Shown here piece after piece: positions 1 through 64,000 of a stretch of DNA of 64,000 nt. Origin of the DNA: Elusimicrobiota bacterium (lineage in GTDB: Bacteria; Elusimicrobiota; Elusimicrobia; 2-02-FULL-39-32); assembly GCA_016180425.1 (NCBI GenBank), contig JACPBF010000002.1, positions 62,001-126,000 on the forward strand, given 5' to 3'. Position numbers and translations under genes: made by a program. The notes beneath the pieces were generated by a model, which searched no databases, was not told the origin of the DNA, and saw nothing but the letters and a program-made list of their open reading frames with translations. Numbering within the stretch: the stretch's first letter is position 1; each line of letters starts with the position of its first letter.

Positions 1-1560
1 GCAAAACTCATTTAAAATTCCATAAAGAAACTGTCCTACCCAAATGCTTTCCCCTTTTTCTTCCCAACCAGCTACAGATAACCCATCATTCCAATCCCCT
101 GTCCCAATTAAAGGAAGTCCGCGCTTACTTTTGCGCTTAAGAGAATTTTCAATTGCCAAAACACAATGCTGATATACTGAAGCAGGAGACGCTTCTTTTT
201 TATTTTCCTCTTTAAGAAATGGAGTTTTTTCTTTTAAGATAGAAAAATCTCCTGTTTCTTTTAAATAGTTAATGGCGACAAAGGGGAGCCAGAGCAAATC
301 ATCTGAATATCTGGATTTATGGCCATCATTGGTGATGGGGTGCCACCAGTGATGCACAATGCCTGAAGAATATTGATGAGAGGCATGGAGGAGAATTTGA
401 TTTTTGGTTCTTTTGGGCTCAAGGTGAAGAAAGATTTGGCTGTCTTGCAGCTGATCTCTATAGCCAAAAGCGCCCCCTGCCTGATAATAGCCTGTTCTTC
501 CCCAGATGCGTGCTGAAAGAGCCTGATATTTTAGCCACCAGTTTCCTAAAAGATTAAAGGAAGAATCCGGAGTTTCTACATTAGATTTTTCTAAATAGCT
601 TTGCCAAAATTGAATGGTATTTTGAAACGCTTGATCTACATTATTTTGCTCTTTATATTTTAAAGCTAGATTTCTCGCTTCATTCTTATTTTTTGCAGCG
701 CCCAGTGTCCAAAGAACTGTTTTAGTTTCTCCGGGCAAAAGCTCAATTTCAGAACAAAGGCTGGCAATAGAATCGTCCCACTTACCAGTGGTTTTGCCGG
801 TATAAGAGCCTGTAAGCAAAGCATTTGGGTTTTGAAAACCATGATATTTTCCAATAAAAGAATCTTTATTGCCGGAAGAATCTTTTAAACGCAGGTTAGT
901 TCCATGCCAGGCTAAATAATCCCAAGATTTATTCCAATGCTGCCCTTTAGCATTGGCAATGGTCCAAAGTCTTTTTGAGGCATAGAGGATTCCATTGTCT
1001 TTATCAGATTCTGTTTCTAAAAAGGTGCGGTGAAATTCTCTATGGCTGTCTGGGGATTCCCCTAAGCACCATTCAAAATAGCTCCAGAGGCTTAAAATTC
1101 TTTTCTGGCTAGAATGATTAGTAATTTTTAGCTGCCAGATTTCTAAAGGCTCTTTAGGAGGGACAAAAATGGTTAGCTCTGAGGAAATGGAAAAATTAAG
1201 AGAGATAAATCGGGTGTAGCCAAAACCATGATGACATTCATAATGTTCTGGTGTATGGCACACAGGCTTCCATGTTGGAGACCAGAACTCTCCAGATTCT
1301 TGATCTCTTATATAAATATATTTTCCCCAATCATCGCAAACTAAATCTTGATTCCAACGAGTAATGCGATTTAAACTAGCATGGGTTCTCCAAGAATAAC
1401 CTGAGCCGGATTGGGTAATGACTAAACCATAATCCCCAGGACAAATGACATTGGACCAAGGACGGGGCGTATCTGGGCGAGTGATGACAAATTCTTTGCC
1501 ATCCTCGCTAAAATAACCATAGTTTGTTTTAAATAATTCTAGCTTTTCCTTCATAAACAT
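1..1560 (-). CDS. GH94-family glycoside phosphorylase (partial, C terminus beyond window start)
   Basis: The first 520 residues of a GH94 (glycosyltransferase-36-like) phosphorylase, which cleaves beta-linked gluco-oligosaccharides with phosphate to give a sugar-1-phosphate. Family hallmarks seen: N-terminal YGYFSEDGKEFVIT and RPDTPRPWSN stretches, GAFGYRDQLQD near residue 365, and GTGDWNDG near residue 488, whose Asp corresponds to the family's general acid. About 300 C-terminal residues are missing, assuming a usual length near 800. The ATG at 1560 is chosen because AGGAG (1570-1574) lies nine bases upstream; a second ATG at 1554 is possible. There is no signal peptide, so it should act in the cytoplasm, where phosphate is available. 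It is the last visible gene of the glycan operon, separated by 137 bases from the preceding one. The glucanase-like gene nearby makes 1,2-beta-oligoglucan phosphorylase an attractive guess, but linkage specificity cannot be read from sequence alone; cellobiose or laminaribiose types are alternatives. Confidence 0.9.
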   Translation of the reverse strand, partial: MFMKEKLELFKTNYGYFSEDGKEFVITRPDTPRPWSNVICPGDYGLVITQSGSGYSWRTHASLNRITRWNQDLVCDDWGKYIYIRDQESGEFWSPTWKPVCHTPEHYECHHGFGYTRFISLNFSISSELTIFVPPKEPLEIWQLKITNHSSQKRILSLWSYFEWCLGESPDSHREFHRTFLETESDKDNGILYASKRLWTIANAKGQHWNKSWDYLAWHGTNLRLKDSSGNKDSFIGKYHGFQNPNALLTGSYTGKTTGKWDDSIASLCSEIELLPGETKTVLWTLGAAKNKNEARNLALKYKEQNNVDQAFQNTIQFWQSYLEKSNVETPDSSFNLLGNWWLKYQALSARIWGRTGYYQAGGAFGYRDQLQDSQIFLHLEPKRTKNQILLHASHQYSSGIVHHWWHPITNDGHKSRYSDDLLWLPFVAINYLKETGDFSILKEKTPFLKEENKKEASPASVYQHCVLAIENSLKRKSKRGLPLIGTGDWNDGLSVAGWEEKGESIWVGQFLYGILNEFC

Positions 1561-1697
1561 TTACTCAAACTCCTGTTTTGAATCGGTTATCATAAATAGC
1601 TATAGATTTTTTATAGTTTTATTGCCCAGCTATGCGCTAAAATCAAATGATTCTTTTTGATAAAAAAATAAATTAGCCTTAAATCAACCACTTGGAT

Positions 1698-2270
1698 TCA
1701 AGATAAAGTCTTTGCTTTATTTGTTTTCCAGATAAAATATAGTCCTAATCCGCCTAAAATTAAAAATAGAGCCAAGCCCACAAAAAGTTCCATACGCACA
1801 TAATTTAGATCCGTATGAAAAAGCAGCCCCTGTATTTTTGGACCTTCCATTCCATAAGGGTATTGTGAACTTAAAAGATATTTTCCCGGTTTATCAATCA
1901 CAAACTGAAAAAGAGGTATTTGATCTTCTTTTTTATCAGTAGCATACATTTTAGGCGGAAATTTGACAAGTTCTACTACTCTACTTCCTTTTTTTTGAAC
2001 CAGTTGATACTCTAGGTCTTTAATCCAGGAAAGGGTTTCTTTAGATTTGTCTTTATTCAGGGCTAGCGCTATGTAAGAACCCGGTAATCTTAAATTTAAA
2101 TTTTGTTCTCCTGGAATTTGAAGCATGATCAGGCTTTTTCTCACGCTTAAAATAAATGGAGTAATTCCAAAAGATAAAGCAAGGATGCCAATAAAACAGC
2201 AGAGTCCCCCTAACCAATAGCCCCACTGCATAAATAGAGGAGAACTTTTTTTAGAATTTTGTTCGTTCAT
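1698..2270 (-). CDS. Small two-TM membrane protein, unknown function
   Basis: I do not recognise this 190-residue protein. It has one transmembrane segment near residues 16-40 and a second near 160-182, followed by a short basic tail (WKTNKAKTLS). The roughly 115 residues between them, probably periplasmic, contain two PG[SK]Y turns (LRLPGSYIALAL and KPGKYLLSSQYP) that suggest a beta-sandwich. Its ATG overlaps the TGA of the upstream glucanase-like gene by four bases (2267-2270), so it is translationally coupled to the operon and probably serves the same glycan pathway at the inner membrane. It lies between the secreted glucanase and the cytoplasmic GH94 enzyme. Function is open. Confidence 0.75.
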   Translation of the reverse strand: MNEQNSKKSSPLFMQWGYWLGGLCCFIGILALSFGITPFILSVRKSLIMLQIPGEQNLNLRLPGSYIALALNKDKSKETLSWIKDLEYQLVQKKGSRVVELVKFPPKMYATDKKEDQIPLFQFVIDKPGKYLLSSQYPYGMEGPKIQGLLFHTDLNYVRMELFVGLALFLILGGLGLYFIWKTNKAKTLS

Positions 2271-4243
2271 TGTAATATCAACTTTCCCAATTCAATTTTA
2301 CTTCCGTTTGATTTAAAATGCCAGTTTAACTTTCCTTCGCCATTGGCATCATTGTCAACGTCATGCACAGCAATGGAAATCCCCAAAGATTGTCCTCTCA
2401 CAGGCTCGATGACCCCAAGAAATTTCCAAGAGATCGCTGTAAAGATTTCATAACCGGTTGGCGTGATTTTTACAATCGTGTTCACTTCATCTTGAGATGG
2501 AACGCGTTTTTGAAACCAGGCATAAGAATGACTTTTTCTAGCGCTATCTGGCGGAGTAATCCCAATTTGAAAATCTGAAGGATGTCCCCAGAGCAAGCCA
2601 TCGCCATTTGGATCAATATAAATTTCAACACAATCGTCCCGGTAAATTTCTGAATCTGTTTGTTTAGCTACAATCGTCTGATCTGTTATTTCCGCTTTAA
2701 TATAAAGAGCCTGTTCATCCCAAAGATATTGGAGTTTAGCGCCAAGGTCAGTTGGATCTGCGATTTTTCCATTTTCTACGAAAGTGTGATCAAACTCCTG
2801 CACCTCTGCTTTATTCCATTCAGCTAGTTCCGGGTTAAATGGAGCGCCTGAAAGATTTTTAGCAGCAGTTATTTCTGGTTGTTTTCGGTCAAAGGACTGA
2901 ACTCCCAGCTTAAATTTTTCTTTCAGAGGAAATGGGTAAGTGATTTGTTGGGGAAGCAAACGATTTTGATAATCTTTTATTTTTTTATAACCTTCCATGA
3001 TCCCATCATAACTATTAAAAGATCGAATAATAAACTTATCCTCTAAAAAGTTTGTGAGCGCAAGAAAAAGCATGGTTTGGTCTAAGATTAAATAATTTTT
3101 AGTAACTCTAGCTGTTTTTAAATCAAAAGCATCCCTAAAGCCAAAATCATAATATTGACCTTCAATAATATGGCGCGGTCTTGCCCCAAGCTCTTCTAAT
3201 TTTTTTAGATTTTGTATGACCTCTTTGGGAAAAACTGAAATCGCAAGGGTAGAGGCATGGGGAGTTATAATTTCATCTCGGATCGCATTGAACCCCAAAT
3301 ATCCATTGGCTGGAGAGTCTGATGCGGACCAACCCCAAACAGGAGAGCCAATTTTTTCCTGATGCGCCATTTGCGCTTTAGCAAAGTTACCAGCCGCAAG
3401 TCCAGGAAGGGTGCCTTCTTCATCTAAGAATAAGCCGCTCATAAAGCCCATAAAAAGTCCTCCACCCTGCCACCCTGGTTTTAGATATTGTATTCCATAT
3501 CGTTCTTCTAAATTTCGGTTTAAAGCGCTCCAGCTCTGTAAAGGAACTCCGCTCATGGCGATTGCTAAAAAACTTACCAAACGGGAATCTGCTCCCAAAA
3601 AATCATAATGCCAAGAGCCAACCTCATTTTTTTCAGTGTTAAAACCTCCAAAAAGAAGTTTTGCCCGAGGATCATAAAGATCCTGCCAATCAATTTGAAG
3701 GAGCTGGTCGCATTGAGCTTTTAATTCTGGAAAAGTTTGACGCGCCACAATAATGCCCGCATAGTAATTGCCTAAGTCAACAGTAGAGATGAAATTTTCC
3801 TTATGTTTTTTTAAATCCGTAACACTGTTCCAGGAATGCGGAAAATTTTTCCAAGTCTCTAATTTGTTTAAAGTCTCAAGCAGCAGCCCTAGCTTTTGAA
3901 CAGCGATTTTGCGGTTTTCAAAACCCATTTCCACCGCGCCTGCGACAGAAGCCATGTAAAAGCCAATATTAGTCACAGAGGTAAAGGCATTTTTTGTAAC
4001 CACACTGTTATCTAAAGGCAGTCCGGTTTCAGGCTCTACATAATAGTCAATGCATTTGTAGGTGTCTTGGGCAAGTTTCTTAAGGTATTTACGCTCGGAT
4101 AAAGAAATTTTATCTGTGATAAATCCAAAAAGAGATTTTGCCTTAGCTTCTGCACCGGAAAAAGAAAGGAGAAAAATCAGGCTGAATAGTTTTAAAACTT
4201 TTTTTTCTCGATTCTTTTTCCGATAAAGAAAGCCCAAAGTCAC
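2267..4243 (-). CDS. Secreted glycoamylase-domain (GH144-like) glucanase with C-terminal CBM9
   Basis: A 658-residue secreted enzyme. The N terminus (RKKNREKK followed by a hydrophobic run ending near AEAKA) is a signal peptide. Residues about 45-445 match the glycoamylase fold (PF10091, related to GH144 endo-beta-1,2-glucanases): WGWSASDSPANGY, DEIITPHAS and YDFGFRDAFDL are characteristic stretches. Residues about 465-658 are a CBM9-like domain (DDCVEIYIDPNGDG, LNWHF), homologous to the end of the protein at 13421-15289. The start is GTG at 4243, which forms a GTGA overlap with the upstream stop; no better in-frame start precedes the signal peptide. Likely role: cut a beta-glucan outside the inner membrane to oligosaccharides for the ABC importer and GH94 enzyme of the same operon. 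The beta-1,2 linkage is inferred from family and neighbours, not shown. Confidence 0.82.
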   Translation of the reverse strand: MTLGFLYRKKNREKKVLKLFSLIFLLSFSGAEAKAKSLFGFITDKISLSERKYLKKLAQDTYKCIDYYVEPETGLPLDNSVVTKNAFTSVTNIGFYMASVAGAVEMGFENRKIAVQKLGLLLETLNKLETWKNFPHSWNSVTDLKKHKENFISTVDLGNYYAGIIVARQTFPELKAQCDQLLQIDWQDLYDPRAKLLFGGFNTEKNEVGSWHYDFLGADSRLVSFLAIAMSGVPLQSWSALNRNLEERYGIQYLKPGWQGGGLFMGFMSGLFLDEEGTLPGLAAGNFAKAQMAHQEKIGSPVWGWSASDSPANGYLGFNAIRDEIITPHASTLAISVFPKEVIQNLKKLEELGARPRHIIEGQYYDFGFRDAFDLKTARVTKNYLILDQTMLFLALTNFLEDKFIIRSFNSYDGIMEGYKKIKDYQNRLLPQQITYPFPLKEKFKLGVQSFDRKQPEITAAKNLSGAPFNPELAEWNKAEVQEFDHTFVENGKIADPTDLGAKLQYLWDEQALYIKAEITDQTIVAKQTDSEIYRDDCVEIYIDPNGDGLLWGHPSDFQIGITPPDSARKSHSYAWFQKRVPSQDEVNTIVKITPTGYEIFTAISWKFLGVIEPVRGQSLGISIAVHDVDNDANGEGKLNWHFKSNGSKIELGKLILQ

Positions 4244-5394
4244 GGCATCACATCCACTTTTATATTGTCAATCAAGATTAAACCTTCTCCTCCTTTAGGA
4301 AAACTAACCGCAAACCCAATTAATTTGATATTTTTCATGTTAAGTTCTTTATCGTCTCCGCCCCACCAGTAGGTAAGCTCAGAAAAGGGAATGCGAATCT
4401 CCTGCCATTCATCTTTGCGGGCTAAAGGGAATTTTTTGCCAAACGTGGTATTTTCCTTATCCACTAACTTAAATTCAAAATTGTTTTGTTCTCCGGTCCA
4501 TTTAAGGGAAAAACTAAAAACAGATTTTGAGGTAATTTCAACAGGATAAGATTTTGTGAATTGGATCCATTTGCCAGAGCCAAATTTATACTCGCTGCCA
4601 ATCGCTTCTCTTTCTTTGCCGGGCATAAGAATCATTTTAGATACGGTCCCTTGATCCCCTTCAATTTTCCATCCTTCTAAAGAATCGCAGCTGTCTAGGA
4701 CTCCTGCTTGAACCTTTTCCTGCTGCTTTTTCCAGGAGTCAACCAGTTTTAGATCATCTAGATAAATGGTTCCAGTTCCTCCCTCGCCAGCGCTAATCGC
4801 TAAACCAAATTGAGTGACTAGATCCAACTTAGAATTTCCGCCCCACCAGTAAGAAAAGTCGTCTAAGTCAATGGTGACTAGCTCCCATGTATCCTTAGGT
4901 TTAAGCGGAAACTTATAGCCATAATTTGTGCCGTCATCATCAATTAGTTTCACTTCCACGTTATTTACAGCTCCGCGCGACTTTAAATAAAATTGGATCG
5001 CTTTTCCAGTAAGTTCTGCAATAGAAATATCCTTAATAATCGCGACCCACTGTTTAGTTTGAGCTAAATCATAATCTAGCTGCAAAGCTCTGCCAATTTT
5101 TCCTAAGCCCACATCCAGATTTGTTTTAATAGTGGTCCCATCCGCATTGGAAGGCAGCCAGTCATTAGCTTCAAAACCATCTAAGACAGTCTCTTTAATG
5201 ATTTTAGGCGTCTCTTTTACTACAGGCGCGCTCTGCATCTCTTTTTTAGGCAGAGTGGGTATAGATTGTATTTCATCTTTAGGCACGCTTACTTTTTTCT
5301 TTGGCATTGAATAGCTCATTGGTCTTGGGTCAACCGCGTAAGTTTGAGCTGCAAAAAAGAACAACCCCAAACCAATTATTAGTTTTGTTTTCAT
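4240..5394 (-). CDS. Exported protein with two CBM11/CIA30-like carbohydrate-binding domains
   Basis: A 384-residue protein with a signal peptide (MKTKLIIGLGLFFFAAQTYA), a short basic/proline-rich linker, and two homologous galactose-binding-like beta-sandwich domains at about residues 70-225 and 232-382. Both repeats carry the same internal signature: a YWWGG loop after a [TS]W-containing strand, and an IYLDDLKL or ILIDNIKV ending. No catalytic domain is visible, so it probably binds glycan in the periplasm or at the cell surface and presents it to the neighbouring enzymes. The start ATG forms an ATGA overlap with the GH35 gene upstream, and its stop overlaps the GTG of the glucanase gene. 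Within the operon it most closely resembles the other CBM11/CIA30-like proteins at 10.8-20.6 kb. Whether it is lipid-anchored is doubtful, since no lipobox Cys is seen. Confidence 0.8.
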   Translation of the reverse strand: MKTKLIIGLGLFFFAAQTYAVDPRPMSYSMPKKKVSVPKDEIQSIPTLPKKEMQSAPVVKETPKIIKETVLDGFEANDWLPSNADGTTIKTNLDVGLGKIGRALQLDYDLAQTKQWVAIIKDISIAELTGKAIQFYLKSRGAVNNVEVKLIDDDGTNYGYKFPLKPKDTWELVTIDLDDFSYWWGGNSKLDLVTQFGLAISAGEGGTGTIYLDDLKLVDSWKKQQEKVQAGVLDSCDSLEGWKIEGDQGTVSKMILMPGKEREAIGSEYKFGSGKWIQFTKSYPVEITSKSVFSFSLKWTGEQNNFEFKLVDKENTTFGKKFPLARKDEWQEIRIPFSELTYWWGGDDKELNMKNIKLIGFAVSFPKGGEGLILIDNIKVDVMP

Positions 5395-7580
5395 CTTACT
5401 ACCTCCACGACTTTATTTTTTATTAACTCTAAGGGTAGCACAACCCCTGATCTTTCTTCCATAGTAAATCTTTTTTTAAATTCCTTAATTTTTTGATCTT
5501 TAAATTTTAAGCTGACTGCGCCTTTCTTTTTAACGTCGTGATAATTAAATAAAAATAAAAATCCGCGGGAGTGCATTTTATCCCAACGCAGCGTTCCCTG
5601 CAAATCCCAAGGTTCAAATTTAAGAAAAGGAAACACTTTTAAGGTTTCCATCCATTCCCGAACCATTTGAACTTGATAGTCAAAAACATGATTTAAACCA
5701 AAACCATAAACTATGAAATTCCCAAGCCCGGCTTTTCCATAAAAAGCGCAAGGGAACCCGGTTTTAGTTTTAGCTAAAGAAAATTTATTTTCTATGTTAA
5801 AAGTATGGATTGGAAAATCCACAATCGCTTCTATTCCTTTCCAAACAATGGGCTGTTTTATTTTTTCCTCTTGAAAAGAGATCCCTAATTTTTCAGCTAA
5901 AATCACACAGGGTTTACCAGACAAATTAAGGTTAGGAACCCTAGGACCAAATAAGAGCTTGCCCCCAGATTGCGCATAATCTGCCAACTTGTTTTGAGTT
6001 TCTTCATCCATAGAGTCTAGGGTAAAAACAGAGAGGCTTTCATTTTTAAGCAGCTCTTCTTTTGACTCTTTTAGAAGATCTAAGAATGAATAGTTATAAT
6101 TTGCAAGCTGCAAAAGTCTGGCAAAACCATCAAAAAAGAAATTCGTTCTTTGAGACTCTAGAAGAAATGCCCTTTGCCCAGAGAAATATTCAGTAGCGTA
6201 GTAAGGAACATAAAATCCAATGGCTGTATCATTGATTTTTTTAGTTTCAGCCAGTTGAGAGCCATATTTTTTGATAAGTTTCCCCCACTCTTTTAAAGGC
6301 GCAAAATGCTCTTTGGTTTTTATTCCATCTAAAGAGACAGGGGCTTGCCAATCATGGTAAGATCCAAAAGCTCCTAACCCAGGGAGATTTTCTCCGCTGG
6401 AAAACATGTAGCAATTAACTCCGTTTAAGCCATGCGCTGTGGATGTTTTAAGGTTTAAGTCAATATCCTGCGGATAAAGGCGTGGACGGTCGCGCAAAAT
6501 CCCTGTTTGCAGTTCTGCGCAGATTGAAGGAGATTCTTTGTCTAACATCTTTGTCATTTCCGTGGTGATCCCCACATCATGAAAATTCTCAAAATCCAGC
6601 CTCCTCATTTGATATGCCCCGCCAAACACTGTTTTAGGGACTTGCAGAGAAAAATCCCTAAACATGGAACAAGTCATGGGGCTATAAACCCCTCTTCCGC
6701 GCACATCATAATCATAAAATTGAGGTATGTTGGCGGAAAAAGGAACTGAGAGAGAACTCTGAACAGCTTTTTCCTGCAATTTTTTGAAATAGGCAGCGTA
6801 ATATCTTCTATAAAAAAGGGACCAGTCTAAAAAAATTTGCCAATGTTCTTGCAAAAAATCTTCTTGCGGCTGATGGATATCTTTAAATTCATTATAGTTT
6901 GAGGAATAGGCTGAATTTAACTTTTTTATATCTTGATATTCTTCTTTTAAAAAATCCTGATACATTTTGTTCACCGGAGCCGACTCATCATAGGCTTTAT
7001 GCAGCCAGTGGATCATGCTAATTTCATTGCAGAGCTGAACCAATACAATTGGCCCATTTTTATGAATTTGGTTTTCTTGAACCAAAGGCAAAACCGCGTC
7101 ATACCATTTCCCCACATATTCTAAAAATTTCGGATTTAAATAGGAAAGAAGCAGAGCATGAGGCAAATTATTTACACTGCTTCTCTGCACATAGAGTTCT
7201 GGATGATCTTTTAATAGCCAGCCGGGAATCCCTTCATTCACTAATTCCGCGTTAGATACCGGGCCAACCCTTGCGGAAAAATAAAGATCTGCTTTTTTAA
7301 CCTCTTTTAAAAAAGCTATAAGATTTTTTTGCGGGTGCGATTTTCCTTCAAAATCAAATTTCCCCTGTTCCGATTCATGCCAATTCCAAGGGATGTAAGA
7401 GCTCACGCAATTTAAGCCTGCTGCTTTTGCTTTCCGAACATGATCTTTCCAATATTTTTGAGGGATTCTAAAATAATGAATCTCTCCTGAATAAAGATAA
7501 AAGGGTTTTTTATTTAAGATAAACTGCCCGTTTTCAACTTTCATCGTTGTAGGTTGCATGTCCTTTGTAGAACCTGTCAT
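5391..7580 (-). CDS. GH35-type (clan GH-A) beta-galactosidase-like glycosidase
   Basis: A 729-residue clan GH-A glycosidase. The N-terminal barrel shows GH35 hallmarks: GEIHYFRIP near residue 32, YIPWNWHE near 62 and VQLCNEIS near 181, where E186 would be the acid/base; E356 in SICAELQTG is a plausible nucleophile. The middle (about 455-640) resembles the GH42-type trimerisation domain. There is no signal peptide, so it is cytoplasmic and should act on oligosaccharides brought in by the ABC system encoded just upstream. The start is uncertain: ATG at 7580, 7559 and 7544 are all in frame, and none has an ideally spaced ribosome site; 7580 gives the longest protein. The end overlaps the next gene by ATGA. 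Specificity (beta-galactoside or other beta-glycoside) is not determinable from sequence reading. Confidence 0.85.
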   Translation of the reverse strand: MTGSTKDMQPTTMKVENGQFILNKKPFYLYSGEIHYFRIPQKYWKDHVRKAKAAGLNCVSSYIPWNWHESEQGKFDFEGKSHPQKNLIAFLKEVKKADLYFSARVGPVSNAELVNEGIPGWLLKDHPELYVQRSSVNNLPHALLLSYLNPKFLEYVGKWYDAVLPLVQENQIHKNGPIVLVQLCNEISMIHWLHKAYDESAPVNKMYQDFLKEEYQDIKKLNSAYSSNYNEFKDIHQPQEDFLQEHWQIFLDWSLFYRRYYAAYFKKLQEKAVQSSLSVPFSANIPQFYDYDVRGRGVYSPMTCSMFRDFSLQVPKTVFGGAYQMRRLDFENFHDVGITTEMTKMLDKESPSICAELQTGILRDRPRLYPQDIDLNLKTSTAHGLNGVNCYMFSSGENLPGLGAFGSYHDWQAPVSLDGIKTKEHFAPLKEWGKLIKKYGSQLAETKKINDTAIGFYVPYYATEYFSGQRAFLLESQRTNFFFDGFARLLQLANYNYSFLDLLKESKEELLKNESLSVFTLDSMDEETQNKLADYAQSGGKLLFGPRVPNLNLSGKPCVILAEKLGISFQEEKIKQPIVWKGIEAIVDFPIHTFNIENKFSLAKTKTGFPCAFYGKAGLGNFIVYGFGLNHVFDYQVQMVREWMETLKVFPFLKFEPWDLQGTLRWDKMHSRGFLFLFNYHDVKKKGAVSLKFKDQKIKEFKKRFTMEERSGVVLPLELIKNKVVEVVR

Positions 7581-7606
7581 CCTTATTGTTTAAAAATTAA
7601 AGAGAA

Positions 7607-8461
7607 CTACTCTTTTAAGCCGGTAGTGGCGATTCCGCGAATCACATATTTTTGAGCAAAAACAAAAATAAGGATAATCGGCATCACTACCACCACTGCT
7701 CCTGCCATTAGAAGTCCAAACTTTGTCGCAAACTGACCGCTTAAATTCGCTAAAGCAACAGGCAAGGTGTATCGTTCTTCGCCAATCATTACAATTAAAG
7801 GCCAAAGAAAATCATTCCAAGAGCCCATAAAAGTGAAAATTCCTAATGTAGCCAGCACAGGCTTACAAAGAGGAAGGATCACGTTCCAATAAATTCTAAA
7901 TTCTGAGCAGCCGTCAATCCGGGCAGCTTCAATCAAATCGTCAGGAATGGTCATCATGAATTGACGCACTAAAAATATCCCAAAAATTCCTACAGATGCG
8001 GGAAGGATCAGCCCCCAGTAACTATTTAAAAGCCCTAATTGTTTTAAAAAAAGAAAAACCGGAATCATGGTAATTTGTCCTGGGACCATGAGAGTTGCCA
8101 TAAGCAGAGTAAAAATCTTGTCTCTTCCTAAAAACCTTAATTTTGCAAAAGCATAACCCGCTAAACTGCAAAAGAAAAGATTAAAAAAAGTGGTTGTAAT
8201 GGAAACAATCAGGCTGTTTTTAAAATGAAGAAGAAAATCCACATCTTTAAAAAGTTGTTTGTACCACTCTAAGGTTGGGTGGTCTGGAAACCATTTTGGA
8301 GGATAGGAAAATATGCCTCCTCCGGATTTAAAAGAGGTGGAGACCATCCAAACAAAAGGAGCGATAGTGAATAGAAGCCCTAAAAACAGAGCCAAGTGGA
8401 GCCAAAATTTTTCTATGGCCTTGATTGTTTTATATTTCTGAACGCTGGTCCAATTTGCCAT
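7607..8461 (-). CDS. Sugar ABC transporter permease (MalG/CUT1 type)
   Basis: An integral-membrane permease of the CUT1 carbohydrate importers, about 284 residues with six predicted membrane spans. The cytoplasmic EAA loop that docks the ATPase is clear (LIEAARIDGCSEFRIYWNVI), followed by the usual GSWNDFLWPL of MalG-type subunits. I place the start at the ATG at 8461 (MANWTSV), one base after the upstream stop; a TTG fifteen bases further upstream would overlap the preceding gene and is less likely. It should pair with the permease half of the fused protein encoded upstream to form the heterodimeric channel. No ATPase gene is present in the window. That is common for CUT1 systems, which can share one MsmX/MalK-like ATPase encoded elsewhere. 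Confidence 0.92.
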   Translation of the reverse strand: MANWTSVQKYKTIKAIEKFWLHLALFLGLLFTIAPFVWMVSTSFKSGGGIFSYPPKWFPDHPTLEWYKQLFKDVDFLLHFKNSLIVSITTTFFNLFFCSLAGYAFAKLRFLGRDKIFTLLMATLMVPGQITMIPVFLFLKQLGLLNSYWGLILPASVGIFGIFLVRQFMMTIPDDLIEAARIDGCSEFRIYWNVILPLCKPVLATLGIFTFMGSWNDFLWPLIVMIGEERYTLPVALANLSGQFATKFGLLMAGAVVVVMPIILIFVFAQKYVIRGIATTGLKE

Positions 8462-8462
8462 T

Positions 8463-10793
8463 TTAATTAACTTCAAACCCGCTTTTTCTTAAACGCATCT
8501 GTATAAAAGTAAATATGAAAATAATGCCAAAAAGTATATAAGCTAAACTAGAGGCATAGCCTAATTCAAAAAATTTAAAGCCTTGGTTATACATGTAAAG
8601 CACAATGGACATGGTGGAGTTTAAAGGGCCGCCTTTTGTCATCACATAAGGCTCAGCAAAAAATTGCAAATAACCAATGGTGCTCATTATCACAACAAAA
8701 ACCATAATGCTTCTTAAACCCGGCAAGGTGACATGCAAAAAAAGCTGCCAGGCATTGGCGCCGTCTATTCTAGCGGATTCATACAGGGTTTCTGGAATGC
8801 TCTGTAATCCTGCTAGAAATATGATCATGTTATATCCAAAATTTTTCCAAGCAGCCATTAAAATTAAGGAAGCTAAAGCGGTCCGCGGATCCGCCAGCCA
8901 GTTGAATTCAGGCAAAGACATGCTTTTTAATATGTAATTAAGCAGCCCAAATTCTGGATTGTAGAGCCAGCGCCAAATCACAGCTACTGCCACAATCGTA
9001 GAAACCACAGGCACGAAATAAGCGGTTCTAAAAAATGTTTTAAGTTTTACGAATTTTTCGTTTAAGACAGTGGCGCAGAGCAAAGAGATCATTACTGTAA
9101 AAGGAACCCCAACGCCGGTAAAAAAAAGAGTGTTCCACAAAGATTTCCAGAAGATCGCGTCCTGAAAAACTTTTTTATAATTTCTTAAACCAATGAATCC
9201 AACGCTGGAGCGGTCCGCCAAACCATAGATATTCCAGTCCGTTAAACTAATGAAAAAAGAGGCAAGGATAGGGACAAAAAGAAAAAGAACTAAGATGGTA
9301 ACGCTGGGCGCAATAAAACAATATCCAGAGAAGGATCGTATTAAATTAAGGGAAAATGTTTTTTTAGATTCTAATCTGGGGATTTTGCGAGATTCTATGA
9401 ATCTGCTTTTAATAAAAAATTTATATTTCCAGAAGATAAAAAATGCAAGGATGCCAAAGAGCGTAAGAACAAAAAATGTTAAAGATTTTTTAATTCCACC
9501 TTTGCTAGATTTAGATTTAGAAAGAATGACCTCAATCTCTTTTTCCAAAGAACTTAGACTGTTTGAAACATTTCCATCCAAAATAGTTTGCCCTAAAATC
9601 ATCGCTTCTGTTCTGGTTTCTAAAGTATCAGCGATCTGCTCCCATTCAGGAAGTTGAGGAGGGCTTTGAGTGTCTTGCATCTGCTTTCCAAAAATCCTTA
9701 ACATGGGGTGATCTCTTAGTAAAGGATCTTCCCATGCAAGTTTTACCGCAGGCAGGCTTTTCATGATGCGGTGCCATTCTATTTGAATGTCGGGTCTAGA
9801 TAAAAATTCTACGAATTTCCAGGCTAACTCTTTCTTTTTTGAATCTTTAAATACCACTAAATTGCAGCCGCCAACAAAAGAAGTTCTTTTCTTTTTACCA
9901 GGCAACACCGCAACTCCCCATTTTCCATCTAACTCTGGCAGCTCTTTATGCACCAAGTCCACCATCCAAGGTCCTGAAATAAACATGGGATAAAAACCTG
10001 TGCGAAAAGCTTGAAAAATATCCATATCCGCAGCCCTGCCATGAGGGGTGAGATTTTCTTTAAAAAAACTCATGTAGTATTCTAGCGCTTCTTTAAATTC
10101 TGGTTGTGTAGGATGGAATACATCTCCTCCATTTTGCCAGACAAAGGGAAGAAAAACTCCCCAGCCGCGCACAGGCAAGGCGATGCCGTAACGATCTATT
10201 TTTTTATCCCCGTCTAAATCTTTAGTTAAAGCTCTTGAGGCTGCTTTAAATTCTTCCCAAGTTTTTGGCGCATCTAAAAACCCCGCTTCTTTTAAAAGAT
10301 CTTTTCTATAAAAAAGAACGCGTGTATCTACATACCAGGGCACGCCAACCACTTTTTTACCAACCACATTGGTATTCCAAGAACCTTCAAAAAAATTCTC
10401 CTTCTGAATGATTTTAGATTTCTGAATATAAGATTCCAGCGGTTCAAACGCATTGAGAGTGGCGAATTCCGCCATCCAAGTAGTGCCCATTTGCGATACA
10501 TCCGGAGGCAAACCTCCCACAACAGAGGTCAATAGTTTTTCATGCGCAGCATCCCAGGGAATTGCCTGAGTTTTGATCTCAACTCCTGGATTTTCCTGTT
10601 CAAATTTCCGAGCCATGATAGAAATTCTTAAACCCTCTTCTCCCATGGCCCAAACCGTAAGGGCTTTAGGGTTAGAAGAAATTAAACGAAGATTGGGTTT
10701 AGAAAAAAGCGCAGAGGGGCTAAAGGAAAGGAATAGGCAAAAAATTAGAAATGGTCTAAGATGTTTTAAAAAACTTTGTAAGGTTTTACCCAT
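8463..10793 (-). CDS. Fused sugar-binding protein / ABC permease (MalE-MalF type in one chain)
   Basis: A 776-residue chimera of two importer parts that are normally separate. Residues 1-32 are a signal or anchor segment. Residues about 43-425 are an extracellular solute-binding protein of family 1 (VWAMGEEGLRISIMARKFE, PKTWEEFKAASRALT, FISGPWMVD). A transmembrane linker (about 437-463) and a basic cytoplasmic segment lead into a complete MalF-type permease (about 485-776) with the EAA motif (YESARIDGANAWQLF). The extra membrane span gives a sensible topology: binding protein outside, permease N terminus inside. Its start overlaps the upstream TAA by one base (TAATG), and the partner permease follows within one base. 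It should deliver oligosaccharides from the periplasm to the cytoplasmic GH94 and GH35 enzymes. Fused binding proteins are well known in Opu-type importers but are unusual for CUT1 sugar systems. Confidence 0.9.
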   Translation of the reverse strand: MGKTLQSFLKHLRPFLIFCLFLSFSPSALFSKPNLRLISSNPKALTVWAMGEEGLRISIMARKFEQENPGVEIKTQAIPWDAAHEKLLTSVVGGLPPDVSQMGTTWMAEFATLNAFEPLESYIQKSKIIQKENFFEGSWNTNVVGKKVVGVPWYVDTRVLFYRKDLLKEAGFLDAPKTWEEFKAASRALTKDLDGDKKIDRYGIALPVRGWGVFLPFVWQNGGDVFHPTQPEFKEALEYYMSFFKENLTPHGRAADMDIFQAFRTGFYPMFISGPWMVDLVHKELPELDGKWGVAVLPGKKKRTSFVGGCNLVVFKDSKKKELAWKFVEFLSRPDIQIEWHRIMKSLPAVKLAWEDPLLRDHPMLRIFGKQMQDTQSPPQLPEWEQIADTLETRTEAMILGQTILDGNVSNSLSSLEKEIEVILSKSKSSKGGIKKSLTFFVLTLFGILAFFIFWKYKFFIKSRFIESRKIPRLESKKTFSLNLIRSFSGYCFIAPSVTILVLFLFVPILASFFISLTDWNIYGLADRSSVGFIGLRNYKKVFQDAIFWKSLWNTLFFTGVGVPFTVMISLLCATVLNEKFVKLKTFFRTAYFVPVVSTIVAVAVIWRWLYNPEFGLLNYILKSMSLPEFNWLADPRTALASLILMAAWKNFGYNMIIFLAGLQSIPETLYESARIDGANAWQLFLHVTLPGLRSIMVFVVIMSTIGYLQFFAEPYVMTKGGPLNSTMSIVLYMYNQGFKFFELGYASSLAYILFGIIFIFTFIQMRLRKSGFEVN

Positions 10794-13408
10794 TAGAAAT
10801 TAAATTCTATGCTTCCACGAACAAAATTGTCATCATAAGGAAATCCCTTGGGCTCAAAATCTGTGCTGCCAAAATGTGCAGTTCTAAATTCTCCTAAAAC
10901 TTTTAAGTTGGTCATTGGAAAATATTCCAGCTTGCCATAAAGCGCTTCAGTCACAAAAGTTTTCCCGCTTCCAGGATGTTCAATATCCTCTCTTTTTGGT
11001 TTAATAAAAAATGCGAGTTTTGGATTTATTTGTGTTCTTATGTAAAGCTCACTGACAATAACTTTTTCGTTTTTGTTATAAGCAACGGAAGTCCTGTTGC
11101 TGGTATAAACATATTCTTCCCTGCGAATTTCTTGGCTGAAAGCAATGTCCATTTTGTCAAAACCATAATAGCCAATTCCATAGTTTACGCGATTCCTAAA
11201 ATAAGAATCGTTTACATTGCGTTTAATTGTATCATATTCAAGCGACCCTACCAAACCTCTCCAGGATTCAACTGCCCTTATATTATGCCCTTTTTGATCA
11301 CTTTCTGAATCATCAAAAGAGATTGGGCTTTGACGGTAGCGAGGCTTAAAGTTTGTATCCACAGAACGAATTTCATAATTAATTTTAAGACCCGGAATGT
11401 AAATGGAATTTAGAGCAACGCGCCCTCTTCCCATAAAACCATCCACTTGTAATATGGGGTCTAAAAGGTTGCCAAAAACAGGATCAAAAGGGTTAGTTCT
11501 ATCCACTTGCGCTCTTTGCGTATAACGATTGTATCCAAAAGTGCCGCCAAAAGTTATTTTGTCATCCCAAAAAGCCCGATCTAAATCTAATGTATAAACC
11601 CAGTCGTTTTGAACTTCCTGTAATTGAAGATCTTTAGATTTCTGTAATGTCCCATCTTTTAAAACGCTTGCGTCATTAATTTTAGCGGTTTCTCTATAAT
11701 AAACAGTAATGCCGGAAAATCTAAATCCCTCCCAATAAAATTTTGCTCTGGAACCAATGGTAAAGGAATCAAATTTGTGTTTTAAAATAAAAGCATGATA
11801 ATTAATTCTATTTAGATCCCCCTCTACGCTTAATCCTTTAAATCCAAATACCGGCGAAAAAGTAAAAGGAGAATAATCAACAAAAAGATTACCTACAGTC
11901 ATCTGGGTAAGATAAGGTGAAATATTATTGGCAAAACCCTGAAGATTGACCTGCATTTCTCTTGAAGATTGAGTCACAGCAGTGCTGCCTGAAGCTGTGG
12001 ACTCCGCAATACTATACCGAGCTGCTTCGCCAAATTCTTGAGATTCCGCGGCAATTTCAAATTTCGCGCTATAGTTGCCTACCTTGCCATTAGCGATCAG
12101 TTTTCCAAAATGGTTCACTGTGCTTTTTTGTTCAGGAGCATTTAAAAACTCTGTAAAAAGTTGTCCATTAAATTCTATGTTGCCAATCCTTAATATTCGA
12201 ATTTTCTCTTTTTCCACAATTTTTGGAGGCTGGGCCCAGGCCTGAGCAATCGCTTCCCCAGTAACATAAAGATAGTCAACCTGAATTTTGCCTGCGGAAG
12301 TTTTTACGCCCGGCGAAGACTTTGAACCGCCCACGCTTATGATCGTAATTTCATAGCCCCTAATTTGATCTAAATCCAAAGCCTGATTTTTTTGTGTCCA
12401 TTTTTCTTCTTGCGTAAATTTTTTTATTGGCATTTCCATTAGATCCCACTGGCTTAGTTTTAAGATTTCCGAATCATCATAATTCCATCGTTCTCCATCC
12501 GCATCTATTAAGGAAAAGCGCAAGATATTCCCAGAGCCGTCTCCCTTCACCCACATTTTAATCGCATCAGCCCCTCGCCAATCTAAAGTCACCTCTTTTG
12601 CCTGCCACCTGGCGCTGACCCAGGATCCCCATCCCCTGGCAGTAGAAAGCGTGTAATCTAGGTCCATGGCAAAATCCCCTTCTTTTACTATTCTGGACGC
12701 GTTTAATTCTAAAGAGGATTCATCCCCAGTATAAACCAGATAAACATCCGTAGGGTTAGATCGTTCAAAACTATCCACCAGGACTTTATTGACCTGCACC
12801 ATGCTGCCTAACCCAATCCCTTCTTCAGAAGAGTCTGGAACCTCAAACTGAAAATCATCCAAAACAATAGTTCCTTCTCCAGACTGTTCATTAAAACCAA
12901 GATTTAAATTATCCATAGAGGTAAGATCCACCCCTTCAAATTCTTTTAAAGGTATTTTTACTTTTCTCCATTCTGTGCTCACATCAACAAAACGACTGAT
13001 CAAGAGTTTCTTTTCCGCATTCGCTTTATTTTTAATCCCAATTTCAAAATCCTCTCCCCCTTTTTCACCCTTAATATAAAAGGTAAGCCAAGTGTAGTCC
13101 TCTAAATTGATTCCTTTTAAAGAGAGTCCCCATCCTGCCCATCCTTCTTTCACCACATCATAATGAAGATTAACTACATTATGTCTTACCTCATCCGCTT
13201 CATTAATGGAAACTTGCAGCAATGTGCCTTTTTCATCCTTAAAAGAAAAAGCGCTTCCGCGCACATCATCGAAATTTTCCACACTTTCTGCTCTTGCATA
13301 AAGAAAACCATTTGAAATCCCTAAAATGAGAAAAAGAGTAAAAAAAGTAAGAAAAAAGTTTGTCGTCGCTCGTTGCCTCCAATGTCCTATGTTCAATATT
13401 GTTTTCAT
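10793..13408 (-). CDS. Carbohydrate-binding/outer-membrane beta-barrel fusion
   Basis: An 871-residue protein with a signal peptide (cleavage near residue 41), two CBM11/CIA30-like domains (about 42-190 and 207-383), and a long C-terminal region (about 400-871) of alternating amphipathic strands rich in aromatics. It ends in VRGSIEFNF; the terminal Phe is the usual signal for BamA-dependent outer-membrane insertion. I read it as an outer-membrane barrel with glycan-binding domains attached, possibly the pore that admits oligosaccharides, which would substitute for SusC/SusD of Bacteroidota. The ATG at 13408 has AAGGG about seven bases upstream. The next gene starts inside its stop codon. The barrel does not match a porin family I can name, so the transport role is inferred from architecture and neighbours. 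Confidence 0.75.
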   Translation of the reverse strand: MKTILNIGHWRQRATTNFFLTFFTLFLILGISNGFLYARAESVENFDDVRGSAFSFKDEKGTLLQVSINEADEVRHNVVNLHYDVVKEGWAGWGLSLKGINLEDYTWLTFYIKGEKGGEDFEIGIKNKANAEKKLLISRFVDVSTEWRKVKIPLKEFEGVDLTSMDNLNLGFNEQSGEGTIVLDDFQFEVPDSSEEGIGLGSMVQVNKVLVDSFERSNPTDVYLVYTGDESSLELNASRIVKEGDFAMDLDYTLSTARGWGSWVSARWQAKEVTLDWRGADAIKMWVKGDGSGNILRFSLIDADGERWNYDDSEILKLSQWDLMEMPIKKFTQEEKWTQKNQALDLDQIRGYEITIISVGGSKSSPGVKTSAGKIQVDYLYVTGEAIAQAWAQPPKIVEKEKIRILRIGNIEFNGQLFTEFLNAPEQKSTVNHFGKLIANGKVGNYSAKFEIAAESQEFGEAARYSIAESTASGSTAVTQSSREMQVNLQGFANNISPYLTQMTVGNLFVDYSPFTFSPVFGFKGLSVEGDLNRINYHAFILKHKFDSFTIGSRAKFYWEGFRFSGITVYYRETAKINDASVLKDGTLQKSKDLQLQEVQNDWVYTLDLDRAFWDDKITFGGTFGYNRYTQRAQVDRTNPFDPVFGNLLDPILQVDGFMGRGRVALNSIYIPGLKINYEIRSVDTNFKPRYRQSPISFDDSESDQKGHNIRAVESWRGLVGSLEYDTIKRNVNDSYFRNRVNYGIGYYGFDKMDIAFSQEIRREEYVYTSNRTSVAYNKNEKVIVSELYIRTQINPKLAFFIKPKREDIEHPGSGKTFVTEALYGKLEYFPMTNLKVLGEFRTAHFGSTDFEPKGFPYDDNFVRGSIEFNF

Positions 13409-13420
13409 TTTAAAGCCCTT

Positions 13421-15289
13421 TTAAATTTTTATTAAGTTTAAGATGCCTAACTGTATCTGCTCCATATTTTTTGGATTTTTAATAAAATGCCAGTTGAGTT
13501 TAGCTTCCCTAGTTTTATCTTCCAAATCCAGATCATGAAGCGCTATTGACATTCCTAAGGATATGGGTTCAAGAGAATTGAACTCATATCTTTGCCATAC
13601 GTTTTCCGCAAGAGATAAAGACAAAAATTTAAAAGAGATCGCTGCTTCTATTTGATAGCCTCCTGGAATTAATTTAGAGGCGATTTGAATTTCATCAGAT
13701 GCGGGCTTACGGTTTTGGAACCAAGCCCAGGTTTGCGGAGTTTTTTCAGGTCCAGAAGGAGCCAGACCAATTTGAAAATCATTTAAATTTCCCCAAAAAA
13801 AATTGTCATTATTTGGATCTATAAAAAGTTCAATCACGTCCGCAATGTAAATATATTTATTGGTCCTTAAACAAACCACCTCATTGTCTTTTACTTTTGC
13901 CGCAAAATAAAGATTTTTTTGATCAAACTGAAAAAAAATCTCATCTGAAAAATCATCCTCATTTGTAATTTTTCCTGATTCTAGATATTTTAGCCCATTT
14001 AAACGCAGGCTTTCAACGTTTTGCCATTCTGTAAGATTGCCATCTATCTCGATCTCATTCTTTATTGAGTAAGCTGGAAAAGTGGGCATGGTTTGAAAAA
14101 TAAATTCTACCCTGCGATTTTTTGCCCTGCCTTCTTCAGTCTCATTGGTGTCAACTGGTTTTTTTAGTCCCCAGCCATAAATCATAAGATGATCCGATTC
14201 CAATCTCTCAACCTCTGCTAAATATTTTTTAACGGTTTTGGCTCTATTTAAAGAAAGATTAAAATTATATTCTTCTCCTCCAACGCTGTCCGTGTGGCCA
14301 TGAATTTCAACGTAAAAATTGGGATGATCTTTAATCAATTGCGCTACTTTTCTTAAATTTTCAAATTCGCTATCTAAAATTATTGCTTTATTGGTTTCAA
14401 AAAGAATATAAGTTGTGACCATTACATTCTTTTCATCCCGACGCACTTCTAATTGCGCTGCTTTTGCAGCGCTCTCAATTTCTTCTTGTTCTCTTTGCAG
14501 CGCTTGATCTACTAAAGGAGAAAGAGTGTCTGGAATTTCCGCTAGAGGAGGGGGTTGGGGAATAGGATCTGGAGCAGGTTGGGATTGAGCAATCTCCAGA
14601 GATTCAAGATAATCATAATAGTCCTCAATTTCAATCATGCTGGTTGCAAAATAAAGTTCATCCAGGTAAAGGGTTCCTTTGCCTAAAGTTACATTAGAGT
14701 CAAATACAAAAACAATCTCTTGCAATTCTTTTAAATTAATCGTCGCGGCAAATTGGCGCAATGGAATAAAAAATCTTTTCCAATCCGATGTGATCCCATC
14801 CACATAGTAAGAAATAGATCTTTTATCATCTTTGAATTCTACTTTAAATTTTCGAGTGTATCCTTGAGCAGGATCTCCTCTAACTGAAAAAACAAAATAG
14901 CGGAAAGGCGTGGTATCCAATTTTTGTAAACCCATATAGATTCCGTTAAAAGCTATGGCATGAAACCCATGTTCTTGAGAGCTAATCCGTTCACGAGACT
15001 CAACATAGGTTTTCATGTAACTTTCCACATTGTAATTTACTTTTAAGGAAGCGCCTCTCTGCCCAAGATAGGTTTGCCCGTCATGCGCAATTTCACACCA
15101 TTGGCTGGTATCATTTGGGTTGCTTTTCCATGTGCCTATAGCGCCATTCCTTTTATTCATCATTTTTTTAATATTAAAATCATCCATAACTAAGATATCG
15201 CCTTTAGTTAAAGCTAAAAGAGGGTTTAAGAATCTTACTTCTAAAAGATTCAAAAATAAAATCAAGAAAAAAAATATTTTTTTAATCAT
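13421..15289 (-). CDS. CBM11-like / OmpA / CBM9 three-part envelope protein
   Basis: A 622-residue exported protein with three recognisable parts. After a signal peptide comes a CBM11/CIA30-like domain (about 33-220), a proline-rich linker (about 240-262), an OmpA-family peptidoglycan-binding domain (about 290-405; HGHTDSVGGEEYNFNLSLNR, GWGLKKPVDTNETEEGR, KNRRVEFIF), and finally a CBM9-like domain (about 415-622; DVIELFIDPNND, LNWHF) homologous to that of the glucanase at 2267-4243. The OmpA domain carries the Asp and Arg residues that bind diaminopimelate. The protein probably tethers carbohydrate-binding domains to the cell wall in the periplasm, keeping glycan near the importer. ATG at 15289 overlaps the upstream stop (ATGA). 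I know no standard name for this architecture. Confidence 0.85.
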   Translation of the reverse strand: MIKKIFFFLILFLNLLEVRFLNPLLALTKGDILVMDDFNIKKMMNKRNGAIGTWKSNPNDTSQWCEIAHDGQTYLGQRGASLKVNYNVESYMKTYVESRERISSQEHGFHAIAFNGIYMGLQKLDTTPFRYFVFSVRGDPAQGYTRKFKVEFKDDKRSISYYVDGITSDWKRFFIPLRQFAATINLKELQEIVFVFDSNVTLGKGTLYLDELYFATSMIEIEDYYDYLESLEIAQSQPAPDPIPQPPPLAEIPDTLSPLVDQALQREQEEIESAAKAAQLEVRRDEKNVMVTTYILFETNKAIILDSEFENLRKVAQLIKDHPNFYVEIHGHTDSVGGEEYNFNLSLNRAKTVKKYLAEVERLESDHLMIYGWGLKKPVDTNETEEGRAKNRRVEFIFQTMPTFPAYSIKNEIEIDGNLTEWQNVESLRLNGLKYLESGKITNEDDFSDEIFFQFDQKNLYFAAKVKDNEVVCLRTNKYIYIADVIELFIDPNNDNFFWGNLNDFQIGLAPSGPEKTPQTWAWFQNRKPASDEIQIASKLIPGGYQIEAAISFKFLSLSLAENVWQRYEFNSLEPISLGMSIALHDLDLEDKTREAKLNWHFIKNPKNMEQIQLGILNLIKI

Positions 15290-16203
15290 AATTTAAGAGT
15301 CAATGAATAGCTTAGAGTATCCCCTAACTTTTCTTCTCTTTCCCAGCCAAAATCTAACAGTAAAGATTTATATTTTAATCCTAAACCCCAGGCAAAGCGC
15401 AGCTCTTGTTCTCTTTCTACTCCTCCCAGCCTGATTTGCATCACGCGGTTAAAAAAGCCTTGTTCAATTCCAAGCCTATGGGTTTGGCGTGTTTGATCTT
15501 GCCATTCAACCTGGGCTCCTAATAAAGTATCTGGAAAGATTCTGCTGGAGACCCCTGCCCTAACTTGAATTGGCAGCCTTTCTTTAACCCCTGAATCCCA
15601 AGTAATCACGGTTCGATTGATGTCCTGAACACCAGCGCCTAACACTAGCCAAGGCTCTTTTAAAACATAGGTTAACCCTACATCTAAACCCATGCCGCTT
15701 GCGCCAATAGAACTATGAACCCTGTAATACTTGCCATTTAATCCTAAATAAAGGGGCTTAAAAAAGTGGGTGGCATAGGAGAAAACTAAAGTATTTTCTG
15801 AATAATCTAGAAAACTCGCTTCTCCAATGGTGTCTAAACGGTACCAGCTAAAAGCAACGCTTCCTTTGCCAACATTGGGTTGAAGGTATCCAGCTGTTAT
15901 ATGCCGAAGCAACCCTAAACCATAGAGATTTTTATATTCAGAATGCAATGTTTTTTCATTGACCAGAGCGATTCCGGAAGGATTCCAGAATATGGAAGAA
16001 TAATCTTCAGCCACAGCCACAAAACTTCCTCCCATGCCTTGAGCTCTTGCTCCCAACCCTTGGGATTCAAATACAGCGCCCTGTCCCACGTAAGGGATAA
16101 AAATAAATATAAAAAATAAAAGGAACAGTCGTAAAATACCATCTAGTCCGTTAGAAATGAATGGCTGTTTTGCGCAAGAATCTAAAAAAATTATCTTCTT
16201 CAC
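15286..16203 (-). CDS. PorV/PorQ-like outer-membrane beta-barrel protein
   Basis: A 305-residue outer-membrane barrel of the PorV/PorQ (FadL-superfamily) type. The N-terminal signature is distinct: LGARAQGMGGSFVAVAEDYS followed by FWNPSGIALV, which is the conserved plug region of this family. Strands with aromatic girdles follow to the end (SYSLTLKL). The start codon is GTG at 16203 in a GTGA overlap with the upstream gene; a hydrophobic export segment follows at about residues 24-43. In Bacteroidota, PorV shuttles type IX secretion cargo, and here the two preceding genes end in FlgD/gliding-type C-terminal domains. That makes a cargo-handling role tempting, but PorV-like proteins are also widespread in bacteria without a known type IX system, and no Sov/SprA or other core component lies in the window. 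Confidence 0.82.
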   Translation of the reverse strand: MKKIIFLDSCAKQPFISNGLDGILRLFLLFFIFIFIPYVGQGAVFESQGLGARAQGMGGSFVAVAEDYSSIFWNPSGIALVNEKTLHSEYKNLYGLGLLRHITAGYLQPNVGKGSVAFSWYRLDTIGEASFLDYSENTLVFSYATHFFKPLYLGLNGKYYRVHSSIGASGMGLDVGLTYVLKEPWLVLGAGVQDINRTVITWDSGVKERLPIQVRAGVSSRIFPDTLLGAQVEWQDQTRQTHRLGIEQGFFNRVMQIRLGGVEREQELRFAWGLGLKYKSLLLDFGWEREEKLGDTLSYSLTLKL

Positions 16204-18119
16204 TTTAAAACCCCTATGATCTGCCTTATAATATCTTTACGCTTGTCATTGGATTCAGCTTCTAAACGAAAAATATAAAGACCATTCAGCGCCTTTTCGT
16301 TTCCTGAATCTTTTCCATCCCAGCTTAAAGCATGTTCTCCAGCGCTTTGGGTTGGGGCAGCAACCATTTTAATTTCATTTCCACTTAAATCATAAATTCT
16401 TAAATTTACTTTGCTTTCAGCGTCCAATGAATAGATAAAGAAAACCTCGTCTTTAATTGAATCTCCATTAGGTGAAAAAGGGTTATTCACTGTGCGAATA
16501 CTGGTAATTAAATTTCCTGGACGGTTCTGATCCAGTTCACCGCCAGATTCCAATGCTTCTAAAGAGTCCACGGCAAAAGTACCGCTGCCTCCAGCGCCTT
16601 TGGCAACTGCGAATTCAACTTTTTTAATTTTTTTAAGATTTAGGCTAGAATCATCCCCAGCGCTAAAAAAAACAAGCTGGTCATAAGGAACAACCGCATT
16701 TTTCCAAACCCCGCTGGTGTTTGAGGCAATAAAAAATTTTTTAAACCATGTGGTGTTATCACTGTCTGTTAGTTTAAATTCTACATTGTTAGAAGAGTTA
16801 GTTCCTTTATACTGGAATTTAAGCGCGGAAAAGGGATAGATGGAATGATAAAATTGTTTTTCAATTAAAGCATATGGGGTTTCTGTAGGTTTAGAAGGTG
16901 AATTTGTAAAGTTGTAATTTAGCTGATAAACCCGGTTAGAAGCAGCTGAGTCTGGAACTGTAATGTCTGAAATCGCGGAAACAGATAAAGAAGCATCTGC
17001 ATGAGTACTGCTCTCCCAATTATTTGAGGGAAAATCCATATCCATCTCATCTATGGTCAGAAGAACTTTTGTCTCTTCTCCAACTCGAATAAAAGCAATA
17101 TCATCCAAATAGACGATTCCCGAGCCGCTATTAATTCCAGTATCTTTTTGAGCAAGCAGCGTAAAAACAGTGACGGTGCTAAAATTAACAGCAGTAAAAG
17201 AGGAAAGAGGAACACGCACTTCCTGAAAAGAGGTGGTAATGCCTGCGGATAGAAAAGTAGAAATGAAAAGTTCCGTTGTTCCTTGAGGACTTTCCAGCTT
17301 AAATTTTAAAACCTCTCCACCTGCTTCCCCTTTAATTTTAAACGAAAAATGGGTATTGTTTTGATAGTTTCTATCTCCCAATCCAATAGTGATGCCAGAA
17401 AAATTACCACTGCTTGGCTCATTATAAGTAACTTTCATTACTTTTTCCCCTCCTACAGTGGCATATTCTTTAACAACTGTTCCTCCAGTAGCAAAGGTTG
17501 TAGAATTTTGATTAAAAAGATTTGGATCAGCGCCATCATTAAAATCATCCACTAAATTATAGGTGCTCTTTAAAACCTCGATTTTATCTATCCAGACCTT
17601 TCCGGAAGTGCGGGGTCCTGTATCCTGGTTAACGCCAACAGCCAGCCTGGCCACCTTTTTATAATCAAATGAATTAGTGCCATCTCCAAAAAGCGCAAAA
17701 GCAGGAAATGGAAGATTGAGTGTTCTCCAAGTATTATCATCAAGTAAGGCAGCTTTATAGACTAGCTTATCGCATTTGGAAGTATCTGTGCTGTCTGAAT
17801 CAGTGAATTTAACTTCCAAAGTATTAGTGCTTCCAGTCGCTTTATAACGCAGGCGTATGGAGTTGCCAAGATCGCTTACAAAATCTCTTGAAGTATAATC
17901 TTTAGAAAAAACTGCCCAATTCCCAGTGCCTAAAGAATAGGTCATCTCTAAAGCATTGTTATTTACGCCTGTAATACCATTTAAACTTGCGCTGGAACCC
18001 GTGTCTGTGCTTGTACTAGCGGTCACTGTGGAGGTAGAAGAATAATCATCCAACATTAAGCTATGAGCTAAAGCTGGCAAAAAATTTAAAATAAAAAAAA
18101 TCCAAAATATTTTTTTCAT
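16200..18119 (-). CDS. Exported protein: three CBM11/CIA30-like domains plus FlgD-Ig-type C-terminal domain
   Basis: A 639-residue secreted protein. After the signal peptide (MKKIFWIFFILNFLPALAHS) there are three related beta-sandwich domains at about residues 22-187, 188-348 and 350-527. Each opens with an acidic [VL]DD/DEMD turn and closes with a [IV].[LI]D.I.[FVL] strand (KVWIDKIEVL, IVYLDDIAFI, TFAVDSLEAL). The C-terminal ~95 residues start NPFSPNGDSIKDE and contain YDLSGNEI and LSWDGKDSGN, typical of FlgD-Ig/gliding-motility C-terminal domains that act as outer-surface sorting signals in some phyla. There is no catalytic domain. Likely a surface glycan-binding protein. ATG 18119 overlaps the upstream stop (ATGA), and its own stop overlaps the GTG of the PorV-like gene, placing cargo-like and PorV-like genes side by side. 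Confidence 0.82.
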   Translation of the reverse strand: MKKIFWIFFILNFLPALAHSLMLDDYSSTSTVTASTSTDTGSSASLNGITGVNNNALEMTYSLGTGNWAVFSKDYTSRDFVSDLGNSIRLRYKATGSTNTLEVKFTDSDSTDTSKCDKLVYKAALLDDNTWRTLNLPFPAFALFGDGTNSFDYKKVARLAVGVNQDTGPRTSGKVWIDKIEVLKSTYNLVDDFNDGADPNLFNQNSTTFATGGTVVKEYATVGGEKVMKVTYNEPSSGNFSGITIGLGDRNYQNNTHFSFKIKGEAGGEVLKFKLESPQGTTELFISTFLSAGITTSFQEVRVPLSSFTAVNFSTVTVFTLLAQKDTGINSGSGIVYLDDIAFIRVGEETKVLLTIDEMDMDFPSNNWESSTHADASLSVSAISDITVPDSAASNRVYQLNYNFTNSPSKPTETPYALIEKQFYHSIYPFSALKFQYKGTNSSNNVEFKLTDSDNTTWFKKFFIASNTSGVWKNAVVPYDQLVFFSAGDDSSLNLKKIKKVEFAVAKGAGGSGTFAVDSLEALESGGELDQNRPGNLITSIRTVNNPFSPNGDSIKDEVFFIYSLDAESKVNLRIYDLSGNEIKMVAAPTQSAGEHALSWDGKDSGNEKALNGLYIFRLEAESNDKRKDIIRQIIGVLK

Positions 18120-20566
18120 CTAGCCACTCCTAGAGTTCCGCTCACATCTAAACGATCTGATTTTACCTGATAGATATAAGCTCCGCTTGCAACCAGTTCC
18201 CCGCTGTCTCCTCTGCCATCCCAGATATTTAGATTTTCTAAAGCGCGCACTTTTTTTCCTCTTGAATCAAAAATCTTAATTTCAAAGTTCCCAGAAATGC
18301 CAAATTGGGCAAAATCATTAATTTTATCTCCATTGGGCGTAATAATTTTTTCTTTAGGCCTGACTTCTTCGCTGCTTGGATCTGTTGCAGAAAATAGGCC
18401 ATAGATGCTGAAGTGTGATATTTTAGCACTTACTGTGTTATTATTTCTATTGATCTCTCCTCCTAAATTTCTCCATTCAAAACCATCAAACCAGAATAAT
18501 TTTACATTTTCTTCTTTTAGATTAGTCCCATCCACAATGCCGTCTTGATTTTTATCTGAATAAAGAAGAGTGAGAGTAACGGGTTTTGCAAAAATAAGTT
18601 TTTTTGGAGTAAATTCATAGGAGATCAAAGCTGTTTGATTTTTATATTTTGCTAAATTTTGAGGATCTAATGGATTGATATTAATTAATACATCTTGATT
18701 TAACGCTCCTTTAGGAATGGTTAGGCCTGTTTCACCGTCGCTAGAGTCATCATCTTCAATTTTAATAGTTCCGCCATCTTTTCCTACTTTGGGCTCTGGA
18801 GGCACTGTGCCAAAAGATGTGACTGCTGTATTAGAGCTAGAGACATTAGAAGAGCTGGTGGCCCGAGCTTTAAGATTATAATAAGCTCTATGAGGAATTA
18901 AATTAGAAAGCGTTAAAGTGATATTCCCAGAACTAAATAGAGCAGAGGAAGTTGCAGAGACTTCAAAAGAGCCTGTAGTGATAGAGAGCGTAGTTCCACT
19001 GGGATTTCTATTTCCTGATAGAGTCACAGAAACAGAGCTGGTATTGACTTGATAACTCACTATTCCAGGAGAATTTGGAGCTAAAGAGATAGAGGTAAAA
19101 GTCACTTTACTTTCATTTCCAGCCACATCTTCTGCCACTGCTCTCACTTGATAGCTTGAGCCATGCACGAGCTGAAAAAAATTGTCCCAGGATGTGCTAT
19201 AGCTAGTTTTAGTGGCTGTGTCAGTATCTGTTGAAATTGTGTACCATTGAGTCCCGCCTGAAAGATTGTCATGTTCAAAACGAATCCGTTCTAAAGTTGA
19301 ATCAGAAGTTTGAGCTCCTGCTGTTACAGATAAGGTGTCGGTGGAATAAAAAATTAGGCCATCTGTCATGGAGATGTTGCTTTTTTTAAATGAGGAAGGG
19401 GTTGTTGGAACCGCAGTATCTAAAAATCGGATGTTATCAACATAAAAAGTGGCTCCTAAAATTGTGTTAACCGGGGGTCCGTTGCCAGCTGTAGCATTTA
19501 TGAACCAGAACTCAACTTCAGAAGCGCTGTCTTTACTGACAGAAAATCCGCTTAAAGCACGGGTTACTTCTTGGAAACTTGTGGTTAGAGTTATGGAACT
19601 GGCATGAATTTTCTCTGTACCTGAATCATCTCCCAACCCCACACCTATTAATTTTCCATCTGCATTGGCATGTGCCTTTACTTGAAAAGATAAGGTATCT
19701 GTCCCTGTAATGTCAACTCCAATTCCTCCAGCAGTAAAGGCTCGTGTGTCAATCTCAATCCCTGCAAACGCATCTGTTGGCAGGGAGGTGCCTGTGCTCC
19801 ACATGACTCTAAGAGCATAGCCGCTTCCCCCATAAGCATTATCTGAATCATAAGCTAAGGTAACAGAAGCGCCGCTTCCTCCGCTGGTATAGCCAAATGG
19901 GTCATAACCAAATAGAGTTGGGCTGGAGCCATCGTCAAACTGATCCACCATCACATTGCCAGTCTCTGAATGAAAAGTAATGTCATCCAAATAAACTGTT
20001 TCAACCGGGGTCGTGTTAGTAAAGTTTAATACAATCGCATCTACATTAGATAAGGAACTGTAATTTTCTGTTAATACATCCTTAAAAAGGGTTTTTATGG
20101 GAATATTTACTTTTCTCCATTCAGTGGTAAGTTCTGAGGTCATAAATTCTTTTAGGTTAGGGCGATAACTTGGTTCTGTAGGGGAGCTGGCGCGTCTTAA
20201 ATCCATTTTAAAATATTCGCTGCCAGAAGCGCCTCGAATCCAAAAAGAAAGAGTTCTAGTTCCTCTTAAATCTACCGCATTGCCGAACCGAAGCAGCAAA
20301 TATCCATCGCCTGTGGTTAAATGTTGAACTTTTAATGAATAACCTCTGTTGCCATGCGCTGGCTCTGTATTAGAATGGGCTACATAAGTTGCAGTCACAA
20401 TCGTCACATCTGTTGAAGAAAGACTACTGGCAGAATCTAGAGACAAAGGATCTTTACCTCCTTCAAAATTGGAAACCACCAAAACTCCTGCATTGAGAAA
20501 GCTGGGTAAAGATAATAAGAAAAAAAGTAAAATAAAAAATTCATAGCGGCGATTGTTTTTTTTCAT
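18116..20566 (-). CDS. Large exported protein: two CBM11-like, FN3/Ig-like, ZU5-like and gliding-type C-terminal domains
   Basis: An 816-residue secreted protein, the first structural gene after the regulator. Signal peptide 1-26; CBM11/CIA30-like domains at about 28-200 and 204-383; Ser/Thr-rich FN3/Ig-like strands at about 390-585; a ZU5-like module at about 590-725 (GGTIKIEDD, LTIPKGAL, HFSIYGLF); and a C-terminal domain from about 738 (IITPNGDKINDFAQF, IWDGRGDSGE) of the CHU_C/FlgD-Ig type. The modular layout is that of a cell-surface or extracellular glycan-binding adhesin. No hydrolase motif is seen. Its ATG lies 25 bases after the LacI-type gene and its stop overlaps the next ATG. Domains in the same order and style in the following gene suggest the two arose by duplication. 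Confidence 0.82.
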   Translation of the reverse strand: MKKNNRRYEFFILLFFLLSLPSFLNAGVLVVSNFEGGKDPLSLDSASSLSSTDVTIVTATYVAHSNTEPAHGNRGYSLKVQHLTTGDGYLLLRFGNAVDLRGTRTLSFWIRGASGSEYFKMDLRRASSPTEPSYRPNLKEFMTSELTTEWRKVNIPIKTLFKDVLTENYSSLSNVDAIVLNFTNTTPVETVYLDDITFHSETGNVMVDQFDDGSSPTLFGYDPFGYTSGGSGASVTLAYDSDNAYGGSGYALRVMWSTGTSLPTDAFAGIEIDTRAFTAGGIGVDITGTDTLSFQVKAHANADGKLIGVGLGDDSGTEKIHASSITLTTSFQEVTRALSGFSVSKDSASEVEFWFINATAGNGPPVNTILGATFYVDNIRFLDTAVPTTPSSFKKSNISMTDGLIFYSTDTLSVTAGAQTSDSTLERIRFEHDNLSGGTQWYTISTDTDTATKTSYSTSWDNFFQLVHGSSYQVRAVAEDVAGNESKVTFTSISLAPNSPGIVSYQVNTSSVSVTLSGNRNPSGTTLSITTGSFEVSATSSALFSSGNITLTLSNLIPHRAYYNLKARATSSSNVSSSNTAVTSFGTVPPEPKVGKDGGTIKIEDDDSSDGETGLTIPKGALNQDVLININPLDPQNLAKYKNQTALISYEFTPKKLIFAKPVTLTLLYSDKNQDGIVDGTNLKEENVKLFWFDGFEWRNLGGEINRNNNTVSAKISHFSIYGLFSATDPSSEEVRPKEKIITPNGDKINDFAQFGISGNFEIKIFDSRGKKVRALENLNIWDGRGDSGELVASGAYIYQVKSDRLDVSGTLGVAR

Positions 20567-20591
20567 GGATAAGAGTCATTATAGGAAAATC

Positions 20592-21608
20592 CTAATTTTT
20601 CCCCTTTTCTTTGGACGATTGACGAAAAATAAGTTGTCCGGGAAGTTCAATGGTTTTTTGAGGAAGTTTTAGATTTTCAACCCGGGTCACTAAAATATCT
20701 GTGGCATGTTCTCCCATTTCAAAAAAAGGCTGTCTAACTGTGGACAGTTGGGGCTGGCTTAATGTAGCCGCATCTGAATCATCAAAACCAAAGATAGAAA
20801 GTTCCCTGGGAACGGAAAGTCCTAATTCATGAGCTGCCCTAAGCGCGCCAATTGCCATTAAATCATTCGCTGCAAAAATAACAGTTGGTTTTTTAGAATG
20901 CGACAGCAGTTTTTTAGCTGCAACGCTCCCTTTCTCTAAAGAATAATCCCCGCTAACAACAAGCTGCGGATCATAAGACAAACCAGATTTTTCTAAGCCA
21001 AGTTTATAACCCTCTAAACGGGCATTGGCATTGTAACCTTCTAAACCATTGATAAATCCAATTTTGGTATGTCCCATTTTAACTAAGGCGCTGACCACAT
21101 CTCTAGCAGAACTCACATTATCTAAATCTATCCAGTCTAAAATATTGGAACGGGCATTAATCAGAACAACCGGGGTTTTTTCTTTTTCCAAACGCTTGAC
21201 TAAACGATCTTGCATGAGAGGGGCAATTACAAAAACTCCATCCATGGGAAAACCATCTAATTGAGGCGGATAACCTAATTGAGAGTCATAACCTTCAGGC
21301 TGGTAAATCATCATGCGATAAGGATACTTAGATAAGGAATGGCTAATGCCGCAAAGAATTTGTCTAAAATAAAAAGCAGAGAAAAAATTAGGTTCAGGCG
21401 GTACAATGAGAGTTAAGAGATTAGATTTTCCCCGGATGAGACTGCGGGCAACTAAATTAGGATGGTAATCCAGCTTTTGAATGACTTTTAAAACTCTTTC
21501 CCGGGTCCATGAATCTACAAGATTAGAATTATTGATCACACGCGATACTGTAGCAGTTGAAACTTTTGCTACTCTTGCTACGTCTTTAATGGAGTGTGTC
21601 TTCATCAT
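20592..21608 (-). CDS. LacI/GalR-family transcriptional regulator
   Basis: A 338-residue LacI-type repressor. Residues about 5-60 are the helix-turn-helix and hinge helix (IKDVARVAKVSTATVSRVIN, then LVARSLIRGKSN), and residues about 63-330 are the periplasmic-binding-protein-like sensor, expected to bind a sugar. The start is ATG 21608 (a second ATG follows at 21605), with a perfect AGGAGG at 21616-21621 seven bases upstream, the strongest ribosome site in this half of the window. It is the first gene of the glycan operon, so it probably regulates the operon and itself in response to an imported sugar. I did not find a convincing palindromic operator with a central CG in the 135 bases upstream. 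Confidence 0.93.
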   Translation of the reverse strand: MMKTHSIKDVARVAKVSTATVSRVINNSNLVDSWTRERVLKVIQKLDYHPNLVARSLIRGKSNLLTLIVPPEPNFFSAFYFRQILCGISHSLSKYPYRMMIYQPEGYDSQLGYPPQLDGFPMDGVFVIAPLMQDRLVKRLEKEKTPVVLINARSNILDWIDLDNVSSARDVVSALVKMGHTKIGFINGLEGYNANARLEGYKLGLEKSGLSYDPQLVVSGDYSLEKGSVAAKKLLSHSKKPTVIFAANDLMAIGALRAAHELGLSVPRELSIFGFDDSDAATLSQPQLSTVRQPFFEMGEHATDILVTRVENLKLPQKTIELPGQLIFRQSSKEKGKN

Positions 21609-21641
21609 TTAAATCCCTCCTACTGCAATCGTTCTCACGCT

Positions 21642-21695
21642 ATTATAAAAACTTTCTTAAAACTTTTCTTAAACTTTTTGTAACATTTTTGTAAC
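21642..21695 (-). promoter_or_regulatory. Phased A-tract repeats ending in a TATAAT box, upstream of the LacI-type gene
   Basis: Read on the minus strand, five consecutive units of 10-11 bases begin with GTT and continue into A-runs: GTTACAAAAAT, GTTACAAAAA, GTTTAAGAAAA, GTTTTAAGAAA, GTTTTTATAAT. The last contains TATAAT (21647-21642), about 33 bases from the start codon. A-tracts spaced by one helical turn bend DNA and can act as UP elements. A -35 match is poor, so the promoter call is tentative. It would drive the whole 13-gene operon. Confidence 0.45.
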
Positions 21696-21743
21696 TTTTT
21701 TTCCCCAAAGTTTAAGTTGCTAGACTTTTAAAATAAAGAGATT

Positions 21744-24700
21744 TCAGACCTTTAAACGCTTTGGTTTATAAAATTTTAATTTTTTAAATTTTTCTAAAAT
21801 AAATAGTGTTTGTTTAGCGCACCAAACCCGACAATCCTCCAATATTAAATAGAATCCAGGGACTACAAACAAGACTAAAAAAGTAGAAGCGCTTAATCCT
21901 CCAATCACAGTCACTGCCATTGGCGCCCAAAGAGAGCCGGAGCCCTCTTTTTGAAACACTAAAGGAAACATGCCAATCACTGTTGTTAAGGTAGTAGAGA
22001 GAATGGGACGTATTCTCTCTTGTCCAGACTGAAGCAGAGAGCGTAAAGTATTTTTTTCTTTATGAATTTCATTAAATACATCCACCAGCATGGTGGAATT
22101 GTTGACAGCAACGCCTCCCAGCATAATAAAGCCAATTAAGGTTCCTAGGGTCACAGGGGTTTTTGTGATAAATAGCAAAGGGATGGCTCCAATTAAGGAC
22201 AATGGAACGGCAATTAAAATAACAAGGGGCTGGAGATAGGATTCAAAAAGGCTGGCTAAAATGGAATAGACCAATACTATCATAATAATAAAAGCGAATT
22301 TAGATTCTTTTTCTGTTTCAATCATCTTGGGAAAATCTCCGCCAATTTCCCAGTAATAGCCAGTGGGCACAGGAACTTGTTTAAGAGCCCGTATCACGCC
22401 TTCTGCCACCTTGCTCAAAGCTATATCCCCGCGGTTGGCGCTAACCTGAATCATCCTTTCTCTGCTTTTGCGCCAAACTTCGCTGGGAGTTAAACCAAAC
22501 TCAAATGTGGCAAATTGACGCACAGGCACAATGGTTCCTTTTGGATTTACTAAAGAAAGGTTTTGGATGTCTTCCAATGTTTTTCTGTATTGTTCTTGTA
22601 AACGGGCAACAGTCTCAATTTGGGCAGTGGGAGTAATAAAATAAGTGGCGCGTAATCCGCGAATTTGAGCATGCAGGCTTTCCGCAATATCGTGAATCGT
22701 AAATTCAAAAAGCGAGGCCTTTTCCCGATCTATCTCTATTTTTACTTCAGGCCTGCCTGGTTTATAGCGCAATTTAATGTCTGCCAAGCCTTTAACCTGT
22801 TCCATGCTTTGAGCAATTTTTACCGCCATGTCCCTTAGTTGGTTATAATCATATCCATAAACATCAATTACAAATTCTTTAGAACTTACTGGTTCAGAAA
22901 AATAGATAAAAGCGTCAAATTCTTTGCCAATCTGGGAAACCACAGGTCTTAAAGAAGACATCACTTCCTGAGTAGTTTTGCCTCTCTCAGTTGCAGGCAG
23001 AAGTGTCACATAAATTTTTGAAGACCAGCCTTCCACGCGAGCCACAGAGGTTTTTACTGATTTTTGCACTTCTGGCAATTGGTTTAAAACCTTTTCTACC
23101 TCAGAAACAACCTTATCAGAAACATCCAATTTTGTGCCGGAAGGAAGCTCTACAAAAATAATAAATTCATTTTCTTCCGCAGTTCCCACAAACTCTTTAT
23201 CTAAATATTTATATAAAAATCCGCAAACAATTAGAAAAACTAAAATAAGAAAAGCGATCCTATATCTTCTTTTCATAAGCGCGCTAACCCAATGCCGGTA
23301 AGCGCGGTAACCCCCTCTCAACTGAACCACATCTTTTCGGACATTGCTAGAATAAATAATATCTTCATCTGTCATTAAGCTGACAATCAATAAGGAGATA
23401 AGATAAACAGCGAACAATGCAACTTGAATGATTTTAATTGGCAACTTTAAATAAAAGATAGATGGGAAAAAAAAGAGCGCAAAAAGATCTGCTATAAAAA
23501 GGAATGTAATAGTTTTAAATGTTCTTTTAAAATATTTTTTAAAAAAATAAAAACGGTTTAATGGGCGCACACATTTCTGCCCATGATAGACCGCGCGATT
23601 GAGCAATGGTTGAGCTCTAGCCCAAAGCTGACGTAAATAAAGCCAAAAATAAGCGGAAAAAAAAGAACTTTGTTTTGTCCATTTTAAGGATATATTAGCT
23701 GAAAGAGTGGGAATCACGGTTAAAGCAACTAAAAGCGAAGCTAGGAGAGCGCTGGTAACAGTAATCGCCAGACCTGAATAAAGAATTTTAACCTGAGGGT
23801 TTAAAAATACAATTGGTAGAAAAACAACAATGGTTGTTAAAGTGTTAGATGTGAGCACCATTAAAAGAGAGCTGCTTGCTCGCAAGGCAAAGGTTTTATT
23901 CACCTCTTTTTCAATATAGTTTAATGTTCCATTGCTGTTCACTTTTACCAAATCTTGATAAAAAGCGGGAACTGATCCTTTTTCTCCTAAAAATCTAGTG
24001 ACCCAGCGGTTTGTAAATTTTAAAAATTTGATTTTATATTGATAAATATTTTCCAACACAACAATGGAGTTGTCCACAATCATGCCAGAGGCGATCACAA
24101 GCCCGGAAATAGTCATGACATTTAAACTTAACCTAAAAAAATACATGACCCCTAAAGTAATAATGACCGCTAAAGGAATAGAAACAAAAATGTAAGAGGT
24201 CAGTATGAAATCCCTTAAAAAAATAAGCAGGATAAATCCAACTAAAAAGGCTCCTTGTATTAAAGAACTCTGCAGATTATTCAAAGCCTTGCCCACTGCT
24301 ATGGATTGATCGCTGACTATAGAAAAAGAGATTCTAGGATCCAAATCTTTTTTATATTCTTCCATCACTTTTTTTATTTCATCTGCGGTAGAGATGGTGT
24401 TGGCTAAGGCTTCTTTTTGGATATATACGGAAACCACTGGCTCTCGGTTAAGACGGGAATAGGATTCCGCTTCCATATAAAAATCCCTTATTTCAGCCAC
24501 ATCTTTTAGCCGAATCCTAGAGCCTTCTTTAGTCACCGCAATCGGCAGGTTGCCTAAATCTTCTAAAGTTTTATAGGCGCCCACAGTGCGCAAAAAATAA
24601 GAATCTTTTTCCCGTTCTACTTTGCCTGTTAAAATATTTAAATTATCAGTTCCAATTTGGGAAATCACCTGCCGGATGGGGAGCGCATAAGCTTCCAGAC

Positions 24701-25277
24701 GGCTTTGATCAAACTCTACTAGTATTTTTTTTTCTCTGCCGCCGCCAACTTCAATATTAGCCACGCCATTCACCCTTTTTAATGTTGGTTTTAACTGGTT
24801 ATCCGCAATTTCTCGCATATCTTCCGGAGTAAAATGTTTAGAGGACATGGCTAAAATCATGACTGGAGACTGGCTTTCATCATATCTGGAGACCACAGGT
24901 TTTTCGATTTCTTTAGGCAGTTTCCCTTTTATTTTTGCCAGCCGTTCCTGCACATCTAAGGCTGCGCGAGCTGTATCTGTGCCTACTTTAAAATTAAGAG
25001 TAATCACTGCTCTTTCTTTGCGGGAAACTGAAACAATGGATTCTAGATTAGGGAGAGTGGCCATTTCATCTTCCACGATTTTAGTAATCAGGGATTCAAT
25101 ATCTTCCGGCGGAAGCCCGCCGCGCACACCCACAAAAATAGTTAGAACCCCGGAATCCCCTCCGGGCATTAAATCCACCGGCATTCTGTAAAAAGAAAAT
25201 ACGCCGAAAATAGCCAAAATCGCATAGACCATAAATGCGCTAATGGGCCTTTCTGTAAAGAAACTAATGAATTTCAT
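21744..25277 (-). CDS. RND-family efflux permease with extra hydrophobic hairpin
   Basis: A 1177-residue inner-membrane RND transporter (AcrB/MexB-like HAE family). Seen: N-terminal TERPISAFMVYAILAIFG, the porter region (PVDLMPGGDSG, ATLPNLESIVSVS), the TM4 proton-relay stretch SGMIVDNSIVVLEN with a single Asp, and the second-half TM10 stretch GGVAVNNSTMLVDV. The chain is longer than the usual ~1,040 residues. Much of the excess is a basic segment plus two extra hydrophobic stretches (about residues 590-650: FLFIADLFALFFF, VALFAVYLISLLIV) in the loop between the two halves. It follows a second RND gene by 85 bases in the same direction, which suggests a heteromeric or paired pump. No membrane-fusion or TolC gene is in the window. 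Substrate unknown. Confidence 0.9.
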   Translation of the reverse strand: MKFISFFTERPISAFMVYAILAIFGVFSFYRMPVDLMPGGDSGVLTIFVGVRGGLPPEDIESLITKIVEDEMATLPNLESIVSVSRKERAVITLNFKVGTDTARAALDVQERLAKIKGKLPKEIEKPVVSRYDESQSPVMILAMSSKHFTPEDMREIADNQLKPTLKRVNGVANIEVGGGREKKILVEFDQSRLEAYALPIRQVISQIGTDNLNILTGKVEREKDSYFLRTVGAYKTLEDLGNLPIAVTKEGSRIRLKDVAEIRDFYMEAESYSRLNREPVVSVYIQKEALANTISTADEIKKVMEEYKKDLDPRISFSIVSDQSIAVGKALNNLQSSLIQGAFLVGFILLIFLRDFILTSYIFVSIPLAVIITLGVMYFFRLSLNVMTISGLVIASGMIVDNSIVVLENIYQYKIKFLKFTNRWVTRFLGEKGSVPAFYQDLVKVNSNGTLNYIEKEVNKTFALRASSSLLMVLTSNTLTTIVVFLPIVFLNPQVKILYSGLAITVTSALLASLLVALTVIPTLSANISLKWTKQSSFFSAYFWLYLRQLWARAQPLLNRAVYHGQKCVRPLNRFYFFKKYFKRTFKTITFLFIADLFALFFFPSIFYLKLPIKIIQVALFAVYLISLLIVSLMTDEDIIYSSNVRKDVVQLRGGYRAYRHWVSALMKRRYRIAFLILVFLIVCGFLYKYLDKEFVGTAEENEFIIFVELPSGTKLDVSDKVVSEVEKVLNQLPEVQKSVKTSVARVEGWSSKIYVTLLPATERGKTTQEVMSSLRPVVSQIGKEFDAFIYFSEPVSSKEFVIDVYGYDYNQLRDMAVKIAQSMEQVKGLADIKLRYKPGRPEVKIEIDREKASLFEFTIHDIAESLHAQIRGLRATYFITPTAQIETVARLQEQYRKTLEDIQNLSLVNPKGTIVPVRQFATFEFGLTPSEVWRKSRERMIQVSANRGDIALSKVAEGVIRALKQVPVPTGYYWEIGGDFPKMIETEKESKFAFIIMIVLVYSILASLFESYLQPLVILIAVPLSLIGAIPLLFITKTPVTLGTLIGFIMLGGVAVNNSTMLVDVFNEIHKEKNTLRSLLQSGQERIRPILSTTLTTVIGMFPLVFQKEGSGSLWAPMAVTVIGGLSASTFLVLFVVPGFYLILEDCRVWCAKQTLFILEKFKKLKFYKPKRLKV

Positions 25278-25362
25278 AATTTAGTTTTAAGGCATTAGAA
25301 AATGGAAGTTGCAGCCTATAAATTTGGGCGCTACAAAAAATTGGAATAATTTTTTAGAATAA

Positions 25363-28300
25363 TCAATGAGGGCGATGTAACTTTTTTTCTTCAACATGCA
25401 AATAGATCAGAGGCAAAATAATTAAAGTAAGCGCTGTTGAAATAAAAAGTCCTCCAAAGGTAGCTAATGCCATGGGCGCAAAAATGCCTGTGCCTAAGGC
25501 TGAAGGCACCAGGGCAAGAACAGTGACTAAAGCTGTCATTAAAACAGGACGTAAACGATTTTTACAGCCTAGAATCACTGCTTGAATTAATTCCATGCCT
25601 TCCTTTCTTAATTCATTGATATGATCAATTAACACGATTCCATTGTTCACCACAATTCCGCCTAAAAGAACAATGCCAATGATCACAGGAACGCTTAAAG
25701 GGGTAAAGGTAAGTAAAAGGGTAAGGGCCACCCCAATCACTCCTAAAGGAACCGTAATCATAATCAGGAATGGATGGAGCAAAGATTCAAAGCCAGCAGC
25801 CATGATCATATAGATTAAAACAATCGCTAACATAAATGCGATAAAAAGACCGGCAAAAGATTCCTGCATCTCTTTTTTAGCTCCGCCTAATTCTACGCTA
25901 TAATCTCTTTTGCTGCGAAAACCTGTGAGCCGATTTTCCACCTCTTCTATCACCTCTCCTAAACTTCTGCCAATGACCTGAGCCGAGATGACTACGGACC
26001 TTTGTTGATCTGATCTCTGAATTTCACTGGGGCCGTAACCAGAAGAAATTTGAGCCACATCTCCTAAAGGCACCATGACTCCTTGGGGAGAACGCAAGGC
26101 AACCCGGGTAATAGTAGCAGGATTATTTCGGTCTTCTTCCCGTAAACGCACCCGTATTCCAAACTCTTTTCCTTGTTCCTTAAAAAAGGTGGCTATAAAA
26201 CCTCTAACCCCAATCAAGGCGCCGCGGGCAATTTCAGATACAGAAAGGCCAAACGCGCTGGCTCGATCCTTATCAATTGAAACTCTGGTTTCAAAAGAGG
26301 GAAGAGCAAGAGAGGTCTTTACTCCTTCAATGCCTTTAATTTTTTTAAGTGAATTCTGAATATCGTCAGACAATTTACGCAACGCGGCAAGATCAGGTCC
26401 TTTGATAGTAATGGCAATAGGAGCTGACACAGTCATGGATTTCATGGTAGAGTCTTGCAGAATATATTCGATTTCAGCCCCTTCCAGTTTTACCTGTTTT
26501 AATTTTTCTTTAAAAACTAAAATAAATTTTTCAGTAGATTTTAATTTATCTAGATCTAAACCAACCACACACTCCCCTTGATGAGACCCTAAAGCATCTA
26601 TGGATTCTTCAGCAGTTGCTCCTACGCGAATCAGTGTATCTTTGACCCCATCCATTTTAGAAAGCAGGGATTCAATTTTAAAAACCACCCTGTCTGTGAC
26701 GTCCAGCCTTGTGCCTATGGGCATATTCACTTTAATTAAAAATTGTCCTTGATCCACGCTGGGCATAAAAATCTTGCTTTTAAAATAAAAAATTACAAAG
26801 CTAAAGAGAAAAAGAAAAGAAGCTCCTCTTAAAACAAGTTTTTTATGCGCAATTGACAAAACCAAATATTTTTCATAAAAGGCATGAAGTTTAAGAGATC
26901 TTTCTTCTGTAAGCCCTTGGCTAAGCCAATTCCAGATTTTTTTAAGTATAAGGAAACATTTATTTATTTTTTGGTTTGGAACTGAACCATTGGTCTCCTT
27001 AAGAGAGGATGTTTGCTCTACATTTAAGACAGGCGGAGGCGCATTTAGGTTCAAGGGGCTCTCTTTTTTATTTTCAGAGACCATGGTCTTGGAAATCACT
27101 TTTCCCCCTATGCCTATGACCTGGTCCTCAGTTTCATCAGATTTTGGCTGATCTGATTGAGTTTTGAGCTCTTCCTTCTTTTTCCCCCACTTAAGAGGAT
27201 AGGCTGTAATTCTTGGGATGAGAGTCACAGCTACCACTAATGCCGCTATGTTTGTGACAATTGCCGCATAGGAGAGATCTTTAAAGAGTTGCTGAGAAAG
27301 CCCTTGGGCAAAAAGAAGCGGCAGGAACACCACCACATTGGTCAGCATGGAGGAAAATTGAGCTACAAAAATTTCAGAAGGAGCAAGCACAGATGCTTCT
27401 ATTAGATTCCCAAGTTTCCTGCGGTATTTATCAATATTGTCTAAAACGCAAATAGCATTGTCTGTAATGCTGCCAATAGAAAGAGAAAGACCCATGAGGC
27501 CAATGACATTGATGCTTCGTCCCATAAAAAAAACAAACACAAAATAAACAATAATAGAAACTGGCAGTGAAAGCGTTACAATAAGCGCGTCTTGAAAATT
27601 TCTTAAAAAAAAGAGTAAAACTAAAAAAGCGAAAATTCCTCCTAAGATGCCATCTATCATCACATCCCTTAATGAATCTTTAATAAATTCCGATTCATCA
27701 TAAACCACTTCTAGATTCATCTCTTTGGGAAGGCTTAAACTAACCTCTTTTAAAGCTCTGCGAACCCTGCTGGCTGCTTTTATGGTATTAGCGTCAAACT
27801 GCTTTTGAATCGCAACAGAGACATTTGATTTACCTTTATAGCGGGAATAACTTTCTATTTCCTTAAAGGTATCCTTAATTTCAGCAATAGTTTGTAAAGA
27901 AAGCATTCTTTGATGACGAGGCTGAAAAGTTTCAGAACCTTTTCTTTGGCTTTGGGATTTAAACATAAATTCTGGACTATCCCGGGCTGTATCCACTGCA
28001 ATCACAGTTTTGCCAATGTCAGCCACAGTTTTAAATTCACCAATGGTTCTAACCAAGTATTCATAAAATCTTCCTTGAGTGGTTCCCGCGGGATAATTGA
28101 CATTGGATGTTTTAAGAGAATCCACAATTCCGGAAAGAGAGATGTTGGAAGCCTGCATTTTACCCACATCCACTTCCACTAATATCTCTCTTTCCTGACC
28201 GCCGCTTACAGTAGCAGAAGCCACTCCATCCACTTTTTGCAAACGTTTTTTAACCACATCATTAGCCAAACGAGTTAAATCCGCAAGAGATAACTCGCCG

Positions 28301-28731
28301 GACGCAGAAAGCACCATCATGGGTTGGGCAAAAGGGTTGTAGGGTTGGACAATGGGTTCTTCAGCTTCTTGCGGCAGACGGTCTTTAATCAGGTCTATTT
28401 TTTCTCTAACAGCTAAATGAGCAAAACTCATGTCTGTTCCCCAGTTAAATTCAAGGATCACCACAGACAACCCTTCCTTAGATATAGAACGAATTTTTCT
28501 TAAATTAGGAACCGTGCCAGCCTGTTCTTCAATCAGTTTAGTCACAATATTTTCTATTTCTTCTGGCGCGGCCGCGCCATACCGGGTTACGATCAGAAGT
28601 TCTGGAAAGGAAATGGTGGGAAAGAGTTCTCGAGGGAGAGATAGTAGAGCAATGATTCCTAAAAGCAGAATGGCTGCGTACAACATCGCTGTGGTAACAG
28701 GGCGCTCTACTGCCAGGCGTATCAGCTTCAT
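25363..28731 (-). CDS. RND-family efflux permease
   Basis: An 1122-residue RND permease, related to but clearly distinct from its downstream neighbour. Family marks: VERPVTTAMLYAAILLLG at the N terminus, FPTISFPEL and AGTVPNLRKIRSIS in the porter domain, SIGSITDNAICVLDN in TM4 with the conserved Asp, and GGIVVNNGIVLIDH in TM10. Between the halves (about residues 525-630) is a hydrophilic, Ser/Pro/Asn-rich insertion (VISKTMVSENKKESPLNLNA) that has no counterpart in standard pumps. ATG 28731. It is first in a two-gene RND operon with its own upstream region. Adapter and outer-membrane channel must be encoded elsewhere. Substrate unknown; export of envelope material is as possible as drug efflux. 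Confidence 0.9.
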   Translation of the reverse strand: MKLIRLAVERPVTTAMLYAAILLLGIIALLSLPRELFPTISFPELLIVTRYGAAAPEEIENIVTKLIEEQAGTVPNLRKIRSISKEGLSVVILEFNWGTDMSFAHLAVREKIDLIKDRLPQEAEEPIVQPYNPFAQPMMVLSASGELSLADLTRLANDVVKKRLQKVDGVASATVSGGQEREILVEVDVGKMQASNISLSGIVDSLKTSNVNYPAGTTQGRFYEYLVRTIGEFKTVADIGKTVIAVDTARDSPEFMFKSQSQRKGSETFQPRHQRMLSLQTIAEIKDTFKEIESYSRYKGKSNVSVAIQKQFDANTIKAASRVRRALKEVSLSLPKEMNLEVVYDESEFIKDSLRDVMIDGILGGIFAFLVLLFFLRNFQDALIVTLSLPVSIIVYFVFVFFMGRSINVIGLMGLSLSIGSITDNAICVLDNIDKYRRKLGNLIEASVLAPSEIFVAQFSSMLTNVVVFLPLLFAQGLSQQLFKDLSYAAIVTNIAALVVAVTLIPRITAYPLKWGKKKEELKTQSDQPKSDETEDQVIGIGGKVISKTMVSENKKESPLNLNAPPPVLNVEQTSSLKETNGSVPNQKINKCFLILKKIWNWLSQGLTEERSLKLHAFYEKYLVLSIAHKKLVLRGASFLFLFSFVIFYFKSKIFMPSVDQGQFLIKVNMPIGTRLDVTDRVVFKIESLLSKMDGVKDTLIRVGATAEESIDALGSHQGECVVGLDLDKLKSTEKFILVFKEKLKQVKLEGAEIEYILQDSTMKSMTVSAPIAITIKGPDLAALRKLSDDIQNSLKKIKGIEGVKTSLALPSFETRVSIDKDRASAFGLSVSEIARGALIGVRGFIATFFKEQGKEFGIRVRLREEDRNNPATITRVALRSPQGVMVPLGDVAQISSGYGPSEIQRSDQQRSVVISAQVIGRSLGEVIEEVENRLTGFRSKRDYSVELGGAKKEMQESFAGLFIAFMLAIVLIYMIMAAGFESLLHPFLIMITVPLGVIGVALTLLLTFTPLSVPVIIGIVLLGGIVVNNGIVLIDHINELRKEGMELIQAVILGCKNRLRPVLMTALVTVLALVPSALGTGIFAPMALATFGGLFISTALTLIILPLIYLHVEEKKLHRPH

Positions 28732-28746
28732 CTAGCTTCTAATCTC

Positions 28747-28775
28747 TATATAAATAGTATTTATTATTTGACCAA
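28747..28775 (-). promoter_or_regulatory. Candidate sigma-70-like promoter for the RND pair
   Basis: On the minus strand TTGGTC (28775-28770) is followed after 17 bases by TATATA (28752-28747), fifteen bases before the ATG at 28731. The leader would be very short and no strong ribosome site is seen, so this is a weak call in A/T-rich DNA. Confidence 0.3.
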
Positions 28776-28857
28776 TTTCTTTAGTTTTAACTTGTATGCC
28801 TTTTTCTCTGTACGACAATTTTGTTAGTCATTCTATCATATTCAACCTTAATTAAGA

Positions 28858-29436
28858 TTAGTGTGTTGTAGTAGTTTCAATCTGGTGTATGCGCTTTTCA
28901 TGATCTTCCATTTTAGTGTCTAAACTATTTAAGCGTTCGTCATGGGTAAGCACTTTTCGATCAAAAATTTCAACCCGCCCGGTAAAAGCATCTATTGCAC
29001 TTAAAATGACACGTACATCCTCTTTAGTCGCGCTATTTTCTTTAAGGTCATTCACATCCTTTTTAATATTGAGCACTACATTCACTAATTTATTGAATTC
29101 TTCTTTTCTAACCATCTGATTTATATGATTCATAAGCTCTTCAGACTTTGAATCCAATTTTTCAGAAAATTCCTTACGAGCCAAATCTATTTTTGTATCC
29201 AGTTGTTCTCGAACAGTATCTATCTTTTTGTCTAGCTGATCACGGGTATCGTCTATCTTTTTGTCCAGATGATCCCGGGTATCATCTATCTTCCTGTCTA
29301 ACTGATCCCGGGTATCATCTATCTTCCTGTCTAACTGATCCCGGGTATCATCTATCTTCCTGTCTAACTGATCCCGGGTATCGTCTATCTTTTTGTCCAG
29401 CTTTTTATATTCAGACTCTTTTTGAGGTGAAGACAT
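28858..29436 (-). CDS. Hendecad-repeat coiled-coil protein
   Basis: A 192-residue, highly charged protein with no signal peptide and no cysteine. Residues about 10-90 are tandem copies of an 11-residue unit (consensus LDRKIDDTRDQ), four to six of them nearly identical and the later ones decaying (KIDTVREQLDT, KIDLARKEFSE). Eleven-residue periodicity predicts a right-handed coiled coil. The C-terminal half (EEFNKLVNVVLNIKKDVNDL, RVEIFDRKVLTHDERLNSLD) continues with helical heptads. The start is ATG 29436 with AAGGAG four to five bases upstream. I know no specific function; similar small coiled-coil proteins are common next to mobile or toxin-antitoxin-type genes. It lies alone between the RND operon and the nucleotidyltransferase pair. 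Confidence 0.8.
   Translation of the reverse strand: MSSPQKESEYKKLDKKIDDTRDQLDRKIDDTRDQLDRKIDDTRDQLDRKIDDTRDHLDKKIDDTRDQLDKKIDTVREQLDTKIDLARKEFSEKLDSKSEELMNHINQMVRKEEFNKLVNVVLNIKKDVNDLKENSATKEDVRVILSAIDAFTGRVEIFDRKVLTHDERLNSLDTKMEDHEKRIHQIETTTTH
29221..29403 (-). repeat. 33-nt in-frame minisatellite encoding 11-residue repeats
   Basis: Six consecutive 33-base units start at 29221, 29254, 29287, 29320, 29353 and 29386 (the last one truncated). The units at 29287, 29320 and 29353 differ only at the last position. Unit length is a multiple of three, so copy-number change preserves the frame. There are no spacers, so this is not a CRISPR array. Confidence 0.92.
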
Positions 29437-29621
29437 TTTACTCCTTCCTTTATTTTATATTTAATAAATTTTTAGATCTTTATAAATTTATTTCACTTAT
29501 AATTATACTTTCAAATCAAAAAAAGTCTAGTGTTTAATTTCATCTATCTATGCGGGAATTTAATCCGACTGAATGATTCAGGCTAACCCGTTAAAATTCA
29601 TTTCATAATAGGCAGGAGGGA

Positions 29622-30086
29622 TCAATTTCGTTTTTTATTAACTTTTATAAGTAATTTTTTTAGGTCTAGTAAGTCAGTATCTCGATGGCTAAATTTTTTG
29701 GCTTTTATCAGTTCGGATAATCCTAGCACATGAACAGAAGTTTTTCCATATTGGGTAGAAACCTTATTTCTCCAAGCTTTCCTGAAAGGAATTCCAGCTA
29801 TGTCTAAGAGTATATCTATTCGCACAGGCGCAACCCCAATCTGATAGATCATTTTTTTATTTGTGAAATCTTGCGGCAATACGTTTTCCAAAGGCGCACC
29901 AAATTTTTTAAGCGCTTGGTGAATTCTCTGCGCATTGTCAGGGTCTGGTGAAACCCAAATATCTATATCTTTTGTGTAACGAGGTTGTGAATAAAAAATA
30001 ACCGCATGCGCGCCAACCACCAAGTATTTGACCTTATAGATATTTAACTGTTTGAATAGATTTTCGTAATCGGGGCAGACTTCCAC
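29622..30086 (-). CDS. Nucleotidyltransferase-fold protein (DUF6036-like)
   Basis: A 154-residue protein with the nucleotidyltransferase core seen in many small accessory loci: YLVVGAHAVIFYSQPRYTKD followed by IDIWVSPDPDNA, where the D-x-D of KDIDIW would bind metal and nucleotide, then RIDILLDIAGIPF and a C-terminal LGLSELIKAKK with DLLDLKKL. Homologues are annotated as DUF6036 or AbiEii-related nucleotidyltransferases and often travel with a small partner. The start is GTG 30086 with GAGG five bases upstream; no ATG lies nearby. It overlaps the partner gene by 53 bases in a different frame. A toxin-antitoxin-like role is plausible from family context but not shown. Antibiotic nucleotidylation is less likely. 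Confidence 0.8.
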   Translation of the reverse strand: MEVCPDYENLFKQLNIYKVKYLVVGAHAVIFYSQPRYTKDIDIWVSPDPDNAQRIHQALKKFGAPLENVLPQDFTNKKMIYQIGVAPVRIDILLDIAGIPFRKAWRNKVSTQYGKTSVHVLGLSELIKAKKFSHRDTDLLDLKKLLIKVNKKRN

Positions 30087-30252
30087 TTTTACCTCGCATT
30101 TTTAAGTAATCTGAGATCATCGTCCATGTGATGGAAAATTTGGTTGAAGCTTTTTGTTTTTTCCAAAATTTTGCGTCGAATTCCTCAGCTTCCTTAAAAG
30201 AAAAAGCTTTGTTTTCCCAAACGCGGCTTCCAATTTTTATTTTAATAGACAT
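30034..30252 (-). CDS. Small partner protein of the nucleotidyltransferase
   Basis: A 72-residue protein read from ATG 30252. The sequence AFSFKEAEEFDAKFWKKQ followed by TWTMISDYLKMRGKSG and a basic tail resembles the short proteins that precede DUF6036-type nucleotidyltransferases in many genomes. No fold can be assigned confidently; it looks alpha-helical. Its 3' end overlaps the nucleotidyltransferase gene by 53 bases, a strong sign of coupled expression. The frame extends nineteen codons upstream, but the extra residues (ILIRAWVESPISICYCIP) do not look natural and would overlap the divergent small gene at 30269. No clear ribosome site was found, so translation may be leaderless. Confidence 0.65.
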   Translation of the reverse strand: MSIKIKIGSRVWENKAFSFKEAEEFDAKFWKKQKASTKFSITWTMISDYLKMRGKSGSLPRLRKSIQTVKYL

Positions 30253-30268
30253 AGGGATACAATAACAT

Positions 30269-30415
30269 ATGGAAATTGGAGATTCAACCCAGGCCCGAAT
30301 TAAGATCATTCATCTTAAATTAGAAAAGACTGGAATCACAAGATTTTCTTCTATTCTAACTGAAAAGATATGGGGTGAAAAAATTGAAGAGTTTAGAAAT
30401 ATATTAGTATCATAA
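30269..30415 (+). CDS. Possible 48-residue small protein or gene remnant
   Basis: An ATG-to-TAA frame of 48 codons, divergent from the partner gene and separated from it by 16 bases. It has natural-looking amphipathic helical content (IKIIHLKLEKTG, ILTEKIWGEKIEEFRN). AGGGA lies twelve bases upstream. It may be an antitoxin-size regulator for the neighbouring pair or the tail of a decayed gene. I recognise no family, and chance cannot be excluded at this length. The next 138 bases hold no gene. Confidence 0.35.
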   Translation: MEIGDSTQARIKIIHLKLEKTGITRFSSILTEKIWGEKIEEFRNILVS

Positions 30416-30553
30416 AAATAGTAATCGTTTAGTCCGTAATAGTTTAGTCCAGCGAAGTTAATTTTTCTCGGTTGGTTCTGGCGGCAGGTTCCGTCCAGTT
30501 AATTTTCACTTACCATCGTTAGTCTTTTTATGTAATACATTCACTCAGGACAA

Positions 30554-30820
30554 TTAAGCTGAAGTTCCCAAAGGGTAAGATTTACCCGTAACTCTACTAT
30601 AAAGAGTCTCGGGAGCTATATCTACTCCATCGGGCCAACAAAGGGTGCCTAACTCTTTATTCACGCGCACCTTCTTAAAATAATCTAAATTAGAAAAATG
30701 AGAGAATACACCACCCTGTTGAACGTAATCTTCCAAATTGACAATCCCTTTCACTCCATTCTCAAAACTTATTTTTACCTTATATCCTTCAATATATCCT
30801 ACATCTACAACATCAATCAT
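30554..30820 (-). CDS. DUF2442-family protein
   Basis: An 88-residue DUF2442 protein: VDVGYIEGYKVKISFENGVK, VNLEDYV, GVFSHFSNLDYFKKVRV and LCWPDGVDIAPETLY are the family's conserved blocks. It starts at ATG 30820 with a strong GGGAGGG just upstream, only ten bases after the stop of the DUF4160 gene. DUF4160 and DUF2442 genes are frequently adjacent in bacteria and have been suggested to form toxin-antitoxin-like modules; biochemical roles are not established. Cytoplasmic, no membrane segment. Confidence 0.88.
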   Translation of the reverse strand: MIDVVDVGYIEGYKVKISFENGVKGIVNLEDYVQQGGVFSHFSNLDYFKKVRVNKELGTLCWPDGVDIAPETLYSRVTGKSYPLGTSA

Positions 30821-30830
30821 ATTCCCTCCC

Positions 30831-31091
30831 TTATGCCAATGGCGTAATCGGAAACAAAGGCTTCTTTTCCATTGCGTTTTCCCAATCTTTTAGTAACTCT
30901 TCTTTATGAAGAGACATCCACTCTGTTACCAAACCTATAACTCGAGGCGTAAGATGACCCTCTAAAATGGACAAATCTCGAATAGCTATAGATGCTTTTT
31001 CCCCACCATACCTCACATGGATATGAGGTGGATTGTGATCATCGTAGAAAATCGCTATAACAATTCCAAAGAATCTGCTAATCTCAGGCAT
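30831..31091 (-). CDS. DUF4160-family protein
   Basis: An 86-residue DUF4160 protein. The family core is complete: FGIVIAIFYDDHNPPHIHVR with the conserved His/Asp cluster, GGEKASIAI, and the C-terminal helix EWMSLHKEELLKDWENA. It starts at ATG 31091 with almost no leader after a TATAAT box and leads a two-gene operon with DUF2442. It is divergent from higBA, sharing a 100-base intergenic region. The HxH cluster suggests a metal or nucleic-acid site, but the activity is unknown. Confidence 0.88.
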   Translation of the reverse strand: MPEISRFFGIVIAIFYDDHNPPHIHVRYGGEKASIAIRDLSILEGHLTPRVIGLVTEWMSLHKEELLKDWENAMEKKPLFPITPLA

Positions 31092-31094
31092 AAC

Positions 31095-31132
31095 TATAAT
31101 TTAATTATAACACGGAAAAGTGTTATTGGGAA
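31095..31132 (-). promoter_or_regulatory. DUF4160-DUF2442 promoter with palindromic -10 region
   Basis: On the minus strand TTCCCA (31132-31127), 17 bases and TATAAT (31109-31104) precede the ATG at 31091. The -10 box lies inside a perfect 15-base palindrome, TATAATT-T-AATTATA (31095-31109), which could be an autoregulatory operator. The palindrome is A/T-only, so chance is a real alternative. Confidence 0.45.
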
Positions 31133-31157
31133 GTGTAGAATCCCTAGAACCTAGAAC

Positions 31158-31185
31158 TTGACAATATATAGCAATCTGCTATACT
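31158..31185 (+). promoter_or_regulatory. higBA promoter with embedded 7-3-7 operator palindrome
   Basis: A consensus TTGACA (31158-31163) and TATACT (31180-31185) are spaced by 16 bases. Between and over the -10 box is the perfect inverted repeat TATAGCA-ATC-TGCTATA (31167-31183), ideally placed for repression by the HigA antitoxin. The GTG start at 31192 follows almost at once, implying a very short or absent leader. Confidence 0.75.
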
Positions 31186-31191
31186 ACATGA

Positions 31192-31476
31192 GTGAGGCTG
31201 ATTGGACTAGATATCATTGACCATTTTAAGAAAAAATATCCACAATCCAGAAAAAGTATGGATGTTTGGATATCCATCGCGCGAGGAACGGACTTCGCTC
31301 ACTATGAGGAACTTAAGAAGGCATTTAACTCTGTAGATTATGTTGCTCCCAACACAATTTTTGATATATCCGGAAATAAATTCCGTTTGATTGCCCATGT
31401 TGATTATGGATTCAAAACCGTCTTGATAAAAAAGGCTATGATCCATTCAGAATATGAGAGGTGGAATAAAAAATGA
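31192..31476 (+). CDS. higB: HigB-family toxin (ribosome-dependent mRNA interferase)
   Basis: A 94-residue toxin of the HigB (YgjN-type, PF09907) family, expected to cut mRNA on the ribosome. Seen: IDHFKKKYPQSRKSMDVWI at the N terminus, the central block FDISGNKFRLIAHVDYGFK, and the C-terminal IHSEYERWNKK, which correspond to the RelE-fold strands and the conserved H-x-EY of the family. The start is GTG 31192, giving the normal family N terminus (MRLIG); no Shine-Dalgarno is present and the promoter is immediately upstream. Its stop overlaps the antitoxin ATG (ATGA). Toxin-first order is typical of hig loci. It is the only plus-strand operon of note in the window and is convergent with the giant gene. 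Confidence 0.92.
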   Translation: MRLIGLDIIDHFKKKYPQSRKSMDVWISIARGTDFAHYEELKKAFNSVDYVAPNTIFDISGNKFRLIAHVDYGFKTVLIKKAMIHSEYERWNKK

Positions 31477-31913
31477 CAGTACAAACTCTTGAAAAACAGG
31501 TCCAAACGCATCCTGTATCATCCAAAGACGTACGATGGCTTTATACTCACTTCCCACCCATAACGATAAATGGACATCAGTCCCACGTTATCTACAAAAA
31601 GGTTGTAGAGTTTCTTTTCAATAATAAAAAAACAGGCGGGGAGTTCCGTTCTTATTTAGAATCGGTCATTCACTTCCTAGATGAGTATGAAAAAAAGCAT
31701 TTTCCGTCCGCTGCTTCGCCAGAGGATATTTTGAGGTTTCTGATGAACCAACATAAGTTGAGTCAATCCGACCTAAAAGAAGAATTAGGTGGACAATCAG
31801 TCGTTTCTAACATTATGAGTGGAAAACGGCAGTTAACTCGCGAACATATTGAAAAGTTAAGTCGTAGATTCTCTATTTCTCCCGCCTCATTTTATTGCCA
31901 GAGCGCTGCCTAA
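31473..31913 (+). CDS. higA: HigA-family antitoxin with XRE helix-turn-helix
   Basis: A 146-residue antitoxin. The C-terminal half contains the helix-turn-helix (LSQSDLKEELGGQSVVSNIM, SGKRQLTREHIEKLSRRFSI), closely resembling E. coli HigA (YgjM). The N-terminal ~85 residues (DVRWLYTHFPPI, YLESVIHFLDEYEKKHF) are the helical part that neutralises the toxin. ATG 31473 overlaps the higB stop by four bases. It is expected to bind the palindrome in the upstream promoter as a dimer and repress the operon. The remaining 78 bases to the end of the giant gene contain only weak hairpins and no U-tract terminator. Confidence 0.92.
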   Translation: MTVQTLEKQVQTHPVSSKDVRWLYTHFPPITINGHQSHVIYKKVVEFLFNNKKTGGEFRSYLESVIHFLDEYEKKHFPSAASPEDILRFLMNQHKLSQSDLKEELGGQSVVSNIMSGKRQLTREHIEKLSRRFSISPASFYCQSAA

Positions 31914-31991
31914 GGTTATATCCATGATTAACCGTGGGCGGTCCCAACGCGGAAGTCAGAGGGAATGTGAGATTCTAGTTTGTTTAGGTGT

Positions 31992-34900
31992 TTATTGCTG
32001 GAGGGCTACAACGGTTTCAATTTCGTGGTCCAGATCTATTTTATTTAAAACTTTGGGGTCAAGCTTAATTTTAAGTTTTTCTAGGAGTTCATTCTTTTGT
32101 TCTGGGGTTAAGGAAGTGAGAGATTGGATGATCTCATTTACCCAACGAGCCATTTCTGAATCTGCATGGAAAAGAATGTTCAGTAAGGTAATGCTCTGTC
32201 CTTTCAAAGTTTCTAAACCCTGCCAAATCGCTTCCCCGCCAACCAGGGTGAGTCTTTGGTTGGGTTGAATTGAAGAGCTGAGCGATCCTGCGTTAAATTT
32301 GCCTTGGTCAAAAGCCACGTCCACCACTTTAATTTTAAATTTCTTTTCAAAGCCAATTAAAGCTTGAATGTCTTTTGCTTTTAAGAGTTTAGCTTCATCT
32401 GTTGCAATCCAAAGTTCTATCGTTTGACCATCTTGCGTTAACTCTTCTAGGGTTGTCATCATCACAGGCAGATGGAAGAAAGGAACTACTATCACCTCTT
32501 TGGCTTTGGAACCTTCAGTAGAACGTTTTAGCTCTTTAACCATCTTAGTTTCTATGGCACGATTTTTGATTTTATCTTCGCGCAATTTCTTAAGAAGATC
32601 TAGTTTCATCTGGGAAATTAAGAGCTTAACTCCAGGATTTTGGGATATGGATTCCAATGTTTTTGCTAAATGAATAATAGCCAAATATTCTAAAGTGGTG
32701 CTATTGCTAGGCACATGAGCAGGCAAATAAGCATGCACCTCTTCATGCAAGGCCCTAGCCATGAGTTCTAAAGGAGTCATCCCTTGTTCCAATCGGATAT
32801 AGATCGTATTAGAGGCATGGTCGTAAAAAGCTTTTGAATCTTTCATTTGTTCTTGGTCAGCTTCTGATAATCTCAAAGATTTAGCCTGACCTAACCACTC
32901 GCCTTCCTGAACCACTCGAATTAAAGCTTTTTGAACTCTGGTTTTATCCCCATCCACTCCTTCAACTCTGCTAAACGCATCTCCTAAACTTTCTCCCTGA
33001 TTCCAGATCCCTGCATTGAATAAAGCTTTAAGCAATACTTCTAACTCTAAGCTGTCCACCCCATCCAGAGTTTTCTTATTTAATATACTAATAGTTCTTT
33101 CTGCGGCAGCTAGGGTCTCTCCTCTTTCTTGAGGCTTATAAGGCAGAAGTTCAGCAATCTTCTCTTTAACTGCTTCTCTTTTTTCTTTAGTTAAAAATTC
33201 TTTGCCAAAAGCTTTCTGCTCTTTTAGATTTTTTTCTAAATCTTGGATCGCTTTGTCAAAAATCTCCTTATCTATCCCATCTAATTTTAGACCTAAGAAT
33301 GCTAATAAGTCTCTAAATTCTTCTATGGGAATATCAGTCAAAGTAGAGAGATAATAGAGTGTGCCTATAGCTTGAGCAATAGGATTTCTGGAATTTCTCT
33401 TGATCGCGCTTAACTGGGATTCCTGCTTTAAGAATTCCTGTAAATCCAGAGCTACTTTAAACGCATCCATATCCTCTTTAAGAGAAGGTTTTTCTGTAAG
33501 AAGAAGGTTAAAGAAATCCAAAGCAGTTGGAGTTTTGCCTAACTGTGAAGCTAATTCTTTTACTTTCTCAGATGTTCTATAGATACTAAATAATGGCTCT
33601 GCCATCATAACTTCAGCAAAAGCGCTAGTCTCAAATTTAACTAGTCGTCTCTCTCCCAGATTCTCATAATACGCTACAGTCACTTGCGATTGATAAACAT
33701 CTTTTACCTTAACATTAATTCTTACCAGAGCCGATTGATCTTTGCCAAAAATAAAACTCCTCTCTATTCTTTGATCTTTGCCTTTTATTAGATCAGCCAT
33801 CTGCGCGGCAGGAATGGCTCGCATCATAGCTATCAAATCTTCTGCTGTGGGCATGGGTAAATCTGGATGTGTGTGTCCCAGTTTAACTCCTGGTATTAAA
33901 GAAAGCGCTTTTACAATCCATGATCTTACCTTAACAGAAGTTTCAGTCCCTTGTCCTAATTTAAAGACCAATGGATTTTTACGACCAGGAATTTTTATTG
34001 AAACAAAAGCCACTTCCTCTTTAGTCTCTCCAATCTTACTCTTTAGACTCATGAAATCTAAAATCTCTCCGGATTTCAAAACCTCACCTGTTTCACTGAT
34101 GGCTGTTTGCGCTGACTCTGGTAAACTATTTTTTACTTGATTCAAAAAGTAAATTAACCGGACTTTATTACTATCTGCTTCGGGCAATTCCACAATAGTT
34201 GGGGCAGCTGCAGCTGATACTGATTCTGGAATTTGGCTCACACCTAGTTCCAGAGTTCTGTTCACAATCCTATTTAACTGACCTCGTTTTATAAATTCTG
34301 GATTCATCTTAACTAAAGCTAAAGCTAATCTAATTCCATTGACTCCTCCCTGTATTAAATCTGCAAGCTCTTCCGGCTGGATTGAATTCAAAATTTTCTG
34401 AATCTCTAGCGATTGAGCTGTTAAATCTAATTTTGTCCCTTGATCACTCACTAAATAGAGTTTTCCATTTTCTAATTTAAAGTTCCCCTCTGCTTGCAAA
34501 GTTACCCAACCTTGATTCAAGGCTTCAATCGCGCGAATCTTTTCTAAAACCTCTTTAGCTCCTTTAATAGTATCCAATCTTGATTCATTGATTTCTGCCA
34601 AACTATCTAAAGCTGCTCTTGCATCTGCAATCCCTTTAATGGTCTTTAATATCCTTGTCAACTCCTCTATGCTCCGATCCGTATCTTTTCTAAATCCAAG
34701 AGCCTCTACCTGATTGTGCCTAAATCCTGAAGCTTCTAAATATTCATGTCCTAACATATTGGTAACGAAATATTTAAGATCAGTTTGTTCAGCTAAAACA
34801 TCCTGAGAAATCAAAACATCTAAACTCCCATCCGCGCTTCTACTATAGGTAATGAAACTCTTTAAATCTCCAACTTCTCCTAGTTGACCTGGAATTTGCC

Positions 34901-37900
34901 TAACTCGTTTCACTACTATTACATTTAAATTAATCCCAAGACTGTTTTTAACTTCATCTACTATTTGGGCGACCTCTTCTCCTAATTCTGGAGCTAGGCC
35001 AATTCCAACTTCATTTAAAATTTGTAAAGTAAGCTCAGTCCCTAAAACTTTAGGAGTGGCAAAATAGGCTAATATCTCCACAGCTCTTTTTACTAAAGGA
35101 TTTTTTATGTCAATAGTCTCAGCGCTTAACAGCTTGATCGCTGCTTCTAATTGCGAACTAATTCCTCTAGGCAATGCAGCGATAACTGCTCTAAATACTG
35201 CGTTGTTTGCTCCTTGTAAAGCGTTTAAGCTTCCTAAAATTGGAGTCCATTCCTTTACATCAAACTCTTCTCCATAAAAAGAGGATTCCATGTTTGGCCC
35301 TAAATCTTCTTCACCCCCCTCACCTAAATGCATCACATGCGCATAATCTTCTTGAGTTAAAATTCCTTCAAACCAACTCAATCCGCTCATGTCTCTTAAA
35401 ACTTCATCTAAGTCAGGCGGCAAATCCTGATCCAAAGGCAGATTTTCTTCAAATTTCTCTTTGACTCCTCTTTGCAAATCTCTGGCATAGGATTCTTCCT
35501 CTTCTAAATTTTCAAATCTTTCTGGCCGAGATGGATCACGAGTGTCCAAATGTCCTCTTACTTCATGTTCAAAAAATTCTGCAAAAGCTAAATCATTAGT
35601 TAATAACCGTTGTAAAGTATCAAAACTTAAATAAACTACTCCACGAGTTGTACCAGCCCGGCCTGCCTGATATGCCACTACTTTCTCAGTTTCTTCTCTT
35701 TTCTCTTTCTTTACATAAAGTAAATTTTTCGGAGCTTTTGCTTTTTTGCCTGTATCAACAGTCTCTTCTCGCAGCGCATATTTTTTTGGATTCATGTAAA
35801 GATCAATTAAATAGGGAAATATTTTGTTACTATAAATCCGCTCTGCTTTCTCTCTAAAAGGATTGTTCTTATCTAACCCTAAACTCACTTTCGGTGAAAA
35901 TTCCGAAAGTTTTAGAACTTCCTTTTTCTCTGCCGCTTTCTTTGCCTCTCCCTCTCCTTCTTTACTAACCACTTCTCCCGCTTCTTCCCCTTCAACCCCT
36001 TTCTGCTCCTTTAAAATTCGTTCTTCCTCATACTTTACTGCTTTATAAATTGCCTCATTTAAGGCATCATCCTCCTCTTGATTCACAACCGTTAAAGATA
36101 TCTTTCTTAAAATATCTAGTGTATGAATTTCAAACATCCCAGATTGACCATCATCCTCATTAAAACCATAGACTAATAAATAGCTTATTCTAGTTAAGAT
36201 ATCCCGAGCCTCTGCTTTCCTGCCTCTACTATCTCCTCCTTCAAAATTTGTTTCATGCGCCACTTTTCTTAATGTATCTACTAAGCGCTCTAAGGCTTTC
36301 CAGCTAGCTTTTGAATTTGGCGCACGAAGCTCTTTTAAGAACCCTTTGATCTTTTCAAATTTTAATCTCCCATCTTTATTCACCTCAAAAATCTCTAATA
36401 TCTGATCCATCTTATCTAGAACATTGGGTGACCATGGATTTACTAACACAACCTCAATAAAACCATTTAATAACAATTCTTTTGTGCGTGAATCTAAATA
36501 TTTTGATTGTTCTATCCTTTCTGAAAATCTCTGTAATAACTCCTGTTCTGCTCCCACTATCACTGCGTCTCCTTTCCTCACTCTTCCTTCTCCTGCGCTC
36601 ACTTTCCCTTCTTTACTCTTTTTCAAAGCGATCTTCCTTGCACTCCCATAGAGTACGCTTAAATAAATCCCCAACTTCACTGTTCGTTCTCTAATCTCAG
36701 CTCTGCGTCCTCCTTTTATCGCTTTGTCAGAGGGAGACGGCTCCTTTCCTCTTACTCCTTTTCCCCCTCCCTCTTCAACTCCTTTCTCTCCTTCTTCAGG
36801 CAAAACCTTTTTAGCGCTTACCATCTTTCCAAAAATTGTTCTTATTCTTTGCAGCATGTTTGGAGCTTTGATCTCTTCGCTTTCTTCAGCTACTCCTCCG
36901 ATCTCATCCTCTTCAGACAGTTCAAGTTCTCCTGTTGGAGATCTGGTCCCTGACTGCGCTAACAAACTCCTTAACTCCTCTGTCCTCTTGGCAAGTTTAG
37001 TTGTGGATACTGCCTTAACTTCAGTTGGCTCTTCTGCAGGCGCAATTTTTCCTGTATCCACTGCTCGAGGCATAACAGTTTCTTCTCCAACAACCAGCTC
37101 TTCAGTCTTGGCTGCTTTCACAACTTTTGTTTGTTCTGGCGGAACAAGTTTACCTGTCTTACCTGCTTTAACCACTGGAGCTTCTTCTAGGGGTTGAAGT
37201 TTAGTTGTGGGTGTGCGAACAGTTCCTTTAGTTTTTGCAGCTGCGGGAGTTGCGGTTGCTTCTTCTGGACGTACTAGCTTACCTGTCTTACCTGCTCTAG
37301 GAGTTGCTGCATCTTCTCTTGGAGGGATAAGTTCACCTGTTTTAGCTGCTCGAACAATCGCCTCTGTTTTTTGCGCAGGAGTGAGTTTTGTGGTAGTTCT
37401 AACTGATACTGGGGTATCTTCAGGAGCTCTTGCAATTAGCTCTTCTTTTTTAGCTCTAGTGAGTTTAGTAGTTACTTTAGCGGATTCTGCCTTCCCTACT
37501 TTTGGTTTCTCTGGCACAACAATAGGTTCAGGCGCTTGAGCTTCTGTGATTTTTTCAGGTCCTAGTAATACTGTTTCAGCTTTAGGTTCTTGAGTTTCTG
37601 TGGTTCGAGCCACAACGCGTAAATCTTTTAGTGTCGGTATATTTTCCACGTAGTTATTTACATTACTCATAGCGTCTCTTGCGATTCTTTGCGCTCTATT
37701 CTCAACTGCGCCTGTTTTCATTCTGTTATAAGAATCATTGATGAAGCCAATAATTCTCGCTTCATGTTCTAGAGATTGGAGACCAGGATATTCTCCAAAT
37801 AGTTCTCTTAGTTCCCCAATCAAGATAGCGACGAACCTTCCATCAGTTAAAACATCAGCGGATAAGCGATTTGCAATTCTTTGTCCCAGAGCGTCAGCAA

Positions 37901-40900
37901 TCCAGTTATAATGGGATTTTTCACCAACATTAGGAACCAATGGCGCAGCAGGAACAGGAACAGCAGGAGTAGTAGGAATTTCAGATTTAGAGACTGCTAA
38001 AAACGGAACTGGCGGAGCAACTAAACGTTCTTCTCTTGGGATGGGCTTTTCTTTCAAGCTCAAGAGCTGAGCAATGGTGAGACGATCTGCATCCGTATTA
38101 TAAAGCCTATCCACAATATTGTATGCAGTATCAATCTCTGAAACAGTAGATTTTAATCCAAACTTTTTACCAAAAGAGTCTGGCAAATCATTCCTAACCC
38201 CAAATGCGCCAAAAGCATGGAGCAAAGTTTGCAATTGAGGATAGGTTAGGGTCTGATTATTTAAAGATGCGAGCGCCTTCACAGTCTCATCCACTCCCAC
38301 CTCGCCTCCCCAGACAAGACTATTGAGAATTGCCGCTCTTTCAAACAGATTTAGTTTGCGGAATGCGCTCTCCGCATTTTTATTCTTAGCAATCGCCTGT
38401 AAGATCTCGCCATCATCTCTCTCCCAATAATTTCTTGGCAACTCTTTACGCACAAATCGCCATAATTTCCATGCGCCTTCATCCGCTCCCAAAATAAATG
38501 AAACAGGCATATTTCTTTTCTCTGCAGCGGTTAAGATTTGAACCCGGTTCCCCAGGAGCAAGGGATTTCCAATGACTTTCTTTGCTTGTGCGGCAAAAAG
38601 TTTTGCATCCATCCCCAATGTTTCAGCTAGCTCTTCAAACTCTTGAACTGTCATGCTATTGTTTGCAAACCGCAAGAGAGCCTTAATTAAATTTTCTACA
38701 TCTTTAACTCCTGAAATATCCCCAATTGCCTTGAGCGCGTTCTCTTCTAGCTTTGCTAAGAGCGCCACTAATTGCGCTTTTTGTCCGGATTCTAAACTTC
38801 TAGCAATCTCTAATGCAATTCTAGTATCAAAGAACCAGAAAGGTAGATCAAACCCAGCTCTGCCAAAAGAATTTCTAATGCTGCGGATCTCTCTTAGACC
38901 TGTGGCAGCAACATTTTCTACCGCATAACCATGCTCCTTCAGACCTAAATTTTTAGCAATGTTAGCAAGGGAGTTGGTAGAACCATCCAATTGAATCGCT
39001 TCAAGGAATTTAACCACTTGAACAGCTTCTTTTTTATCTTGAGGAAGTAATGCGCTTCTTCTCAATGCCTCTTTTCCTTTATCATCCAGGTTATCCCAGA
39101 GAAGAAGCAACTTCTGTGCCGCAATTTCGGATAAAACCTCAAGCAGTGGCGCGGAAACAAGATTGGCAAGTTTGGGCTGATCCTTTAATAAGTCCCATCC
39201 CTTATTTGCTTTTTCTGAAAGCTTTTCTCTGCGGGCTGATGCTGCTTTCTGAACTCGTTCCACAGATTTAGGCAGACCAATATCTTGAGCGATCTGTTCA
39301 ATAATTTGGCGCGGTGTCATCCACTTCATTTTACCGAGATTATTGGCAAGTCTTTCTGCCTTATTTTTCTGGTTATAGTTCCTGAACATTTTAATGACCT
39401 GCTCTCTTTCAGATTTGTCTAAAACAGACCAAATAGTCCTTAAACTTTTTACACCGTTTTCCCTGATTTTAAGAAGAAGAGGAATGGTTACGCTGTCCGC
39501 AAGATTTTGCATGATAGTATCTTTTCCTTCTCCAAGCGCAAGCCAATTTTTAAGAGCAACAACCGCTTCGTCCTTAGATAAATTACCTAAAATTTGAAGA
39601 GTTAAAAATTCTTTCTGTTGAGGACCCAAGCCAACTGTTTGAAGGAATTCAAAATCAACTTTAACTTCTCCAAAAAGTCTGTCAAAGATTCGAACCAATT
39701 CTGGAAGAGTTGCGCTGCCATTAGTCCATTTTTCTAAAAGCTCAACAAAATCTTTTGCTTCCTCGCCCCATTTGTCCATTTCCGCAAGAGCTTTCAAAGC
39801 TTGATCCCTATATTCTTGGGGCAGCGAAAGTATCTTTGCGATCACAGCCACTTTGTCCCGCTTCACTAGCGCCTTAACCCCGTTCTGATTTAAAAATTTC
39901 ACTGGCATTGTTTCCAAGACACTATTCCTCTTCATAGCGCGCATCAGTTTTATGATGCCATCCACAAGATCTCGATAGCCTTTATTTCCAAGAACTGCAG
40001 GAGAAAATCCAAGCACAGGCAGCACGAAGTCTCTTGCATAATTCGAAAGACCTGTCCCCTCCAAAATTTCAGCAACCTCTTTAAGAGCCAACTGTTTACC
40101 TTTTTCTATTTTCTTAACCAGAGAGACCAACTTCTTAAATATGTCAGGGTTTGTATCCGCAAGAAGATTAAAAGGAAGCGAATCCAATCTCTCCCTTGTT
40201 TTATCCTGGGAAGAAAGCCTTTTATAATTCTTTTCAAAATTTTTGATTTGCTGATCCTTCAGTCCAAGAATTTGATAAGCATCTTCTTTTGTTAATTCAA
40301 TAACTGAATCATCTATCAATGTGACGGATCTGCCCTCTACAAGCCGAATAAGCTCATTCAGGTCTCGCGCAGTTACCACTGCTCCTTCTTTATCAAGTTT
40401 TTTGCCAATGGAAGCCAAATGTTCTACTCCCTCATGGCTCAAAGCGGCCAAGACAAGAACTGAAACTTTTTTCGCAAGAGAGGACTCCTTGATTTTTTCA
40501 TAGTTTGCGGCAATCTGATTTCCATCCAGTCCAGAGAGCTGATAAAACGCTTTTGCCATTTTATCTCCAAGAGACTGCACTTGAGAGGGATAGACTTTTT
40601 TAAGATCCTTATCCAGAAGTTCCACTAAACTCCGAGACTCAAATGGGGTTGCTTCTGAAATTAAGCTGGTGATCAAATCTTTTTTATGAGCTCCGCTAAT
40701 ATTGGGATTCCATAAATAAGAATTCAATTTTTCCATAAACCGAGGATTTGAAAGCAAAGCCTTGCCAAACGCGCTTTTTAAGAATTCCGCGCCATTGACT
40801 CCAATCACTTCCAGCCGCGCTGCCACTCCTTTTCTTAAGAAACTTCTTGTAAAGATATCAATAGCGTTTCGGTTAAAACCTTTTAGCTCTTGAATTGTAA

Positions 40901-43900
40901 ATTCATCCCTGACGGATGCGGGCAAACGGTTATAAATCGCAACAACATTAGCTGCGTCACGACCCTTTAATCCCAATAAAAGGGTGAGCGCTCTTTGCAT
41001 TGGCAAACCAAGACTGGCTGAAAGGTTTTTAAGTTCCCCAGCTTTTAACTTGTTTCGTTTAATTTTATTGAACTGTTCTTGAAGCGCATTTAAAGCGCCG
41101 CGTTCCGCTGCTACTTCTCCAAAAGCCTTATCTTCCTCTGCCATTGCGGAAAGATTATTCAGCACTCTTCTCCTGGACCACCAGGAACTTAAGAAAAGAA
41201 CCGGAGCCAGAGCCTGCAAAATTTGTTGAGATCCATTTTCTTCAAGCAAGGGAGAAAAATTTTTATTTTCAAGAATCCCAATCCCCATCTCTAACGCCCG
41301 ATCCGCCTGCTTGGGATTGATTCCAGAAAGGAAAGCAAAGATTGCTCTGATTGCTTTATCCGAAGGATCAAGAGATTCAAGCGCTTTAATAAACGGTCTC
41401 CACATTACCGAAGCCATCAAAGCATCCACCAGCGGACCATTGGCAAGAAGTTCAAAAGGAACAAATTTCGCCTGCCCTCTTAATTTTGTTTCAGACTCTT
41501 TTATTGTATTGTTCTGTTGAGGCGTAAACCCTAGAAGAGAAATTAAAAGATTACGGTCTTCAGACTGGTCAAACAACATGGGTGACAATAGAGCGCCAGC
41601 TGCAAGAAATTCAGAAGCTTTTTGAATGAGAATGGATGCTGTCTTTGCTTTTTTAGATGTAAGGTTGGCTAAAGCTTGAAGTCCGCTCTTTTCTCTTTGT
41701 TTAGAAAAAGAGCTTAATAATTTAAGATGGTCTAACCCGGGTTGAAGAGCCGCTTGCGCTTCTTCAACAGTTGCTAATGACGCTTTTGTTTCTTCGCTTG
41801 TTCGCGCACCGGGTTGCACTAGAGCCAGGGCATGAAGATTCCAGTTTTTGAGTTCTTTGATAGCCCCGTCCAGAATATCTTTTTCTGAAAGATGTTCCTC
41901 TCTTTGCTCTTCTTTGTAACGCTTTAGTTGGCTCAAGACTACCATCTGCCGTAAAACAACTAAACGGAAAAGAGCCTCATTCTTTGCGATTGACTCTGGA
42001 ATTAAAAGATGGCCATCCTCTGTTACAGTAGGGACTCTACCCACAGCTTCATCTGAAACAATATGGATATTCTCAGCTGACAAAATATCCTGCGCAGCAG
42101 GAATTGAACGGAGCCAATTCCCCATACGGGTTTGTAAAGTCTCTCTAAAATTTTGGGATGTTTCCATCTTTCCATTCATCACTTCTTCTACCGCCTGCCA
42201 GGCTGCATTTTTAAGCAGGGCAGACAGAACCACTTGAATATTCCCTCTTGCATCCACAGTCACTTGAATGCCTTGATCTTCAAGTCGTTTGATTAGATCT
42301 TTTCTCCGAATTGAATCAGTTTGATTTTTTAGTTTTTGAGATAATAAATTAGGAAGGTCAGCGTGGAATAAGTGTTGGCGTTCAGCGGAAATTCCTTTAG
42401 CCGCATTTTCTAGGAGCCCTTGTAGTTCCTCTCTTACTTCATCGGATGAATCGGTCTCAAAATTGACCGCTCCTTTATTCACAGGGACATTAACTGCATT
42501 CAAAGCTTTTACAGAGGCAAACCAACGTGTTTCTTTAGAAAGAGGACTTTCTTCATCCGTAACAGCATTGACTAAATCCTTTTCTGCTTGAATTAAATCC
42601 TCCACAGATCTAGAAGTTTCAGCATCTTTAAATTGACTGATCTTGTTCTTATAGTTTTGTACAGCACGGCCCACTTTTTTCCATGCCTCCCCGTACTTTG
42701 CCCATTCTGTTTGATCAGCTTCAATATCTAAGCTCGCTACCTGCACAAGACGGTTCGCTTCAGCTTGCGACAGATTGAACTGCCCTGTAAGAGCCATAAT
42801 CGTATTCATCAAATCTTCCTCACGCATGTAAGGGTTGGCAGCAATGGTATCCCGAACTGAACGCGCTGCTTTGCCAAGATTGGTATTTTCAGGAATTGCG
42901 CTGGAAGCAAGACTAGACCAATCTTTATTGCTTCCAATCCCTTGCTTTAAAACTTCCAAGAAATCAATCACTCCAATTTTTCCTTTTTCTGTAAGAAGAT
43001 GCTTTTTCATGAGATTTGCTAAAGCTTCAATCTGTTCTCGTGTTACAGGATCAGCACTATCTTCAAGTTTTTTTGCGCCTGCAGCAACTGCCTGGGCCTG
43101 GCTTAATAATGATTTCAGCTGTCCGTTGGAAAGTTCATTCAGCCAATCCCAAGCACGCATAAATTTTTCTCTTTCCAGATTTGTCTTAAGACCTTTGTAA
43201 AGACGAAGGAACTCTTCCTGAGAACTCTCGCTTGCTTCCCCCTCTAAACCCGTGGCATCCCATAAATTTTTCCATTGTTTATCCAAAACTTTTTTAAAGT
43301 TCGGTTCTTGGATGCTGTCCGGTGTCAATGCTGCGGATTTTGCTCCCTTGTTTTGCTCTCTCATAATATCTGGCGCTTCCACCTTTATTAAAGCGCTCTT
43401 AAAAGCATCCTCAGGGCTCAAATCCGCAAGCTCTAAAACCCTCATCTTTTTCATCTCTTCCAGAACTTTTGCCTGTTCTGGATTATTCGCAGCTTTTGCA
43501 TTCACAAAACCTAAGAAAATATCAGAAATATTGTTGATTTGATCTTCACTCGCATTCGCTTTAAATAAAACTAACGCGATTTCAGCAATCTCTTCTCTAT
43601 CTAGTTCTGTCTCATCAGAAACCTCATCTATCACAGCTATAAAATCTTCCCAAGTTAACTCATTCTGAGTGACCTTTCCAGAGCTTCTCACTTCCCTTTC
43701 TGCCATCTTTCGTTTTATGCCCCCAATGTTTCCCAAAGCGCCTGTAACAGCTGAAAACTTTCCCTTTTGAGGCTCTTGTTCTTCCATCTTTTTATTTACA
43801 GCCTCCTCTATTTTCTTTTCAACTACTTTGTTCATGGCAGCGTAACTCTTCTCTCTAATAGTCTCTTTGACAAAACGTTTAAGAATTTTTTCTAAACCTT

Positions 43901-46900
43901 TTCCTAAAACATCTACCAATTTACCTGATAGCCCATAAGAACTCAAACCAATTGATAAAACTTTTCCAATAATTCTCCAGACATCACTGCCTGGCAAGAA
44001 CATTCCAAAAATTACACCCATGATAGGAACTACAATGTCCGCTGCAAACTTTACAACTTTATTCTCTGTTTTTGAAGAGATCATTTTTGCAATGGGGATA
44101 ACAGCTGCATTGATAAGACCTAAGGTCACTAAACTAACTGGACCAATCGCCGCAACCGCCAGAGGAGCAGCTACAAAAAATATTGCAGCTGCTAATCCTG
44201 CTGCAAAAATAACCTTGATCCCAAAAACAGCTATTGTTTTAGGATTGTAAGTTGTTTGTAAAAAAGAGCTGGCAAAACGGTTAAAGAATTTTAAACCTGA
44301 ATCAATTGCATTGGATTTTCCAGATTTTACAATGTCGCTTAAACCAGCGCGTTTCGCGAACTTGTTGAACCGAGAACGGTCAGGTTTTCTTGCATCGCCT
44401 GATTTCTGATAGTAAGAATAGTTCCGCACTGTATTTGCAATGGTTTCACGATCCTCTCTGGTTTGTTTAAACTCAACTTTGTTAGACTCAGCGCTATATT
44501 GCGCGGAACTTAAAAGATGGATCGCCTGCAAAACAACTAAATGATGATTGACCTGCTCATCATTCATGGAGACAAGAGATTTCATTGCGGATTTTTCCCA
44601 AGATTTAGCGGCCATCCCCAATAACAACTTAGACCAGACAAACTGCGCCATTTTAGGAAGAGCCAATGCCGCCACAAAAAATCCAAAAAATTTGTTATTC
44701 GCCAGTTTTTGCTGTTGTTCATAACCTAAATTAGAAGTTAATCCTTTAAAAATGTTTTGTCTGGCAAAACCAAAATTTTCTTCAGCACCTCTAGCCTGAC
44801 TAAGCCGGCTTTGAGCCTTGCGAGCAGCTTGTGTCTGAGTAAGAGGAAGATCAATTTCCTTAAATCCCTCCACGCCCTCTCTTTCATATTGAGTCATGAG
44901 ATCTTTGGCAGAAACCGGTATGCCGCTTTTTTGTCCAGCTCGAACAATCACACCTAAATTGATTGAGGTTCCTAAATCCCACTGATTATTGACTAGTAGA
45001 GAAGCAGCGCCCATAGCCCAACTAAATCTGGATTCAAATTTGTCTTCATCTTTAGCCTGTTTTGAAATAGAAAATTTTAAAGAAGGATCTTCGCTTGCCA
45101 GCAAGGCGCTTAAATTCTCATCGTCGTCCGCTTCCTGGGATAAGACTTGAAGCAGGTTGGACATGAAAACCTGACCTTTATAAGTGAGTTGCCCGCCGCG
45201 GGAAAGGGAGCTATCCTTTTTCAGCTGATCTTCTAGTTGAGAGAGTAGTTGACCGGCTCTTTCTTTAGAAACGTTATTTCCCCTGGCCTGCTGTTTGACC
45301 TTTGTTTTAGCTTGCTCAATGGTTCGAGGAGCATTGGCTAAAGCCCCTCCCTGGCCAAAATCCGGGATAATCTCATCCGCGTATCTGTACATGGTATCCA
45401 CCATATCTTGCAGATTTTCAGTTTTATTGATGATGGTTCGTTTTGTTTCTCCTGGCTTAACACTTTTCCAATCCTTCAAGAGATTTTCCACTTCAGCGCG
45501 CAAATCCCCTTCCTCTCCCTTGGTTCCTAATTTACCGCGCAGCTCATTCAATGCCAAGACCGCTTCCTTCTTTAAATTTTCAAACCCTAAATCCAGCCTT
45601 CTTGCCCCGTCAATCTCACCCTCTTTATCCATTTCTTTGCTGGTCCACTGAGGTTCGCTATATTCCCGATTTAAAACTTTATCTAGGATTTCAAACACTT
45701 TTATTCCCATAGGGCTATCCTGCCCTCCAGCTTTAGCCAAGAAATCATTCAACTTTTGAATAAAGAATTTATCCTTAATCGCATCCACTAAACCAAATTG
45801 TAATCCGCTAGAAGACTTTCTCAATCCCTCATATTTCGTGACCAAATCAAAATCATTATACTGACCATTTTTTTCTTTCTGAACCGTCAGCTCCCCTTTT
45901 TTAATCTTATTTTCAATCCACTCCATAATTGCCTTATTCTCTCTTAATTTCTTTGCTTTCTCAGCCAGAACTTTTTTATCCAGATAAACTTTGCGGCCCG
46001 ATTTATTGCCATTAGCCGCCATTTCTCCACCCCGATCCACCCGTCCAAAGGCTTGTCTTAAGAAATCACCGTCTGCAATTCCCTTGCCTCCTTCTCCATG
46101 ACCATCCACAATCAAATTAAAATCGCCTTTATAGTCTAGCCCAATGCCGGCTCTTCTTCCGCCAACAATGACTCTGGCCTCATAAACAGGAATCTTGTTT
46201 CCATTTTTATCTTTAATAAATTCCCCGTATTTATCTTTTTGGTAAATGATATTTCCTTGAGCATCTTTAGCTCTTGCATCAATCATTTTATTAATAGAGT
46301 CAGGGTCCGCGTTTGAGTCAATCTCAGAAACCTTGATCCCTCTATTCTTTAACATTTCTATGACCCTGCTCCGCAAAACTGGATCTAAAGAGATAATGAG
46401 ATGTTGACCAATCCCTTTTTCCATACCATTGAGAACATCCTGAACAATCAATGCTGCTCTTTCTTCCATGCTCTTGCCATCTAATATCTCTAGCTCAATT
46501 TGATCTCCGCTCGCCTTGCCTTTTCCCGCATAAGTGAAATCTTTAAAATCGCCATGTTCTCCAAACTTGCCAACCGCAATACCATAGGCGTCTGCCATTG
46601 CCCGAACTCCTTCCAAAGTTCCAGAAAGACCCACTCTCTGACCTTTCCAGTTAAAAAGCCGGCTGCCGGAAGTAGCAAGCGCGGTCCTGCTAATGGATAC
46701 TGCTTCCAATGCTTCTTCGTGAGAAAGTTTTTTATCAGTCGCTGTTTTTCCATCCGCTCCCACAACTTTAATGTTTCTGGATGCCGCATAAGCATAAGCA
46801 TGGTCATGAAAAACACGGTTGGGCTGTACCTGGCCATTGCTGTCTATTGGCACAACCTTGCCGTTCACCAAACCAAACTTTTCGCCCGCGCTCTCTTTAA

Positions 46901-49900
46901 TTGCCTTTAACATAGATTCAATATGGGCAGCGGAAATGCCTTCTCTTTTTGCTTGCTGCTCAATCGCTTTTTTGGTCGCTTCATCTTTAAATCGGATCTT
47001 ACCCCCTTCATACTCCGCGTCTTTTTCAAACTCTTTTGCAATTTCATACGCGCGTTTCAATTTTTCTTTCTGGCGCGCATTAAAATGTTTGCTCGCGGGA
47101 ATTCCCTGCCCTTCACTTAAAACAAACGAGATCTGTTCAGTTAAGGTGAGGTGAACCTCATCTAAGAATACAGCCCGGGACTTATCTCCAGTTGCCTCCT
47201 CAATGATATTTTTAAGCGTTTTGTTGCCGCGGCTCGCTTCCATTTCCGCATGGGTATTTAAGTGACCAATCTCTTCTGATGTCCAAACCCTAATAAAGCT
47301 ATCCCCTTTCATCACCTGTTTAAAGAAATCTAAAACAGCGCTCTCTTCACTTAATTTGCCTTCGCTGCGAAGACGGTTCACAACTTTTGTATAGGATTCT
47401 TTTAGAGCTGGATCCTTTAATTCTTTAAGAAACTTATCAATCTTTTGATCTGATCTATCTCTTACAGCTTCTAGGATTTCTCTCATCAAGATCATATCCC
47501 CACCGCCCATCTCCATGATCTGCCGATACGTTACCTCTCCAATAAATTTACCTTCATAGTATTTGAGCGCTTCGGTTGGATCCTTTAAAACCAGATCCGC
47601 ATTTGGTTTCCCTCCACTTCGAATGGCCCGGGCTAAGATCGTCATTGCAACGATCACGGTTTTGCCGCCGCCTACATCCCGGTGAATAGCTAAACTCCGA
47701 ATTAAGGCATCTTCTACAGCTTTTTGTTGTTTGGGATCAAGCTGACCGGTCTGCGGATTTTTAAATTTAAAATCTGGCAAAACTTCTCGCACCTTTGCCA
47801 GCGCTTGTTGAACTGTATCAACAGCAGAGCTTAATTCATCTGCCATCTTTTTAAGTTCACCAGTAACCTTAATCCCTCTAAGAGCAGCTGGCACTTTATC
47901 ACCGCTGATCCCAGCATTTTGTAAAATCTGATCCAATATCTGATCCACATTTGCGCCCTCTTTAGCCTTGGCTAAAGATTCCAAAAATTTGACTGCGGTT
48001 TTCTCATCTAATAGGGAAGAGATAACCTCACGCATCTCAACCAAAACGTGAATAGCGATCGCTTTTCTTAAAGTTTCGGATGTGCTGTTTAACCCTCTAT
48101 TAATTTTTTCTAAGCTGCCTGTTTTTTTATCTATTGCTCTTTGCGCATAGTTTGAAGAAAGTTCATCCATGCGCGCCTGTTTTGCCTTTAACGCACTTGC
48201 TCGCGATACCTCAACCGCATCCGCAAATCCATCCAGGTTCATCGAATCTAAAGTTTCCATTACTCGAACCTCAAGCTCTTCTCCGCTAAGCCCCTCTCCT
48301 CTCAACCGTTCTCGAATCGTTTGTTCTACACGAGAAATTTCTCCCTTTGCCTTTTCAACTTCAGCGATTTCAATTCTTTCTTTCAGCGCATCCCGCGCAA
48401 TGACCAACCCTCGCAGTTTCCTACCGGAGATTTCCTCAATCCGTTTTAAAGATTCCTCTCGTACTGCGCTGTTTTGGGAAGGGTCATCCGCAAGATTTTT
48501 TAATTCTGCTAAAATCTCTTCTTCGCTTAAACCCCGGGATTTTTGATCTGCCGCAACTCTATCTAACACCGCTTTCGCATTCACTTTTTTTACCTGAGCA
48601 AAAGTATCTACCACAACTTCTAATAAACCTAGTTGAGACTCTACAGATTCATGTTGTTCCATAAGATCAATCAGTTCATTCTCTTCTTGTTCCTTTTGTT
48701 TTGCTAACTCGTCTCGATATTTTGTAATATCCCTTGTTGACCGTTTCCCTTTGCTTGACCATCTTTCAAACCCTTTTTCACGAGTCTCTGCTCTTTTTTC
48801 GTTCTCTTTCTCCTTTGTTTCTATCCTTAATTTCAGATCATCCATCCTCTTTTGTAAAGCCCCTTGACTAAATTTAACTCCTGCTAGAGCCTGAATCATT
48901 TGAAGCAATTCCAATTTAGCTTTTTCAGATCTTAAAGTTGCTTTATCATTCACAATTTTTGATTCAAGCCCAGCTAACTCTTCTTTAGCTTTAAGCAACT
49001 CTGACCTTGCACTTGCACCAGAAATGCCTTCCAAGATCTGAATCTTTTCTCGTAAAGTAGAAGCTCTTGACTCAGCGCTTTTGATCGTAACAGATAAAGC
49101 GCTCACCTTCATTTGAAGAAAACCTAGACTCTCTCCTGATTTCATAAGATCAAGCAACTGATCTAAAGTCCTAAGTCTAGATTCAGCCTGTTTAAGATGA
49201 GATCTCGCTTTTTCTAACTTTTCTTTGTTCCCTTCTTGAATCCAACGATTCACCTCTTTTTTTAAACCCTCGACTTTTGCGCTTTGAGATTCCCTCATGC
49301 TCCTAAACTCTTCAAGTTTCGCTTGTGCTGCCCTACGCAAAGTAGCAGACTTAGCATTCAAAGCTCTTGTAAAACCAACCTCGACAATAGAACCAATCGT
49401 ACCTTCCACACCCATTAGTTCTTCTGAAAGCTCTTTGATCCGATTTTGGAATGATCTTTGCAGTGTGGTTCCTTCCCCAGCTTCATCCGCTCCGCGTTCC
49501 AATCCTTCTATCACTCCAACTGAATCTTCGCCGCTCTCTCTTAAACGCGCCTCTTCTGTTCTGACCTTTGCCTGATCCAACTTCTCTTGCAAAGCATCTT
49601 TAAGAACTTTGCCTTCCAGTTTACCATCAAGTTTGGCAAGCATGGATCTTGCTTCGCTCTCGCTAAGACTAGAGGCATATTCTTTCGCCATGCTCTTTGC
49701 AATCCCTTCTGTTACCCTCACCTTAGCTCCATTCTTTAAAGTGATTTCATCTTTCCCAACTTTATAATATCTCTCACCCTCGCCAAGCGCTTCTGGAACA
49801 AACTGTTCAGCCTTATATCCTTCTGCCTTTAACCGTTCAGTGGCCACAGCATCTAATGTCTCTTTTAACCCTCTTCCATAAAGATCCACTTCCTGTTCCC

Positions 49901-52900
49901 CAATCTTCAGCCTGATTGTCGGACTCTCACTCCCCTCTGCCTTTCCTAATTTGTCGTATGCTTCTGCCTGTTTCCCTTGATCTACAATGATCCCAGCTAA
50001 AATATTTTGCGCTTCTCCTTCCCCATTTAACTCGCTGATCTCTTCTTGGCGCAACTCAATCCCATTCTTAAATTTGTGACTCTCTGCCTTGGTGTCATAC
50101 GCTTTTGTAACCTCTGCTAAAAATTCTGCTCGAACAGCATCATTTTTTCCCGCGCCTCTCCCTTCTCGTATAGCAAAACCTCGGATAAAACTGCTGGAAT
50201 AAACTTTGCCTGCTGTTGGAGCTAAAATAATAGATAACACAAGCGCCCCGCCATTGCGCATAAAGTCTGCAAATCCCTCCCCAGCTTCTCCAAAATTATT
50301 AGCTATCACTTCATCCGCCCCAAAATTCATCAGACTTTCAGTTAAACCAAAAATAGAAACAGAGTATGCGGTATTGAAAACCTCTCCACCCCCAATCGCA
50401 ATAAATCCATCCAAAGTCGCTGCTAAATTCTGTATCCCTTCACCCCCAATAGAAAAATATCTTAAACCAGGAATCAGTTCCGCCCACATGGGCTGGAACA
50501 CTTTACTGGAAACGCCAAAGATAAACCCCATCTGTGCGCCGCCCATAGCGCTCTGGTATCTTTCTGAAAAATTTAGGATATGCGGCCGATGCATCTCATC
50601 GTATGTTGAAACATCCCAAGGTAAATACCATTTCCCTTCGCCTTTGTAAGCAGGAAGCAATGTCATAAAATCGCCTAATCCCATAAAGTTAAGAGAAGCG
50701 AACCTGCGGGCGCCTTGGCCCGCGCCTGTAAGCGTATTGAGTATGAATCCTCGCGGATTAGAAAGAAAATTTTGCCAAGCCATTCTTGTATTATTAAAAA
50801 GCTGTTGTACAATCCTGTCCATTAGTTTTCCTGAAATTTTATTCGCACCAGAGACTGCGGCAGCAGCGCCAGTTTTTATCGCATGAATCCCTAAAGAAAA
50901 ACCAAGCGTAATTCCAACTAACGCCAAATCCATCAATCCATTGAATGCAGATAAAATTGCTTGATTCAAATTGCCCTTCAAAAAATGATCTCTTGCATCA
51001 GCAAAACTTACATAGCTATGTTTAAGAGCAAGGTTCATCATCATCGCATCCGCTGCAGGAACCGCTGCTTTGAACAAAGGCACGCTAATATATTTTATTG
51101 GCCAGACTAAAATTTCAAAAACCCGAATGCCAAGCGATTTTCCAAACGAGCCTATGCCTTTTCCAATCGCTCCAATAATAATAAAAAGAGTGGGGTTTGA
51201 TACGTTTGTATAAATATATACTGCAATCAGATTTTGACTGATCCTTCTACTTAAAAAAGTCGCAAAATCTTTTGTTTTACTCCAACCATTAATAATTAAA
51301 TTTCTTCCATCAATTGCCATATCTGAAATAGCTAGGGCAAACCCGTTTGTGCTGGCAAAGTGAATAAAAGCGCGGATCAATCCTTTTACAGCTAAAATTG
51401 AATTGGCAATAAAGCCTCTAAAGAGACTCGCATTATGAATCACTGCATTTCCAACTGCAATAAATAGTTCGCCCAGCACTGCTATACGATAAGCTATAAT
51501 TCTTCCAAATCTGCTTAAGGAAAGTACCACAGCTGTTCTGAAAGCTGCGATCCCGGTTCCAAAACCTCTGGCTATAATTGCGGCTCTTGCAAAGAGCGGC
51601 ATGACCGCTCTTCCCAGCCGAGTAGTTTGAATAATACTGCCAGTGCCCAAAGCAACAATCCTTGCATTGCTAATAAAGACCCTTGTTCCATTCAGAAGAA
51701 TGATCCCCACACCGTTTACAAATCGTCCAGCGCGGCTGGATGCGATAATGCTTCCTAAACCAAGAGCAACAATTCTACTGCTTGACGGCAAAGCTCTAAC
51801 CACTCCAACTGAAGCTTCAACAAAACCTATCACTGCTCTTGTGCCAGCGCTTATGCCCCTGCCTGCAGTCACTAATCTTCCTCCCAAGATTCCCAAACCC
51901 TCCATTGCCAACTTTCCAATTGGACGGATAAACAAAACAGCAACTGCAACGTCAACCACAGCGTCAAAATATCTTCCTTCCCTAACATTGTTATAAGCAG
52001 AATAAGCAGAATATCCGTAAAAAGCGGCATCTACCACTCCTCGCAATGTTATTTGCGTTGAGGCGATTGTTCTGCCAACTGCGAAAATTCTTGCTAAAGC
52101 GCTAGTTCCAGCCCCAGCAGCCTCACCAACAGCCCCAGCTGCTGTTGCTCCTAAGAGATTGACAGTAGGAACTACAACCCCAACAGTCTCAGCAGCAGCT
52201 ACGCCAACTCCCAATCTTGCTAAAAGAGCAGTAGAAACTCTAGATCCAATCCCAACAACTCCACGCGCTACTAAGGTTCCACCAGCAAGCGGCGTAAAGA
52301 GTGATACAGCCCCTACAGCTGCCCATCTTGCTTCTCCTTCACTGATCTCTGTAATATCTTTGCCTGTGTAATATTCAAACCCAACTGTAGATAGATACTC
52401 TAAATAAATATTTTCCATTCTTTCTTTTCCAGCAAAAGCGCGTCCCAAATTAATTACTTCTCCTGGAAGAGATAGAACTGCTTCGCTAAAGATAACAGCA
52501 GCTCCTCCCACAAAACCTCCAACTCTTCCGGTAAAACCTGCAACCTTTTCCACATTGGAACTAACAGTTGTTTTTGTTTCCCAATCTAATCTTGCTTTCA
52601 TATGAGATGGTAAAATTCCAGCGCCAACCCCAAGACCTACGCCAAGATCTTGAAATGCCCTGCCAATACCAGCCGCTATCTCTCCTGCGCCCATAGGCAA
52701 ATTAGCATTGCCCCCTGCATCAATTTCATATTCTGCTCCAATTTTACGATCCCTGACCTGAACACCTAAGAGTCTAAGCGCTTGTTCATTTTCTGCTGTT
52801 ACCCGATTTCCCGGAGCAACCAAAAGAGGTGAATATGATTTCTGATCTTCGCTCAAGACCACAGTGATAGTTCCCTTGAATTTGGCAACCCCATTCTCAC

Positions 52901-55900
52901 TTCTTAATCTATATTCGCTTGGTGTGTGTCCTGTTTTTCCTTTAGCTTCAGCTTCAGCTTCAGCCGCGCCTTTTGCAGGAGAGGAAAGTTCTTCTCTCTG
53001 AGCAATTACTGTTTTATCTCCTACTTGACCATTAACTTCTGCCGCGCTCATTTCAGATATTCTTAAAGCGCCATCCGTACCTATCTGCAATTTATAACTC
53101 TTTATCTCTAAATCTGGGCTGCCAGCATGTGTAGCCTTTAAATATATCTGCTGAGCTACATTTTTTACCTCTGGCGTCACGGTAATACCAAGAATTTCTC
53201 CATTTCTTATAATGCCTTCTACTCTTGCCTTAGCACCTCCAAATTGTACGGTTCCATTGACCCGAGCGCCGCGGCTTTCTAGAAAACTCATGAAACTCCC
53301 AACATTTGCAGGCACAGCATTCTGATTAAAGAAATAATCCCCTTCCCTGACATTTAATGTGACTCTGGTTCCTTTATTCGTCTCTATGATCAGGGAGCGT
53401 ACAGTAAAACCGCTTGCATCCTGACTGACAGCGCCCAGGGTAAAAGTTGTACCATCTATATTTTTCACTTTTTTGTTGCCTACCTGTTTCCATCTTTCTT
53501 TATCATTGGTAGCATTTTTATCGTCCAGCCGTTTCAATCCCTCCGGAGATAGAATTCCAGTCCCTCCCTCAAGAGCAAGCGAGGTCTCTTTAGTCCCTTT
53601 TTTCCAAAACTTTTCTACGCCTTGATTCGCGCCAAACCTCAGCAATGAACCATTCTGATAAGTAGCTGCTTTCCCCTGCTGATCTTTGCCATAGGTAAAT
53701 CCATTTGCGCCAACTTCCACTGTTGAACCATATTCAAAGGCACGGAATATCACCTCTACAGAACTGCTTTCACTTGAGGTAAGAGGAATCAGCGCGGAAA
53801 CTTTTGCGCCTGCTTTTGTATCTGCCGCGCTCAGCTCCCATCCATGTTTACCCGCGTCTTCCTTGCTAAGGTCTTGAATCTTTGCGCCTTCTGATGCTTT
53901 AAGACCTGGAATTTCCACAGGCGCTCCTTGAGCCCCGCCTTGTTGCGGAGGCTTAACCAAAAATTTCTGATCCCCTATCCTAATTTCTCCCACAGCCGAA
54001 ACCACGCCGGTTTGATAATCAAAATTAAAATCAGTCACAGCAAAATCAAATGATACTTCCTGGTTATTTCTATCTTTTGTTTTTAAGCCGCGCGTGGTTT
54101 TTCCGGCTTCGACTGATTTGCCTCCAATCTTGATTTCTTCCCATCCGTTTAAACCAATTTTGTAGCTCTTATTTCCATCGCGCACAACCCATCCCATATT
54201 AGATGAGTTCATGAATGAAACAAGTTTTTCTTGTCCAGCAATGGTAGAGTACACGCTTACAGCAGTCAATGTTTGTCCTTTTGCATTGGTTGTATTCATA
54301 TAATTAAACTTCGCGTAAGGAGTAACAAACTGCAAATGGCCGCCACCGGTCAACACTTCAACGCCATGGATATTTCTGCGGTCAACTAAATCTCGATCCA
54401 AACGGAAAGAAACATCGAATGTGTTCATATTCACAAGGCTTCCAAAACTCGCTCCCGCCGCCAAAGTAATGCGCGAATTTTTTGAATGGTAACCATCCAG
54501 CAAAATATTCCCGTTTTTAAACGTTAGTGCCAAGAAAGATTCGCTTCCAATGCTAAAGCTGCCATCTTTATTCAATCTGCCTCTGATGTCAATGATGGGT
54601 TTGGCATCCTCGCCAGCGCCAGCGCCGCCGGCAGCTCGCAGCTGAGCAAAATCTTGAGGGGAAAATTTATAAGAGGCGGTCTGTTTTTCGCTGAAGAAGC
54701 TCTCCATGATGTCAGTGCCGTTTAAAGAGAATGTATAATAAGCGGTTTCTCCTTTCTTTAATTTTACAGCCACAGCGCGGTCAAGAACAATTCCATCCAT
54801 GCTGTCCCTCCCCACTCTAGCCTGACCACTGTCCAACAGCGTTGATTTGCCCGCGCCATCCACGCTGTACCGAATCTCCTGATCTAAAAATTCTAAGGAT
54901 CCGAGCGAACCGATCTTCCTGCCCAGAATCGCTTCCCCGCCGTAATACTGCTTTCCATCGCGGGTGACAACGGACAAAAGCGCAGTCCAAGCGTTTTGCA
55001 CCGAACCTTGCAAAACCCTGCCAAATTTTCCAGCGAGAGATTTTTCACCCAAAACCATGTTAAGTTTTTCATTGATGGGCATTAAAACAAATCCAAACTC
55101 TTTTTTCTCCTGAGACGCAGTCCCTCCCTCCTCTTTCAACTCTACGGTCGCCAATGTTAAAGCGATCAAAAATTCTTCCCGCGCTTCCTTCGTTGGAATC
55201 CCGCCTGTCTCCCTCACTAATTGTTCTCGGATCTCTTTTACCCTTGCTGCGACCGCAATGCTGTCCCGTTTCGCTTCCAACCCTTTCAGTTTTGCCGACT
55301 CTGCTTTCGCATCTTTTCCTTCTCTTTTCATCGCATCCACTTTCGCTTCTTGCGATCTTACCGCGGATTGGGCTTCCTGCCACTGCATGTCTGTGCGCCA
55401 AACTTTATCCACTCGCCCATTCACTCCAAACTTAACGTAAGTTCCATCCGGATAATGGATAGCCTTCCCATCTTGGTCCTTTCCATATCTAAATCCTGTT
55501 TTGCCGCCCACCACCACAGAGCCCTCTTCAAAAGGATGGAATATGGCGGATTCCGCGCCCTTTTCTTGATCAATGGTAACCGACATGGAGACCCTTGCGC
55601 CCTTTGTAGGGTCTGCGGCAGAGATCACATAATCGTTATTCCACATATCTACTTGAAGCCCACTGGAAGCGCTTAGTTCCCTTTTTTCCGGAGAGACTCC
55701 GGAAGGTTCGGGGCTAGGTCCGCCAGTTTTCACCAAAAATTTCTCAGTGGTGATCGTCACATCCCCATCCACCATCACCTGTCCATTTTGATAATCGAAA
55801 AAGAAACCCTTTACCTTCATCTCTTTTGCGTAGCTGACGTCGTCAGGCTTTGAGCCAAACCCCTTCACAACTGTGCGGACAGTATCTCCCACTTTCATTT

Positions 55901-58900
55901 CCGCTTTCCACGACCCTCCTGCCACTGACTTATAAACAGTGTCGCGGATCTGAATGCGCTCCTTTCCATCTTGAAAAATATATTTATCCGCTTGCTTCCA
56001 TTCTGAACCGATTTTAGCAATTACTCCTACAGAGGTTTTAATCCTGCCGCTTGCATCCATTGAAGATTTAAACTCAAACCTCGTGTTTTTAGTTGCGTAT
56101 TGAAGGCGGCCGCCTGCGCTTAAAAACACTAAACCATCTCTATTGCCGGAGTTGTTTGCATATCTTTTATGAACAAAAATGGTTGCGTCGCCGGCGCCAA
56201 GATTGACATAATTTCCGTACCTTGCGCCCGCCTCCAATGTTAATCTTGAATTTTCCGTAAAGTTTCCGTGGAACTGCGCTTCGCCGTTTATAAAGGTAAG
56301 AGCGAAGTAAGATTCGTCTCCCATGCTAAAGCTGCCACTCGCATCTAAACGCCCCATGATTTCTATGGTTGGCCTTTCGCCAGCCCCCGAGCCTCCTTTA
56401 GGAAAAATTTCTGATTTAGCCGCCTTGTAGGAAACATCTCTATTGGTAGAATAAACCGTTTCCCGAATATTGGTTCCATCGGTATCCAAAGAATAATAGA
56501 TAGATTTCCCATTTTTAAGTTGTATGGTTACAGCATTGTTGAGTACAGTGCTTTGGGTAGCAGAAACTTCCTCGGTCATCATTTGTGGAGCGCCTGCAGG
56601 CATTGCGGCCGCTGGCGGTTCCAGTTTGGGATAAACGCTCGGCAGCCCTGAGGTCATCTCTGCTTTGATCTGATCCATTGCTGTGCGCACTTCACCTTCC
56701 ATAGGAGTTCCCTTATATTGTCTTAGGAGAGGCGCAAGTTGATCGAGACGGCTTTGATAGACAATATTGTCACGGGCATGAACAGCGCCTTTTAATTCCG
56801 CTCTTAAAGATTTTATCTGTGGATCGTACTGAGCCTCTGCTTTCAAAGGCCCTTTGTATCTCGCTTCAACGGCTGCAAGCCTTGCTTGCAAATCCCCAAC
56901 TTTTTTATCTGCAGCCTGCCATTTTTGTCCGAGAGTTCCTGTAGGTTGTCCTTGAAAAATCAGCCTAATGATTTCAGCTTTGCTTTGAACTCTGGGAGAC
57001 CTTGAGCCCACCCCCGAAATAACCGTTCCTCTTCCATTCACAATTCCATGCGCGTCAAGAGTAAGTGCAAGGCGCGTTCCGGACTTTACTTCAAGCCCTT
57101 TTCCCTTGCCAAGATTAGGCACATTCCATTCCACTTGCGCTTCTCCGCCGTAAACTTGCACACCCTCTTGTTCTGTGACAGAAGCCAGGCCAAGTCCGCG
57201 ATTGTTGACTGCCACCTGCCCTCCTGTAACCCTGCCTCGACCGCCGAGCATGCCTTGACCTTTACCCACTACCTTTGTTCCACTCGCTTCAACTTCCAAC
57301 ATCGGATCCTCTTGCGGCAAATCATCAGATGCCATTTGGTCTCTGATATTATTGATTGCTTCCTCAACCTGCCCTCTCATGGAAGGATCTCGGTAAAGCG
57401 GGTTTCTTTTCCTCTCAGCCTCTGTACGTTTGATCCTATCCTCATAAACAATCGCATTCGCCTCTTTTCTAGCGCCGTGCAGTTTCGCTTGTAAAGATGA
57501 AATCTTAGCCCTAAGCCCAGCAAGAAGTCTGGGATCAGCCTGAGCCTCTGCTCTTAAAGCGCCTGTGGTGTATTGGCTGTATTCTGCTTGTGCCAGTCTC
57601 AAATCCCAATGATAGGATCTTACTCTCTTCTTAGCCGCATCCCATCTTGTTTTGGGATGGTCCGGACCGAACATTGACCCAACACCACCAGCTGCTACTT
57701 CTTTTCTCCTTTTCGCTTCCTGAGCGCGCTGTTGTCTAACCTGCTCCTGCTTTTGAGCCACTCGAAATGCGACTTTATAATTAGCGTTCCCTTTGTCTGC
57801 CGCTTTTTTCGCGCCGACGAAATCGCCAAGCAGAGCCAACACAACAGACTTTGCGTAATAGTCTCTTGCGCGAGCCACAGCCGCAAGCCCTTTACTTCCG
57901 CTGGGAAGTCCGGTAGCGATTCTTTTGCCCCGCACATATTTTTCTGCGCCCGTACCTCTTATAGGTGGATTGATTTCAAACTTAAATTTAGTCGCCAAAG
58001 ATTGGATTTGGATTTCCTTCTTGACTGCATCTGCTTTAACCAGAGCTCCTTTTGCGGAAGGTTTGCCCGCATATTGAGCCGTGCCCCCGCCTCGGGAAAT
58101 TTTAAGGCCGCGCAACTCTTTATCCATTACCAAAGCGTTTGCGATGTAACCGTAAGCAACGGAGGCGATCTCGCTTGTGATGTTGAGCTCCTTAATTCCC
58201 CGCTTTGTCATCTCAACTTCAAAGTGTTTCATAATGGCAACATTCAAAGCTTTATAGCTCGCGGTATAATCCTTTCCTCCCCGGGAATAAACCGACAACT
58301 GCTTCTTATCTAAAACAAAATGGCTTTTACCCTTATCGTAAGAGAAACCAACCATCTGATTTTTATTGTATAGAATAAGCTTATCCGCTCCCGCCACAAC
58401 TGAAAGACCATTTGATTTCCTTAAAAACTCCGCAACTTGGGGAGCGCCTATATTTTTCTTCGGGTCTCGCGAGCGAACGTAGTCGAATACAACCTTTCCT
58501 CCTTCCTTTAAGTACGCGCGAGTCGCATTGCCTTTCGCATCCGCGTTAAAGAGATGCTTTGTTTTACCATCGTTGGAAGAATTGATGTAAACGATTCCTT
58601 CTTTGGTGCGGGCAAAGGCAACCAGCTTTTTATCTGTGATTTGAATGTTCACTCTTTGCTGGGAGTCCGAGATCATGAAACCAAACTCATGCGCCCCTTT
58701 ATCATCTTTGCGGTCTATGAACTCAACTCTGGCGCCATAACTTTCCCTGCCCGCGCCGCCCGGCAATTTCTCTATAGCCGTGCCGCCAAACCCTTGACGG
58801 AGAGCGGTGCGCAAAACCGCCATCCTCTCTTTGTCTCCGCCTTTAATAAAATCATACATGGCGGCAGATGCGCCCATAAAGCTGCCCTTCTTATCCAGAG

Positions 58901-61900
58901 TCAGGGTTTCTCCTCTCAAAGCCGCAATGGGGAACGCTTCTCCCATGGCAATATCTTGATATTGGGGTTCTAATATTTCCTTTCCTTGACTATCCTTTGT
59001 TTTTGCCAACGGCACATTATTCGTCAATATCTTTTTTCCAGCCAGGTCAGTGGTTATCTCGGTGTACCTTGGATTTGCGCCGGACTTATTCAATAGCGAT
59101 CTTTTGTTGGTTCCCTCTACAGGCACGGGAGCCTTAACTCCCAAAGTCATCACGCGCGTTCTCACGTCCAAAACGTAGCCGGAATCTCTCTCTACACTCG
59201 ACTCAAATCTGGAGGATACTTTATCCTTGCCTAATACGAGAGAACCTTTATGGGTCACTTTCACAGTTTGGCCGTCCGCTTTTGTCTTAACGGAAAGCAC
59301 TGAGCCTGTATTGAAATTTCCATCGGAGTCGCGAGAAACGGATATTCTAGCTTTAGGAGAGAATCGGAGGGATAGATCATCAATCATGGAGGGGTCGGTT
59401 ACTTTCTGCCCATTGACGAAATAGGCGTCGCCTTTTTTCTCAAGGAGCTGAGGCGCGGTTCCCGGAGGCCCTGTGATTTTTAACGTACCGTTCTCATTGT
59501 TGCCGGTGCGAACTACAGAAATATTGCGCACGCTGCTGCCAGAGACAATATTCACAGTTCCCCCGGCACCATCGCTGACAGCCGTGTAATATAATTTTTC
59601 TTTATGGTTGTACATCTGCCCGCTTTCCACATAAAGGCCGTCCGAATCATTTCGATAAACCACTTTGCTTCCGGCCGCGCCTTTTGCCGTAAAAGTTTCT
59701 TCCCCGTGAGATACTTGAGTTCCAACGGGCGCCTCAAACCGGTCGTCTCCTAAAATCTTCAGCCATCCTGTTTTCCCAACTTTCATGCCATTCACATCCG
59801 ATCCCGGCAAAAGCGTAGCGCCTGCGCCTATCACGCGAGTCTGGTCGTCAGTGATATCCAATTCCCATTGACTTTTTCCATCTTTACTAATTAAATAATT
59901 GTTTCCTTGAGTTGTCACTTCGGCCACGGTGCGCACGCCGCTTGGCGCATCGCCGCCTTTTCCCTCACCCATTTTAATTCCAGTATCTTCACGTCCAATC
60001 AAAATTCCTGTTGCGTTGAATCCTCTTTTGGTTATTTTTATAGAGCCTTCAAATGCAACATTTTCAACGTGTTTTGGATTGCGGCTATCTATAACTTGGG
60101 CGCTGGTCGTTTGAATATTTTGATCCTTAAAAATCCCTCCCTCGCCAACCGTTACCTCAGTTTTAAATACCACCTGTCCGTTTGCAGCCACATGTTCTAT
60201 ATTAAATTTAGCCCCAGGGTCTGCAGCATTTAATGTTCCTTCTCGAACTACGTAGGCGTATCCCTCTCCGTCTTTGTCTCCCACAGTCATATAAAATGGA
60301 ATGCCGTCCGGCCCTTCGCCGCTTTTAACGATTGCTCTATTATGAATGTAACCTCTTGTAAAAGTTTGACCGCTTTCTCTATCCACTTCACCTCGATACT
60401 CGATTCCAATGGAAGAAAGCACTCTATCGCCTACTCCTAAACTAATCCCATCTTCTGTGTAGGTGAGTTCCGCGCCGTTATTTAAAGCGGTATAGCCGTT
60501 TAAGCTTAAACCAGCTTTTTCAAACTTGATTTTGGCGCCAGCTCCTTGCATGAGAAATTGTCCATCCCTTATTTCCACCGTTCCGCTGACAAAAGCCTGT
60601 CCATTTCTTACAGCGTGAAGAGTGACGTTTGTCTTTACATCTTTAACTCCCTCGCCTTTGCCTCCCATTTCGCCCATCGCCACGCCAAAATGACTGCCAT
60701 TCAACAACCCGCGGCTAATGACAAGATTATTGTTCTCTCCTATCGTAAACTCCGCTTGGGTCAACTCTGCCGTAATGTTTTTTCTATCTTCGTTCAACCG
60801 CGTAACTTTAAAGGTTAGGCCGCCGCCCAAAATTTTCGTTCCATCTTCATTCAACTTGCCAATCACCATCGTATCTACTCCATCTATCATCTGAACTAAA
60901 TTTTGATTCCTGTCCGGGTCTATTCCCGCAGCTATAAGCATAGCGATTCCTTCTTTCGATTTTATGTTGATGGATACAGTGCGGTCAGAGCCTACAAAGA
61001 GAATTGGCTTGGGCGCTACATCGGTGGGCAGCTGAAGATCCAATAATCTTTTTTGCAGGGCGCGGTCCACTGCGGATTTTGGAATGCCTGCGTCCGATAC
61101 GCCCTCTGAGACAATGCGGTCGGAGCCGTCAGCGGCATAAAATCTTCCGTTTTCGCCTTTTCTAAAAACAATGGTCTCAACTTTGTTGAACGCAAGGTGA
61201 GGCTGGATAACTCTTACGATCAACTGGTCTCCCTTCTGTTCTTGAATGCGCACTTGATTGCCGTCTGCGTCAAAAACTTGAGCTGTTCGATAACTCTTTA
61301 ATTCTCCAATCATTCCTTTCTGAACCATAAAATTGGCATTGGTCAACCTATACTCGAGTTTACCTGTATCCTTATTAAATATATCCACTGTCCCAGATGA
61401 ACGCATCTTTCCATCCGGTCCATAATTTGGATTCACAACACTCACTAAAAGATTCCCATTGGGAGCAAATATGCGCACTTCTTCCCGCCCAGAAACTTTC
61501 TCAGCATTCCCTCTAAAACGCTCCAACCCCATCTTGACTTCACTATTTTCAATAAATCCTCTGCTCACCAATAGACCGTTTTGAACCGTATCCACAATTA
61601 AAGAAGATCGTCCAAAGAAACGCGTGATAATATTGTCGTTTTTAAAGAACCCCTGGCCCATAAACCGCGACCATAAATTCACTTTCCCCACAGTTACGTT
61701 TACATCGTAAAGCAGCAACCCTCTATGATTGGGATTATTGCCCGGCATATTCGCCATATTCACGGCAAGACCAGAAATAGTTAAACGCCTTAAAGGAACA
61801 TTGTTAATTGATTTTTGCGGCAAGCCCATTGCTTTTGCCACGTCGTGGGAGCTAAAATTGCCTTTAACCACAATCTGCTTTCCATTGACATCGGCTATGG

Positions 61901-64000
61901 AAGTAAACGCCACAGTTCCGCCAGGAGATTCCGCGGTCTGAACTTTTAATTTTTGTTTTTCCTTAATTGCCGTAACATCTTTGATTTTAACATCAGAACC
62001 AGCCTCAATGATTTGCCCTTTGCCTACCACCTCGCCTCGCAAGCGCACCGCCTTGACCTCAACTTTTCCTCCTTCAGCGCCAAGCGCGAAATTGTAGCGG
62101 GTAACGCCGGTTTGAGTATCTGTGAACGCCTCTGCCCCTTGCGACTCCAAACTTGCGCGCCATTCTTCCGGCATTTCATCCACATCCATGGAGACAACCA
62201 ATGCTCTCTTATCATTTTCGCCAATAACAATATCAGCTTTTACATCTTTAATGCCTTTATCCAGCAGAATTTGAAGAGGCAGGATGGAGTCGCTTTTAAA
62301 AGTTTTTGGATCCTTTGCCATGCCGTCAACAATCGCTTTTAGCGTATCCCGGTCGTCAATATTAAATTTTGCGGAGATACCTCTTGCTTCAGATTTATCT
62401 TCTTTTTTCACAGAAGCAAACTTAAGTTCAGTTCTAACATCTCCTAAATTTTCTTTCTTGAGCAGTCCCAGCATGTTCTGCGTTTCCGGAGAGAGTTTCG
62501 ACAGATTCACAATGTTGCCGGCAGCAGTCTTAAGATTCACCTCTTGGCCGTACTTGCCAACAGAAAGCGTAAGTTCCACGCCTCCTTTAACCGCGGCAAA
62601 AGAGCCGCCTACAGAGGCTTGCGCCAGATTTACAGAGTCTCTAAATCCCTCAAACCTCTTCACCTTTTTATCTCCAACCATTTCGTTGAGCCTTTGAGCG
62701 AAATCGTCTAACCATCCGGTTTGAATTTTTCCCTCAAATCCTAACTCTCCGTTGTTTTTGATTTTAACTGCAATTTCATTTTTATCATCCGGCGTTAAGA
62801 AAGTCGCCACTTCTCGATCATCTTTGTCTTTGAGTTGAGAAACTCTCACATTCATGCCAAACGTGGTTTCTCCTGACTGGGTATCATAAGAAAAGGTAAT
62901 ATCTCTAACCCCATTGACCTTTGATGAGATCAGGGATTGAGCCTCTGGACTTAGCGAGCCATAGTGCGTTGTGCCCGTGATGGTAAGCACTCCGCTAGTG
63001 GGATCAAACTCCCCTTTAATATCAGGGATATTATCCACGTTCTTGAAATTTTTCATCAACCCGCTGATTTGCGTATCTTTATCCCCAAATTTAGCAAAGA
63101 GATCTTTCATCTCTTTCGAACCTATCATCATCTTCACCACGCCTGCTCCGCGGTCAAGAACAACCAAAGCTTCGAGCTTAACATCTCCATAATTAAATGA
63201 GCCTACTTCTCCCACCTTAAACATCTTTGTCACACCCGAATTAGGATCTACCAAAAGGGCAACCGGCGCAATTTTATCTCCGTCTTTGACAAAGAACTGA
63301 TTCCCTCGCAATGTGTAGTCGTCTTGCTGTTCATCGGAAACATTAAAACCCTGATTCGTAGTCTTAAAAATCTCCTGATCTTTACCATCAATTTTCATTT
63401 CAAACCGGATCGCTTTCTGTCCATCTGCAAAAGTATATTCTTTCCCCTTGCTCATCGCTGTTTCCACTTCTGTGGTCTGCTTTAAAAATGTCGCTTTGCC
63501 GCTGGAGGCTTTTATGGCATAAAACGATGTATAAGTTCCTTCAGTCACAGCAGCGATATATTCATCTTTGCCCCGGGCTTCTATCACTGATGCGCTGCGC
63601 CACCCAGCGCCGGTTCGAACATAAAGCTTTGATCCTTCGCCTTTTGCGGCAGATGCATCGAGTTCGATTCTCATATCGCCTTGCTGATCAACCGAAACAT
63701 TTTTCTTGCCGGACAAAGAAATTGTAGTAGAAAGTTTTGAAACCGCTCCGCCATCGAGACGGTCTGTCCCATTTGCGCCAGATGCATAAATTCGTCCCCC
63801 TGCTGATTCAATTTTGGTGTAATTTTCACTGTATTCATCTATTTTCGCAACGCCCTCGTTTCCTATCGCAACAACAAAAGCGGTGCCGGAATCAATGCCA
63901 AAATATTTTCCAGAGCCGCTGTCTGTCTGCAAATCTATTTTGCGGGAAGCAGCGGCATTTGCCCCATCTCCAACCGCACCGTCAACCCCTCCAACTGCAA
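31992..64000 (-). CDS. Giant multidomain protein (partial; at least 10,668 residues visible, N terminus outside window)
   Basis: One uninterrupted frame, stop TAA at 31994-31992, open to the window edge. A TTG at 63932 is only an internal codon; the 22 codons upstream of it continue without a stop or a convincing start. Approximate layout from the N-terminal side, with residue 1 at base 63998: beta-rich repeats (1-2,020); a lysine/arginine-rich stretch, then alternating coiled-coil and beta modules (2,110-3,470); a further beta segment; a Gly/Ala-rich hydrophobic region (3,770-4,600); long coiled coil (4,800-5,400); SecA-like SF2 helicase core (5,400-6,030); second hydrophobic region (6,430-6,700); alpha-helical solenoid-like stretch (6,700-8,700); TxKL-repeat linker (8,830-9,030); and a C-terminal part with JAMM-like and HExxH-like motifs (9,480-10,440). 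I saw no cysteine. Giant genes are known from Omnitrophota; this one's function is unknown. Secreted adhesin, predation effector or surface machine are all possible. Confidence 0.9.
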   Translation of the reverse strand, partial: AVGGVDGAVGDGANAAASRKIDLQTDSGSGKYFGIDSGTAFVVAIGNEGVAKIDEYSENYTKIESAGGRIYASGANGTDRLDGGAVSKLSTTISLSGKKNVSVDQQGDMRIELDASAAKGEGSKLYVRTGAGWRSASVIEARGKDEYIAAVTEGTYTSFYAIKASSGKATFLKQTTEVETAMSKGKEYTFADGQKAIRFEMKIDGKDQEIFKTTNQGFNVSDEQQDDYTLRGNQFFVKDGDKIAPVALLVDPNSGVTKMFKVGEVGSFNYGDVKLEALVVLDRGAGVVKMMIGSKEMKDLFAKFGDKDTQISGLMKNFKNVDNIPDIKGEFDPTSGVLTITGTTHYGSLSPEAQSLISSKVNGVRDITFSYDTQSGETTFGMNVRVSQLKDKDDREVATFLTPDDKNEIAVKIKNNGELGFEGKIQTGWLDDFAQRLNEMVGDKKVKRFEGFRDSVNLAQASVGGSFAAVKGGVELTLSVGKYGQEVNLKTAAGNIVNLSKLSPETQNMLGLLKKENLGDVRTELKFASVKKEDKSEARGISAKFNIDDRDTLKAIVDGMAKDPKTFKSDSILPLQILLDKGIKDVKADIVIGENDKRALVVSMDVDEMPEEWRASLESQGAEAFTDTQTGVTRYNFALGAEGGKVEVKAVRLRGEVVGKGQIIEAGSDVKIKDVTAIKEKQKLKVQTAESPGGTVAFTSIADVNGKQIVVKGNFSSHDVAKAMGLPQKSINNVPLRRLTISGLAVNMANMPGNNPNHRGLLLYDVNVTVGKVNLWSRFMGQGFFKNDNIITRFFGRSSLIVDTVQNGLLVSRGFIENSEVKMGLERFRGNAEKVSGREEVRIFAPNGNLLVSVVNPNYGPDGKMRSSGTVDIFNKDTGKLEYRLTNANFMVQKGMIGELKSYRTAQVFDADGNQVRIQEQKGDQLIVRVIQPHLAFNKVETIVFRKGENGRFYAADGSDRIVSEGVSDAGIPKSAVDRALQKRLLDLQLPTDVAPKPILFVGSDRTVSINIKSKEGIAMLIAAGIDPDRNQNLVQMIDGVDTMVIGKLNEDGTKILGGGLTFKVTRLNEDRKNITAELTQAEFTIGENNNLVISRGLLNGSHFGVAMGEMGGKGEGVKDVKTNVTLHAVRNGQAFVSGTVEIRDGQFLMQGAGAKIKFEKAGLSLNGYTALNNGAELTYTEDGISLGVGDRVLSSIGIEYRGEVDRESGQTFTRGYIHNRAIVKSGEGPDGIPFYMTVGDKDGEGYAYVVREGTLNAADPGAKFNIEHVAANGQVVFKTEVTVGEGGIFKDQNIQTTSAQVIDSRNPKHVENVAFEGSIKITKRGFNATGILIGREDTGIKMGEGKGGDAPSGVRTVAEVTTQGNNYLISKDGKSQWELDITDDQTRVIGAGATLLPGSDVNGMKVGKTGWLKILGDDRFEAPVGTQVSHGEETFTAKGAAGSKVVYRNDSDGLYVESGQMYNHKEKLYYTAVSDGAGGTVNIVSGSSVRNISVVRTGNNENGTLKITGPPGTAPQLLEKKGDAYFVNGQKVTDPSMIDDLSLRFSPKARISVSRDSDGNFNTGSVLSVKTKADGQTVKVTHKGSLVLGKDKVSSRFESSVERDSGYVLDVRTRVMTLGVKAPVPVEGTNKRSLLNKSGANPRYTEITTDLAGKKILTNNVPLAKTKDSQGKEILEPQYQDIAMGEAFPIAALRGETLTLDKKGSFMGASAAMYDFIKGGDKERMAVLRTALRQGFGGTAIEKLPGGAGRESYGARVEFIDRKDDKGAHEFGFMISDSQQRVNIQITDKKLVAFARTKEGIVYINSSNDGKTKHLFNADAKGNATRAYLKEGGKVVFDYVRSRDPKKNIGAPQVAEFLRKSNGLSVVAGADKLILYNKNQMVGFSYDKGKSHFVLDKKQLSVYSRGGKDYTASYKALNVAIMKHFEVEMTKRGIKELNITSEIASVAYGYIANALVMDKELRGLKISRGGGTAQYAGKPSAKGALVKADAVKKEIQIQSLATKFKFEINPPIRGTGAEKYVRGKRIATGLPSGSKGLAAVARARDYYAKSVVLALLGDFVGAKKAADKGNANYKVAFRVAQKQEQVRQQRAQEAKRRKEVAAGGVGSMFGPDHPKTRWDAAKKRVRSYHWDLRLAQAEYSQYTTGALRAEAQADPRLLAGLRAKISSLQAKLHGARKEANAIVYEDRIKRTEAERKRNPLYRDPSMRGQVEEAINNIRDQMASDDLPQEDPMLEVEASGTKVVGKGQGMLGGRGRVTGGQVAVNNRGLGLASVTEQEGVQVYGGEAQVEWNVPNLGKGKGLEVKSGTRLALTLDAHGIVNGRGTVISGVGSRSPRVQSKAEIIRLIFQGQPTGTLGQKWQAADKKVGDLQARLAAVEARYKGPLKAEAQYDPQIKSLRAELKGAVHARDNIVYQSRLDQLAPLLRQYKGTPMEGEVRTAMDQIKAEMTSGLPSVYPKLEPPAAAMPAGAPQMMTEEVSATQSTVLNNAVTIQLKNGKSIYYSLDTDGTNIRETVYSTNRDVSYKAAKSEIFPKGGSGAGERPTIEIMGRLDASGSFSMGDESYFALTFINGEAQFHGNFTENSRLTLEAGARYGNYVNLGAGDATIFVHKRYANNSGNRDGLVFLSAGGRLQYATKNTRFEFKSSMDASGRIKTSVGVIAKIGSEWKQADKYIFQDGKERIQIRDTVYKSVAGGSWKAEMKVGDTVRTVVKGFGSKPDDVSYAKEMKVKGFFFDYQNGQVMVDGDVTITTEKFLVKTGGPSPEPSGVSPEKRELSASSGLQVDMWNNDYVISAADPTKGARVSMSVTIDQEKGAESAIFHPFEEGSVVVGGKTGFRYGKDQDGKAIHYPDGTYVKFGVNGRVDKVWRTDMQWQEAQSAVRSQEAKVDAMKREGKDAKAESAKLKGLEAKRDSIAVAARVKEIREQLVRETGGIPTKEAREEFLIALTLATVELKEEGGTASQEKKEFGFVLMPINEKLNMVLGEKSLAGKFGRVLQGSVQNAWTALLSVVTRDGKQYYGGEAILGRKIGSLGSLEFLDQEIRYSVDGAGKSTLLDSGQARVGRDSMDGIVLDRAVAVKLKKGETAYYTFSLNGTDIMESFFSEKQTASYKFSPQDFAQLRAAGGAGAGEDAKPIIDIRGRLNKDGSFSIGSESFLALTFKNGNILLDGYHSKNSRITLAAGASFGSLVNMNTFDVSFRLDRDLVDRRNIHGVEVLTGGGHLQFVTPYAKFNYMNTTNAKGQTLTAVSVYSTIAGQEKLVSFMNSSNMGWVVRDGNKSYKIGLNGWEEIKIGGKSVEAGKTTRGLKTKDRNNQEVSFDFAVTDFNFDYQTGVVSAVGEIRIGDQKFLVKPPQQGGAQGAPVEIPGLKASEGAKIQDLSKEDAGKHGWELSAADTKAGAKVSALIPLTSSESSSVEVIFRAFEYGSTVEVGANGFTYGKDQQGKAATYQNGSLLRFGANQGVEKFWKKGTKETSLALEGGTGILSPEGLKRLDDKNATNDKERWKQVGNKKVKNIDGTTFTLGAVSQDASGFTVRSLIIETNKGTRVTLNVREGDYFFNQNAVPANVGSFMSFLESRGARVNGTVQFGGAKARVEGIIRNGEILGITVTPEVKNVAQQIYLKATHAGSPDLEIKSYKLQIGTDGALRISEMSAAEVNGQVGDKTVIAQREELSSPAKGAAEAEAEAKGKTGHTPSEYRLRSENGVAKFKGTITVVLSEDQKSYSPLLVAPGNRVTAENEQALRLLGVQVRDRKIGAEYEIDAGGNANLPMGAGEIAAGIGRAFQDLGVGLGVGAGILPSHMKARLDWETKTTVSSNVEKVAGFTGRVGGFVGGAAVIFSEAVLSLPGEVINLGRAFAGKERMENIYLEYLSTVGFEYYTGKDITEISEGEARWAAVGAVSLFTPLAGGTLVARGVVGIGSRVSTALLARLGVGVAAAETVGVVVPTVNLLGATAAGAVGEAAGAGTSALARIFAVGRTIASTQITLRGVVDAAFYGYSAYSAYNNVREGRYFDAVVDVAVAVLFIRPIGKLAMEGLGILGGRLVTAGRGISAGTRAVIGFVEASVGVVRALPSSSRIVALGLGSIIASSRAGRFVNGVGIILLNGTRVFISNARIVALGTGSIIQTTRLGRAVMPLFARAAIIARGFGTGIAAFRTAVVLSLSRFGRIIAYRIAVLGELFIAVGNAVIHNASLFRGFIANSILAVKGLIRAFIHFASTNGFALAISDMAIDGRNLIINGWSKTKDFATFLSRRISQNLIAVYIYTNVSNPTLFIIIGAIGKGIGSFGKSLGIRVFEILVWPIKYISVPLFKAAVPAADAMMMNLALKHSYVSFADARDHFLKGNLNQAILSAFNGLMDLALVGITLGFSLGIHAIKTGAAAAVSGANKISGKLMDRIVQQLFNNTRMAWQNFLSNPRGFILNTLTGAGQGARRFASLNFMGLGDFMTLLPAYKGEGKWYLPWDVSTYDEMHRPHILNFSERYQSAMGGAQMGFIFGVSSKVFQPMWAELIPGLRYFSIGGEGIQNLAATLDGFIAIGGGEVFNTAYSVSIFGLTESLMNFGADEVIANNFGEAGEGFADFMRNGGALVLSIILAPTAGKVYSSSFIRGFAIREGRGAGKNDAVRAEFLAEVTKAYDTKAESHKFKNGIELRQEEISELNGEGEAQNILAGIIVDQGKQAEAYDKLGKAEGSESPTIRLKIGEQEVDLYGRGLKETLDAVATERLKAEGYKAEQFVPEALGEGERYYKVGKDEITLKNGAKVRVTEGIAKSMAKEYASSLSESEARSMLAKLDGKLEGKVLKDALQEKLDQAKVRTEEARLRESGEDSVGVIEGLERGADEAGEGTTLQRSFQNRIKELSEELMGVEGTIGSIVEVGFTRALNAKSATLRRAAQAKLEEFRSMRESQSAKVEGLKKEVNRWIQEGNKEKLEKARSHLKQAESRLRTLDQLLDLMKSGESLGFLQMKVSALSVTIKSAESRASTLREKIQILEGISGASARSELLKAKEELAGLESKIVNDKATLRSEKAKLELLQMIQALAGVKFSQGALQKRMDDLKLRIETKEKENEKRAETREKGFERWSSKGKRSTRDITKYRDELAKQKEQEENELIDLMEQHESVESQLGLLEVVVDTFAQVKKVNAKAVLDRVAADQKSRGLSEEEILAELKNLADDPSQNSAVREESLKRIEEISGRKLRGLVIARDALKERIEIAEVEKAKGEISRVEQTIRERLRGEGLSGEELEVRVMETLDSMNLDGFADAVEVSRASALKAKQARMDELSSNYAQRAIDKKTGSLEKINRGLNSTSETLRKAIAIHVLVEMREVISSLLDEKTAVKFLESLAKAKEGANVDQILDQILQNAGISGDKVPAALRGIKVTGELKKMADELSSAVDTVQQALAKVREVLPDFKFKNPQTGQLDPKQQKAVEDALIRSLAIHRDVGGGKTVIVAMTILARAIRSGGKPNADLVLKDPTEALKYYEGKFIGEVTYRQIMEMGGGDMILMREILEAVRDRSDQKIDKFLKELKDPALKESYTKVVNRLRSEGKLSEESAVLDFFKQVMKGDSFIRVWTSEEIGHLNTHAEMEASRGNKTLKNIIEEATGDKSRAVFLDEVHLTLTEQISFVLSEGQGIPASKHFNARQKEKLKRAYEIAKEFEKDAEYEGGKIRFKDEATKKAIEQQAKREGISAAHIESMLKAIKESAGEKFGLVNGKVVPIDSNGQVQPNRVFHDHAYAYAASRNIKVVGADGKTATDKKLSHEEALEAVSISRTALATSGSRLFNWKGQRVGLSGTLEGVRAMADAYGIAVGKFGEHGDFKDFTYAGKGKASGDQIELEILDGKSMEERAALIVQDVLNGMEKGIGQHLIISLDPVLRSRVIEMLKNRGIKVSEIDSNADPDSINKMIDARAKDAQGNIIYQKDKYGEFIKDKNGNKIPVYEARVIVGGRRAGIGLDYKGDFNLIVDGHGEGGKGIADGDFLRQAFGRVDRGGEMAANGNKSGRKVYLDKKVLAEKAKKLRENKAIMEWIENKIKKGELTVQKEKNGQYNDFDLVTKYEGLRKSSSGLQFGLVDAIKDKFFIQKLNDFLAKAGGQDSPMGIKVFEILDKVLNREYSEPQWTSKEMDKEGEIDGARRLDLGFENLKKEAVLALNELRGKLGTKGEEGDLRAEVENLLKDWKSVKPGETKRTIINKTENLQDMVDTMYRYADEIIPDFGQGGALANAPRTIEQAKTKVKQQARGNNVSKERAGQLLSQLEDQLKKDSSLSRGGQLTYKGQVFMSNLLQVLSQEADDDENLSALLASEDPSLKFSISKQAKDEDKFESRFSWAMGAASLLVNNQWDLGTSINLGVIVRAGQKSGIPVSAKDLMTQYEREGVEGFKEIDLPLTQTQAARKAQSRLSQARGAEENFGFARQNIFKGLTSNLGYEQQQKLANNKFFGFFVAALALPKMAQFVWSKLLLGMAAKSWEKSAMKSLVSMNDEQVNHHLVVLQAIHLLSSAQYSAESNKVEFKQTREDRETIANTVRNYSYYQKSGDARKPDRSRFNKFAKRAGLSDIVKSGKSNAIDSGLKFFNRFASSFLQTTYNPKTIAVFGIKVIFAAGLAAAIFFVAAPLAVAAIGPVSLVTLGLINAAVIPIAKMISSKTENKVVKFAADIVVPIMGVIFGMFLPGSDVWRIIGKVLSIGLSSYGLSGKLVDVLGKGLEKILKRFVKETIREKSYAAMNKVVEKKIEEAVNKKMEEQEPQKGKFSAVTGALGNIGGIKRKMAEREVRSSGKVTQNELTWEDFIAVIDEVSDETELDREEIAEIALVLFKANASEDQINNISDIFLGFVNAKAANNPEQAKVLEEMKKMRVLELADLSPEDAFKSALIKVEAPDIMREQNKGAKSAALTPDSIQEPNFKKVLDKQWKNLWDATGLEGEASESSQEEFLRLYKGLKTNLEREKFMRAWDWLNELSNGQLKSLLSQAQAVAAGAKKLEDSADPVTREQIEALANLMKKHLLTEKGKIGVIDFLEVLKQGIGSNKDWSSLASSAIPENTNLGKAARSVRDTIAANPYMREEDLMNTIMALTGQFNLSQAEANRLVQVASLDIEADQTEWAKYGEAWKKVGRAVQNYKNKISQFKDAETSRSVEDLIQAEKDLVNAVTDEESPLSKETRWFASVKALNAVNVPVNKGAVNFETDSSDEVREELQGLLENAAKGISAERQHLFHADLPNLLSQKLKNQTDSIRRKDLIKRLEDQGIQVTVDARGNIQVVLSALLKNAAWQAVEEVMNGKMETSQNFRETLQTRMGNWLRSIPAAQDILSAENIHIVSDEAVGRVPTVTEDGHLLIPESIAKNEALFRLVVLRQMVVLSQLKRYKEEQREEHLSEKDILDGAIKELKNWNLHALALVQPGARTSEETKASLATVEEAQAALQPGLDHLKLLSSFSKQREKSGLQALANLTSKKAKTASILIQKASEFLAAGALLSPMLFDQSEDRNLLISLLGFTPQQNNTIKESETKLRGQAKFVPFELLANGPLVDALMASVMWRPFIKALESLDPSDKAIRAIFAFLSGINPKQADRALEMGIGILENKNFSPLLEENGSQQILQALAPVLFLSSWWSRRRVLNNLSAMAEEDKAFGEVAAERGALNALQEQFNKIKRNKLKAGELKNLSASLGLPMQRALTLLLGLKGRDAANVVAIYNRLPASVRDEFTIQELKGFNRNAIDIFTRSFLRKGVAARLEVIGVNGAEFLKSAFGKALLSNPRFMEKLNSYLWNPNISGAHKKDLITSLISEATPFESRSLVELLDKDLKKVYPSQVQSLGDKMAKAFYQLSGLDGNQIAANYEKIKESSLAKKVSVLVLAALSHEGVEHLASIGKKLDKEGAVVTARDLNELIRLVEGRSVTLIDDSVIELTKEDAYQILGLKDQQIKNFEKNYKRLSSQDKTRERLDSLPFNLLADTNPDIFKKLVSLVKKIEKGKQLALKEVAEILEGTGLSNYARDFVLPVLGFSPAVLGNKGYRDLVDGIIKLMRAMKRNSVLETMPVKFLNQNGVKALVKRDKVAVIAKILSLPQEYRDQALKALAEMDKWGEEAKDFVELLEKWTNGSATLPELVRIFDRLFGEVKVDFEFLQTVGLGPQQKEFLTLQILGNLSKDEAVVALKNWLALGEGKDTIMQNLADSVTIPLLLKIRENGVKSLRTIWSVLDKSEREQVIKMFRNYNQKNKAERLANNLGKMKWMTPRQIIEQIAQDIGLPKSVERVQKAASARREKLSEKANKGWDLLKDQPKLANLVSAPLLEVLSEIAAQKLLLLWDNLDDKGKEALRRSALLPQDKKEAVQVVKFLEAIQLDGSTNSLANIAKNLGLKEHGYAVENVAATGLREIRSIRNSFGRAGFDLPFWFFDTRIALEIARSLESGQKAQLVALLAKLEENALKAIGDISGVKDVENLIKALLRFANNSMTVQEFEELAETLGMDAKLFAAQAKKVIGNPLLLGNRVQILTAAEKRNMPVSFILGADEGAWKLWRFVRKELPRNYWERDDGEILQAIAKNKNAESAFRKLNLFERAAILNSLVWGGEVGVDETVKALASLNNQTLTYPQLQTLLHAFGAFGVRNDLPDSFGKKFGLKSTVSEIDTAYNIVDRLYNTDADRLTIAQLLSLKEKPIPREERLVAPPVPFLAVSKSEIPTTPAVPVPAAPLVPNVGEKSHYNWIADALGQRIANRLSADVLTDGRFVAILIGELRELFGEYPGLQSLEHEARIIGFINDSYNRMKTGAVENRAQRIARDAMSNVNNYVENIPTLKDLRVVARTTETQEPKAETVLLGPEKITEAQAPEPIVVPEKPKVGKAESAKVTTKLTRAKKEELIARAPEDTPVSVRTTTKLTPAQKTEAIVRAAKTGELIPPREDAATPRAGKTGKLVRPEEATATPAAAKTKGTVRTPTTKLQPLEEAPVVKAGKTGKLVPPEQTKVVKAAKTEELVVGEETVMPRAVDTGKIAPAEEPTEVKAVSTTKLAKRTEELRSLLAQSGTRSPTGELELSEEDEIGGVAEESEEIKAPNMLQRIRTIFGKMVSAKKVLPEEGEKGVEEGGGKGVRGKEPSPSDKAIKGGRRAEIRERTVKLGIYLSVLYGSARKIALKKSKEGKVSAGEGRVRKGDAVIVGAEQELLQRFSERIEQSKYLDSRTKELLLNGFIEVVLVNPWSPNVLDKMDQILEIFEVNKDGRLKFEKIKGFLKELRAPNSKASWKALERLVDTLRKVAHETNFEGGDSRGRKAEARDILTRISYLLVYGFNEDDGQSGMFEIHTLDILRKISLTVVNQEEDDALNEAIYKAVKYEEERILKEQKGVEGEEAGEVVSKEGEGEAKKAAEKKEVLKLSEFSPKVSLGLDKNNPFREKAERIYSNKIFPYLIDLYMNPKKYALREETVDTGKKAKAPKNLLYVKKEKREETEKVVAYQAGRAGTTRGVVYLSFDTLQRLLTNDLAFAEFFEHEVRGHLDTRDPSRPERFENLEEEESYARDLQRGVKEKFEENLPLDQDLPPDLDEVLRDMSGLSWFEGILTQEDYAHVMHLGEGGEEDLGPNMESSFYGEEFDVKEWTPILGSLNALQGANNAVFRAVIAALPRGISSQLEAAIKLLSAETIDIKNPLVKRAVEILAYFATPKVLGTELTLQILNEVGIGLAPELGEEVAQIVDEVKNSLGINLNVIVVKRVRQIPGQLGEVGDLKSFITYSRSADGSLDVLISQDVLAEQTDLKYFVTNMLGHEYLEASGFRHNQVEALGFRKDTDRSIEELTRILKTIKGIADARAALDSLAEINESRLDTIKGAKEVLEKIRAIEALNQGWVTLQAEGNFKLENGKLYLVSDQGTKLDLTAQSLEIQKILNSIQPEELADLIQGGVNGIRLALALVKMNPEFIKRGQLNRIVNRTLELGVSQIPESVSAAAAPTIVELPEADSNKVRLIYFLNQVKNSLPESAQTAISETGEVLKSGEILDFMSLKSKIGETKEEVAFVSIKIPGRKNPLVFKLGQGTETSVKVRSWIVKALSLIPGVKLGHTHPDLPMPTAEDLIAMMRAIPAAQMADLIKGKDQRIERSFIFGKDQSALVRINVKVKDVYQSQVTVAYYENLGERRLVKFETSAFAEVMMAEPLFSIYRTSEKVKELASQLGKTPTALDFFNLLLTEKPSLKEDMDAFKVALDLQEFLKQESQLSAIKRNSRNPIAQAIGTLYYLSTLTDIPIEEFRDLLAFLGLKLDGIDKEIFDKAIQDLEKNLKEQKAFGKEFLTKEKREAVKEKIAELLPYKPQERGETLAAAERTISILNKKTLDGVDSLELEVLLKALFNAGIWNQGESLGDAFSRVEGVDGDKTRVQKALIRVVQEGEWLGQAKSLRLSEADQEQMKDSKAFYDHASNTIYIRLEQGMTPLELMARALHEEVHAYLPAHVPSNSTTLEYLAIIHLAKTLESISQNPGVKLLISQMKLDLLKKLREDKIKNRAIETKMVKELKRSTEGSKAKEVIVVPFFHLPVMMTTLEELTQDGQTIELWIATDEAKLLKAKDIQALIGFEKKFKIKVVDVAFDQGKFNAGSLSSSIQPNQRLTLVGGEAIWQGLETLKGQSITLLNILFHADSEMARWVNEIIQSLTSLTPEQKNELLEKLKIKLDPKVLNKIDLDHEIETVVALQQ
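32733..32747 (-). other. Giant protein: HEEVH (HExxH) zinc-protease-like motif
   Basis: ALHEEVHAYLP carries the canonical HExxH on a predicted helix. A downstream Glu in TTLEYLAIIH, about 20 residues on, fits a gluzincin third ligand. It lies about 250 residues from the C terminus of the giant protein. Confidence 0.55.
33837..33875 (-). other. Giant protein: JAMM-like HxHP...T..D motif
   Basis: GHTHPDLPMPTAEDL matches the JAB/MPN zinc-site pattern HxHPx(5)[ST]xxD with Thr for Ser. An upstream strand-rich stretch (EEVAFVSIKIPGRKNPLVF) could contain the catalytic Glu. A JAMM-type peptidase domain is likely but not proven. Confidence 0.6.
35550..35567 (-). other. Giant protein: HEVRGH putative metalloprotease motif
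   Basis: HExxxH within FEHEVRGHLDTRD, followed about 20 residues later by an acidic EEEESYARD stretch that could supply a third ligand. HExxxH metal sites are known, for example in TldD; a novel zincin-like domain is possible. No family was recognised. Confidence 0.4.
36910..37510 (-). repeat. Giant protein: TxKL-type short-repeat linker
   Basis: About 200 residues with eleven variants of one short motif spaced by 12-27 residues: TTKLTRA, TTKLTPA, KTGELIPP, KTGKLVRP, TKGTVRT, TTKLQPL, KTGKLVPP, KTEELVVG, DTGKIAPA, TTKLAKR and PTGELELS. The context is rich in Pro, Ala, Val, Thr and Glu, so it is probably disordered. Two units are also near-identical at DNA level (AGGTAAACTTGTTCC-type). Confidence 0.85.
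37900..43800 (-). other. Giant protein: alpha-helical, solenoid-like region
   Basis: About 1,950 residues of short helices with recurring features at roughly 90-110-residue intervals: an LP[FV][NEK] or MPV opening (LPFNLLADTN, MPVKFLNQNG, LPFWFFDTRI), a helix pair with ALKAL/NALKAI, and a closing [LE]GLG[LM] or LGF turn (ETLGMD, KNLGLK). A degenerate repeat is suggested by eye only. Confidence 0.45.
43900..44720 (-). other. Giant protein: second hydrophobic region
   Basis: Hydrophobic helices FFGFFVAALALPKMAQFVW and, further on, FGIKVIFAAGLAAAIFFVAA, PLAVAAIGPVSLVTLGLINA and DIVVPIMGVIFGMFLPG, about four to five membrane-span-length segments following the helicase core. Confidence 0.7.
45900..47790 (-). 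other. Giant protein: SF2 helicase-like core resembling SecA
   Basis: Motifs occur in the correct order. Walker A HRDVGGGKTVI (47690-47655), preceded by a Q-motif-like LDPKQQKAVEDA; Walker B DEVH in AVFLDEVHLTLTEQ (about 47175-47140); motif III VGLSGTLEG (about 46640-46610); motif V GGRRAGIGLDY (about 46170-46130); and motif VI RQAFGRVDRGGE (about 46062-46026). GGGKT, DEVH and the G-R-x-x-R arginine finger are all intact, so ATP hydrolysis is plausible. The order and the GLSGT/AGIGLD motifs look more like SecA or related DEAD/H translocases than like RNA helicases. Confidence 0.8.
47800..49570 (-). other. Giant protein: long coiled-coil region
   Basis: Nearly 600 residues of continuous charged heptads (QAKLEEFRSMRESQSAKVEG, LRSEKAKLELLQMIQALAGV, REESLKRIEEISGRKLRGLV), without proline-rich breaks, leading directly into the helicase core. 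Confidence 0.8.
50190..52700 (-). other. Giant protein: long hydrophobic, Gly/Ala-rich region
   Basis: About 830 residues with repeated hydrophobic helices (VGAVSLFTPLAGGTLVARGV, LFIIIGAIGKGIGSFGKSLG). Parts repeat at roughly 45-residue spacing: SRIVALGLGSIIASSRAGR and ARIVALGTGSIIQTTRLGR. It is compatible with many membrane-inserting helices or a pore-forming segment, and unexpected in the middle of a soluble giant chain. Confidence 0.7.
53597..54838 (-). repeat. Giant protein: ~414-residue beta module copy 2
   Basis: Begins near DSGQARVGRDSM and ends near NQGVEKFWKKG. Matches to copy 1 in order: LKKGETAYYTFSLNGTDI; KNSRITLAAGASFGSLVNM; FDYQTGVVSAVGEIRI; QKFLVK; GFTYGKDQQGKA. Confidence 0.85.
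55120..55395 (-). repeat. Giant protein: helical module copy 3
   Basis: A charged coiled coil (QSAVRSQEAKVDAMKREGKD, SAKLKGLEAKRDSIAVAARV) lying between the two large beta copies, at the position where copies 1 and 2 precede their beta parts. Confidence 0.6.
55395..56579 (-). repeat. Giant protein: ~395-residue beta module copy 1
   Basis: Begins near MTEEVSATQ and ends near NGRVDKVWR. Landmarks shared with copy 2: LKNGKSIYYSLDTDGTNI; ENSRLTLEAGARYGNYVNL; FDYQNGQVMVDGDVTI; EKFLVK; GFRYGKDQDGKA. Both copies follow the same order, so a large tandem duplication is clear. Confidence 0.85.
56620..56935 (-). repeat. Giant protein: helical module copy 2
   Basis: Second copy of the helical module, with the same order of landmarks as copy 1 and the shared xEAQxDP and IVY.xR blocks. 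A more distant third copy lies at 55120-55395 (MQWQEAQSAVRSQEAKVDAM). Confidence 0.75.
57300..57660 (-). repeat. Giant protein: helical module copy 1
   Basis: A coiled-coil module beginning KTRWDAAKKRV, passing ALRAEAQADPRLLAGLRAKI, ANAIVYEDRI and ending DDLPQEDPML. It is homologous to the module at 56620-56935 (KWQAADKKV, LKAEAQYDPQIKSLRAEL, DNIVYQSRL, GLPSVYPKL). Confidence 0.75.
57950..63998 (-). other. Giant protein: N-terminal (visible) beta-rich region
   Basis: About 2,000 residues of short alternating strands rich in Gly, Val, Asp, Asn and Lys, with no long helices until about base 58,250. Stretches such as AKIKFEKAGLSLNGY and GAELTYTEDGISLGVGD resemble the strand-turn rhythm of OstA/LptA-like or autotransporter-type beta-solenoids. 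No family can be named with confidence. Such regions usually build long surface fibres. Confidence 0.5.

What the first reader, a model, noticed from the sequence alone, without database searches (positions are those of the whole stretch)
10793..13408. Carbohydrate-binding domains fused to an outer-membrane barrel
Two N-terminal binders and a C-terminal barrel ending in Phe could combine glycan capture and entry in one polypeptide, functionally replacing a SusCD pair.
Basis: inference. Interest (0 to 1): 0.5.

Follow-up and report, generated by a model that had tools for sequence, protein, structure and literature searches.

The report
Sugar-binding domains fused to membrane barrel
An uncultured Elusimicrobiota bacterium carries, inside what looks like a beta-1,2-glucan-eating operon, a predicted outer-membrane channel with two sugar-binding domains built into it, most likely hanging on the inner side of the membrane to catch sugar chains as they come through.

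Summary
The 871-aa ORF is real: signal peptide, CBM30-like domain, CBM11 domain and a 460-aa C-terminal domain ending in Phe, which AlphaFold2 models as a beta-barrel of 22 strands (alone: pLDDT 82.6, pTM 0.76). No Pfam family matches the barrel better than E 0.039; 14 of 340 Elusimicrobiota genomes carry it. [quoted passage not shown] there are also a PF10091 glucanase-type enzyme, a complete ABC importer and a LacI regulator. The 98%-complete genome has no TonB-receptor plug, receptor-barrel or SusD match. But loop lengths place both barrel ends in the periplasm, so its binders probably catch glucan after entry; separate CBM proteins of the operon are better candidates for surface capture. 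Having no plug, it cannot work as a TonB-coupled SusC. It is no general substitute: 11 of 14 genomes with this barrel also have TonB-receptor plugs elsewhere. Transport, ligand and orientation are inferred, not shown.

The parts
13289..13408 (-). N-terminal Sec-type signal peptide region (residues 1-40)
   Evidence: sequence: basic n-region, hydrophobic core, no lipobox Cys; read by eye, no predictor available
12830..13282 (-). CBM30-like domain (residues 43-193)
   Evidence: Pfam CBM30 E 3.1e-11; profile to 1wmx E 1.7e-11; model to 2c24 Z 16.2, 2.5 A over 146 residues
12251..12799 (-). CBM11 domain (residues 204-386)
   Evidence: Pfam CBM_11 E 1.6e-17; profile to CtCBM11 1v0a E 9e-5; model to 6r31 Z 17.8, 2.8 A over 158 residues
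12179..12250 (-). linker (residues 387-410), low confidence
   Evidence: pLDDT below 50 at residues 397-408
10796..12178 (-). C-terminal beta-barrel, 22 predicted strands (residues 411-871), terminal Phe
   Evidence: DSSP of two models; loop lengths; end-to-end alignment with 22-strand barrels
11843..11884 (-). conserved outer loop, residues 509-522
   Evidence: conservation 0.689 against a barrel mean of 0.602
11297..11359 (-). conserved outer loop, residues 684-704, possible eyelet or substrate site
   Evidence: conservation 0.678; P689, R692, D699, D704 and the next residue Q705 invariant in the 15 rows
10826..10870 (-). conserved outer loop, residues 847-861
   Evidence: conservation 0.674; the three most conserved 12-residue windows of the barrel overlap it
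8463..10793 (-). substrate-binding protein fused to a MalF-type permease (776 aa)
   Evidence: Pfam SBP_bac_1 E 2.9e-46, BPD_transp_1 E 7.9e-11
7607..8476 (-). MalG-type permease (289 aa)
   Evidence: NCBIfam ABC_arch_GlcU E 5e-41, below its cut-off
5391..7580 (-). GH35 enzyme of the beta-1,2-glucosyltransferase (IaSGT) type; no signal peptide by eye
   Evidence: best PDB 7vkw E 4.7e-110; seven of seven key residues kept
4240..5394 (-). secreted protein (384 aa) with CBM11/CIA30 domains and an SGBP-B-like glycan-binding match
   Evidence: Pfam CBM_11 E 7.1e-9, CIA30 E 1.9e-8, SGBP_B_XBD E 7.3e-7, all above cut-off
2267..4243 (-). secreted PF10091 (glucanase-type; GH144/GH189 labels recalled) enzyme with CBM9
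   Evidence: Pfam Glycoamylase E 7.9e-15, CBM9_1 E 1.1e-20; [quoted passage not shown]
13421..15289 (-). secreted protein with OmpA and CBM9 domains (622 aa), likely peptidoglycan-bound glycan relay
   Evidence: Pfam OmpA E 3.4e-21, CBM9_1 E 4.5e-14; role inferred
15286..16203 (-). PorV/PorQ-like barrel (305 aa)
   Evidence: NCBIfam PorV_fam E 1.2e-20, 74 bits, below the cut-off of 90
16200..18119 (-). CBM11-repeat protein with FlgD-Ig / sorting-tail-like end
   Evidence: Pfam CBM_11 E 6.5e-18, FlgD_ig E 3.3e-13, CHU_C E 8.7e-8; TIGR04183 24.0 bits against a cut-off of 23
18116..20566 (-). CBM30-like, Ig-like protein with CHU_C tail
   Evidence: Pfam CHU_C E 2e-8, CBM30 E 4.4e-6
20592..21608 (-). 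LacI-family regulator
   Evidence: Pfam LacI E 2e-19, Peripla_BP_3 E 1.7e-34

Best explanation
The protein is the outer-membrane channel of an Elusimicrobiota beta-1,2-glucan uptake operon. Proposed working (inferred): glucan or its oligosaccharides are held at the surface by other CBM proteins of the operon, diffuse through the wide 22-strand barrel past conserved outer loops, and are caught at its periplasmic mouth by the CBM11 and CBM30-like domains, which act as a retention device or cork. The CBM9-OmpA and CBM11 proteins pass them on, the PF10091 enzyme shortens them, the fused binding-protein/permease with the MalG-type permease and a UgpC-type ATPase carries them inside, and GH94 and GH35 process them. 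Shown by computation: architecture, modelled barrel, operon content, lack of Plug, receptor-barrel and SusD matches in the genome. Inferred: ligand, direction of transport, orientation, retention role.
For: Barrel of 22 strands in two models, N- and C-terminus on the short-turn side, terminal Phe. CBM30-like and CBM11 folds. Operon: GH35 closest to IaSGT (372 bits against 238 for the next enzyme) with Y52, E102, N175, E176, N275, E343, Y378 kept (7 of 7); [quoted passage not shown] PF10091 enzyme closest to 8wy1 and the same synthase; SBP-permease, permease and UgpC-type ATPase. A published Ignavibacterium cluster has a similar enzyme set and ABC importer (PMC8861115, passages). The SBP-permease lies directly downstream of the barrel in 10 of 15 copies (window); GH35 occurs in 12 of the 14 barrel genomes. 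No Plug, TonB_dep_Rec or SusD in a 98.5% complete genome.
Against: 12 other genomes have the GH35 gene without the barrel, so the enzymes do not need it; the stretches read around 5 of those did not show me a replacement channel. 11 of 14 barrel genomes also have Plug domains elsewhere. The genome has 3 TonB_C domains whose partners are unknown. The GH94 enzyme matches cellobiose phosphorylases nearly as well (426 bits against 514) and no NCBIfam model, so its specificity is less firm. Residues recalled as ligand contacts of CtCBM11 are mostly changed, so glucan binding is not assured. Domain placement is not predicted (pTM 0.48). In-out alternation is weak in 10 of 22 strands. A plug-less 22-strand barrel would be a very large hole unless gated.
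Confidence: 0.6

Rival explanations
1. A polysaccharide exporter in the manner of PgaA, BcsC or AlgE: periplasmic binding domains feed a newly made glucan into the barrel.
For: Foldseek's top 14 rows for the barrel alone are all AlgE, the alginate exporter (best 2.3e-9); N-terminal periplasmic domains plus a barrel is the layout recalled for PgaA and BcsC.
Against: The operon looks degradative and importing (LacI regulator, ABC importer with a binding protein, phosphorylase-type GH94, GH35, secreted PF10091 enzyme). The genome's only PF10091 domain is the one in this operon, so no cyclic-glucan synthase carrying such a domain was found; other glucan synthases were not searched for. A paralogue sits beside GH130, GH2 and GH65 genes.
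Confidence: 0.1
2. The CBMs are threaded through the barrel, autotransporter-like, and capture glycan at the surface.
For: The linker of about 20 residues could span the barrel; domain placement is not fixed by the model (pTM 0.48).
Against: Classical autotransporters have 12 strands (recalled); here 22. Surface capture could be served by separate CBM proteins with sorting-like tails beside PorV-like barrels.
Confidence: 0.12
3. Not a transporter: an outer-membrane anchor that tethers periplasmic glucan or carries the CBMs as part of a larger surface complex with the PorV-like barrel.
For: A PorV-like gene lies in the same co-directional gene run in 12 of 15 copies; in the other three the contig ends upstream within one gene (window).
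Against: Three long outer loops are more conserved than the barrel mean, suggesting a pore or substrate site; a 22-strand barrel is far larger than an anchor needs.
Confidence: 0.15

Closest known systems
SusC/SusD glycan importers of Bacteroidota (for example BT1762-1763)
   Same: 22-strand barrel in an operon for one glycan; model aligns with the SusC barrel of 5t3r (Z 16.7, 5.6 A over 369 residues)
   Different: no plug, no SusD lid, no sequence match to PF00593; binders fused in the same chain and predicted periplasmic; Plug and receptor-barrel matches absent from this genome
Cytophaga hutchinsonii chu_1276-chu_1280 atypical cellulose PUL (PMC12016534, passages read)
   Same: SusD-free locus with a barrel-like protein said to retrieve hits to TBDTs (CHU_1276) and a protein of two CBM-like domains (CHU_1279, SGBP-B-like)
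   Different: two separate proteins, cellulose, surface-side binder; homology to our protein not tested
Ignavibacterium album beta-1,2-glucan cluster (PMC8861115, passages read)
   Same: GH35 IaSGT, a GH94 homologue, GH144 enzymes and an ABC sugar importer
   Different: authors suggest a TonB-dependent transporter for the outer membrane; no CBM-barrel protein mentioned in the passages read
LamB, OprD/Occ, AlgE sugar and substrate channels
   Same: outer-membrane barrel for sugars or small solutes; structural match
   Different: 18 strands (recalled), no fused CBMs, no sequence relation found
PgaA / BcsC exporters (recalled)
   Same: periplasmic N-terminal domains fused to a C-terminal barrel
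   Different: TPR repeats and 16 strands, export in synthesis operons

Membership tests
TonB-dependent receptor / SusC | N-terminal plug domain (PF07715) | tested here: not met
   Pfam scan of the protein gives only CBM_11, CBM30, CIA30 up to E 0.1
TonB-dependent receptor / SusC | 22-strand barrel | tested here: met
   22 strands in both models; prediction only
TonB-dependent receptor / SusC | barrel sequence family PF00593 | tested here: not met
   not among the five families listed for 15 members up to E 1; none in the genome
SusCD pair | SusD lipoprotein partner | tested here: not met
   no PF07980 in the genome; only this one SusD model was searched genome-wide. An SGBP-B-like match (PF18329), not SusD, is on the 384-aa neighbour
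CBM11 | sequence and fold of the family | tested here: met
   Pfam above cut-off; Z 17.8 to 6r31
CBM11 | ligand-contact residues of CtCBM11 (recalled list) | tested here: inconclusive
   D99 kept, Y53, R126, D128, Y129, H149, Y152 changed in the profile alignment; list not confirmed from a paper (one search found none)
CBM30 | sequence and fold of the family | tested here: met
   Pfam 43.9 bits against a cut-off of 27; Z 16.2 to 2c24
Autotransporter (type Va) | 12-strand translocator after the passenger | tested here: not met
   22 strands predicted; the number 12 is recalled
Poly-glycan exporter (PgaA/BcsC) | periplasmic TPR repeats | tested here: not met
   no TPR hit up to E 0.1
[quoted passage not shown]
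   7 of 7 kept in the alignment; R349 and L100 differ, as the paper says they do in many homologues
Glycan import channel | passage of sugar through the purified protein | not testable with these tools
   needs a bilayer or liposome assay

The most novel reading that the evidence does not exclude
A TonB-free class of outer-membrane glycan importers in which the SusC plug and the SusD lid are both replaced by carbohydrate-binding domains fused to a plug-less 22-strand barrel: the CBMs form a periplasmic cork that opens by binding the chain and ratchets it inward, and the unusually wide pore serves large, stiff substrates such as cyclic beta-1,2-glucans. A paralogue in a mannan-type locus (G332:C19) and a CBM11 fused to a different, Phe-ended, barrel-looking domain beside a PorV-like gene (G243:C110) would show that the module is exchanged between glycans and between barrels.
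Probability: 0.2. Interest if true: 0.72.

Novelty: new variant of a known kind. Interest (0 to 1): 0.48.

Why it matters
How bacteria outside Bacteroidota bring large glycans across the outer membrane without SusCD is, to my knowledge, largely open. Here a genome without detected TonB-receptor plugs offers a single-chain candidate with a clear substrate hypothesis (beta-1,2-glucan), linked genes and several relatives, so that binding, channel activity and orientation can be tested directly. It also adds a barrel family without a Pfam model.

Tried and rejected
Relatives outside the phylum: one scan of genome contigs (84,980 species) with the whole protein gave two loci, both Elusimicrobia (such a scan uses short peptides and finds close relatives only); plasmid collection none. 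So restriction to Elusimicrobiota is not established.

Idea that the barrel replaces TonB receptors throughout its range: rejected, 11 of 14 barrel genomes have Plug domains (7, 4; absent in G000, G001 and G005, the last only 80% complete). None of those hits lies on a barrel-bearing contig except two on G022:C33, about 126 and 245 kb from the barrel.

Idea that GH35 loci without the barrel hold a SusCD or another channel in its place: seven stretches read, of which five (L087-L091) come from barrel-free genomes and two (L092, L093) from barrel genomes, plus two extensions. Only two proteins from these stretches were scanned by Pfam, L094:7008-8999 (no family) and L088:2329-4248 (PF10091, CBM9). 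No replacement was recognised, but this was judged mostly from blastp against the window operon and the look of the starts, and several stretches are cut by contig ends. Seven of the 12 barrel-free GH35 genomes were not read.

Sequence search of the CBM11 part alone against PDB chains gave nothing; the profile did. Paper searches for a CBM fused to an outer-membrane barrel: 0 papers; 0; 2, neither on this by title; 10 listed, four of them opened for passages; none of those passages describes such a fusion. Searches (19 papers, 15 listed; 49, 12 listed; 35, 8 listed) were read as listings only, apart from PMC12016534. Most subscription papers are not held, so this is no proof of absence in print.

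Structural families that are absent from the VIA-align lists are not excluded; rows within Z 1 are tied, so the barrel cannot be assigned to one solved family.

Full report
WHAT IS THERE. The ORF at 10793-13408 on the minus strand encodes 871 residues and ends in Phe. The window lies in a 2.6-Mb, 98.5% complete genome; the closest named record found is an Elusimicrobia metagenome genome with a 95% identical copy. Residues 1-40 look like a Sec signal peptide. Pfam finds CBM_11 (E 1.6e-17), CBM30 (E 3.1e-11) and CIA30. The C-terminal 460 residues match no Pfam family better than E 0.039 in any of 15 members.

BARREL. AlphaFold2 with a 15-row alignment gave pLDDT 77.5 and pTM 0.48 for the whole protein and pLDDT 82.6 and pTM 0.76 for the barrel alone. 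I counted strands from the DSSP lines: 22 long strands in both, leaving out short hairpins in loops. I could not see coordinates, so closure is inferred from end-to-end alignment with 22-strand barrels (BtuB 1nqf Z 16.2, 4.0 A over 340 residues; the SusC of 5t3r Z 16.7, 5.6 A over 369). FimD and MtrB align almost as well, OprD-type porins over fewer residues, and rows within Z 1 are tied. Foldseek TM-scores normalised by the model reach 0.46 in the 50 rows shown, and its best E-values are to AlgE. Alternation of hydrophobic residues is clear in 12 of 22 strands and weak in 10. So a large barrel is well supported, 22 strands is the modelled count, and kinship to any solved barrel is open.

ORIENTATION. 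Turns on the N-terminal side of the barrel are 2, 2, 2, 2, 4, 6, 2, 2, 2, 2 residues (mean 2.6); the others 6, 31, 14, 5, 17, 7, 21, 7, 6, 4, 15 (mean 12.1). By the general rule for outer-membrane barrels (recalled), the short-turn side is periplasmic. The C-terminal Phe and the even strand count agree. The CBMs then hang in the periplasm. Three of the long loops (509-522, 684-704, 847-861) are more conserved than the barrel mean (0.689, 0.678, 0.674 against 0.602), while two others (456-486, 578-594) are less so (0.522, 0.469); conserved outer loops are compatible with a pore or binding site.

BINDERS. The model matches CBM30 (2c24, Z 16.2, 2.5 A over 146 residues) and CBM11 (6r31, Z 17.8, 2.8 A over 158 residues, 25% identity). 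In the profile alignment to CtCBM11, of the ligand contacts that I recall for that protein, D99 is kept but Y53, R126, D128, Y129, H149 and Y152 are changed. The fold is there; the ligand may differ from mixed-linkage glucan.

OPERON. In the direction of transcription: LacI regulator, two CBM proteins with sorting-tail-like ends, PorV-like barrel, OmpA-CBM9 protein, the barrel protein, a binding protein fused to a MalF-type permease, MalG-type permease, GH35, a CBM11/CIA30 protein that also matches the SGBP-B domain PF18329, PF10091 enzyme with CBM9, a 190-aa protein, then just beyond the window GH94 and a UgpC-type ATPase (L032). GH35: best PDB match is the beta-1,2-glucosyltransferase IaSGT (372 bits; next enzyme 238), and the seven subsite and catalytic residues named in PMC8861115 are kept, including Asn175, which is Asp in the glucosaminidase TkGlmA. 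[quoted passage not shown] PF10091 enzyme: best matches 8wy1 and the same synthase. PMC8861115 (passages) describes a similar set in Ignavibacterium album, with a TonB-dependent transporter suggested for the outer membrane. This makes beta-1,2-glucan the likely substrate, about 0.8 in my judgement.

WHO ELSE HAS IT. A barrel-only profile finds 15 copies in 14 of 340 genomes of the phylum at E up to 1e-3. The whole-protein profile at 1e-10 marked 18 of 340, the extra four (G239, G243, G245, G323) matching only in the CBM part. Neighbour genes were compared by blastp (L030 and L031 are taken to be the contigs of G001 and G008). Counting the window with these: a PorV-like gene lies in the same gene run in 12 of 15 copies, the other three contigs ending upstream within one gene; the SBP-permease lies directly downstream in 10 of 15. 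GH35 occurs in 24 of 340 genomes at E up to 1e-60; 12 of these have the barrel and 12 do not, and 2 barrel genomes lack GH35. A second copy in G332 (C19, 28% identical; that genome is 7% contaminated) sits among GH130, GH2, phosphomannomutase and GH65 genes with PorV-like genes and a CBM11-repeat homologue, which suggests that the module is reused for another glycan, perhaps a mannan; one case only. In G243 a 722-aa protein carries one CBM11 (profile A4, E 6.8e-19) followed by about 500 residues ending in Phe that look barrel-like by eye but do not match the barrel profile (E 0.15); it lies between a PorV-like gene and a CBM9 protein. It was not modelled. If it is a barrel, CBM11-barrel fusions are wider in the phylum than my 14 genomes.

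NO TonB RECEPTOR. The genome has no Plug domain, no TonB-receptor barrel and no SusD PF07980; Plug and the receptor barrel were found in 3 of 14 control genomes and SusD in 1. Its congener G001 and the 80%-complete G005 also lack Plug. It does have three TonB_C domains. Against a simple replacement story, 11 of the 14 barrel genomes have Plug domains elsewhere.

HOW IT PROBABLY WORKS. The CBM proteins with CHU_C or FlgD-Ig ends, the PorV-like barrel and an SprA-like ORF of 1869 aa (G000:C25, four colinear weak matches, below the curated cut-off; no control genome matched) suggest that surface capture is done by separately exported proteins. The FlgD-Ig match is stronger than CHU_C for the 639-aa protein, so its tail may not be a sorting signal. 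The fused CBMs would then retain chains on the periplasmic side, keep the inward gradient steep and perhaps cork the pore. No energy coupling is visible. Every step of this paragraph is inference.

WHAT IS KNOWN. The nearest concept that I found is the SusD-free cellulose locus chu_1276-1280 of Cytophaga, with a barrel-like protein that its authors say retrieves hits to TBDTs and a separate protein of two CBM-like domains (PMC12016534, passages). Fibrobacter papers (PMC6851124, PMC4668043, PMC4619616, passages) have CBM11 and CBM30 on cellulases and on one small binding protein (CBM30), not on barrels, in what I read.

Noticed in passing
window 31992-63932 (-): Open frame of 10,646 aa, about half of the window; three stretches of 3,300 residues (9,900 of 10,646) gave no Pfam match at E 1e-4. 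A giant protein of unknown kind.
   Followed up: partly
L099:5676-7844 (G243:C110): 722-aa protein with one CBM11 and a different C-terminal domain ending in Phe that looks barrel-like by eye, beside a PorV-like gene and a CBM9 protein; possibly a second kind of CBM-barrel fusion.
   Followed up: partly
window 8463-10793 (-): ABC substrate-binding protein and MalF-type permease fused in one chain; homologues directly follow the barrel in 10 of 15 copies (window).
   Followed up: partly
G000:C25:15782-19066 and window 15286-20566: SprA-like ORF (1869 aa), PorV-like barrel and CBM proteins with sorting-like tails hint at a type IX-like secretion route in Elusimicrobiota; SprA matches in 30 of 31 genomes, none above the curated cut-off.
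   Followed up: partly
G000 (own genome): Three TonB_C domains but no Plug and no TonB-receptor barrel; what these TonB-like proteins serve is unexplained.
   Followed up: no
L073 (G332:C19:32000-50000): Paralogue of the barrel protein in a locus with GH130, GH2 mannosidase-like, phosphomannomutase and GH65 genes.
   Followed up: partly
L034:7363-9762 (-), L035 about 7071-9438 (+): A further GH94 gene (34% identical to the operon's own in L034; broken into two frames in L035) lies between the permease and GH35 in two relatives.
   Followed up: no
window 21744-28731 (-): Two large proteins in tandem (1177 and 1122 aa) that look like RND-family transporters by eye; not searched.
   Followed up: no
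window 28858-29436 (-): 192-aa coiled-coil-like protein with repeats of the kind DDTRDQLDRKI; not studied.
   Followed up: no
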